Of a stretch of 38,624 nucleotides of DNA, positions 1-38,624 are shown piece by piece (the first letter of the stretch is position 1; the number at the start of each line of letters is the position of its first letter). The translations under genes were made by a program, and so were the position numbers. The notes beneath the pieces were generated by a model that worked only from the letters and a program-made list of their open reading frames with translations, was not told the origin of the DNA and did no database searches. Origin of the DNA: Bacteroidota bacterium. GTDB lineage: Bacteria; Bacteroidota; Rhodothermia; Rhodothermales; Bin80. The DNA is taken from the NCBI GenBank assembly GCA_026709065.1, contig JAPOTS010000057.1, positions 1 to 38,624 on the forward strand, read 5' to 3'.

Positions 1-57
1 GCTAAGGGAGTATGGGTTAACAGCTCATCGTGGGTTCGAATCCCACCCTCTCCGCCA
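1..57 (+). tRNA. tRNA-Ser(GCU), 3' part only
   Basis: The window begins inside this tRNA, at what reads as the anticodon GCT followed by AA of the anticodon loop. A long variable arm follows, with an imperfect ATGGGT/AGCTCAT pairing as in class II tRNAs. The T arm is complete (GTGGG, loop TTCGAAT, CCCAC at 30-46). The 3' acceptor strand CCTCTCC, discriminator G and an encoded CCA tail end at 57. The 5' half lies outside the window, so the serine identity rests on the long variable arm and the inferred anticodon. Confidence 0.8.
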
Positions 58-84
58 AGAATATAAATCATTAATTATACATTT

Positions 85-169
85 GGAGGGGTGGCAGAGT
101 GGTCTAATGCACTGGTCTTGAAAACCAGAGTACTGCAAGGTACCGAGGGTTCGAATCCCTCCCCCTCCG
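85..169 (+). tRNA. tRNA-Ser(UGA)
   Basis: A complete class II tRNA. The acceptor strands GGAGGGG (85-91) and CCCCTCC (162-168) pair fully, and the discriminator is G169. The anticodon stem CTGGT/ACCAG encloses the loop CTTGAAA, giving anticodon TGA, which reads UCA and related serine codons. There is a long variable arm, and the T arm carries GGTTCGAATCC. Unlike the preceding tRNA, no CCA is encoded after the discriminator. It forms a tandem serine tRNA pair with the partial gene upstream. Confidence 0.93.
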
Positions 170-554
170 CACCCACTATAGAATTCCTGACAACTATGGT
201 TTTGGGCATTATATCATGAGTCACAATCTCGCAAATCCTTTTGACGGGTTCTCGGAGTTCCCAACCAAAACTCTCCTCGCTGTCAATTCACGCACCTGTT
301 GTATGGTGCAGACATCGCCAAGCCCGGACGTTACACCGCATTCGTACAATAATTTATTGAAAATTACAAATTGATACTTATGTATATAATTTCTATAATT
401 TTCATGTCTATACAACCACCAGTCCATTCAAGAAAATAGAAATCTGGGGTTGTATGAAGATCAAGCCATCAAATGGTATCGAGAGTTCTTTCAGTTCTGT
501 AGTTGCTGTCCTGCGTAAATACTAGACCCCATGGATTATCGATAGAGCTATTGA
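170..554. other. intergenic stretch, no supported gene
   Basis: About 385 bp between the serine tRNAs and the methyltransferase gene. One short minus-strand frame (221-427, 68 codons) is open here, but I recognise no family and see no convincing ribosome-binding site. I see no clear hairpin terminator or tandem repeat. Confidence 0.5.
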
Positions 555-1364
555 ATGAAGTATGACCTACTGAAAGATCGAATCAGTGTATGGTTAGATA
601 AATATCCAAAGCTCCTTCCGATTCTATATGGGCTCATGGATAAGCTATTCCTACGTACTTGGTATGTACATCGGTCATTACGAAGAATCAATCCTCAATT
701 TGGATCTAAGTTACTAGACGCGGGCACTGGATTTGGCCAGTACGCATGGCATACTCTACACAAATACCCCGGAGTTCATGTGACTGCAACAGATCTAAAA
801 AAAGATTATCTCGATCGGGGCGCTCGCTCATTTGATGCGTTCGGGCTTTCAGATCGGGTAACATGGAAAGTGGATGATCTTACTGCCCCAAATCTCAAAG
901 AATTGTTTGACTATATCCTAGCGGTTGATGTTTTAGAGCATATAGTTGAAGACGAAATGGCTATCGCTCACTTTGCAAAGCTCCTCAACAGGGGAGGGTA
1001 TCTCATTATCAGCACGCCAAGCGATCAGGGAGGTTCAGATGTTCACGACAGCACCCAGGAGAGCTTCATTGGAGAACATGTCCGTGATGGTTATAATCTT
1101 GAGGATCTTATAAATAAATTGTCAAATGCTGGATTCCAGACCGTTGAGCAACATTACAGTTACGGTACTTGGGGATCCGTCGCTTGGAGGTTACTGATAA
1201 AATTGCCTATCTTACTTCTTGGCAAATCCATCTTTTTCACACCACTTGTGATGCTATACTACCTACCAGTACTTCCGCTTGGACTTCTTCTAAATTTCGT
1301 TGACCTGAAAATTTCCAATAAGGTTGGAACAGGATTGATTGTTGTCGCCTGTCGAGAGACCTAA
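555..1364 (+). CDS. class I SAM-dependent methyltransferase, membrane-associated C-terminus
   Basis: A 269-residue protein with a Rossmann-type methyltransferase fold. Motif I is LLDAGTGFGQ (residues 53-62), the acidic end of strand 2 is D80, AVDVLEHI (123-130) is the motif IV region, and GGYLIISTP (147-155) is the post-II strand. This is the pattern of Methyltransf_11/25-type enzymes. Residues of about 205-252 are unusually hydrophobic and could sit in or on the membrane, which suggests a lipid, quinone or envelope glycan substrate. That is inference only. It ends 34 bp before pyrG on the same strand, and the two may be cotranscribed. The specific substrate cannot be told from the sequence. 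Confidence 0.8.
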   Translation: MKYDLLKDRISVWLDKYPKLLPILYGLMDKLFLRTWYVHRSLRRINPQFGSKLLDAGTGFGQYAWHTLHKYPGVHVTATDLKKDYLDRGARSFDAFGLSDRVTWKVDDLTAPNLKELFDYILAVDVLEHIVEDEMAIAHFAKLLNRGGYLIISTPSDQGGSDVHDSTQESFIGEHVRDGYNLEDLINKLSNAGFQTVEQHYSYGTWGSVAWRLLIKLPILLLGKSIFFTPLVMLYYLPVLPLGLLLNFVDLKISNKVGTGLIVVACRET

Positions 1365-1398
1365 TGTCTAATCTATGCCGTAACTTTGGACATCTAAC

Positions 1399-3030
1399 TT
1401 GAATCAATTGGCTCAGATTGTGGATACTAAATTTATCTTTGTAACTGGTGGCGTTTCGTCCTCATTAGGAAAAGGCATTTTTTGTGCTTCCTTAGGCCGC
1501 CTACTTGAATCTCATGGGCTTCGCGTTTCTATTCAAAAACTGGATCCATATATCAATGTAGATCCTGGCACGATGAATCCCTATGAGCACGGAGAGGTCT
1601 TTGTTACCCATGACGGTGCAGAGACTGATCTGGATCTTGGGCATTACGAACGATTCCTTGGTCACAAAACGAGTCAAGCTAATAATGTGACCACTGGGCG
1701 CGTCTATCAGGAGGTCATTGAAAAAGAACGGGCCGGACAATACCTTGGAAAAACGGTTCAGGTTGTTCCGCATATCATTGACGAAATTAAAGCATGGATT
1801 GTCCGATTGTCTGAGACGCAGCAACTGGATGTTATCATTTCAGAAATAGGCGGAACGGTTGGTGACATTGAAAGCCTTCCCTACCTTGAGGCAATTCGGC
1901 AATTACGCTACGAAATGGGATCGGCCAACGCTCTGGTTACGCATTTGACATTAATTCCTTATTTAGCTGCTGCAGGAGAATTAAAAACCAAACCAACCCA
2001 ACATTCGGTAAAAATGCTTCTCTCCTACGGGCTTCAGCCTGATCTACTGGTATGCCGCTCAGAGCGTCCATTACATAGCGAGTTGCGCGAAAAGATAGCA
2101 CATTTCTGTAATGTGGAGACCCGTGCGGTCATTGAAGCTGCAGACGCTAAATCTATTTATGATGTCCCTCTACAACTTGCTCAACAAGGAGTCCAAAAAC
2201 TCATTTTGGAGCAGTTTCAAATTACCGATCAATCGATCCCGTCTGAACCCGACCTCAAAGAGTGGACACAGTTTGTCAAACGTCTCCATGCTCCAGAAAA
2301 GCGTGTACGCATTGCATTGGTTGGTAAGTACGTCACCCATCAAGACGCATATAAATCAATTACTGAGTCATTTATCCTCGCAGGCGCAAAAACATCAGTT
2401 GACATTGAATTGCATTATGTTGAAAGTGGAGATATTACCGAAGACAACTGCGAAGCTGTGCTTCAAGATGTCAAAGGGATCCTAGTGGCCCCAGGTTTCG
2501 GATCACGCGGAATAGAAGGGAAAATTACCACCGCCCGCTTTGCGCGTGTCCATAATATTCCGTTTCTCGGAATCTGTCTTGGGCTTCAGTGTGCAATGAT
2601 TTCATTTGCCAGAGATTGTTGTGGTCTTGAAGAGGCACACTCGACAGAGTTCTGCGCTGATTCCCCGTGGCCAGTCATTGATCTAATGGAAGATCAAAAA
2701 AAGATCGACAACAAAGGAGGCACCATGCGATTAGGTGCATATGACTGTAAAATTGCTCAAGACTCTCAGGCCTATTTAATCTATAATCAACCGCTGGTCA
2801 CCGAACGTCATCGCCACCGCTATGAGGTCAACAACGCCATCAGACATCATCTTGAAAATCAAGGACTCAAATTTTCCGGAATCAATCCCGAGAGCGGACT
2901 GGTAGAAATCGCAGAGCTTCCTTCCCATCCCTGGTACATTGGAGTCCAATTCCACCCCGAATATCGCTCAACCGTTGGTAATCCACATCCCCTCTTTACC
3001 TCATTCGTTACTGCAGCCGCATCACGATGA
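1399..3030 (+). CDS. pyrG: CTP synthase (glutamine hydrolysing)
   Basis: Makes CTP from UTP, ATP and glutamine in the cytosol. The 543 residues match the family length. The N-terminal synthetase domain opens with KFIFVTGGVSSSLGKGI (P-loop, from residue 11) and contains GTVGDIES. The C-terminal class I glutaminase domain shows the nucleophile C393 in GICLGLQ and the H519/E521 pair in HPEY. The assigned start is TTG at 1399. No ATG lies closer to the conserved N-terminus, and other non-ATG starts (TTG 1408, GTG near 1420) are possible, so the first few residues are uncertain. It lies just upstream of the dcw operon but is separated from it by a 150-bp regulatory gap. Confidence 0.97.
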   Translation: MNQLAQIVDTKFIFVTGGVSSSLGKGIFCASLGRLLESHGLRVSIQKLDPYINVDPGTMNPYEHGEVFVTHDGAETDLDLGHYERFLGHKTSQANNVTTGRVYQEVIEKERAGQYLGKTVQVVPHIIDEIKAWIVRLSETQQLDVIISEIGGTVGDIESLPYLEAIRQLRYEMGSANALVTHLTLIPYLAAAGELKTKPTQHSVKMLLSYGLQPDLLVCRSERPLHSELREKIAHFCNVETRAVIEAADAKSIYDVPLQLAQQGVQKLILEQFQITDQSIPSEPDLKEWTQFVKRLHAPEKRVRIALVGKYVTHQDAYKSITESFILAGAKTSVDIELHYVESGDITEDNCEAVLQDVKGILVAPGFGSRGIEGKITTARFARVHNIPFLGICLGLQCAMISFARDCCGLEEAHSTEFCADSPWPVIDLMEDQKKIDNKGGTMRLGAYDCKIAQDSQAYLIYNQPLVTERHRHRYEVNNAIRHHLENQGLKFSGINPESGLVEIAELPSHPWYIGVQFHPEYRSTVGNPHPLFTSFVTAAASR

Positions 3031-3138
3031 GAGTATCTATTTCCCAGATTAGACAGTCCCAAACCCCCTCAATTTGATTGTGATAGAGTTGGTTTGAAAG
3101 CCCTCTGACAAAAAAAATTCCCAAGAAATTAATTTTTT

Positions 3139-3164
3139 GTGGGAAAAAGTGGGAAAAAGTGGGA
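3139..3164 (+). promoter_or_regulatory. MraZ operator: three GTGGGA boxes
   Basis: Three exact GTGGGA hexamers lie at 3139-3144, 3149-3154 and 3159-3164, each separated by AAAA, so the period is 10 bp. MraZ is known to bind three or four TGGGA-type direct repeats with this period upstream of its own gene and thereby regulate the dcw operon. The boxes end 45 bp before the preferred mraZ start, so they are placed to autoregulate the whole cluster. I could not identify the promoter hexamers with confidence. Confidence 0.88.
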
Positions 3165-3208
3165 AATAATTCTTACCTTAGGTGTTTACTGCACTTAAAA
3201 GGTACTTT

Positions 3209-3652
3209 ATGCCTAGATTCAAAGGCCAAAAAACGTCTTCTGTGGATGATAAAGGGCGCATTGCGATCCCTTCCAAGATACGTTCATGTATGGATGTAGC
3301 GGCCCAAAATACGTTCATTACAACTCGAGGATTTGAACAATGCATCTCGGCCTTTCCACTAGATGAGTGGATGGTAATTGAAGATCAGATTGCAAAGCTC
3401 AACCCTTATGATCGCAAGCATCGTGCGTTCACCCGGCGATTTATGAGATGGGCGGAGGAAGTCAAACTTGATTCAAAGGGCCGGATTGGGTTGCAGAGAC
3501 CACTGATTGAGTACGCGGGGATAAAAGGAAATGCTTTGATCATAGGAAGTCAAAATCGTATAGAAATCTGGGATCCAGAAAGATTCGAAGAGTATCTCAG
3601 TGCAGAAGAAAGCGACTATGAAACGCTCGCAGCTGAGGTAATGGCCCAGTGA
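3209..3652 (+). CDS. mraZ: transcriptional regulator MraZ
   Basis: A small DNA-binding protein built of two SpoVT/AbrB-like swapped-hairpin domains. The repeated signature is visible as SSVDDKGRIAIPSK near residues 10-23 and LDSKGRIGLQ near 83-93. I prefer ATG 3209 over the upstream GTG 3182. It gives the family-typical start MPRFKGQ and 147 residues, and an AAGG sits 6 bp ahead of it. It is the first gene of the dcw operon and follows its own presumed operator. Its stop overlaps the rsmH start by one base. Confidence 0.93.
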   Translation: MPRFKGQKTSSVDDKGRIAIPSKIRSCMDVAAQNTFITTRGFEQCISAFPLDEWMVIEDQIAKLNPYDRKHRAFTRRFMRWAEEVKLDSKGRIGLQRPLIEYAGIKGNALIIGSQNRIEIWDPERFEEYLSAEESDYETLAAEVMAQ

Positions 3653-4578
3653 TGATACCAACTGATTACCATGTACCTGTTTTATCTCATACAGTATTGA
3701 ACTATCTGATGACGGACATGAACGGACTTTATGTTGATGCGACAGCAGGCGGTGGTGGACATATCACAGCGTTGCTATCCGCTATATCTTCCAAAGGACG
3801 GGTGATTGCCGTTGATCGGGATGCCGAAGCCGTTGCTAATGTAAAAGCACGATTTCCAGATGCTATTGAGAAAAAACAATTGTTGGTCTATCGTGAGGCG
3901 TTTAGCCGTCTTGAATCATTAATCAATGAGTTTCTTCCAGTGACTGGTTTGCTACTAGATTTGGGAGTCTCATCCAATCAATTAGATTCTGGGGAACGAG
4001 GATTTAGTCATCAGAAAAGCGCTTCGCTAGATATGCGTATGGATCAGAATTCTCAGACTACGGCCAAAGAGATCGTCAATGAATTCGGTGAAGATGAATT
4101 GGTCCATCTCATTCGATCCTATGGAGAAGAACCTCGTGCGCGGACGATCAGTCGGTCAATCATTGCAAATCGCCCGATCAATACAACTGTAAATCTAGCT
4201 CAGATTATTCGCCAGGCAGTTCCTAATCAATTTGAATCTAAAGCTGTGGCTCGGACATTTCAAGCGATACGCATTGCAGTGAATCAGGAACTTGATGAAT
4301 TGGCTCAGATCCTAAAATCTAGTCCCAATATCGTGAAAGAAGGTGGAAGGATCGTGGTGATTAGCTACCATTCCCTTGAGGATAGAATGGTGAAACGAAT
4401 GCTCCGAGATGGGGTCTTCCAAGGAGATGCGCAACGAGATATATATGGAAATCGACTCGTACCATGGAAACCGTTGACACGCCGTCCTGTGACTCCAAGC
4501 AATCTGGAAATCACAGAGAATCGTCGCTCACGGAGCGCCCGACTCCGTGCAGCTGTCCGTTGCTCAATATCAAAATGA
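3652..4578 (+). CDS. rsmH: 16S rRNA m4C1402 methyltransferase RsmH (MraW)
   Basis: Methylates N4 of C1402 in the ribosomal P site using SAM. The 308 residues match the family. Visible motifs are HVPVL at the N-terminus, DATAGGGGH (29-37, SAM loop), AVDRDAEA (53-60), DLGVSSNQLD (103-112) followed by GFSH and LDMRM, and the basic C-terminus. ATG 3652 shares one base with the mraZ stop; a GTG one codon earlier is also possible. It is the second gene of the dcw operon, its normal place. Confidence 0.96.
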   Translation: MIPTDYHVPVLSHTVLNYLMTDMNGLYVDATAGGGGHITALLSAISSKGRVIAVDRDAEAVANVKARFPDAIEKKQLLVYREAFSRLESLINEFLPVTGLLLDLGVSSNQLDSGERGFSHQKSASLDMRMDQNSQTTAKEIVNEFGEDELVHLIRSYGEEPRARTISRSIIANRPINTTVNLAQIIRQAVPNQFESKAVARTFQAIRIAVNQELDELAQILKSSPNIVKEGGRIVVISYHSLEDRMVKRMLRDGVFQGDAQRDIYGNRLVPWKPLTRRPVTPSNLEITENRRSRSARLRAAVRCSISK

Positions 4579-4588
4579 TGTGTAGCTC

Positions 4589-5011
4589 ATGAACTTGTTC
4601 TCCAATAAACAACGACAGCATTCAACGACACGTAATAAGCGTGCAGTAGATCAGGCGATGTTATCCCTGAGTAACTGGCGGGAGCTGACCGTGATAGATG
4701 AATCTGCATCTAAGCCAAAAGTGGTCGCTCGTATTCCCACACTTCACTTTGGTATCATCATCTTTGTTATCGCCGCGATTCTCACCGTATATATAGGACA
4801 AACTCATCGTTCTCAAGATCTTCTGGGAGAAATCAATACCGAAAGAAGAGAGAATGTTCGCCTCCATCTTCAGCATAACCGTCTTGTGGCAGACTTAAAC
4901 GCTGCAATAGGGCCTTCTGTGATTCATTCCCGTGGGACTTCATTGGGGTTAAAAAGAATTCATCAGTTGGAGGATGACCATCTAACTCCCCAACCCCCAT
5001 CTGTGCCATGA
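4589..5011 (+). CDS. ftsL: FtsL-like cell division protein
   Basis: 140 residues with a basic cytoplasmic N-terminus, one membrane segment of about 53-72 (GIIIFVIAAILTVYIGQ) and a short periplasmic region with coiled-coil character (ERRENVRLHLQHNRLV). This is the bitopic layout of FtsL, which forms the FtsQ-FtsL-FtsB complex and activates FtsW-FtsI septal synthesis. FtsL sequences diverge strongly, so the name rests mostly on architecture and on its position between rsmH and ftsI. Its end overlaps the ftsI start in an ATGA junction. Confidence 0.8.
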   Translation: MNLFSNKQRQHSTTRNKRAVDQAMLSLSNWRELTVIDESASKPKVVARIPTLHFGIIIFVIAAILTVYIGQTHRSQDLLGEINTERRENVRLHLQHNRLVADLNAAIGPSVIHSRGTSLGLKRIHQLEDDHLTPQPPSVP

Positions 5012-7026
5012 GTGTACGCGATCAAACCATCGCCAGGATGTACGGTATCTTTGCCGTCTTGGCACTTCTACCATTAATCATTGCAGGGCAGATGGTCTGG
5101 TTGAATATAGCTCAAGGAGATTATCTCAGGGAAATAGGGTGGACACAAGTCGAATCACAGGAGATTTTGCCAGCTCATCGAGGTGAAATTTTGGATATTC
5201 ATGGGCGCGCATTGGCCGTCAATTCTCCTCTATATAAGCTCGCTTTGGATCCTTTAACACAAGGGTTTGACGACGAAAAAACGTTTTTTCTTCTCCGTCT
5301 TGCTGACTTAACCGGTAAATCAATCGCTAAATTGCAAACCCAGATTGATGAGCGTAGCAGTCCGCAGTATGTACGACTAGCTGATCTGACATATGATCAA
5401 CGCAAGGAAGTCTACGCTTGGGATGTGCCTGGAGTCATCCTTGAGGAGAGGCCTCAACGTCAATATGTCTACGGCACATCTTTTTCCCATATTCTGGGGC
5501 GGGTTGATTTAGATGGTGTCGGAATTGCAGGTCTGGAGATGGAATATGATCAATATCTGACAGGACGGCCTGGCAGGCGCACTCTGTTTCGGGATCGACG
5601 TGGGTATCGACGAATAGATGTAGAAGGTCTTGTGGTGCCCCCTGTGGATGGAGAGTCTCTGGTGCTGACAATTGACCTCATACGCCAAACCATCATGGAG
5701 GAAGAACTCGTAGCAGGTGTCGCAGAAGCTGGGGCGCTAAGAGGAAGTGCAATTGCAGTAGAACCATCGACTGGAGCAATTTTAGCCCTTGCAAATGTGC
5801 CTGCATATAATGCAAATGCCCCGATGCAATCAGCACCCTCCGCTTGGCGTAACACCGCGATTACCGATGTTCTTGAACCTGGGTCCGCTTTCAAAATGAT
5901 CGCGGCCACTGCTGCTTTAGAAGCTGGGTATACAACAATGGATCGGCTTGTGGATACAGGAGATGGAAGCCTCCAGATCGCTCAATACACGCTCAATGAT
6001 ATCAATCCTTATGGGGAACTCACCTTCAATGATGTCATCGTAAAAAGTAGTAATGTCGGGATGGCACTGACGACGAGTCCAATGCGCCCAGAAGAATTGT
6101 ATGAATACATCCGCAATTTCGGGTTTGGTGAAAAAACATGGATTGACCTGCCCGGTGAGGTGACTGGGTTACTTAAACGAACAGATCGATGGAGCCAAAC
6201 GACGAAGACGGCTCTAAGTATTGGTTATGAGATCAATGTGACTCCCCTTCAAATGGTAATGGCCTATGCTGCATTGGCAGATGGTGGGCTATTGCGTCAA
6301 CCCTATATCGTTGCCGAGCGACGTGATGTGACAGGTCAAGTCCTGTGGCGCGCTACAGATGATCGCGCACGAACTGACTCAATTCGCAGAGTACTTGATC
6401 TACAGACGGCCAAAATGCTCGTGCCCGCTTTGGTGGATGTCGTTGAACGGGGAACCGCAACAGCAGCAAACATGAAAGATGTTAAAGTTGCTGGAAAGTC
6501 TGGAACTGCAAGAAAAACGGTGGGGGGAGGATACGGTAGTGAATACCGTTCAACTTTTGTAGGATTCTACCCGGCCGACAACCCGATGGTTGCGATGATT
6601 GTTATTCTGGATGAGCCCCAAACTAGTATTTTTGGTGGACGCGTAGCTGCCCCTATATTCCGTCGTATTGCCGAGCGCTGGGCTGTAACATTTTCAACGA
6701 CCGATTCACCCTCGCCAGAATATGATTGGCAACAGACCCTATTTCGTCGTGCCTCTGAGACATGGGCCGATGAATCCTCGCCAACGACTCAGACAGATGA
6801 TCAACCAGTCGTCCCAGATCCGATTCTCTCAGAATACGATACTGCAGTGATGCCAAGTGTGATAGGACTTGATGCCCGAACAGCTCATTCCCTGCTAAGC
6901 TCAAAAGGAATCACCGTACGATTCAATGGGACTGGATCCGTCATTGATCAGACTCCCGCTCCTGGAGATCCAACCACTAATGAAGCCTTACTTCAACTGC
7001 AAAAACATGCTCTGGAGCAACATTAA
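5008..7026 (+). CDS. ftsI: septal peptidoglycan transpeptidase FtsI (PBP3) with PASTA domain
   Basis: Cross-links septal peptidoglycan in the periplasm as partner of FtsW. The protein has 672 residues: an N-terminal membrane anchor (about 11-31), a PBP dimerisation domain, the transpeptidase domain and one C-terminal PASTA domain (from about 612). All three active-site motifs are intact: nucleophile S293 in PGSAFK, S347-S348-N349, and K497-S498-G499-T500. A linker of about 60 residues rich in Ser, Thr, Pro and Asp separates the catalytic and PASTA domains. PASTA-bearing FtsI proteins are common in Bacteroidota. The start overlaps ftsL by an ATGA junction. The gene is followed by a short frame where murE should be. 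Confidence 0.96.
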   Translation: MSVRDQTIARMYGIFAVLALLPLIIAGQMVWLNIAQGDYLREIGWTQVESQEILPAHRGEILDIHGRALAVNSPLYKLALDPLTQGFDDEKTFFLLRLADLTGKSIAKLQTQIDERSSPQYVRLADLTYDQRKEVYAWDVPGVILEERPQRQYVYGTSFSHILGRVDLDGVGIAGLEMEYDQYLTGRPGRRTLFRDRRGYRRIDVEGLVVPPVDGESLVLTIDLIRQTIMEEELVAGVAEAGALRGSAIAVEPSTGAILALANVPAYNANAPMQSAPSAWRNTAITDVLEPGSAFKMIAATAALEAGYTTMDRLVDTGDGSLQIAQYTLNDINPYGELTFNDVIVKSSNVGMALTTSPMRPEELYEYIRNFGFGEKTWIDLPGEVTGLLKRTDRWSQTTKTALSIGYEINVTPLQMVMAYAALADGGLLRQPYIVAERRDVTGQVLWRATDDRARTDSIRRVLDLQTAKMLVPALVDVVERGTATAANMKDVKVAGKSGTARKTVGGGYGSEYRSTFVGFYPADNPMVAMIVILDEPQTSIFGGRVAAPIFRRIAERWAVTFSTTDSPSPEYDWQQTLFRRASETWADESSPTTQTDDQPVVPDPILSEYDTAVMPSVIGLDARTAHSLLSSKGITVRFNGTGSVIDQTPAPGDPTTNEALLQLQKHALEQH

Positions 7027-7318
7027 TTCAAGACTACCTGCAGAGGGGCTTCGCCGTACCAACCTCCAATGGGTCAACACTAACATGACCAATAGGATAT
7101 ACACATTGATTTTGGATAGAAACCAGCCCGATGCCCACGATGCATTTGATGCAGAGATCACTTTCGTCGTATCCCATCAGGATCGTAAGACATACAAAGA
7201 TAGTGCTATCATCGGCAAAGAATTTCAATCCAATCAAATTGGAGATGAATTCCAGCGGGTCATATGTGATTGGGAATTGGTACTTAACGAGATCCAACCT
7301 TTTTTCCATAGGCTCTGA
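7007..7318 (+). CDS. short open frame in the murE position; hollowed MurE-like remnant
   Basis: 103 codons where Bacteroidota dcw clusters carry murE (about 490 codons). Two weak matches flank a missing core. Residues 36-49 (LDRNQPDAHDAFDA) fit, without a gap, the N-terminal MurE signature of type LDSRxVxPGDLFVA, sharing L, D, D, F and A. Residues 54-65 (VVSHQDRKTYKD) resemble the C-terminal VLxAGKGHETYQ motif, followed by IGDEFQRV where FDDREV is expected. The ATP-binding domain with its GTNGKT loop, and most of the rest, is absent. It overlaps the ftsI end by 20 bp and stops 2 bp before mraY. A start at ATG 7085 is an alternative that would lose the N-terminus. It cannot be an active ligase. 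It may be a fossil, a coupling spacer or a new small protein. The homology is by eye and weak. Confidence 0.55.
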   Translation: MLWSNINSRLPAEGLRRTNLQWVNTNMTNRIYTLILDRNQPDAHDAFDAEITFVVSHQDRKTYKDSAIIGKEFQSNQIGDEFQRVICDWELVLNEIQPFFHRL

Positions 7319-7320
7319 TT

Positions 7321-8481
7321 ATGCTATATTTTTTGATACAGTGGTTGGAGTCAGTATTTAGCCCGCCTGGATTTCAGGTTGTAGAATTCATAACAGTTCG
7401 CGCGACACTAGCCGCCATTACCGCATTTATGATTGTTATGGTCATCGGCCCTCGCGTCATTCAGTGGTTACAGAGTAAGCACATCGGAGAGCGAGTTCGT
7501 ACAGAGTTAGCTGTCAATGGAGTAGACCATTCACACAAAGGTGGGACTCCTACAATGGGAGGTTTGATTATTGTGAGCGCAATCGTGATTTCAACTCTAT
7601 TGTGGGGGGATCTGCGGGAGATTTTTGTTTGGTTGATTTTGATTACCACCGTTTGGATGGCCGCGTTTGGATTTGCAGACGATTATATCAAGACCATCAA
7701 ACGAAATAAGAAAGGATTAGCCGCGCGGATGAAGCTAACAGGTCAAATTGGGCTGGGGTTACTCATTGGGATAGTCATGTATTTTCATCCCCAATTTGAA
7801 GCAACGCGGACAGTGACAGAGATCCCCTTAGTCAGGGATTGGCACCTTGATTATAATGTACTTGGAAATTTATTTTTTGCTGGAGTAGATCTTGGATGGC
7901 TTCTCTTCATTCCGACGACGATTTTCATTGTTACTGCAACATCTAATGCTGTCAACCTGACCGATGGTATGGATGGTTTGGCGGCGGGAACCACCGCTAT
8001 TGTTGCAATAGGGCTGTTCATTTTGGCGTACATATCGGGGCATCTGGTTTTTTCCTCATACCTCGGAGTCATGTATCTTGAAGGGGCTGGCGAATTGACG
8101 ATTTATGTCGCCTCATTAGTCGTTGCATGCTTAGGATTTTTGTGGTATAACAGCTACCCTGCATCCGTATTTATGGGAGATACGGGATCATTATCGCTGG
8201 GAGCTGCGATTGCAGTGATTGCATTGATGATCAAAAAAGAGCTACTACTCCCTTTGTTATGTGCGATCTTTTTTGTTGAGACGGTGTCAGTGATTATACA
8301 AACCACATATTTCCGATACACCCGCCGTAAGACTGGTGTTGGGAAGCGGGTTTTCCGGATGGCTCCGTTGCACCATCATTATGAAGCCAGTGGAATGCAT
8401 GAAGTCAAAGTTGTTTCACGATTTTGGTTAATCACTGTCATCACGATGCTCGCCGCATTACTTACACTCCGGATTCGATGA
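7321..8481 (+). CDS. mraY: phospho-N-acetylmuramoyl-pentapeptide transferase MraY
   Basis: Transfers phospho-MurNAc-pentapeptide to undecaprenyl phosphate, forming lipid I in the inner membrane. The 386 residues span about ten membrane segments. The conserved acidic sites are present: FADDYIK, NAVNLTDGMDGLAAG and GDTGSL, and the cytoplasmic loop motif MAPLHHHYE. It is longer than the roughly 360-residue enterobacterial enzyme, with extra sequence after HPQFEATR and around YLGVMYLEGAGEL, as in Bacteroidota homologues. It starts 2 bp after the murE-slot frame, and its stop overlaps the murD-slot frame in ATGA. An intact MraY implies that UDP-MurNAc-pentapeptide is still made, so Mur ligases must exist elsewhere. 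Confidence 0.97.
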   Translation: MLYFLIQWLESVFSPPGFQVVEFITVRATLAAITAFMIVMVIGPRVIQWLQSKHIGERVRTELAVNGVDHSHKGGTPTMGGLIIVSAIVISTLLWGDLREIFVWLILITTVWMAAFGFADDYIKTIKRNKKGLAARMKLTGQIGLGLLIGIVMYFHPQFEATRTVTEIPLVRDWHLDYNVLGNLFFAGVDLGWLLFIPTTIFIVTATSNAVNLTDGMDGLAAGTTAIVAIGLFILAYISGHLVFSSYLGVMYLEGAGELTIYVASLVVACLGFLWYNSYPASVFMGDTGSLSLGAAIAVIALMIKKELLLPLLCAIFFVETVSVIIQTTYFRYTRRKTGVGKRVFRMAPLHHHYEASGMHEVKVVSRFWLITVITMLAALLTLRIR

Positions 8482-9041
8482 GAAACCAACCATTGATTAA
8501 CGCAAAACAGGTGATCATGCAAGGAGATCTCCATGTGTCTGAGAATCATTTAGGTTCCTCAGGCAAAGAAATCGTTATGTATGATGGTAAAATAGTTGAT
8601 CCTGAATCCCATAAAGGATCTAAACAAATAGGGCATCACTCATGCGAATATGGATCTTCAAAATTGAATCTAAATGCAGGTTTTCAGGTCACCGGATCCA
8701 GTGCCACTCAATCAGCTTTTCTATTAGATAGAGTGCTTATCACTGAAATGTCTGTCAACGACCAAACTGAGGTAACTTCATGGCAAGCAACTCGCGTGGT
8801 TACAGGATTAAAATGGGCTAATAATAAAACGACCATAGTATCCTCAGACGGGCATGTGATGAGTTACCAGATCTCTACTACTGAAATGACAGGACCGCCA
8901 AGCTCAGATAATATTCATCCATTGCACGCACAACCACTCTTGGCAGATGAGATGATCGCTTCTGAATGTTGGCCAATGGATTTATTCACTGGCTATACAG
9001 AAGATGGGGAATGTTCTTGGTCTAATTGGAAGGGTTTCTGA
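8478..9041 (+). CDS. short open frame in the murD position; hollowed MurD-like remnant
   Basis: 187 codons where murD (about 450) is expected. Residues 10-36 (KQVIMQGDLHVSE... to EIVMYD) follow the strand-loop-helix-strand pattern of MurD domain 1, although the GLGxSG loop is eroded. Residues 100-126 (TSWQATRVVTGLKWANNK and on to SSDGHV) track the domain 3 signature NDSKATN...AL...GG.DKG. Residues 162-178 (SECWPMDLFTGYTEDGE) track the terminal SPACASFDMFKNFEDRGE. The central ATPase domain with GTNGKT is missing, as are the usual catalytic residues. It begins in an ATGA overlap with mraY and stops 2 bp before ftsW. It is not a functional D-glutamate ligase. The matches are read by eye, but three lie in the correct order at the correct locus. 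Confidence 0.6.
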   Translation: MRNQPLINAKQVIMQGDLHVSENHLGSSGKEIVMYDGKIVDPESHKGSKQIGHHSCEYGSSKLNLNAGFQVTGSSATQSAFLLDRVLITEMSVNDQTEVTSWQATRVVTGLKWANNKTTIVSSDGHVMSYQISTTEMTGPPSSDNIHPLHAQPLLADEMIASECWPMDLFTGYTEDGECSWSNWKGF

Positions 9042-9043
9042 AA

Positions 9044-10195
9044 ATGGCAAACCAATTTAGATCCATTGTACTGCGGGCCCAGAATCCTATGGATAAATAT
9101 GTTCTTTGGATCGCCCTTGCACTTTCTGCAATTGGTGTGATGGCGGTCTACAGTGCGATTGCCTTTTTGGCCGAAGTGAGAGCGGATGGGGACACCGAGC
9201 AGTATCTCTGGAGGCATCTATTACGTTTAGGCGTAGCGCTGACGGCTTTGGTGATCTTCAGCAGGATAGATTACCATCATCTTGCCCGCTGGTCAAAGCT
9301 ATTTCTGGTCGCATCTTTGCTCTCACTAGTCTTGGTTCGCATCTTTGGGGTCTCTTATGGAGGGGCTACACGGGCGTTTCAGTTCAGTATTGTTAGTTTC
9401 CAGCCATCAGATTTAGCCAAGGTGGCTGCGGTGCTGTACATCTCGGTGTTATTAGTTCGAAAACAGGACTATATTAGCAGTTTCTCCAAAGCAGTTCTCC
9501 CAATCCTATTTTGGGTGTTTATCACGGTCATATTGATTGGACTTGAGGATTTGTCTACGGCCCTTTTAGTGTTGATTACGCTACTTCTATTGGCATTTGT
9601 TGGACGAGTGAGTCTGAAGTATCTGGGATTAGGGTGTTTAACGGGGCTCGCGTGTGCTTTTCTGATGCTTTTGGCATCTCCGAATCGAGCGGAGCGAATT
9701 GAATCGTATCTGGGAGTCAAAATATTCCCGAATACCGAAGAGGTAGATGTCTTCAGTTTGCAGTCTGAGGGATATCAAGCGCATCAGGCGCAGATTGCCC
9801 TTGCGATGGGGGGATGGACTGGCCGTGGGCCTGGTAAGAGTGTCCAGCGCGATTTTTTGCCTGCCCCATATAACGACTTCATTTTCGCGATCATCACTGA
9901 AGAATATGGTTTGATTGGAAGTCTTGTGCTTCTGGGGTTATTCATGCTATTTTTGTTCAGAGGATTTTTACGAATTGCGCGCCATGCCTCAGATCCTCTT
10001 GGTCTATTTCTGGCCGTTGGTTGCACGACGCTTTTGTTTTTATATAGCCTGATTCATGCAGGAGTATCGGTAGGGATTCTCCCTGTCACAGGACTTCCAC
10101 TCCCTCTGGTGTCCTATGGTGGAACATCTATGGTCGCTACAGGGATGGCGATTGGCATTTTACTGAACATTTCCATACAGGCCGAACGACAATGA
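9044..10195 (+). CDS. ftsW: septal peptidoglycan glycosyltransferase FtsW (SEDS family)
   Basis: Polymerises lipid II into glycan strands at the septum with FtsI. The 383 residues form about ten membrane helices. SEDS hallmarks are visible: SFQPSDLAKVA, LEDLSTALL, GGWTGRGPGKS and PAPYNDFIFAIITEE, with the aspartate in the last being the expected catalytic or essential residue, and LPLPLVSYGGTS near the end. I chose ATG 9044 over the upstream in-frame TTG 9026. GGAAGGG lies about 10 bp ahead of the ATG, and the TTG would overlap the preceding frame. The stop overlaps the murG start as ATGA. Confidence 0.95.
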   Translation: MANQFRSIVLRAQNPMDKYVLWIALALSAIGVMAVYSAIAFLAEVRADGDTEQYLWRHLLRLGVALTALVIFSRIDYHHLARWSKLFLVASLLSLVLVRIFGVSYGGATRAFQFSIVSFQPSDLAKVAAVLYISVLLVRKQDYISSFSKAVLPILFWVFITVILIGLEDLSTALLVLITLLLLAFVGRVSLKYLGLGCLTGLACAFLMLLASPNRAERIESYLGVKIFPNTEEVDVFSLQSEGYQAHQAQIALAMGGWTGRGPGKSVQRDFLPAPYNDFIFAIITEEYGLIGSLVLLGLFMLFLFRGFLRIARHASDPLGLFLAVGCTTLLFLYSLIHAGVSVGILPVTGLPLPLVSYGGTSMVATGMAIGILLNISIQAERQ

Positions 10196-11295
10196 GACCT
10201 CCTCGAATACTATTTGCAGGTGGCGGTACTGGTGGCCATATCTATCCAGCGATTGCCATTGCCCAGGCCATCCGTTCAATTGAACCCATGAGTGCGATTG
10301 CGTTTGCGGGAACCAGAAATCATTTAGAATGGGATGTTGTCCCAGATGCTGGGTTTGAGATTCATCCGATTACAATTAGTGGATTTCATCGCAAAAAGCT
10401 GTTACGCAATATTGGGTTTCCGTTCAAGTTAGCAACGGGGCTGTGGCAAAGTTATCAATTGGTGCAGGACTTTGATGCGGATGTAGCTGTTGGAACGGGT
10501 GGCTATGTGTCGGGCCCTGTGTTATGGGCAGCGAGTATGCGGGGCCGACCAACGGTTGCACAAGAGCAGAATGCCTATGCAGGGATGACGAATCGAATTC
10601 TTGGCTATCGTGCAGCGCAGGTGCATATTGCATTTGAGGAAGCAAAAAGCTGGTTTCCTGAGGGGCGTTGTCGGGTGAGTGGAAACCCTGTTCGCCAAGA
10701 GTTGGCTACCGCCATAAATCGTGAAGAGGCACGAAAAATACTTCAACTTCCGAAGGATGCCAAAGTCTTGTTTGTTTTTGGAGGTTCGCTAGGAAGCCAA
10801 GCGATCAATGAGGCAATGTTTCAGATGGTAGACCAGATCCTGTCTGATCCTATGGTTTATGTCATTTGGCAGACTGGAAGACTGTACTATGATCGGATGA
10901 AGAAAAAGAAACATGCAAGGCTTCAAATTCTAAAATATGTTGATCAAATGGAATTGTCCTATGCCGCTTGTGATTTAGTTCTTGCGCGATCGGGTGCTCT
11001 AACTTGTAGTGAGCTTTTATGCACTTCTACACCATCAATTTTGATTCCTTCTCCAGTGGTTGCTGAAGATCATCAGACAAAAAATGCTCGCAGTATGGAG
11101 CGTATTGGAGCAGCAGTGTTAATCCCTGAAGAGGATCTGCTTAATGCGTTGACTATACAAGTTCCTGCGATTTTAGCAGATCCAAAGCGGAGGGGTCAAA
11201 TGGCCGAAAAAGCGCGGAAAGCAGCAAGACCACAAGCCGCAACAACGATCGCCAATGATATTCTTGATTTAATCGGATGGGAGGAATCATCATGA
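10192..11295 (+). CDS. murG: UDP-GlcNAc:lipid I N-acetylglucosaminyltransferase MurG
   Basis: Adds GlcNAc to lipid I on the cytoplasmic face of the membrane to give lipid II. The 367 residues form the GT28 two-domain fold. The N-terminal glycine loop is FAGGGTGGHIYPA (8-20), the second glycine loop is GGSLGSQAIN, and the C-terminal sugar-nucleotide site is ARSGALTCSELL followed by PSPVVAEDHQTKNA. It is coupled to ftsW by an ATGA overlap and to the short murC-slot frame by another. Its substrate requires all four Mur ligases, none of which is intact in this cluster. Confidence 0.97.
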   Translation: MRPPRILFAGGGTGGHIYPAIAIAQAIRSIEPMSAIAFAGTRNHLEWDVVPDAGFEIHPITISGFHRKKLLRNIGFPFKLATGLWQSYQLVQDFDADVAVGTGGYVSGPVLWAASMRGRPTVAQEQNAYAGMTNRILGYRAAQVHIAFEEAKSWFPEGRCRVSGNPVRQELATAINREEARKILQLPKDAKVLFVFGGSLGSQAINEAMFQMVDQILSDPMVYVIWQTGRLYYDRMKKKKHARLQILKYVDQMELSYAACDLVLARSGALTCSELLCTSTPSILIPSPVVAEDHQTKNARSMERIGAAVLIPEEDLLNALTIQVPAILADPKRRGQMAEKARKAARPQAATTIANDILDLIGWEESS

Positions 11296-11609
11296 ACTTG
11301 AAGCGCCGACAACGAGATTTGTGTCATATCGGTCCCTTAACGATGACTTGCATTAGACTAGATTTGTTAACGACTGTATACCCGAGTAGGGGCATCATCG
11401 TTGATCAACAAAAATTGTCTGCCGCCGTGACCTTTCAGGGGTATGAGATAGGAGCTGATTTAGAGATTTATTCATTGGTCATGAATCTCTTATATACATC
11501 GATAGATCTTTGTTTAATCAATAATTTAGTCATGTTATTGGGAGTTGACAGTAGTCAGCAGACAGCATATCAGTTTACCGACCATTCGCTAAACATACGG
11601 TTACAATGA
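11292..11609 (+). CDS. short open frame in the murC position; MurC domain 1-like remnant
   Basis: 105 codons where murC (about 460) is expected. The whole frame can be laid along MurC domain 1. CHIGPLTMTCIRLDLL (11-26) stands where HFIGIGGIGMSGIAELL occurs, with the glycine loop eroded. VDQQKLSAAVTFQGYEIGA (37-55) fits SDLxxSxxTxxLxxxGAxI. NLLYTSIDLCLINNLV (65-80) fits the ENLPxDADLVVYSSAI strand. DSSQQTAYQF (86-95) fits DNPELxAA. The frame then stops, so the ATPase domain (GTHGKT) and the ligase domain are absent. It starts in an ATGA overlap with murG and ends in an ATGA overlap with ftsQ. An upstream start at ATG 11277 is less likely. It cannot ligate L-Ala. The homology is by eye. Confidence 0.58.
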   Translation: MNLKRRQRDLCHIGPLTMTCIRLDLLTTVYPSRGIIVDQQKLSAAVTFQGYEIGADLEIYSLVMNLLYTSIDLCLINNLVMLLGVDSSQQTAYQFTDHSLNIRLQ

Positions 11610-12310
11610 AGCGCTATTTAATTACTGTGACGATTGTGCTTCCTTGTATTGGAGCGATTTTAGGGTGGCAATATTTATTGCAACAGCCTTGTACGGACAT
11701 TCATATTTCAGGGATGGAGTACATTGACCCTGAATCTGTGCATAGCTTGATTGGCTCAACATTCAGTCCACCTCTGATTGTTGACCGCTTGCAACGTCAT
11801 CCTTGGATACATGGAGTACATGCAGTTTGTTACCCAACAGGGACGATGCAGATTGATGTTAATGAGCGTCAGCCCTGGCTTTTAGCTGTTTCTGATGAGG
11901 GCTATCCGATCTACTATATTGATGAATTTGGATTTATGATGCCTCCGCAACGGCATATCTCTTTTGATGTGCCAATCATTCGTGGAATGGATGAGGTGTA
12001 TCATCCGATGAAGGCGGTTACTCATCAGAATGTTCAAAAATTGGTAGCCATGATTCCGACACTTCCCGCTGAAATTCTGACTATTATTTCCGAATTTGAG
12101 GTGACCGATACTGGATTGAATATGATTCTGCGAGACTCGGAGATGAATCATGTTCTAGTCGCACAGCTTGGTAATGAGCAATGGAAGCATCGACTACATA
12201 AACTCCGAGCCTTTTGGATTGAGAATGACTGGAATCAGGCAGATCAAGTGCCAGGCATGATTGATCTACGATTTCGGGGGCAAATTATTACAAGAAAAAA
12301 AGAGATATAA
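11606..12310 (+). CDS. ftsQ: cell division protein FtsQ
   Basis: A bitopic membrane protein of 234 residues. It has a short cytoplasmic tail, one membrane helix at about 5-24 and a POTRA domain beginning with the strand DIHISGMEYI and its helix (about 31-95). A beta domain follows with the recognisable ERQPWLLAV and YYIDEFGFMMP segments. FtsQ scaffolds FtsL/FtsB and recruits FtsW-FtsI. It starts in an ATGA overlap with the short murC-slot frame and ends 5 bp before ftsA. Confidence 0.92.
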   Translation: MKRYLITVTIVLPCIGAILGWQYLLQQPCTDIHISGMEYIDPESVHSLIGSTFSPPLIVDRLQRHPWIHGVHAVCYPTGTMQIDVNERQPWLLAVSDEGYPIYYIDEFGFMMPPQRHISFDVPIIRGMDEVYHPMKAVTHQNVQKLVAMIPTLPAEILTIISEFEVTDTGLNMILRDSEMNHVLVAQLGNEQWKHRLHKLRAFWIENDWNQADQVPGMIDLRFRGQIITRKKEI

Positions 12311-12315
12311 ATAGT

Positions 12316-13566
12316 ATGGCTATGGACGATCAAATTATTGTCGGATTAGATATCGGTACAACGAAAGTGTGTGCTGTCGTCGCTGAGTCTGGTCAGTATG
12401 GGGAGATCAATGTCCTTGGAATGGGAATTGCGGAATCTAAGGGATTAAATCGTGGGGTTGTTATTAATATTGACAGGACGGTTGCCTCCATTCAGAAAGC
12501 GATTCATGCCGCTGAGCGGGCAGCAGATGTAGAGGTTCAGAACGTCATTGTTGGAATTGCAGGGGATCACATCAAGAGTTCTTTGAGTCGGGGAGTTATC
12601 ACCATCTCAAATCCTGAAATTACCGAAGGGGATGTCAAGCGATTACTTGAAGATACAACGCGCGTGGCCATGCCACCTGACCGGGAAATTCTACACATCA
12701 TTCCGCAAGAATTCAGTGTAGATGGGCAGGATGGCGTATTAGACCCCGTGGGAATGAGTGGAGTGCGACTTGAAGCGAATGTGCACATCATCACAGGGTT
12801 AGTTTCTGCGGCCAAAAACATTGATCGGTGTATTGAAAAAGCTGGATACCATGTCTCTGATGTTGTACTTGAACCATTGGCGAGTTCGTACAGTGTGCTC
12901 TATCCTGATGAAATGGTTGCTGGTGTGGCATTGATTGATATTGGAGGTGGAACCACAGACATTGCTATTTTTGAGGATCACAGAATTCGACATACGGCGG
13001 TGATTGCCGTTGCAGGCAACCATGTGACGGAAGATATCAGAAATTGGCTCGGTGTGATGCGCAGTCAGGCCGAGCAACTCAAGTGTAAGTTTGGGTGTGC
13101 AATGGTTGACCACAGCGACAGTAACGATGAGATCAAGATCCCTGGTCTGGGTGGTCGCCCTGAAAAAACGATCAGCTCTGGGGCGTTGGCTCAGATCATC
13201 CAGCCCAGAATGCAGGAAATTTTGGAGATCGCCGACTTAGAGATCAGGCGTAGTGGTAATGGGAAACATCTTCAAGCGGCAGTTCTAACGGGTGGTGGAT
13301 CACTGATTGCCCATACCAAAGATCTTGCTGATGAGGTCCTCGGACTTGACACCAGAGTTGGGAGTCCAACCAAACAAGGAAGTGGGCTGTGGGAAGAGGT
13401 TTCAGATCCCAAATATGCAACTGGAACAGGCCTTGTACTCTACGGCCTTTCCCCCAATAATTTAGGAGATATTCGTCGCGAGAGAATAGGAGGCGATAAG
13501 GGTAATAAAGAATCAGGTTTCACTAAATTTTTCAGCCGAATGAAGGGCTGGTTTGATGAACTTTAA
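12316..13566 (+). CDS. ftsA: cell division protein FtsA
   Basis: An actin-like ATPase that tethers FtsZ filaments to the membrane. The 416 residues show phosphate 1 (GLDIGTTKVCAV, 10-21), phosphate 2 (LIDIGGGTTDIAIF, about 206-219) and the adenosine motif (VLTGGGSLI). The 1C domain typical of FtsA lies between about 85 and 165. The last 15 residues (FTKFFSRMKGWFDEL) form an amphipathic helix, the usual membrane-targeting sequence. It lies directly between ftsQ and ftsZ, the standard arrangement. Confidence 0.97.
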   Translation: MAMDDQIIVGLDIGTTKVCAVVAESGQYGEINVLGMGIAESKGLNRGVVINIDRTVASIQKAIHAAERAADVEVQNVIVGIAGDHIKSSLSRGVITISNPEITEGDVKRLLEDTTRVAMPPDREILHIIPQEFSVDGQDGVLDPVGMSGVRLEANVHIITGLVSAAKNIDRCIEKAGYHVSDVVLEPLASSYSVLYPDEMVAGVALIDIGGGTTDIAIFEDHRIRHTAVIAVAGNHVTEDIRNWLGVMRSQAEQLKCKFGCAMVDHSDSNDEIKIPGLGGRPEKTISSGALAQIIQPRMQEILEIADLEIRRSGNGKHLQAAVLTGGGSLIAHTKDLADEVLGLDTRVGSPTKQGSGLWEEVSDPKYATGTGLVLYGLSPNNLGDIRRERIGGDKGNKESGFTKFFSRMKGWFDEL

Positions 13567-13581
13567 AACTATAATTCGCTA

Positions 13582-14835
13582 ATGACTCAAAAACAATCAA
13601 CGGATAATATCATGGAAAACCAAAGCAAGCCACGGTTCGCATTTGATGCTGAGTACCATGGGACAGCAAAAATTTGTGTAGTTGGTGTAGGAGGTGGAGG
13701 TGGGAATGCTGTCAATAGTATGATCAATAATGGGCTTGAATCCGTGGATTTCATGGCTATCAATACGGATTCTCAGGATCTGAGAAAGAGTTTGGCAAAT
13801 CACAAAATTCAGGCTGGTCGAGAGTTGACAAAAGGGCTTGGAGCAGGTGCACGTCCAGAGGTAGGGATTCAAGCCATCATGGAGTGTGCTGAGGAGATTG
13901 AGCAATCATTACGTGGCTTTCACTTGGTATTTGTGACCGCAGGCATGGGGGGCGGCACTGGGACTGGAGGGGTCTCAATTGTTGCCGATATTGCGAGACG
14001 TATGGGGATTTTAGTTGTTGCCATTGTCACCAAGCCCTTTGAGTTTGAAAATCCCAAGCGCATGGAATACGCTTTAAGCGGTATTGAGCGTTTGAAAATT
14101 CATGTGGATACTTTGATTGTCATTCCCAATGAACGATTACTAGATATTGCTGATGAAACCACGAACCTCTCCGATGCATTTCAGCGTGCGGATAATGTTC
14201 TGGGTGATGCGACACGAGGCATTAGTGATTTAATTACCAAAACAGGTCTGATTAATTTGGATTTTGCAGACGTTAAAACCACGATCAAAGACAGTGGGAC
14301 GGCCATCATGGGAGCTGCCACTGGCGATCTCAAAAAAGACGGTGCTGAGTCTATAACGATGGAAGCGATTTCAAGTCCATTGATGGATGGCATTTCTATA
14401 TCAGGTGCGCGAAATGTTCTTGTTAATCTGACTGCTGGAGCTGTGCCAATCAAAGAGGTCAATGCAGCAATGGCAGTGATCAAGAAAGAGGCAGGTGCAG
14501 ATACCGAGATCATTACCGGTGTGGTGGTAGACAACAATCTGGAAGGGAAAATGCGTGTGACGGTGATAGCCACTGGATTTGAAGATAAAGATAAGGGGGT
14601 CATTAGACGGCCAGTAAAATCATTGTCCGAAGAAAAAAGGTTTGGATATAAAGGCGAGGATAATCTGAAGATATTGGACAAACCTGCTTGGGAGCGCAGG
14701 GGGCTTGCTTCGCGCAAGGGAGAAGAAGATTCTCATAATACAAAGATTCGGTATCTCAATGAGGATGATGCGCCTGATAAGAGTGAGGATCAAACCGAAA
14801 CCGTCCCTAATTTTTTGCGTAAAATGATGGATTAG
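13582..14835 (+). CDS. ftsZ: cell division GTPase FtsZ
   Basis: A tubulin homologue that forms the cytokinetic ring. The 417 residues contain the N-terminal nucleotide loop VGVGGGGGNAVNSM (34-47), the tubulin signature GMGGGTGTGG (121-130) and a complete GTPase plus C-terminal domain. A polar linker of about 80 residues follows, ending in the conserved peptide VPNFLRKMMD that docks onto FtsA. ATG 13582 gives a slightly extended N-terminus; ATG 13612 is the alternative. It is the last gene of the dcw cluster. Confidence 0.98.
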   Translation: MTQKQSTDNIMENQSKPRFAFDAEYHGTAKICVVGVGGGGGNAVNSMINNGLESVDFMAINTDSQDLRKSLANHKIQAGRELTKGLGAGARPEVGIQAIMECAEEIEQSLRGFHLVFVTAGMGGGTGTGGVSIVADIARRMGILVVAIVTKPFEFENPKRMEYALSGIERLKIHVDTLIVIPNERLLDIADETTNLSDAFQRADNVLGDATRGISDLITKTGLINLDFADVKTTIKDSGTAIMGAATGDLKKDGAESITMEAISSPLMDGISISGARNVLVNLTAGAVPIKEVNAAMAVIKKEAGADTEIITGVVVDNNLEGKMRVTVIATGFEDKDKGVIRRPVKSLSEEKRFGYKGEDNLKILDKPAWERRGLASRKGEEDSHNTKIRYLNEDDAPDKSEDQTETVPNFLRKMMD

Positions 14836-14888
14836 CCGTTTCTCGGTCTAATATCTATGTCTACATTAACAACTGAATCCCTTTTCTA

Positions 14889-15140
14889 ATGCCTCAACAC
14901 GCTTCAGCAGTTAAGCGCGTTCGCCAAAATGCAGTGCGGCGACTACGTAATCGTGAGCACCGTAGCCGTTTGCGTACAATGGTCAAGAAGATCTTGCAAT
15001 CCGATGATCTATCGGCCGCAAAGGCTTTGTATCCTCAGACACAGGCTTACATCGATCGCCTTGCGATGAAGAGAATTATTCACCGAAACAAGGCTGCTCA
15101 TTATAAATCGCAGATTTTACTTCACCTAAATCAGGCCTAA
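14889..15140 (+). CDS. rpsT: 30S ribosomal protein S20
   Basis: 83 residues, strongly basic and helical, with the S20 pattern SAVKRVRQNAVRRLRNREHR near the N-terminus and the typical IIHRNKAAHYKSQI segment near the C-terminus. S20 binds 16S rRNA early in 30S assembly. It lies 53 bp after ftsZ on the same strand. I see no clear terminator between them, so readthrough from the division operon is possible. Confidence 0.93.
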   Translation: MPQHASAVKRVRQNAVRRLRNREHRSRLRTMVKKILQSDDLSAAKALYPQTQAYIDRLAMKRIIHRNKAAHYKSQILLHLNQA

Positions 15141-15185
15141 CTACTCGTTATGATCTTCAGTGGATGATATTTTTCTAATATACCT

Positions 15186-16739
15186 ATGAAAACTCTATAC
15201 CAACTTTCTAAGATGCTACCTCTGTTCGTATCTCTTGCACTTGTATTTATTCTAATTCCTTCTGCTGTCGCACAGGATTATGTCAAGAATTTGCGCCCTG
15301 AGGGTAATTTATTTGTGAAACCCAGGATCGGCTCTTCATTTTATCTCGGAGATAATGAGAAGTCCCCGTTCAATTTTAACGGTGATGCTTTTGAGATAGG
15401 ATTACCTTGGAATGCAGGAGTAGAGCTGGGGTATCAATTAAGCGTGCCGTTTTCTCTTAGCCTTTCATTCTCGGCTGGAGAGTATCCAGTCATTACCCAG
15501 TTTCCAGCCAGAACTGATGACATCGATGGTGTAAAAAATGATGATGTCTTACGTACATCCGTTCAAGCTTTAGGGCGCTATGCATTTGCAAAAAGTTCTA
15601 CACGTACAGCTCTGTATCTGAATTTTGGACTCGTCTATTCGTTTGGGAATGTAACGCAGGATTTGCCTCCGTATACGACTGAGGAAAGCGGTAGCACATT
15701 TGGTCCACTTGTAGGTTTGGGTGTGGATATTGCACTTAACACGCAGACTTCATTTTTTGCAGAATTTAATTCTGGAATCCATTTGGATGATCAAGCGCTT
15801 GACGGAACATCTCAACATGGTTACGGTGCCAGTGACCTGCTTAATTCTTTAGGAATTGGATTCAAAATTAATTTTGCCAAGGCCATAACCCCTCCAGAAA
15901 TTGGTGCACTAACTTGTCCTACAGGATCGGTGATGACGAATTCATCTGCTGATTTTTCAGTATCTACCAATAGCGATGTAGCCACGCAACCTATTGAACT
16001 TAGATGGGAATTTGGTGATGGTGCAACTGCGGCTGGCGACATGGCGACCCATACTTACACAGAAGGAGGGACCTATAATGTGATGTTTTTTGCAACAAGT
16101 GAGTATGGAACAGCGAGCGGAGGATGTTCAGTTACCGTTCTTGCGCCAGCTGAAATTCTTGCCCTGACGGCTAGTAATGAGAGTGTGAGTGTGTGTGATG
16201 AAGATCCAAGTATTACGTTTACTGCTAATGCAGCTGGATCCGAGCAGTTGACATACAGATGGAATTTCGGAGATGGGCAGACTAGTTTTGAGGCAAGCCC
16301 TTCTCATACCTATGCTGAGCCTGGATCCTATACCGTGACGTTGGAGCTCCTCAATGATGCGGGTAGAGATATGCGTACAGTGGATGTGAATGTGACGGAA
16401 CAGGGTTGCTTTGAATGTGATATCTCTGAGATGAATACGGCCTTTTTTGATCGTAATTCATCTGTTCTTACCGATACTGGGCGGATCCAGTTAATGGAAA
16501 ACTTGCAAATTCTCCAGAATTGTGACTTGAATGTACGGCTTGAGGGTTATGCTTCTCGTGATGAGCGTAATGCTCAACAACTCAGTGAAGATCGTGCAGA
16601 GGCCGTCAAGCAGTATTACATTGATAATGGCATTGACGAGTCACGTATAACTCAAATGGGTATGGGTAGGTCTGGTCAGTCAAGCAAAAAAGGTGCTGGT
16701 GCGCTGTTCAGACGGGTTGATACGATCCCCGTCAATTAG
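15186..16739 (+). CDS. OmpA-family outer-membrane protein with two PKD domains
   Basis: 517 residues. A signal peptide occupies 1-29 (cleavage after SAVA), followed by a region of about 200 residues of alternating strands resembling a small outer-membrane beta-barrel. Two PKD domains follow at about 236-320 and 321-403; each shows the W-x-FGDG and HTYxExGxY hallmarks. A C-terminal OmpA-like domain occupies about 415-517, with NAQQLSEDRAEAVKQYY matching its peptidoglycan-binding helix. It is therefore expected to link the outer membrane to the cell wall through the diaminopimelate residue of peptidoglycan, as known for OmpA. Its position beside the division cluster is consistent with an envelope role. 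A strong terminator follows. Confidence 0.9.
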   Translation: MKTLYQLSKMLPLFVSLALVFILIPSAVAQDYVKNLRPEGNLFVKPRIGSSFYLGDNEKSPFNFNGDAFEIGLPWNAGVELGYQLSVPFSLSLSFSAGEYPVITQFPARTDDIDGVKNDDVLRTSVQALGRYAFAKSSTRTALYLNFGLVYSFGNVTQDLPPYTTEESGSTFGPLVGLGVDIALNTQTSFFAEFNSGIHLDDQALDGTSQHGYGASDLLNSLGIGFKINFAKAITPPEIGALTCPTGSVMTNSSADFSVSTNSDVATQPIELRWEFGDGATAAGDMATHTYTEGGTYNVMFFATSEYGTASGGCSVTVLAPAEILALTASNESVSVCDEDPSITFTANAAGSEQLTYRWNFGDGQTSFEASPSHTYAEPGSYTVTLELLNDAGRDMRTVDVNVTEQGCFECDISEMNTAFFDRNSSVLTDTGRIQLMENLQILQNCDLNVRLEGYASRDERNAQQLSEDRAEAVKQYYIDNGIDESRITQMGMGRSGQSSKKGAGALFRRVDTIPVN

Positions 16740-16777
16740 ACGATGATCTATACCCAAAAATAGAGGCTTTTCAACAT

Positions 16778-16805
16778 AAAAGGCAGGACAATTGTCCTGC
16801 CTTTT
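16778..16805 (+). terminator. intrinsic terminator after the OmpA/PKD gene
   Basis: A perfect 14-bp inverted repeat, AAAAGGCAGGACAA followed directly by TTGTCCTGCCTTTT. In RNA the central AATT would form the loop and the GGCAGGAC stem would close it, ending in a U run. The symmetric A and T tails make it potentially bidirectional. It begins 39 bp after the stop codon of the OmpA gene. Confidence 0.88.
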
Positions 16806-16960
16806 GTATGTTTGAATTTATTGTTGAAGGTTATAGAACCCCATCACTAATCTAACAACTTTCAAGGAGTTGACCTTAAATAGACACAGATAGTTCTATG
16901 TAGGTGTAAAGATTCCAGCTGTTATCTGGTTATATTCGGATCATTCAATTACAACATCTG

Positions 16961-17926
16961 ATGCCTGCATTAGGTCACAGTCGTTACAGCTTACTTACCG
17001 AGAAATTGAAGTCTGAAGCTACAAGGCTTGGATTTGATGGATGCGGTATTGCCGAAGCCAAACGACTTGATGATGAGGCTGAATCACTTGAATCATGGCT
17101 AATGAAAGGTCACCATGCTTCTATGGATTATATGTCACGGAATTTTGAAAAGCGTGTTGATCCGCGTAAATTAGTTCCAGGAGCAAAGCGGGTTGTGACG
17201 GTATTGTGCAGTTACTGGCAGGGAGTAGAGCATGGCGATAGCGATGCAAAGATCAGTCGCTATGCATGGGGAGATGATTATCACAAGGTGATGAAAGAGC
17301 GCCTCTATCAGTTGTATGCGTGGCTGGAAACTGAAGTTAAGACGCTTTCTGGTCGGGTGTTTGTTGATTCTGCACCGGTCATGGATAAGGTATGGGCACA
17401 ACGAAGCGGCTTAGGATGGATTGCCAAAAATTCAAATCTCATTAGCCCTCAAATTGGATCTTGGTTTTTTATTGGGACTCTGATTATTGATGTCCCTCTT
17501 GAATGTGATGCGCCCACGGCCTATGACCATTGCGGAACATGTACAAGATGTATTGATGCATGCCCTACCGATGCGATCTATCAACCTTATGTGGTAGATG
17601 CAAATCGTTGTATTTCATATTGGACCATAGAACATCGAGGCGATTCACTCCCCGATGACATTGTTTCTCAGCAGGAGAATTGGATTTTTGGGTGTGATAT
17701 ATGTCAGGACGTATGCCCTTGGAATAAGTTTAGCAGAAAAACGTCTGAGCTTAGATTTTTGCCACGGCAAGGCGTGGTAGATACGTCGCTTGATGAATGG
17801 GAGGAGTTGGATCTTGAAGCTTTTCGCAAACGTTTCAAGGGAAGTGCGGTTAAGCGAGCAAAGTATCAAGGATTTATGAGGAATGTGCGGGCAGCCAAAC
17901 AATTTCTTACCCGCAACAAAGCGTAA
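16961..17926 (+). CDS. queG: epoxyqueuosine reductase QueG
   Basis: Cobalamin- and iron-sulfur-dependent reductase that performs the last step of queuosine tRNA modification. The 321 residues contain the presumed catalytic D136 in FVDSAPV. Two 4Fe-4S clusters are marked by C191, C194, C197 and C201 (CGTCTRCIDACP) and by C217, C245, C248 and C252 (GCDICQDVCPW). The protein lacks the HEAT-like extension found in some longer homologues. ATG 16961 is the first plausible start. It converges with lysS, the two stops being only about 23 bp apart. Confidence 0.96.
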   Translation: MPALGHSRYSLLTEKLKSEATRLGFDGCGIAEAKRLDDEAESLESWLMKGHHASMDYMSRNFEKRVDPRKLVPGAKRVVTVLCSYWQGVEHGDSDAKISRYAWGDDYHKVMKERLYQLYAWLETEVKTLSGRVFVDSAPVMDKVWAQRSGLGWIAKNSNLISPQIGSWFFIGTLIIDVPLECDAPTAYDHCGTCTRCIDACPTDAIYQPYVVDANRCISYWTIEHRGDSLPDDIVSQQENWIFGCDICQDVCPWNKFSRKTSELRFLPRQGVVDTSLDEWEELDLEAFRKRFKGSAVKRAKYQGFMRNVRAAKQFLTRNKA

Positions 17927-17949
17927 TCTGGAAGTATCAATTCCTGAGG

Positions 17950-19494
17950 TTAAATGGGTGGTTCTCCAGCTTCAGACTGATCTTCGTCTGATCGCATCAA
18001 TGGAAACAGAATCACATCGCGAATACTAGATTGGTTCGTCATCAACATGGCTAAACGATCAATTCCGACCCCCAAGCCAGCTGTCGGAGGCATCCCGTAT
18101 TCCAGTGCGCGCAAGTAATCATGATCCATTTCCATAGCTTCTTGGTCCCCGTCTTTACGTAAGCGTAGTTGCTCTTCAAATCGTTGACGTTGGTCATCGG
18201 GATCATTGAGTTCACTAAACGCATTGCAGAGTTCTCTGCCTCCAGCAAACATCTCAAAACGTTCAACGAGTCCCTCCTTATTGCGATGACGTTTAGCTAA
18301 TGGGCTCAATTCAATAGGATAATCGGTGATAAATGTCGGTTGAATAAGCTGTGGTTCCACACAACAGCTAAATACTTCATCTAACAATTTTCCCACTCCC
18401 ATAGAGGAATCTATCTCTACATTTAACGAGCGGGAAGCCTCCTGTATGGTAGTGAGATCTTTTTGATAAAGGTCGTGACCTGTATGATTAAAGATTGCGT
18501 CAAAAAAAGCAATTCGCGGCCAAGGCCTCTCAAATGAAATCGTTTCATCACCCCATATCACACTATTTTCACCGTGAAGGGAGATAGCTGTTGATTCAAT
18601 CAACTCTTCAACTAAATCCATCATCCAATGGTAATCCTTAAATGCCACATATAGCTCTAACATGGTGAATTCAGGATTATGGAATCGACTCAATCCCTCA
18701 TTCCTAAAATCCTTGGAAATTTCATATACGCCATCAAAGCCTCCAACGATGCATCGTTTCAGATACAGTTCATCAGCAATCCTCATGTAAAGGGGCATAT
18801 CCAGTGCATTGTGATGTGTCATGAATGGTCGGGCAGTTGCTCCGCCATAAATGGGTTGCAGTATCGGAGTTTCGACTTCAATAAATCCTTTTTCGTCAAG
18901 AAATCCACGAATTGATGTCACCATTTTTGCACGTTGGACAAAGGTCTCCCGCACATGTGGATTGACCGTTAAGTCAACATACCGTTGTCGGTAGCGAAAT
19001 TCTTTTTCAGTCACCTCGTTATAGAGATGCCCTTCTTGCTCTTTAACGATTGGCAGTGGGCGTAATGCTTTAACTAATAATTGTAGCTTTGAGGCATGGA
19101 CGGTGATTTCTCCCATCTTCGTTCTAAATACGCTCCCTTCAATGCCAACGATATCGCCAATATCAATGAGGGGTTTGAATATTTTATTATAGAATTCTTC
19201 GGGTAAATCATCTCTACGTACGTAGACTTGCATGCGTCCAGTCGCATCCTGAAGATCAAAAAAAGAAGCTTTGCCCATAATCCGTCGGCTCATGACCCGT
19301 CCAGCAATGGAGACGGTTTTTTGTGGGACAGAATCGTCAAACTCACCAAGGATGGTTTCAATATAATCGGATACTTCCCATGAATAGGGATACGGATCAA
19401 CCCCAGCGGCTTCAAGTGCGTCTTTAGATTGCCGACGGATTACTTCTTGTTCAGAGAGTTTTTGAGGTGAGATAGATTTGCTCATCAAAGACAT
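17950..19494 (-). CDS. lysS: lysyl-tRNA synthetase, class II
   Basis: Charges tRNA-Lys. The 514 residues comprise an N-terminal OB-fold anticodon-binding domain (about 60-160, with RVMSRRIMGKASFFDLQD) and the class IIb catalytic core. Motif 2 reads KDFRNEGLSRFHNPEF and motif 3 reads GLGVGIDRLAML. The end, ILFPLMR, is typical. The start at 19494 has a second ATG three codons downstream (MSKSISP), which could be the real one. It lies on the opposite strand to queG. Confidence 0.97.
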   Translation of the reverse strand: MSLMSKSISPQKLSEQEVIRRQSKDALEAAGVDPYPYSWEVSDYIETILGEFDDSVPQKTVSIAGRVMSRRIMGKASFFDLQDATGRMQVYVRRDDLPEEFYNKIFKPLIDIGDIVGIEGSVFRTKMGEITVHASKLQLLVKALRPLPIVKEQEGHLYNEVTEKEFRYRQRYVDLTVNPHVRETFVQRAKMVTSIRGFLDEKGFIEVETPILQPIYGGATARPFMTHHNALDMPLYMRIADELYLKRCIVGGFDGVYEISKDFRNEGLSRFHNPEFTMLELYVAFKDYHWMMDLVEELIESTAISLHGENSVIWGDETISFERPWPRIAFFDAIFNHTGHDLYQKDLTTIQEASRSLNVEIDSSMGVGKLLDEVFSCCVEPQLIQPTFITDYPIELSPLAKRHRNKEGLVERFEMFAGGRELCNAFSELNDPDDQRQRFEEQLRLRKDGDQEAMEMDHDYLRALEYGMPPTAGLGVGIDRLAMLMTNQSSIRDVILFPLMRSDEDQSEAGEPPI

Positions 19495-19651
19495 GCAATG
19501 TCAATTATATGTTGTTAAAACGAATGAATTTTGATGGAATATAAATCTCTCCACTGAATTCTATGTTGGGTTAGGGCTATAATAACTTTGACTGAATCCT
19601 GATGCAGAAAGCTGCACTATTGAATTCAATTTTAGAATTATTTGATGGCAT

Positions 19652-22177
19652 TCAAGTCAGCATAGCATTTAATTGCGCCTTCCAATCATTCTCATCTATG
19701 ACACTGTAGCGAACCACAATATCTTGCATTTTGGGAGCTAATTTAGCCCATCCAACTTTTTGGGCATGCTGGTTGCAGACATCAAAAATTGATCGCTTAT
19801 ACTCGGTATCATCAGACTTGGACAAATGAATGCCCTTGGTTTCAACCACGAATACTTCCTGAAATGATGCTTGATCTTCAGGTGAATTATCCTTGAGTGT
19901 TAAGATAAAGTCCGCGTAAATTTTCTGGGGCTTCCATCCTTGCACATAATAATCTTTTTGAGATCGATTTCGATACCAGAAAAAGAGTTGAGATTGCTGG
20001 TCAACATAAGTCGCAACCTTCGTCTCTAATTTATTGAGTTGGTCTACTTGAATCGCTTCAAAGAGACTCAATTGATAAGGACGGCCATCAACTCGGTTCG
20101 CATATTTTATACCATAAGCATCAATCTCTTCTGGCAGGCGATTGAGTCCAATGTCCTCTGTAACAACAAGGAACCTAATGGTTTCTTCCTCTAACAGGGA
20201 ATAAAATACCATTTTTGAAAGGCGGTCTCGTTCCTGCTCAAGTTGTTTTCGGAGTTGCTCAACGATAAACACAGAATTGTTTGCCAGCTGAGCTGCTGTA
20301 TAACGTTCACTCAAGAGACTAAACGTCTGCTCAATCAAATCATAACAATGCCAGGGGTTTGGAATTAAGTCAATCAGAGTGCTGGTTGATGTGCTCAGGT
20401 CTACTGACGAAACATTGGTTGAATGTTGATATTCTTCAGTTTCATACTCAACGGATAGATTAACCCTAAAATCATCAGCTCCATTTAGCTTTGCTTTAAG
20501 AATTAAATTTTGAAGTGGAGAAATGTCAATTTCTTCCCAAGGTATCAGTGAAAGAATATCTGTCTCGTAGGAAACAAGCCTCCATTGGCTTCCGTCTTTA
20601 ATCATAAATGCGGGCAGAACTAGATTACGAATGGCTTCTTTATAGCGTTCCCTTGGCTTGATTTTCTGTTTTTCTCTTTTTGTAAAATCACTCTCTGCAG
20701 ATGTAAATATAGGCTCAAGCCCTTGTAATCCATCTAAATGAAAACCCTTTTTGATTTCTTTTAGAATCGCATTCCCGCTACGACTATAGCAATAGACATA
20801 ACTCTCATCCAAACTTGATATACCGGTCTTATGAGCATAGGGCTGCCGAAGAATCCGTCCAACAAGTTGTGTCAATCCTGTCTTGGACATCGGATTGGTA
20901 AGGATTGTCAGTAAATAGGCGAAAGAGCAATCCCATCCTTCTTGCAAAGCTTGTTTTGTAATGATAAAACGAATAGAACAATTACGAGATAGTAACCCCT
21001 TTTCCTCTTCAATATCTTTTAAGTCATCTCTGTGACTGGTCTTGATCGCAATATGCTCTGGTTTGATTTTAGAATTCTTTAGTAGAAACTCTTTAACATC
21101 GTCAGTGTGAATATACCCGGGTATCCTTTGATTTTTTCCCGTTCTTTCTACCTGAATGACGCAGATTGGACGGATATAAATACCCGTTTCTGCCTCGTAA
21201 CGCTGAGCTTCAGATTCAAGAAATTCACGATGCTGGATTGACTCGCTGAGTGTACTTCGCCAGTCACTATCCTTCTTGTTACGAATGTGAAGATCAAGCT
21301 TAATCATCTCTTCCGCGTTGAGTTCAACACCGCGAATATCAACAAGCACGTTCGCGTGTTCACTAGGGGTGGCCGAAAGTTCAACGATCATGCAGGGATT
21401 AAAATCCTCAAGTGTTTTTTTCGCATAAACACTATATGCTTTGTGACCTTCGTCAAGTATGATCAATGGTTTGAGAAGGCGTATGGTATTTCCAAGGGAT
21501 GTTTTGACAAATTTGTTACCGAAAACCCCTAGCTCGCTAAAGGTATCTAAATTGGAATACTTTTCAAGTAATTTAGCATGCTCGGATGGTTCATCATCTG
21601 AGGGGAAGAATTGGTCAAACCCTCCGGTGTCGCGATAGATTCTGAGTTGATCTTTTTTGGTTAATCCACGATTAGCTGAGGGAAGCATTAGCAGAAGAAT
21701 ACATAAATTCTCTGCGATATCAGCAGGTCCAAAGGATGAGGTTTTTTCAAAGATGCAGGTCCGTTGTCCAGATGATAAATCAAGTTGTTGACGATAGGGG
21801 TGATCAAGATCCTTTAATGCCTTTAGGGTTTGAGTGTAAATCTGATTTGTTGGAACAATCCACAGTACTAATCCGCGCCGACTATATCGGAAGTGTAGAT
21901 TCACAAGATCAATCACACGAGTAGCGAGTAACGTTTTACCTCCTCCTGTAGGAACTTTGAGACAAAAGGTAGGAAGATGTTCGCCCAATCCATTTTCTCG
22001 AGGACTGTATTGGCTATGAGGTAAGACTTTTTCCCAACCTCGACGGGCCCAATTAAATTCGCCCAATTCAGGATCTCTTGCTCTATCTTGCTTCTCTTTT
22101 TCTTGGAATATGGATAAATACTTGAGAAATTCAGTGACTGTTGCAAGCGCACGTTTCTGATAATCTTTGAGAACCAT
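19652..22177 (-). CDS. res: type III restriction enzyme, Res subunit (helicase/endonuclease)
   Basis: 841 residues of a superfamily 2 translocase fused to a nuclease. The Walker A motif is VPTGGGKT (75-82), motif II is DEGH (242-245) and motif III is SATPSEH. The C-terminal helicase half shows TKQALQEGWDCSFAYLL and QLVGRILRQPY. The C-terminal PD-(D/E)xK nuclease is visible as D756 and E779-T-K781 in VVETKG. Type III enzymes translocate after binding two inversely oriented unmethylated sites and cut DNA nearby. The gene starts 2 bp after mod, so the two form one operon. All motifs look intact, so the system is likely active. Confidence 0.95.
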   Translation of the reverse strand: MVLKDYQKRALATVTEFLKYLSIFQEKEKQDRARDPELGEFNWARRGWEKVLPHSQYSPRENGLGEHLPTFCLKVPTGGGKTLLATRVIDLVNLHFRYSRRGLVLWIVPTNQIYTQTLKALKDLDHPYRQQLDLSSGQRTCIFEKTSSFGPADIAENLCILLLMLPSANRGLTKKDQLRIYRDTGGFDQFFPSDDEPSEHAKLLEKYSNLDTFSELGVFGNKFVKTSLGNTIRLLKPLIILDEGHKAYSVYAKKTLEDFNPCMIVELSATPSEHANVLVDIRGVELNAEEMIKLDLHIRNKKDSDWRSTLSESIQHREFLESEAQRYEAETGIYIRPICVIQVERTGKNQRIPGYIHTDDVKEFLLKNSKIKPEHIAIKTSHRDDLKDIEEEKGLLSRNCSIRFIITKQALQEGWDCSFAYLLTILTNPMSKTGLTQLVGRILRQPYAHKTGISSLDESYVYCYSRSGNAILKEIKKGFHLDGLQGLEPIFTSAESDFTKREKQKIKPRERYKEAIRNLVLPAFMIKDGSQWRLVSYETDILSLIPWEEIDISPLQNLILKAKLNGADDFRVNLSVEYETEEYQHSTNVSSVDLSTSTSTLIDLIPNPWHCYDLIEQTFSLLSERYTAAQLANNSVFIVEQLRKQLEQERDRLSKMVFYSLLEEETIRFLVVTEDIGLNRLPEEIDAYGIKYANRVDGRPYQLSLFEAIQVDQLNKLETKVATYVDQQSQLFFWYRNRSQKDYYVQGWKPQKIYADFILTLKDNSPEDQASFQEVFVVETKGIHLSKSDDTEYKRSIFDVCNQHAQKVGWAKLAPKMQDIVVRYSVIDENDWKAQLNAMLT

Positions 22178-22179
22178 TA

Positions 22180-23778
22180 TTAATCTTGATCTATAGCTTC
22201 ATATATCTGGAAGGGTAGTTGCTGAAAGTCAATATTATATTTGTGAAGAAACTCTCGGTCTAGATATTTTGCTGGTGCAAAGACGAGTTTTCGTTTAGGG
22301 CCAGAGGGTAATGCACGGGCTTCGGAGAGCGATAGGGCAAGATTCTTGAGTTTGTCAACATGAGGCTCGTAAATCAGGAATACATCATGAGATGCAGTCT
22401 CCCCAATAAAACCAGTGTCACGATTTATGATAGTTGGGTCAAATTCTTGCCCTGTCGCAGTGAAGAAAATATAAGAACTCAAATTATTCCATGATGGCAG
22501 ATGCGTACCGTCAATAAGGGTCTCCTTTTTCATAATATTTCCCAATTTAAAATAGCTAAATGTACCTCCAAGTCCTGAATTTAGAGATGCATCCTTGGCA
22601 GTGGGAATTCCTTGTATCACACGCCTAACGCGCTCAGCTGTGGTTGAATCTGCATAATCTTCACATTCTACTAGGATGAAGCGCCGATTGCCCCCATCTT
22701 CCTGATTTTGGGCAAGAACAGCATGCGCGGTGGTTCCAGAGCCAGCGAATGAATCAAGTATGATGGAGTCAGGCTCAGTCGAAAGGAGGATAAGCTTGCG
22801 AATTAAGTCGCTTGGTTTAGGAGTCTGAAATACACCTTTGTTATCAAATATTTGATTCAATTCCTCCGTGGCATTAGTAGCAGTGCCAACATCCTGCCAG
22901 ATCGTTGATACAGATCGCCCTTTTTCTCTTGCCTCCTCTAAAAATCGTTTATATTGGGGCTTGGCTCTGCCAGTTCGTCCAAATACAATGCGTCCATCCG
23001 CAAGTGCCTGCTCATACTTTTCTATGCTAAAACGCCAACATCGCCCTTTAGGGGGGTAATATCCATGCCCAGTCTTTGGATTGACAATTTCGTAGGTTAA
23101 GTTAGGGCGAATGTTGGGTGCATCCATAGGGTCAAGTGTCCATCGTCCGCGGGGATCATTGTCTGGATTAGAGAATTGACTCTCGTCCACTGGAATCGCT
23201 TTAAGTTCAAATTTCTGGGAATTTTTCGTATATCCAAGAATATAATTATGGCCTAATGATACACCAATGTCATTCTGTTTACTCTTTCGGTGATGCCATA
23301 CTAAACTCATCAAGAAGTTTCTTTCACTAAATATCTCATCCATCAAACAGCGGAGATGATGCATTTCGTTATCATCAATGGAGACAAAAATTACCCCATC
23401 TTCCCGAAGGAGTTCGCGAAGAAGTTTTAGGCGGGGCATCATCATACATAACCATTTATCGTGCCGAGTAAGATCATCACGGTCTACAGTCTTTCCCAGC
23501 CAATCCTTAATGAGTGGTGAATTAACATTATCGTTGTATTCCCAATTTTCATTGCCAGTATTATAAGGCGGGTCAATATATATACACTTTATTTTACCGC
23601 GGTAAAATGGTAGTAAGGATTTGAGAGTAGCCAAATTATCTCCATGAACTATCAGATTGTCATGCAGGCTCGCGGTTGCAGAAAATCCTTTTTCTTGAAC
23701 CGGTATTAACTCGTGGAATGGAACAGACATATGATAATTTTCCACTAAAACTTTTCCCTTAAAATGAAGACGTGGCAT
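22180..23778 (-). CDS. mod: type III modification methyltransferase, Mod subunit
   Basis: An N6-adenine (or N4-cytosine) DNA methyltransferase of 532 residues that supplies both protection and sequence specificity to the Res subunit. The catalytic motif IV DPPY lies at 69-72 within YIDPPYNTGNENWEY. The SAM motif I FAGSGTT lies at 344-350, so the order is that of the beta class, as usual for type III Mod. The region between (about 165-320) is the presumed target-recognition domain and includes a conserved DVGT segment. I see no simple sequence repeat inside the gene that would suggest phase variation. The recognition site cannot be read from the sequence. Confidence 0.95.
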   Translation of the reverse strand: MPRLHFKGKVLVENYHMSVPFHELIPVQEKGFSATASLHDNLIVHGDNLATLKSLLPFYRGKIKCIYIDPPYNTGNENWEYNDNVNSPLIKDWLGKTVDRDDLTRHDKWLCMMMPRLKLLRELLREDGVIFVSIDDNEMHHLRCLMDEIFSERNFLMSLVWHHRKSKQNDIGVSLGHNYILGYTKNSQKFELKAIPVDESQFSNPDNDPRGRWTLDPMDAPNIRPNLTYEIVNPKTGHGYYPPKGRCWRFSIEKYEQALADGRIVFGRTGRAKPQYKRFLEEAREKGRSVSTIWQDVGTATNATEELNQIFDNKGVFQTPKPSDLIRKLILLSTEPDSIILDSFAGSGTTAHAVLAQNQEDGGNRRFILVECEDYADSTTAERVRRVIQGIPTAKDASLNSGLGGTFSYFKLGNIMKKETLIDGTHLPSWNNLSSYIFFTATGQEFDPTIINRDTGFIGETASHDVFLIYEPHVDKLKNLALSLSEARALPSGPKRKLVFAPAKYLDREFLHKYNIDFQQLPFQIYEAIDQD

Positions 23779-24107
23779 AGATTCTCAAATGAATAAGATG
23801 ATAGTTGGGTTAAGAGCTCATATTATTGAATATAGCACGGAAATACCTAATGTAAGTTGTTTGAACATTTAATACATATAAGGAGATTATATCGGGTAAG
23901 GGAGTTGATTTTCAAATGATTGAGTAATAATTCATTATGATTAGTTGATGAATGATATTTACCGTTCTTGGGGGAGCTACCGTCCCTGCCTTACTTTCTG
24001 TCAGGAACAGCTGTGACTGATCATCTTCCCTTGGCGGGAGGCAGTGCTTTTTGAGAGGTCTGATCAGGCAATGCACTTCAACCAGTGTCATATTCATTGG
24101 ATTTCCC
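23779..24107. other. gap upstream of mod, one possible tiny gene
   Basis: About 330 bp of AT-rich sequence between mod and the AAA-like gene. Apart from the possible 61-codon frame described separately, I see no gene. The part next to mod (23779-23911) should hold the promoter of the mod-res operon, but I could not assign its elements. Confidence 0.4.
23912..24097 (-). CDS. possible 61-residue protein, unknown
   Basis: A short minus-strand frame starting at the ATG complementary to 24095-24097. It is preceded by AGGGGA about six bases upstream, an unusually good ribosome-binding site for this window. It begins about 10 bp after the stop of the AAA-like gene, as expected for a cotranscribed neighbour. 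The product (MNMTLVEVHCLIRPLKKH at its start) has no family I recognise. It could equally be chance in a decaying region. Confidence 0.28.
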   Translation of the reverse strand: MNMTLVEVHCLIRPLKKHCLPPREDDQSQLFLTESKAGTVAPPRTVNIIHQLIIMNYYSII

Positions 24108-25214
24108 CTAAGCGTACGCATCAACAAGCCAAGTATGCATTGAATCAATAGGAATGTGGTATTCATCTATGCCCTTGGCCGCGATAACCTCCTTTGCGAG
24201 GAGTCTGTCAAAAATATCTGAAGCTTTTTGATCTCCATAGATTTTTGTTATTGGCTTCAGCGCGTTCAAACGATGAAAAACCCCTCCTGAAGTGGTCTTC
24301 CAGATAGACTTAGCCACATGCTTTATCTCGTCAAAATAAAAATCGCTGACACGCTCCTTGTAGTATCCGATTTGACCCTCCTCACCCTTGGCTGTGACTT
24401 CTTGCAATCCCTCAGGAGTCATGACACCATTCCTTAATTTTATATGTTTGGATACATGTACCGAATAGGAATGCACATCACGAGGCCAAACGCCCGCTTC
24501 TTTGGCAATCGTATTCACCCACTCGGATGGATCTTCTTTTGCCCTACCATCTCTGACAAGCCAATCACGAATCACGGCTTGAGCATCTTCCAAGGCGAGA
24601 GTTCCAATCTCAGATGTGTTATTTTCGCTAAATCTTGAGGTATCCAAATTATTCAGAGCTGTTAGTGCAGCACCGAGCTCTGCGGTAAGCAGAATCACGA
24701 GTCTCCCGATCTTTCCTTTGTGGATAAGCTCAGGCAACTCTGTCACTTTCGCTTTGTTTTGAGGGCGGAGTATATCCTTGTTTCCTATCGACTGAGCTTC
24801 GTCAAGAATTAACAATAGCGGTTGGAAACTCTCTCTGAGCAATCTCTTCACGGAGAGCTTAGCCCTGACGCGTTTTCGCGCCCAGGTATATATCCCCTTA
24901 AATCCAACTTGATGGGTGCTTTCTGAAGACGAGTATTCCCCATCAAGGCCCATAATTTGGCGGAGGTTGTCTGCATCCCAAAGTGAGGGTCCAGTACTAT
25001 AAATGCTGTAAAATCCTTTGTTAATAGCCATTTCTTGCACTCGTGGAGCAACGCAGACTTTCCAAACCCTGGACGCTCCGTATATAAGCCGAATCATGCC
25101 CCTACCTGTCGACCACACATTTGAAAGTGCTTCGGCAAAGTCCGCCAGAATGTCTGTACGTCCATGGAAATAGGGAGTGGCCCCGATCATGAGACCGTGT
25201 GCGCGGGTCGTCAC
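24108..25214 (-). CDS. AAA/P-loop ATPase-like protein with defective Walker A
   Basis: 368 residues. The N-terminus PYFHGRTDILADFAEAL fits the sensor-like start of AAA_16/Cdc6-type ATPases, which scan PYFxGRxxxL. The Walker A position reads GASRVWKV (46-53), where GxxxxGKT/S is required: glycine is replaced by tryptophan and Thr/Ser by valine. Walker B, LLLILDEAQ (133-141), is intact. The C-terminal half contains winged-helix-like sequence. The start may be GTG 25214 or ATG 25190. The protein probably cannot hydrolyse ATP normally; it is either decaying or a nucleotide-free regulator. It lies upstream of the type III system on the same strand, but a direct link is not shown. Confidence 0.6.
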   Translation of the reverse strand: MTTRAHGLMIGATPYFHGRTDILADFAEALSNVWSTGRGMIRLIYGASRVWKVCVAPRVQEMAINKGFYSIYSTGPSLWDADNLRQIMGLDGEYSSSESTHQVGFKGIYTWARKRVRAKLSVKRLLRESFQPLLLILDEAQSIGNKDILRPQNKAKVTELPELIHKGKIGRLVILLTAELGAALTALNNLDTSRFSENNTSEIGTLALEDAQAVIRDWLVRDGRAKEDPSEWVNTIAKEAGVWPRDVHSYSVHVSKHIKLRNGVMTPEGLQEVTAKGEEGQIGYYKERVSDFYFDEIKHVAKSIWKTTSGGVFHRLNALKPITKIYGDQKASDIFDRLLAKEVIAAKGIDEYHIPIDSMHTWLVDAYA

Positions 25215-25750
25215 TCACAGATTCTGTCATGATAACTGACCGAAAATGGATCTCATAAACAAATGTATAAGATGCTTGAATTTTGATCAACCACTTAGAT
25301 TGGCATCGGTTCATTTTTTCGCTTAAGTTAACCAGTAGAAGGCAATATTCAGCTAAAAGTTTACCGCCTCCAAATGCAAATTTCATTGTTTAGTCCTGAT
25401 CAAGAGCCTTATCTACGGACACAAAGCGGTTTGTCAGTGTGCAAGGGTTTGGTCAATGGGATTTCCATGTAGAGTAAATCAACGTTATTCAATCAGCAGG
25501 GTAATGAGATGTGGATCTTATGGGCATCTCAATCAGCGTCTTAACGACACTCCAGATGGTTCACAACACTTTGGGTACTCGCATATAAAACTGCATAAAT
25601 AAATTGAATTCAAACACTTGATCAAAAGAAGCCCAACAACCAAGGTGATTCATGGGTAAATCAAGGAATGATTACACGCCTAATACTCAGCATTAATGAT
25701 CACTTTAATAAGCCCTGATCATAAAATAATCAAATAATATCTTGATTAAA
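25215..25750. other. intergenic stretch, no supported gene
   Basis: About 535 bp between two minus-strand genes. The only open frame runs antisense-like over the start of the AAA-like gene in another frame and has no recognisable product. No clear repeat or terminator is visible. It may be decayed accessory DNA. Confidence 0.5.
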
Positions 25751-26491
25751 TTACCGTTCATAGCCGGGTAGTGGGCGCACCTCCATAGTGATAGGAATCA
25801 TTGGCATGTCTCCAGTGGGGAGTCCACGCTGGCCAGCACGGTTTGGAGTCAACACTCGTGTAATTTTATCCAATACATCAAAGCCAGACACCAGTTCTCC
25901 GAAAACGGTATACATGCCGTCTAACATTGGAGCGCCACCTTCTGTCATGTAATGGGATCTTGCCTCGCCCGAGAATTCAAAGGTTGAATCTGGGATCATT
26001 TGTTGTAAACGGCTCTGAAGTTGATCAAGTGACTCTTGAGGGTAAATACTACCGTGAACAATATAGAATTGACTACCACTTGATTCTCGTTCGGGGTTCA
26101 TATTGTCTCCTGTACGTGCGGAGGCAAGTGCTCCTCGCTTATGATAACGGTCTGGAACGATTTCGGCAGGGATTGTATAGCCCGGTCCTCCAAGCCCATC
26201 ATTATTTGGGTCATCATCTTTTGAGTTTGGATCTCCTCCTTGAATCATAAAGCCTCCAATCACTCGATGGAACGTCGTTCCACTAAGAACGCCTTCATTC
26301 GCAAGCTTTTTGAAATTGTCTCTATGGATTGGTGTATCATCGTAGAGTTGGATCACCATGATTCCCATTGGAGTTGAGATCTCAAAAAAATTAGTTTCCT
26401 GAAGTCCATTCGCGTTCTGCATCTGGCAACTAGCAGTTGTCATCAGTACCATTATCAATAAGGTTAAATAAATAATCAGTGGGGGTTTCAT
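25751..26491 (-). CDS. cyclophilin-type peptidyl-prolyl isomerase, lipoprotein
   Basis: Catalyses proline isomerisation, here probably in the periplasm. The 246 residues start with a lipoprotein signal whose lipobox is TASC, with C22 as the lipidated cysteine. The cyclophilin fold follows with TTFHRVIGGFMIQGGDP, SGSQFYIVHG and YTVFGELVSGFDVLDKI. About 45 extra residues separate SQFYIVHG from YTVFG; such an insertion is seen in many Bacteroidota periplasmic cyclophilins. The start codon shares a base with the stop of the preceding 121-residue gene, so they form an operon. Confidence 0.93.
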   Translation of the reverse strand: MKPPLIIYLTLLIMVLMTTASCQMQNANGLQETNFFEISTPMGIMVIQLYDDTPIHRDNFKKLANEGVLSGTTFHRVIGGFMIQGGDPNSKDDDPNNDGLGGPGYTIPAEIVPDRYHKRGALASARTGDNMNPERESSGSQFYIVHGSIYPQESLDQLQSRLQQMIPDSTFEFSGEARSHYMTEGGAPMLDGMYTVFGELVSGFDVLDKITRVLTPNRAGQRGLPTGDMPMIPITMEVRPLPGYER

Positions 26492-26856
26492 TAGTTTAGA
26501 TAATGCTTAAAATAGTGTAATATTCCGGCGCGCAGTAACAGGTCCTGATCTGATGAACTCATTTCCTCTGGTAAATCTTCATGGGGTTCCCAAATCCAGA
26601 AACCATCCACTTCGCGACCAACTCTCTCAAAACATCCAAGCCGTTCCAGCACACAGTATGTTCCTTCATTGACTAGACGCTGTTTAGATGCTTTGTCAAG
26701 ATCAGGTTCATAGCCCAGATCAGATTCTTGGAGACCGATCAAAAAAAGGATCCCATCGAGATCATCCGAACATCCAAGTGTCGTGTCAAGCCACTCTTTG
26801 AGTTTCGGCCACGCCGTAGCAACTACATCCCGATTTGGATGAATAAAGTCTCTCAC
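26491..26856 (-). CDS. conserved small acidic protein, unknown function
   Basis: 121 residues, acidic, soluble, without signal peptide or membrane segment. Features are an N-terminal helical stretch (AWPKLKEWLDTTL) and tryptophan-rich FWIWEPHEDLPEEM in the C-terminal third. I do not recognise the family. Its stop overlaps the start of the cyclophilin lipoprotein by one base, so it is translated with it and is a real gene rather than a chance frame. Folding-related or housekeeping roles are guesses only. Confidence 0.7.
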   Translation of the reverse strand: MRDFIHPNRDVVATAWPKLKEWLDTTLGCSDDLDGILFLIGLQESDLGYEPDLDKASKQRLVNEGTYCVLERLGCFERVGREVDGFWIWEPHEDLPEEMSSSDQDLLLRAGILHYFKHYLN

Positions 26857-26974
26857 GATAGTTTACGAGCTAATCAGTGGTAAGAAATGGATGCAAGTTT
26901 ATTCTACCAATCTCACATCATATGACCATCAAAATATATTATGTATATTTGATGACCGTATAACTCTCAAATCA

Positions 26975-29287
26975 ATGTTACGTGCCACTTGTCTCTTAAT
27001 AATCTATACAGTGACGGCATCATCTGCACTTGCACAGTCCTTTGGTGGGGCACTTGCAATTACGGATCAATACATATTTGTCGGTGAAACCAGAAACGTG
27101 GCATTTCAGGGAGAAGTTTATATCTACGACGCGGAAGATTCTTCAAAAAAGCCAACCATCCTTTCTGTGAATCAAGAGCTTGAACGCTTCGGAAGAACGC
27201 TTGCTGTGCAAGGTCAGACCTTGTTCGTTTCTGCACACGAAGCCAATGAGTCAAGAGGCGCAGTTGATGTATTTCAATTTGATGATACCTGGGAGCATCT
27301 AACCCGACTCACTGCATCGGATGGTCATCCTGAGGATCAATTCGGGCTATCAATTGCGGTGCAGGGCCGTCAAGTTTTTATTGGGGCACCAGGGCGTAAT
27401 GAATCTACGGGTGCTGTATATATATTTACCGAAAGTACTGAGAGGACATATATAGAATCACATATTATCATCCCTTCTGATGTGAGTCTCGGAGATAGAT
27501 TTGGGTCAACTCTCGCTGTAGATGGACATCTCGCCGCAATCAGTGCTCTTTCCCAATCAGAAAGTCGGGGAGCAGTCTATGGGTATAGAAATGAATCAGA
27601 TCAATGGGTTCAAATTGGCAAATTATCCCCAGATTTTCTTTCTGAATCTAGTCGGATGGGAAGCTCGCTATTGATTCATGATGCGCGCATTTTTGCAGGC
27701 GCACCATTACATGATGAGGGCAGAGGCCTGGTCTTTGAAATTGAATTTGATTCAGCGTCAAACCAAATGCAGATACGCAATTTTCTGCAACCGCTCAACC
27801 AAGAACGGATGTCACAATTCGGAGCGGCGATCACATTCGCAGGGGAAGAGTTATGGGTTGGGTCAAATCGTAGTAATCGTGGTCGGGGAATGGTGCATCA
27901 ATTTCGGCCGGCGGAAAATGGTTGGACGGACTCCATGACTCTACATCCACATGAATCCATTGGGCGCGCCGCATTCGGCAGTAGCCTTGTAGCTCACAAA
28001 GAGATTGCTGTCGTAGGAGCCGTGTATATGGACTCCCGTGCGGGTGGAGCAATCGTTCTAAGACAGAATGATTCTGGATGGAACACAGAACGGACACTGA
28101 TCAATGGAATAAAAAGCCACGATGCGATTACAGGTGGGGAAGTGCGATGCAGTCAAGGAAAAGCCGCCAAATGGTCTTGTGGCAATGTGGATATGACAGC
28201 ATTTTTGCCCCTCCCGCAAATGGGTGGAAACCGTGCCTCTAGACTCAACGATATTTGGGGATGGACTGATCCGCAAACCTCAAGAGAATATGCGTTGGTT
28301 GGGCGCAATGATGGCACATCATTCGTTGATGTGACCGACCCCGAACTTCCAATATACGTAGGGAATTTACCCATGACAGCTGGCTCTGTGGCTAATGTGT
28401 GGAGGGATATCAAAGTCTATGCCAATCATGCGTATGTCGTGGCTGATGGGGCAGATCAGCACGGTGTTCAGATCTTTGATCTCACTCAACTGCGTGAGAT
28501 AGATGATCCGCCAGTGACCTTTGAAGAAACTGCCATTTACACTGGAATTGCCAGTGCACACAACATTGTGATTAACGAGCAAACTGGCTTCGGTTATGTA
28601 GTAGGTGCCAGTGGGGGAGGGCAAACCTGTGGTGGTGGACTTCACATGTTAGATCTGCGAGACCAAGTCAATATTTCATTTGCCGGCTGTTTTGCAGATC
28701 CAAATACTGGTAGGCGAAATACAGGATATTCCCATGATGCACAGTGCGTCATTTATTCTGGCCCTGATACACAGTATTCTGGGAGAGAAATTTGTCTTGG
28801 ATCTAATGAAACCGCACTCAGTATCGCCGATGTCTCTGATAAGAATAATCCAATTCCAATTTCAGTTGCTACCTATCCGAAAGTGGCTTACACGCATCAA
28901 GGATGGTTGACGGAAGATCACAGATATTTTTATATGAACGATGAAGGAGATGAGCCCCAAGGACTGGTAGAGGGTACGCGGACTCTTATTTGGGATGTGT
29001 CTGATCTTGATGACCCCGTTCTAATCACTGAATACATTGCTACAACATCTGATACTGATCATAATTTATATATCAGAGGTGATCTGATGTATCAGTCAAA
29101 TTATGGAGCAGGCCTTCGCATTTTAGACATATCTAGCCCAGCTACTCCTGTTGAGATCGGCTTTTTTGAGCCAGGACCAGGGTCAACATCTTGGAGTAAC
29201 TATCCGTATTTTGAAAGTGGAACATTGATTGTTACCAGTGGAACTGAAGGACTATTTATACTCAAAAAACGTGAACTTGATATTTAA
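26975..29287 (+). CDS. secreted FG-GAP propeller / choice-of-anchor B protein
   Basis: About 770 residues from the preferred start ATG 26975, which begins a signal peptide (MLRATCLLIIYTVTASSALA). The longer frame from 26891 would bury that signal. Residues of about 25-370 contain six to seven repeats of type FGxSLAVxGxxxFIGAP...GAVYIF, the FG-GAP integrin-like propeller pattern. From about 381, GGEVRCSQGKAAKWSCGN starts a domain of the choice-of-anchor B type (TIGR04312-like), with repeated segments such as YALVGRNDGTSFVDVTDP and RILDISSPATPVEIG (LVIVD-like propeller repeats). It is expected at the surface or outside the cell; ligand unknown. It is divergent to the cyclophilin operon. Confidence 0.82.
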   Translation: MLRATCLLIIYTVTASSALAQSFGGALAITDQYIFVGETRNVAFQGEVYIYDAEDSSKKPTILSVNQELERFGRTLAVQGQTLFVSAHEANESRGAVDVFQFDDTWEHLTRLTASDGHPEDQFGLSIAVQGRQVFIGAPGRNESTGAVYIFTESTERTYIESHIIIPSDVSLGDRFGSTLAVDGHLAAISALSQSESRGAVYGYRNESDQWVQIGKLSPDFLSESSRMGSSLLIHDARIFAGAPLHDEGRGLVFEIEFDSASNQMQIRNFLQPLNQERMSQFGAAITFAGEELWVGSNRSNRGRGMVHQFRPAENGWTDSMTLHPHESIGRAAFGSSLVAHKEIAVVGAVYMDSRAGGAIVLRQNDSGWNTERTLINGIKSHDAITGGEVRCSQGKAAKWSCGNVDMTAFLPLPQMGGNRASRLNDIWGWTDPQTSREYALVGRNDGTSFVDVTDPELPIYVGNLPMTAGSVANVWRDIKVYANHAYVVADGADQHGVQIFDLTQLREIDDPPVTFEETAIYTGIASAHNIVINEQTGFGYVVGASGGGQTCGGGLHMLDLRDQVNISFAGCFADPNTGRRNTGYSHDAQCVIYSGPDTQYSGREICLGSNETALSIADVSDKNNPIPISVATYPKVAYTHQGWLTEDHRYFYMNDEGDEPQGLVEGTRTLIWDVSDLDDPVLITEYIATTSDTDHNLYIRGDLMYQSNYGAGLRILDISSPATPVEIGFFEPGPGSTSWSNYPYFESGTLIVTSGTEGLFILKKRELDI

Positions 29288-30015
29288 GACGCATCAAAAT
29301 CTTTGCAGATACTATAGGCACAAATTCAAGGGAACAGTCATTATTTCGTTGTCGCACTCAATACGATCGTTTTCTATCAAACAAGGTCAGTCTTAACTAT
29401 CATCAAAAGGTGGATAACTCTACGCCAGACGTTGTTTTTGTATGCTCCTATTGATTTTGATGGGGCAGTATCGGGTTTACCTGTTGGATTAGTCCCGATA
29501 TATCATCAGTTACAGTATTAGTGAATATGGAGTGTTCAGTTTGAAGCAAACATTTCAGCGCATACAAGTCAAAGAGTAAGCTCAGCAGGAGTTTGATAGA
29601 AAAAGCGTTGAAGTATTCATCCTCTTTGATTGGAGTCTTACCTGTTTCTTATCATGTAGAGCCACGCCAGACGGGATCCTAATGCCACGGGTTGTTTCAA
29701 AGTTAGTTAAAAAACCCCGTGCACCTACGTGCAATACTCATTTTCAAATGCATCATCTTGAAGAAGATCATATCATTGCTCAGAGCATATCCAAATCATA
29801 CAATGACTGAGCGAGAGCGTACTTTATATAAGAAAATCATGGTATGGAGTATCTCCTTGAACGTCTTCGCGTAGCAACGATGTATTCGCACTTACATCAA
29901 TAATTCCCAAAAGAAAGATCAGAATCCATTACCAATAGATCTATCAGAATATCATCTCACTGAGACTTGTTTAGTAGGATGACCGGGTAAAAGGAAGCCT
30001 CATCGGACTATGGTA
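29288..30015. other. 728-bp gap without a supported gene
   Basis: No frame over about 60 codons with any recognisable product. A 23-bp segment at 29689-29711 recurs near the window end (38571-38594), and a small hairpin TGCAC-CTAC-GTGCA follows it near 29721-29734. The rest appears featureless. It may be the remains of a lost gene or mobile element. Confidence 0.5.
29689..29711 (+). repeat. short dispersed repeat, copy 1
   Basis: The sequence GGGTTGTTTCAAAGTTAG plus TTAAA matches 38571-38594 with one substitution and one inserted base. In both places CTCATTTTC follows, after a 25-bp interruption here and directly at the other copy. Both lie in gene-free DNA. It could be an end of a degraded insertion sequence or a small intergenic repeat. 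Confidence 0.45.
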
Positions 30016-31074
30016 TCACTGAGTCACTCCAAGCCCAGGCTCATCTAGTATATGAAGATAGCCGTCTGATAAAACAAAGCCGCCATGTGCGGTATCCCGA
30101 GAAAGATCAAAACTTCCATCCAAGTCTATGTATCGGGTTTGTGAGCATGCGTAGGCAGTATGTAATGCAGCTGCGATGCTAATCACGCTTTCATCCATAC
30201 AACCCCACATCAGCTCAATGCCCGTCATCTCTGCAATATCGGCAATGGTCAGAGCACCTGTAATTCCCCCACATTTCATGAGCTTGATATTCCAGATCCC
30301 AAACGGCATCCCATTAGATAATCGTAGAGCATCAGATGGACAGATAAGGCTTTCATCTGCGGCCATTCGCTGACGGGCTTCATGGGGGAAAACAATCATC
30401 TGATGATCTTCTTCTCTGACAAGCGGCTGCTCAACTAACTCTAGATTTAAAGCATGCAATGCATGAAGTAGATCCGTTGTCTGCTCAAGTGTATATCCCT
30501 GATTTGCGTCTACTCGAATCGTTACATTCTCTGGACAAATAGATCTGAGTGCATGCAAGCGCGCTAAATCTTCTTCATAGTTTAATCCAAGTTTTACTTT
30601 GAGGCATCTGAACCCTCGCGAAATGTATTCTTGTGCTTCCTCTAGTGTCTGCTCCAGAGGTAAAATTCCAATCGTTATGGAGGTGGGTAATGGTTTCATA
30701 GGATGGCCGATGAGAGAGGCCACAGACACACCGATGCTTCGTGCTAATAGATCATAAACAGCCATATCAAGAGCTGCAAGAGCCGACGGAAAATTAAGAC
30801 ACTGACGTTGGAGCTCCAGTGTCACAGGCCGTATCATCTGGACATTCTGTCGCATCAATACATCATGTGCTAAGGAATCCATGGCTTGGAAGCATTCTTC
30901 AGGAGATTCCGAAGTGACCATAGTCGGGGCAGCACAGCCATATCCAGAAACCCCAAGATGACTCTCCAAACGGACAAAATGTAAGTCAACTGTACTGACT
31001 TCACGGGTCGCAATTACATAGGGTCGTGTAAGGGGAAGCTTGTCTGTCCAAGTCTCGACATGTTGAATGATCAT
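30016..31074 (-). CDS. dgcA: enolase-superfamily racemase/epimerase DgcA
   Basis: 352 residues of the muconate-lactonising subgroup, near L-Ala-D/L-Glu epimerases. The catalytic lysine motif is LKVKLG (K159, K161), the metal ligands are D189 (RVDAN), E215 (VEQP) and D240 (AADES), and the second lysine is K264 (IKLMKCGG). The partner gene is a DUF1611/DgcN protein, overlapping by ATGA. This pairing is the known dgcN-dgcA arrangement, in which DgcN N-acylates D-glutamate and DgcA racemises the product to the L form. Dipeptide epimerisation in murein recycling is the main alternative. All catalytic positions look intact. Confidence 0.88.
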   Translation of the reverse strand: MIIQHVETWTDKLPLTRPYVIATREVSTVDLHFVRLESHLGVSGYGCAAPTMVTSESPEECFQAMDSLAHDVLMRQNVQMIRPVTLELQRQCLNFPSALAALDMAVYDLLARSIGVSVASLIGHPMKPLPTSITIGILPLEQTLEEAQEYISRGFRCLKVKLGLNYEEDLARLHALRSICPENVTIRVDANQGYTLEQTTDLLHALHALNLELVEQPLVREEDHQMIVFPHEARQRMAADESLICPSDALRLSNGMPFGIWNIKLMKCGGITGALTIADIAEMTGIELMWGCMDESVISIAAALHTAYACSQTRYIDLDGSFDLSRDTAHGGFVLSDGYLHILDEPGLGVTQ

Positions 31075-32117
31075 AAGCGAAGCCTTTTAACTATCTCATC
31101 TACGATCCCCTTGACCCCATCTTCTAGAGGACGCACCACGGGGATTTGATGATCAACTTGAAGTTGCTCTACGATTTCGGTTGATTGGGGCTTCGTGAGA
31201 CCTTGAGTAAAGAGAGAAATTCCCCAAACATCTGATCCCAACAGGCGGATCAACTTTATCTCGTCTGTCAGGGACGGCAATGTGCACCCATCAAGGTGCT
31301 CAAAATCTTCGTAATGAGTACGTGCGGGGGCATGTTGCAGGATGACACCCCTAGATTGTGCTGAGCAGATCAATTCCGATCCAGCTGGCCCAGATGGATT
31401 ACGTAGTGCGGATTGTCCTTCCAGTAAAATGACATCGGGTGATGTTTCACGGTAGCAACTAACAATTGCATGCTCCAACTCTCCAGAGACAAAGTCATTT
31501 AGGGTTGAATCAAATATGAAGCCATATTTGAGACCCTGTAGCCAACCCGTTTGGCCTGTATAAATCACCTCTGCATGCATATTCTGATTTTTGAATTCGG
31601 TTTGCAAGAGCATGGCAGTGGTTCGCTTACCTATGGCACAGTCCATTCCAAGAATTGCAATTCGCGGCGCAGGAACTGAAAAAATTTCCCCAGTCCAAAA
31701 GTGTAATTCCGATGCGGGTAAGGGTTTTCGTAAATCAATGATTCCGCCTGTTGCTTTCTCAGTAATGCTCTGATCTTGTGATAGCAATTGATGTAATCCA
31801 TTGACAAGCGTGAGTCCTGCAGATGCAGCAGCCAATAGATCCATTTTCAAAGCATCAGGCAGGATTCCCCCAACCGTAGCTATTCCAATCACGCAGTGAG
31901 TTGGCTCAACATGCGCGAGAGCTTCCGATACCGTTGAAAAAAATGGAATCCCGCGATGATGTCCATCCAGTACTACACCAGTATCCTTGCCTGCATAGGT
32001 TGGATCAATGACTCCAATGATTTCATATCGACTTGGGCCGCGAATCAATCCATGGGTAGTTTTTGCAAATACGCTATCAAAAAGTCCATTAGCAAGTATA
32101 AGTGCGCTTTGTTTCAT
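31071..32117 (-). CDS. dgcN: DUF1611 family protein, DgcN-like D-glutamate N-acyltransferase
   Basis: 348 residues. An N-terminal Rossmann-like domain (about 1-140) contains VIDPTYAGKDTG and CVIGIATVGG. The C-terminal P-loop-like domain shows GMDCAIGKRT (157-166), the DUF1611 signature, and LLEGQSALRNPSG. Homologues paired with DgcA are known in marine bacteria as D-glutamate N-acetyltransferases of a D-glutamate utilisation pathway. That assignment follows from family and neighbour. It is transcribed divergently from glgP, with about 100 bp between them that must hold both promoters. Its stop overlaps the dgcA start. Confidence 0.85.
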   Translation of the reverse strand: MKQSALILANGLFDSVFAKTTHGLIRGPSRYEIIGVIDPTYAGKDTGVVLDGHHRGIPFFSTVSEALAHVEPTHCVIGIATVGGILPDALKMDLLAAASAGLTLVNGLHQLLSQDQSITEKATGGIIDLRKPLPASELHFWTGEIFSVPAPRIAILGMDCAIGKRTTAMLLQTEFKNQNMHAEVIYTGQTGWLQGLKYGFIFDSTLNDFVSGELEHAIVSCYRETSPDVILLEGQSALRNPSGPAGSELICSAQSRGVILQHAPARTHYEDFEHLDGCTLPSLTDEIKLIRLLGSDVWGISLFTQGLTKPQSTEIVEQLQVDHQIPVVRPLEDGVKGIVDEIVKRLRL

Positions 32118-32219
32118 TCAATTGTATAATTCTCAATCAGTATCATTCTACCATCATCATTAACAGATTGTCTTCAATCTTGAGGATAAGTTTTCTTGCA
32201 ATTTTACAAAAATAACAAT

Positions 32220-34796
32220 ATGAATCCTAAATCTGTACGTATTCTTACGAGTACTCCATCTCTGCCAAGCGCCCTTGAGCGTCTCCAAGAATTAGCCTAT
32301 AACGTTCGATGGGCATGGGATGAAGATACGATTGCTCTCTTTCAGAGGCTTGACGATCAGTTGTGGAACGCTTCAGGGCATAATCCGGTGCAAATGCTGG
32401 CGCAAGTCCCTGCGGAGCGATTACAAGAACTTGCCGAAGATGAAGGGTTCGTTGCTCATCTCAAGGAGGTATGTGCTTCGTTTGATGGCTATCTTAATGC
32501 GTCATCAACATGGTTTTCTAGAACCCATTCGTCCGACGGCTTATTGACGGCTTATTTCTCAGCTGAGTTTGGAATTACCGAATGTCTGAAAATCTTTGCT
32601 GGTGGGCTTGGGGTGTTAGCAGGAGATCATTTGAAGAGTGCAAGTGACTTAGGGATTCCCATTGTCGGAGTTGGTCTGATGTATCAGCAGGGATACTTTA
32701 GCCAGCGACTTGATCAAGACGGTCTACAACAAGAGTCTTATATCAAAAATGACCTTCCTCAACTCCCTTTAACCCTTGAGCGTAATGAAAAGGGGGTTCC
32801 ACTTCAAGTGTCAGTGGAGATTGGGGAGCGAAGTGTCTATGCTCAAATATGGCGGGTTCAAGTGGGAAGAATTCCACTGTATTTACTGGATACCAATATT
32901 TCAGCCAATCACCTAGAAGAAGACCGAAATCTGACGGATTATCTCTATGGAGGAGGTAATGAATTACGCATTCAACAGGAAATCATTCTTGGTATTGGAG
33001 GTTATCGTGCTCTGCAACTATTAGGTCTTCAACCTAAGGTGTATCATCTCAATGAGGGACATTCTGCATTTCTCACGTTAGATCGGACTCGTCAACTGAT
33101 GCAAGAGCACAAGTTAACGTTTGAAGAAGCCCGTACGGCTACTGCTGCCAGTGTCGTCTTTACAACACACACTCCGGTTGAAGCTGGACATGATCGATTT
33201 CCACCAGAGTTGATGGATCGATACTTGGTGTCTTATGCAAAAAAGGCTTTAGGTCTTGAGCGTCGAGAAATTTTAGCACTTGGCCGAGAATATGCTGCTG
33301 ATGACACAGAATATTTCGGAATGACAAAGCTTGGAATTCGGATGAGTAATTTCTGTAATGGCGTTGCTAGGCTACATGGTGAGGTGAGTCGTAACATGTG
33401 GCAAAATCTGTGGCCCGATATACCAGAAGATGAGGTTCCAATCGGTCATATTACCAATGGAATTCACATCTCTTCATGGATTTCTAGTTCGCTCAAGCGA
33501 CATGTTGACCGGTATGTTGGTCCACGATGGAGGGAGGAGGCCATTAGTGAAGCGCAGTGGCAACATGCAGAGCAGATTCCAGATGACATTCTCTGGCTCA
33601 CCCACCTCAGAAATAAAGAAAATTTAATTCTTCAGGCCCGGAGATCACTTCGTTCTCGGCTTATTCGGTTAGAGGCCCCAGCAAAAGAAATAGCACGAGC
33701 GAAGAAATTACTTAACCCGCATGCGCTAACGATTGGCTTTGCCCGCCGTTTTGCCACTTATAAGCGTGCAAGTCTATTTCTTCTGGATCTTGAAAGATTG
33801 ACTCAGATTCTCACGCATCCCGCTCGGCCAGTCCAAATAATTTTTGCTGGAAAAGCCCATCCGCGGGATGAGCCAGGCAAAGAGTTGATACAGAAGATTG
33901 TTGAGGCATCTCGGACAGATACTTTATGTAATCATATCGTCTTCATCGAAGATTATGACATGGCCATTGCACGTGATCTGGTTCAGGGCGTTGACCTATG
34001 GCTTAATACTCCACGGCGACCCCGAGAAGCCAGTGGAACGAGCGGAATGAAAGCGGCTGCTAATGGGGGACTCAATCTGAGTATTCTTGATGGATGGTGG
34101 GATGAAGGATATGATCCTGATATTGGTTGGTGTATCGGAAGAGGCGAAATCTCGGACAACCATGCCTATCAAGATGAACGGGATGCTGAACAACTCTATG
34201 ATCAACTTGAATATGAAATTGTTCCGCTATTTTATGATCGATCCTCCGAAAATCTACCACTGCAATGGATTTCTAGGATGAAACGGTCAATTGCAAGTCA
34301 TAGTAGTTTTTTCAATACGCATCGAATGGTTCAAGAATACACCGAAAAAGCCTATTTAACTGCCGAAACCCGTGTTAAAGCTCTGTATGCTAATGACATG
34401 AAGGAGGTCAAGGCATTAACAAAATGGGAGCAACATGTTCAATGTGAGTGGACTCATGTTCAAGTTAGCATCAATCAAAACTCCCCGCAGGGTGATGTTC
34501 AGGTTGGAGAGCCATTTACTGTTAATGCTGATGTGACATTAGGTCAGCTTTCACCAAATGATATCGATGTTCAACTCTATTTGGGGCATATTGCTGATCA
34601 GGGGGAAATCATAGACGCTGAAATCATGCCTATGAGCTTGATCAAGTCCACCAAAAGCAATGGTCATTACACCTATGAGGCAAAAAACATCACTTGCACT
34701 AAAAGTGGTACTTTGGGGTACACTGTTCGCCTTCGCCCAAAACACGGTGATCAATCATTATTTCAATGTTCTGATTTGATGACTTGGGCCCAGTGA
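32220..34796 (+). CDS. glgP: alpha-glucan (glycogen/maltodextrin) phosphorylase
   Basis: Releases glucose-1-phosphate from alpha-1,4-glucans. It has 858 residues from ATG 32220, which I prefer over TTG 32196. An N-terminal DUF3417 domain (about 1-110, LAYNVRWAWDEDTIALF) precedes the GT35 phosphorylase core. Visible sites are GGLGVLAGDHLKSASD, VYHLNEGHSAF, THTPVEAGHDRF, FARRFATYKRA and the PLP lysine K611 in GTSGMKAAANGG. This short phosphorylase type is common in Bacteroidota and actinobacteria. A C-terminal beta extension (about 740-858) is unusual compared with the classical 800-residue enzymes. It converges with the methyltransferase gene. Confidence 0.95.
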   Translation: MNPKSVRILTSTPSLPSALERLQELAYNVRWAWDEDTIALFQRLDDQLWNASGHNPVQMLAQVPAERLQELAEDEGFVAHLKEVCASFDGYLNASSTWFSRTHSSDGLLTAYFSAEFGITECLKIFAGGLGVLAGDHLKSASDLGIPIVGVGLMYQQGYFSQRLDQDGLQQESYIKNDLPQLPLTLERNEKGVPLQVSVEIGERSVYAQIWRVQVGRIPLYLLDTNISANHLEEDRNLTDYLYGGGNELRIQQEIILGIGGYRALQLLGLQPKVYHLNEGHSAFLTLDRTRQLMQEHKLTFEEARTATAASVVFTTHTPVEAGHDRFPPELMDRYLVSYAKKALGLERREILALGREYAADDTEYFGMTKLGIRMSNFCNGVARLHGEVSRNMWQNLWPDIPEDEVPIGHITNGIHISSWISSSLKRHVDRYVGPRWREEAISEAQWQHAEQIPDDILWLTHLRNKENLILQARRSLRSRLIRLEAPAKEIARAKKLLNPHALTIGFARRFATYKRASLFLLDLERLTQILTHPARPVQIIFAGKAHPRDEPGKELIQKIVEASRTDTLCNHIVFIEDYDMAIARDLVQGVDLWLNTPRRPREASGTSGMKAAANGGLNLSILDGWWDEGYDPDIGWCIGRGEISDNHAYQDERDAEQLYDQLEYEIVPLFYDRSSENLPLQWISRMKRSIASHSSFFNTHRMVQEYTEKAYLTAETRVKALYANDMKEVKALTKWEQHVQCEWTHVQVSINQNSPQGDVQVGEPFTVNADVTLGQLSPNDIDVQLYLGHIADQGEIIDAEIMPMSLIKSTKSNGHYTYEAKNITCTKSGTLGYTVRLRPKHGDQSLFQCSDLMTWAQ

Positions 34797-34865
34797 TGAC
34801 TGATCTGAGCTACTACAGCCATTGTCCAACGACAATTAGAATTTAAATTGATGACTGGTCAAGAC

Positions 34866-37784
34866 TTACTGAAGCATTGATCTAATGCCACGAACTGAAT
34901 ACTCAGCACACCACTTTTGACGAACGTTATCCAGTCCATGTGTTGCGTGCTCCTCAAGCCCTAAGATTTCTGTCAACACTCTGCGATCCAGCTCTTTGCG
35001 CACGGAATCAGTATGGGCATCACAAATACGTTGAAGAGTTTCTCCTTTCAAGTCGTCAAAGATGGATGAGGCACGCTGGAGAGCATCTGATGATAAGGCG
35101 GTTATGTTCAGGGATGAAAGTAATTGAATGGAACTCACCGTTAGAATTCCACGGCTACCTTGTTGCCGTGAAGAGTGATACCAGTTTTGCATCAAGCCAA
35201 GTGTGGAGTTATTCCACAGGACAAACCCTTTTTCTGCTTCAATAGAACTCAACTGAATATTGGGCCAAGCTCGCCCCCCAATTGTTCGTTTTTCTGTAAA
35301 GGAAGCAGACAATGACTGGCCGCTATAATCTATTTCAGCGGCAATATGTGCCCAGCTTCGTCGGTCCCATATCCTTTGGGCAAGATCTCCCTTTTCCTTG
35401 CGAACTCGACCTTCAAGATCCTCTACAATGATCATGGATCTTTGATTCTTCCGTTTTGATTGCCACAGCATCGGGTATGTTGGAAATTCAGATAAACTCG
35501 TCTTATCAAAGGCAGCTGATTGATTGTTTGCGATATTGTTAGCGGCAAACCCAACTTGTGCAAAGTCACCAATGCGTGCAATAGGGATTTTGAACTGTTT
35601 ACTGTATCCAGGGAACCATAAAATGCCTCGGTTTAACGATTCAATGAATTGTGTTAATTCTAATGCACGAATTCCAATGGGAGCCCATCCTTGGCCGCTA
35701 ACTGGGGCGCGAATGATTTCGCCGACCTTGGTTTTGCCAACATAGATGGGTGATCCACCATACGGACCGTCATTGATGGATCGGACACCCTTGCTGAGGA
35801 CTCTTTGAATAGAGCTTGCAACTTCGGTTGCTTCCATAGAATTATTGGGGCGCTCATACAGAGAAACGAAAGATCCATGATTCTCAGTGAATGTTCGGTT
35901 TGATTTTTGGGCGACAACGAGTACTTCAGCCATGGATGTGTCCGCTGACCATGATGCTTGATTCGCAGTGGGTGAAGCGAGTCCGATCACTAAAATATCT
36001 TCATAGGATTTGCTGAGCATGCTCCTGAATTTTGTCCAAGAAACGCCCTGAATACTTGTAAGGGGTAGAACCAAAGCAATTCTACCGCCGACCTTCACCA
36101 TCTTGTCAGCGACAGCACAGAACATTGATGGCAATGCCTGATATCCATTGTAACACTTGCTTTTCTTACCCAATTGCTTTTCTCTGTGCTGCATTTGGGT
36201 TTGGACCGCTTTTGTATTGCCAAGAGCGTTGTACTGTTTCCAAGTTCCTTCATTTCCTTCTACCCAATCCGACATGGATCTAGTATAGGGCGGGTTCATG
36301 ATCACCAGACTGTCAGAACCAAAATCAATCATGAAGGGCAGGGCCTCACGTTCTTCTCCAGCTCTGCCAATTTTCACAATTTGATCGGATCCAAATTCAT
36401 TCTCGGAACTAAGATCAAACAGCGAACTCAATGTTGTTTTAGCTTCTAGTAACTCAAGAGAGCCAAGAGCAACGCCGTCCATCCGTGATTTTTTGCCATA
36501 CTCTGGAATAATCACTCTTGTATTTGCATAAGGATGACTTGGAAAGACGGAGGACAACATGGAAGCTGTCATATGTGCTGCAGATGGAACAATATCCGCT
36601 GCAGTCAAAATCTTTTCCATCATGTGAGCATGCAGTTTGCTTGGATCATGGCCCGTAAGATCATAGAGTGATACCAGTCGATTATAGGCTGCATGGATCA
36701 GGGTACCTGTACCGCATGCGTAATCAGCAATACGGTATTGTTTGTAGTGCTCAGGTGTGTCAGCTGCTTCTAACGGAATGGCGAGATGTGCTAAAAGAAC
36801 GGCAGATTCAGGCTTTGTGTAGAATGTGGCGAGGAATTTTCTGTCTACAATAAACCTCTGAAATACGACACCTGCCAAGTCGTGTGAGTCAGTAACTCCT
36901 AAACGGGATAATTCCTGTGCAGTAGATGTAATAGTGGTAACCAATTTATGAGCAATCTGTGGATCGGCGATTTCATAGAGAAATCTTCTAGCAATGGAGA
37001 AGACAGACCAATAGTCAATTTTTAAGACCTTATCCCATTCCTCAAGTAAGCCAATGTGAGTAATATCGCCATCGGCTTGCATTTGATCAAGGTTTCGGAC
37101 AGGACATGATCCAGCCAATCGTTGCTGAAACAAGAGTGCACTTACCATTACGGTAATGCCTATTCCAAGAGCTTCTTTGATCCTATCTTCGGTAAAAGAT
37201 TGATTCAGCACGGTTGCTATGCGGGTCAAAAATAGATCATTCTGAACAATTTCATCATGCAGAATATGAATGGCCTTTTCAACACCGCTACTCAATATAT
37301 CAATCGACTTTTCTAATGCATCCTTAGAAACGCCGGTGTTTGAGATGAAAATTGCAAGATCACGGATATTACCTTCAATATAACCAGATTTTGGGAAGCG
37401 ATCATAGTCATCACTACTGTTTCCATTGAGCAGTGCATATTGGAATTCTATATTCTCTATGATTTCGGCCCTAGCTTCGGCTTGACTGGTGCATTTCTTC
37501 AACTTTGTGGGGGAAACCAACTCAATCACAAAATGAATTGGATCACCTTTGCGCAATCTCTTACCTAATCGTGATGTGGCATCCTGATGGACACTGTTTG
37601 CTGGCTGAAACTCATTTTCAATCACAACTGGCAGACGGCGATAGTTATGAATGAAAATATCTAAGACGAGCTGTTTATTCTCCGGAATCTCACCAGTTAA
37701 TTCAGCAGTTACATCCCATTTAGAAGACATTGGATGTAACACTTCTGCAATAGCAGCATTCAGTGAGGGTTCAGTGAATGCCAT
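34866..37784 (-). CDS. single-chain N6-adenine DNA methyltransferase, type IIG-like
   Basis: 972 residues. The N-terminal 100 residues resemble a restriction-nuclease fold: D42 in LVLDIFIHNYRRLPVVIENEF with E56 and E58, where E-x-K would be canonical. A helical linker follows. The methyltransferase domain carries FYTKPESAVLLA (321-332), motif I ADYACGTGTL (353-362) and catalytic NPPY (497-500). The C-terminal third is probably target recognition. This layout is that of type IIG/Eco57I-like fused restriction-modification enzymes. No separate restriction or specificity gene lies beside it. If the nuclease lacks its lysine, the protein could be a solitary methyltransferase or part of a defence system. 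Confidence 0.82.
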   Translation of the reverse strand: MAFTEPSLNAAIAEVLHPMSSKWDVTAELTGEIPENKQLVLDIFIHNYRRLPVVIENEFQPANSVHQDATSRLGKRLRKGDPIHFVIELVSPTKLKKCTSQAEARAEIIENIEFQYALLNGNSSDDYDRFPKSGYIEGNIRDLAIFISNTGVSKDALEKSIDILSSGVEKAIHILHDEIVQNDLFLTRIATVLNQSFTEDRIKEALGIGITVMVSALLFQQRLAGSCPVRNLDQMQADGDITHIGLLEEWDKVLKIDYWSVFSIARRFLYEIADPQIAHKLVTTITSTAQELSRLGVTDSHDLAGVVFQRFIVDRKFLATFYTKPESAVLLAHLAIPLEAADTPEHYKQYRIADYACGTGTLIHAAYNRLVSLYDLTGHDPSKLHAHMMEKILTAADIVPSAAHMTASMLSSVFPSHPYANTRVIIPEYGKKSRMDGVALGSLELLEAKTTLSSLFDLSSENEFGSDQIVKIGRAGEEREALPFMIDFGSDSLVIMNPPYTRSMSDWVEGNEGTWKQYNALGNTKAVQTQMQHREKQLGKKSKCYNGYQALPSMFCAVADKMVKVGGRIALVLPLTSIQGVSWTKFRSMLSKSYEDILVIGLASPTANQASWSADTSMAEVLVVAQKSNRTFTENHGSFVSLYERPNNSMEATEVASSIQRVLSKGVRSINDGPYGGSPIYVGKTKVGEIIRAPVSGQGWAPIGIRALELTQFIESLNRGILWFPGYSKQFKIPIARIGDFAQVGFAANNIANNQSAAFDKTSLSEFPTYPMLWQSKRKNQRSMIIVEDLEGRVRKEKGDLAQRIWDRRSWAHIAAEIDYSGQSLSASFTEKRTIGGRAWPNIQLSSIEAEKGFVLWNNSTLGLMQNWYHSSRQQGSRGILTVSSIQLLSSLNITALSSDALQRASSIFDDLKGETLQRICDAHTDSVRKELDRRVLTEILGLEEHATHGLDNVRQKWCAEYSVRGIRSMLQ

Positions 37785-38624
37785 TTGCTATGGATTGTAC
37801 ATTATTATTTAAAAGAAACACATCAGTTTAATGGAAATATTTGACGCAGAAATAGATCCAATGTTCCCATCTGATGGATTTAATGATTACGTCAAAAGAT
37901 CAACTTGAAAATAGTCTTATAGGAAAATAAATATGTTGACGGATTTGGTTCAGCAACCAATCACAAAGGTAGATCAATTGTTCCCCACATACATAGTTTT
38001 AATCAATCAATTCACATCAATCATCGTGTTAAAGGATCTGTTTCTGGTATACAGAAATGCTATTGCTATGACTTTTCTCGGGCAAAAAATGCAGATATTT
38101 GTGCGGTTTTTAGCGATCTGAATGTGCAGTAAGAGCGAGGGAACTGCAACAGGACAAACATAGGTCAAGATCTCGCTCGTAAGCTAATGATGGATTTAAC
38201 GATGTTTGTATTTCATACCCCATGTGGAATACTGCATGGTGGGAAAGAGAGCTCTACAATATCACCTTGAGTAGCGTATCATCCAGTGTTCAGATCAGCG
38301 TAACAAAAACATCGTGGTTTTTAGAGCAAGCACCGCAGAGAAGGATGTCCGCCAAAATACGAATGATTGTAGTTTGTCCATGAGAGATGCCAACTGGTGG
38401 CCCCTGATGCATTATCGTAATACGAGGTATGATTTTGAACATAGGGGCTTCCATTATTTATCTGAACTCGTTTATAAGTCAACGTTTCATAGACATTCCT
38501 TCAAATCTGCAATAATATGTGAAATTTTGCCACGGAGCCTATGAGTAAAGATTAACTACTAGACCTGTCGGGGTTGTTTCAAAATTAGGTTAAACTCATT
38601 TTCTGGCGCAGGCATATAGCTCAT
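37785..38624. other. 840-bp gene-poor end of the window
   Basis: Only two short frames (37933-38121 and 38314-38544, plus strand) are open, without recognisable product or good ribosome-binding sites, so I do not call them genes. The first 130 bp should contain the promoter of the methyltransferase gene. The second copy of the short dispersed repeat lies at 38571-38594. Confidence 0.5.
38571..38594 (+). repeat. short dispersed repeat, copy 2
   Basis: GGGTTGTTTCAAAATTAG plus GTTAAA, matching 29689-29711 apart from one substitution and one extra base, and followed directly by CTCATTTTC. The copy sits 30 bp from the window edge, so any larger element it belongs to may continue outside. Confidence 0.45.

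Follow-up and report, generated by a model that had tools for sequence, protein, structure and literature searches.

The dcw operon carries short frames in the slots of murE, murD and murC

The window, i.e. the whole stretch of DNA analysed here (38,624 nucleotides, contig JAPOTS010000057.1 of the Rhodothermales assembly GCA_026709065.1, referred to as G000), contains a dcw operon in the order mraZ, rsmH, ftsL, ftsI, slot E, mraY, slot D, ftsW, murG, slot C, ftsQ, ftsA and ftsZ. In nine same-genus and three same-family genomes, the three slots hold intact murE (~490 aa), murD (~451 aa) and murC (~475 aa). In G000, they are occupied by frames of 103 codons (slot E, 7007..7318), 187 codons (slot D, 8478..9041) and 110 codons as listed (slot C, 11277..11609), all on the forward strand and here called stubs. 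Intact on the same strand are mraZ and rsmH at the operon start (3182..4578), ftsI with its transpeptidase and PASTA domains according to Pfam (5008..7026; 58–68% identity to same-genus relatives), mraY (7321..8481; 74–85%), ftsW (9044..10195), murG (10192..11295; 77–84%), ftsQ (11606..12310), whose start overlaps the murC-stub stop codon (ATGA), and ftsA and ftsZ (12316..14835). For ftsW, the list of open reading frames gives a TTG start at 9026; the ATG at 9044, two bases past the murD-stub stop, is probably the start, and an early estimate of a conserved 16-base murD/ftsW overlap was dropped on this ground. The rest of the dcw operon is under normal constraint, while murE, murD and murC have decayed.

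As a wider control, we inspected 80 Bacteroidota loci around mraY, and nearly all of those with flanks long enough carry intact murE, murD and murC. Exceptions are L080, which has no murC in its flank, and L108 and L109, in which one gene is split between frames; L113, with no mur genes near mraY, was rejected as a case of loss, its gene arrangement being dispersed. The stretches of G000 examined have a GC content of ~43% compared to 48–54% in same-genus relatives; the lineage has drifted towards AT. Since GC content is consistent among the G000 contigs, the window does not look like an obviously foreign one. Elsewhere in the window, both on the reverse strand, a Type III-like restriction subunit adjoins an N6/N4 DNA methylase (19652–23778), and an enolase-superfamily epimerase is followed by a DUF1611 protein (30016–32117). 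The best models of this epimerase are L-Ala-D/L-Glu epimerase and DgcA, both under cut-off, and the DUF1611 protein is DgcN-like, also under cut-off; the pair is conserved in intact relatives.

Slot E holds a remnant of MurE

The frame in slot E starts with an ATG at 7007, inside the end of ftsI (7026), and closes with a stop codon at 7316–7318, directly ahead of the mraY ATG at 7321. The open reading frame named in the initial annotation thus exists, with 103 codons between ftsI and mraY; the annotation had read it as the joined N- and C-termini of MurE on account of two motif matches. Neither match exceeds chance: LDRNQPDAHDAFDA, assigned to the DSR motif, scores 3.2, which 85% of same-frame shuffles equal or beat, and SHQDRKTYKD, assigned to the GKGHE motif, scores 9.1, which 57% of the shuffles equal. 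A plain profile search of the frame with hmmsearch is likewise not significant (-0.2 bits), and no Pfam match appears at E up to 10. The profile score and the chance-level motifs would suit a frame that arose by accident between genes and does not descend from MurE.

Because the frames in slots E and C have shrunk or diverged beyond the reach of an ordinary profile search, we employed tests anchored at the gene ends. Residues 1–15 of the murE stub, MLWSNINSRLPAEGL, align ungapped from the start codon with MNWTDLHTRLASEGL of the relatives (0/3000 shuffles as good), and residues 8–15, which lie outside the ftsI overlap, are significant alone (0/20000 shuffles). Towards the other end, residues 68–93, IIGKEFQSNQIGDEFQRVICDWELVL, match VAGRGHESAQDKNGVQVKLKDQDLVL at 10 versus 12 residues from the respective ends (P 0.0015); this 26-residue match was obtained with a shift of up to four residues allowed and lies two residues out of register, and the strictly anchored ungapped test of the C-terminus gave no significance. 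The combined anchored score of slot E was again matched by 0/3000 shuffles, and scores were near zero when stubs were compared to the wrong Mur protein in the anchored tests. Alignment to the MurE of close relatives, which had been set beforehand as the check, revealed that each of the nine same-genus genomes (9/9) has an intact MurE of ~490 aa at this very position. The exact start site, the N-terminal 15 residues, the near-register C-terminus, the slot position and the two sister stubs described below all contradict a chance ORF, which we consider highly improbable.

At the level of sequence comparison, the frame at 7007–7318 is hence confirmed as a real MurE stub that joins the two termini of the ligase, with the same slot, the same start and residual sequence in register; operon position and register carry this case, and the joining of the ends stands on residues 1–15 and 68–93 in place of the two motifs originally named. 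The annotation had further proposed one in-frame deletion of the middle of MurE with subsequent drift. An in-frame loss is supported by the retained MurE start, N-terminus and near-register C-terminus and by the intact slot of the relatives, and amounts to a net ~387 codons between the retained ends. That it was a single event is not supported: since residues 16–67 align to nothing, several deletions are possible. The catalytic core of MurE, i.e. the central domain with the P-loop and the ATP- and DAP-binding motifs, was not found in the stub, and the contig has no Mur_ligase_M match.

Stubs of MurD and MurC in the same operon

The initial annotation mentioned neither the murD and murC stubs in the same operon nor the absence of a functional copy elsewhere in the assembly. 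The ATG of the murD stub overlaps the mraY stop codon, and its 187 codons compare to ~451 in relatives. In hmmsearch it reaches 28.9 bits against the MurD profile (shuffle maximum 3.3); it is collinear with MurD from the ATG on, and its C-terminal 29 residues (MDLFTGYTEDG versus FDLFSNYEERG) are in register in the anchored test. Judged by these alignments, the homology of the slot D frame to MurD is beyond doubt, while the central domain is deleted, the P-loop is altered from GTNGKTT to WANNKTT and 42 of the 64 covered invariant MurD residues are lost.

For the murC stub (~475 codons in relatives), the likely start is the ATG at 11292, which overlaps the murG stop codon and has a Shine-Dalgarno-like GGAGGA, so that the frame would span 11292..11609. 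Its start region GGATGGGAGGAATCATCATGAAC compares with GGATGGGAGGAATCAGCATGAAC of a relative, and both ends are in register (anchored N- and C-terminal tests, 0/3000 shuffles as good), with the residues outside the murG overlap being significant alone. Slot and start are those of MurC. No Pfam match was obtained for the stub, which has neither the three domains of a Mur ligase nor a working P-loop. We give an even chance to the view that net in-frame deletion removed most of the interior of murE, murD and murC alike and that drift then took them past function, taken jointly with the salvage by Mpl and MurF discussed below.

The stub frames remain open

All three frames are free of stop codons over 378 codons. 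At saturation, ~23 stops would be expected, with a combined probability of ~3e-11 for none, a figure which overstates the surprise because saturation is incomplete in the stubs. The start sites have been retained, e.g. the GGAGGA and ATG of murC, and each stub ends -4 to +2 bases from the ATG of the next gene, a spacing close to that of the relatives. Ribosomes traversing the stubs would feed the start codons of mraY, ftsW and ftsQ by translational coupling. Such operon coupling is the simplest reason for the open frames, and it is probably why the stubs have stayed translatable and retain their ancestral starts and stops.

Open frames would also be expected if the stubs had become small functional proteins in their own right, e.g. 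a scaffold built on the N-terminal domain of MurD. Hydrophobic residues still occupy 60% of the conserved hydrophobic columns in the MurD stub compared to 17% of the polar ones, and its codon usage is nearer to coding than composition predicts; residual ancestry, however, would yield the same pattern. Moreover, the coding signal is weak in the murE and murC stubs (P 0.0075 and 0.04, respectively), the MurD stub has lost its P-loop and most invariant residues, and no relative carries comparable stubs on which selection could be tested. We therefore regard an own function as unlikely and favor coupling of dead genes.

Ligase inventory of the assembly

MurC, MurD and MurE serve as drug targets and count as essential in almost every walled bacterium. 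The G000 assembly is 98.4% complete with 0.8% contamination and is a draft of 139 contigs, so that functional copies of the three genes could lie in unassembled DNA. Searches with the Mur_ligase_M, Mur_ligase_N and Mur_ligase_C domains, in which stops were read through and E values up to 10 (M domain) or up to 1 (N and C domains) were accepted, found only MurF, Mpl and FolC; MurC, MurD and MurE, three of the four ligases that assemble the cell-wall peptide, are absent from the assembly. By the same search, the other nine genomes of the genus possess five or six ligases.

MurF scores 311.6 bits (NCBIfam). The best model of Mpl is TIGR01081 with 348.6 bits versus a cut-off of 388.7, and the intact relatives tested and G066 (see below) likewise stay below it; the protein carries a GTHGKTT P-loop and the Mpl signature SAYFDKQPK. 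Since Mpl and MurF are 69–75% and 64–69% identical to their same-genus orthologues, respectively, both are under constraint. MurB, Ddl, which adjoins MurF, MraY, MurG, FtsW and FtsI are also kept. The gap between the Mpl and MurC model scores of Mpl (L133:7957-9420) is, at 30.7 bits, the smallest among the relatives scored (48–57 in the same genus); a conversion of Mpl into MurC was considered from this gap and rejected. Equally rejected was a PF01177 gene of G000 and of G066/G068 as a MurI-type sign of a need for D-glutamate: it encodes an aspartate/cysteate-type racemase and is shared by intact relatives. No MurI was found among the PF01177 genes examined in G000–G009, all of which are of this racemase type, G002 having none.

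A second loss within the order

Among 78 genomes of the order that are at least 90% complete, so few ligases are found only in G000, G066 and G068. In the distantly related G066 (96% complete, about 170 contigs), the dcw operon is assembled. Its murE slot measures 527 bp, with every forward frame interrupted by stops, and contains a fragment of 15 residues, GHLFLDKAVSNGATA, of which 12 are identical to the MurE of its sister; of murD only the C-terminal part is left and murC is essentially deleted. The ligases of G066, i.e. Mpl (380 bits), a membrane-anchored MurF-type ligase and FolC, make up the same set as in G000. In the family f5 of the order, L181, L182 and L183 encode, directly behind an alpha/beta-hydrolase-like gene, a MurF-type ligase whose N-terminal region resembles a membrane anchor. 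Since G067 and G069, the sisters of G066, and the remaining genomes of the genus of G000 are all intact, the two losses occurred independently. In its ligases G068 equals G066, and its dcw slots are unreadable as the murG contig is missing. It was rejected as a third independent case, its Mpl being 89% identical to that of G066; it probably shares the loss of G066 and is counted with it. The stops in the murE slot of G066 are a counter-case to the open stubs of G000, so the constraint to stay open is not general.

In both G066 and G000, the lost genes are the dcw-borne ones and MurF is located elsewhere, so that position may have played a part, besides function, in which genes disappeared. This pattern also suits the main competing explanation, in which functional murC, murD and murE, acquired from elsewhere or relocated (e.g. 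to a plasmid or island), were missed by the drafts and wall synthesis is ordinary. The assemblies are in 139 and about 170 contigs, and essential genes do vanish from such drafts, as the missing murG contig of G068 illustrates. Against relocation, three genes would have to be moved and missed in each of two independent lineages whose genomes are 98% and 96% complete, and no fragment of the Mur_ligase_M, N or C domains beyond the three known ligases is found on any G000 contig at E up to 1–10. The closest MurE on known plasmids has ~40% identity and is no close relative, and no MurD was found on viral contigs, in collections which sample this group poorly. We consider relocation a real possibility, if a lesser one than true loss of the three genes.

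Mpl and MurF as a candidate route to the wall precursor

Since MraY, MurG, FtsW and FtsI are conserved, we infer that lipid II is still made. This would require UDP-MurNAc-pentapeptide, for which MurF and Ddl would supply the last step, and among the enzymes found, the UDP-MurNAc-tripeptide could come only from Mpl. By loading ready-made tripeptide onto UDP-MurNAc, Mpl would bypass exactly the steps of MurC, MurD and MurE. The Mpl of Psychrobacter uses the tripeptide at 260 per min versus 0.7 for L-Ala and 1.4 for L-Ala-D-Glu (PMC3060825); Mpl would thus replace the three ligases only if the tripeptide is supplied. A thermosensitive murC mutant is stated in one paper to be complemented by E. 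coli mpl in multiple copies (PMC3060825). Mpl may thus have some MurC activity, but MurD and MurE would remain missing. As recycling of the own wall gives no net growth, an outside source of peptide or an unrecognised synthesis would be required.

One form of such a synthesis would be the de novo production of the free stem tripeptide by non-Mur ligases, with Mpl loading it onto UDP-MurNAc. This would fit a genome that has lost MurC, MurD and MurE but retains Mpl and MurF, and no importer would be needed; an OppA/MppA-type binding protein was not found in G000, which speaks against peptide uptake, though most of the genus is also without one. No candidate enzyme was found, however, and the enolase-superfamily and DUF1611 pair is present in intact relatives as well (66–71% identity). 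Both this pair and an enolase-superfamily gene next to mpl in G066/G068 were rejected as a replacement pathway, since genomes whose Mur ligases are intact have such genes too. We know of no precedent for free tripeptide synthesis of this kind and consider it quite improbable. The cell is instead probably a stem-peptide salvager with a putative external tripeptide source. With middling confidence, we propose an obligate route through Mpl and MurF that is fed by ready-made tripeptide, the specificity of Mpl being predicted, and stubs kept translatable for operon coupling.

Relation to known systems and significance

Mpl-dependent recycling of murein peptides in Escherichia coli and Psychrobacter arcticus (PMC3060825) likewise employs intact Mpl, here recognised by P-loop and signature, together with MurF, Ddl and MurB to turn free tripeptide into UDP-MurNAc-pentapeptide. 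In these organisms, Mpl is optional beside essential MurC, MurD and MurE, whereas in G000 all three are missing. Among known cases, the MurNAc auxotroph Tannerella forsythia (PMC5790795, PMC7670621) comes closest: it also belongs to the Bacteroidota, has lost essential precursor steps and lives on salvaged fragments. T. forsythia lost the sugar steps (MurA, MurB), whereas in G000 MurB is present and the peptide steps are lost from the assembly, although unassembled DNA may hold copies. Internal deletions, lost catalytic residues and drift are shared with ordinary operon pseudogenes; unlike these, three essential genes are affected at once, with frames open and ancestral start and stop geometry. 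Among the open papers searched, which mostly leave out subscription journals, none describes a bacterium that has naturally lost MurC, MurD and MurE while retaining Mpl.

The evidence is evenly balanced on the wider proposal that in at least two Rhodothermales lineages Mpl is the sole entry of stem peptide into peptidoglycan, with MurC, MurD and MurE lost, the tripeptide probably scavenged and MurF finishing the precursor. The three stubs would serve as a clean natural experiment on whether coupling within the operon is enough to keep dead genes open. If the proposal is true, a walled bacterium without all three ligases would have arisen twice in one order, each time with the bypass enzyme kept; this would mirror the MurNAc auxotrophy of Tannerella and would show that the peptide part of the wall precursor may turn into a shared good in microbial communities.
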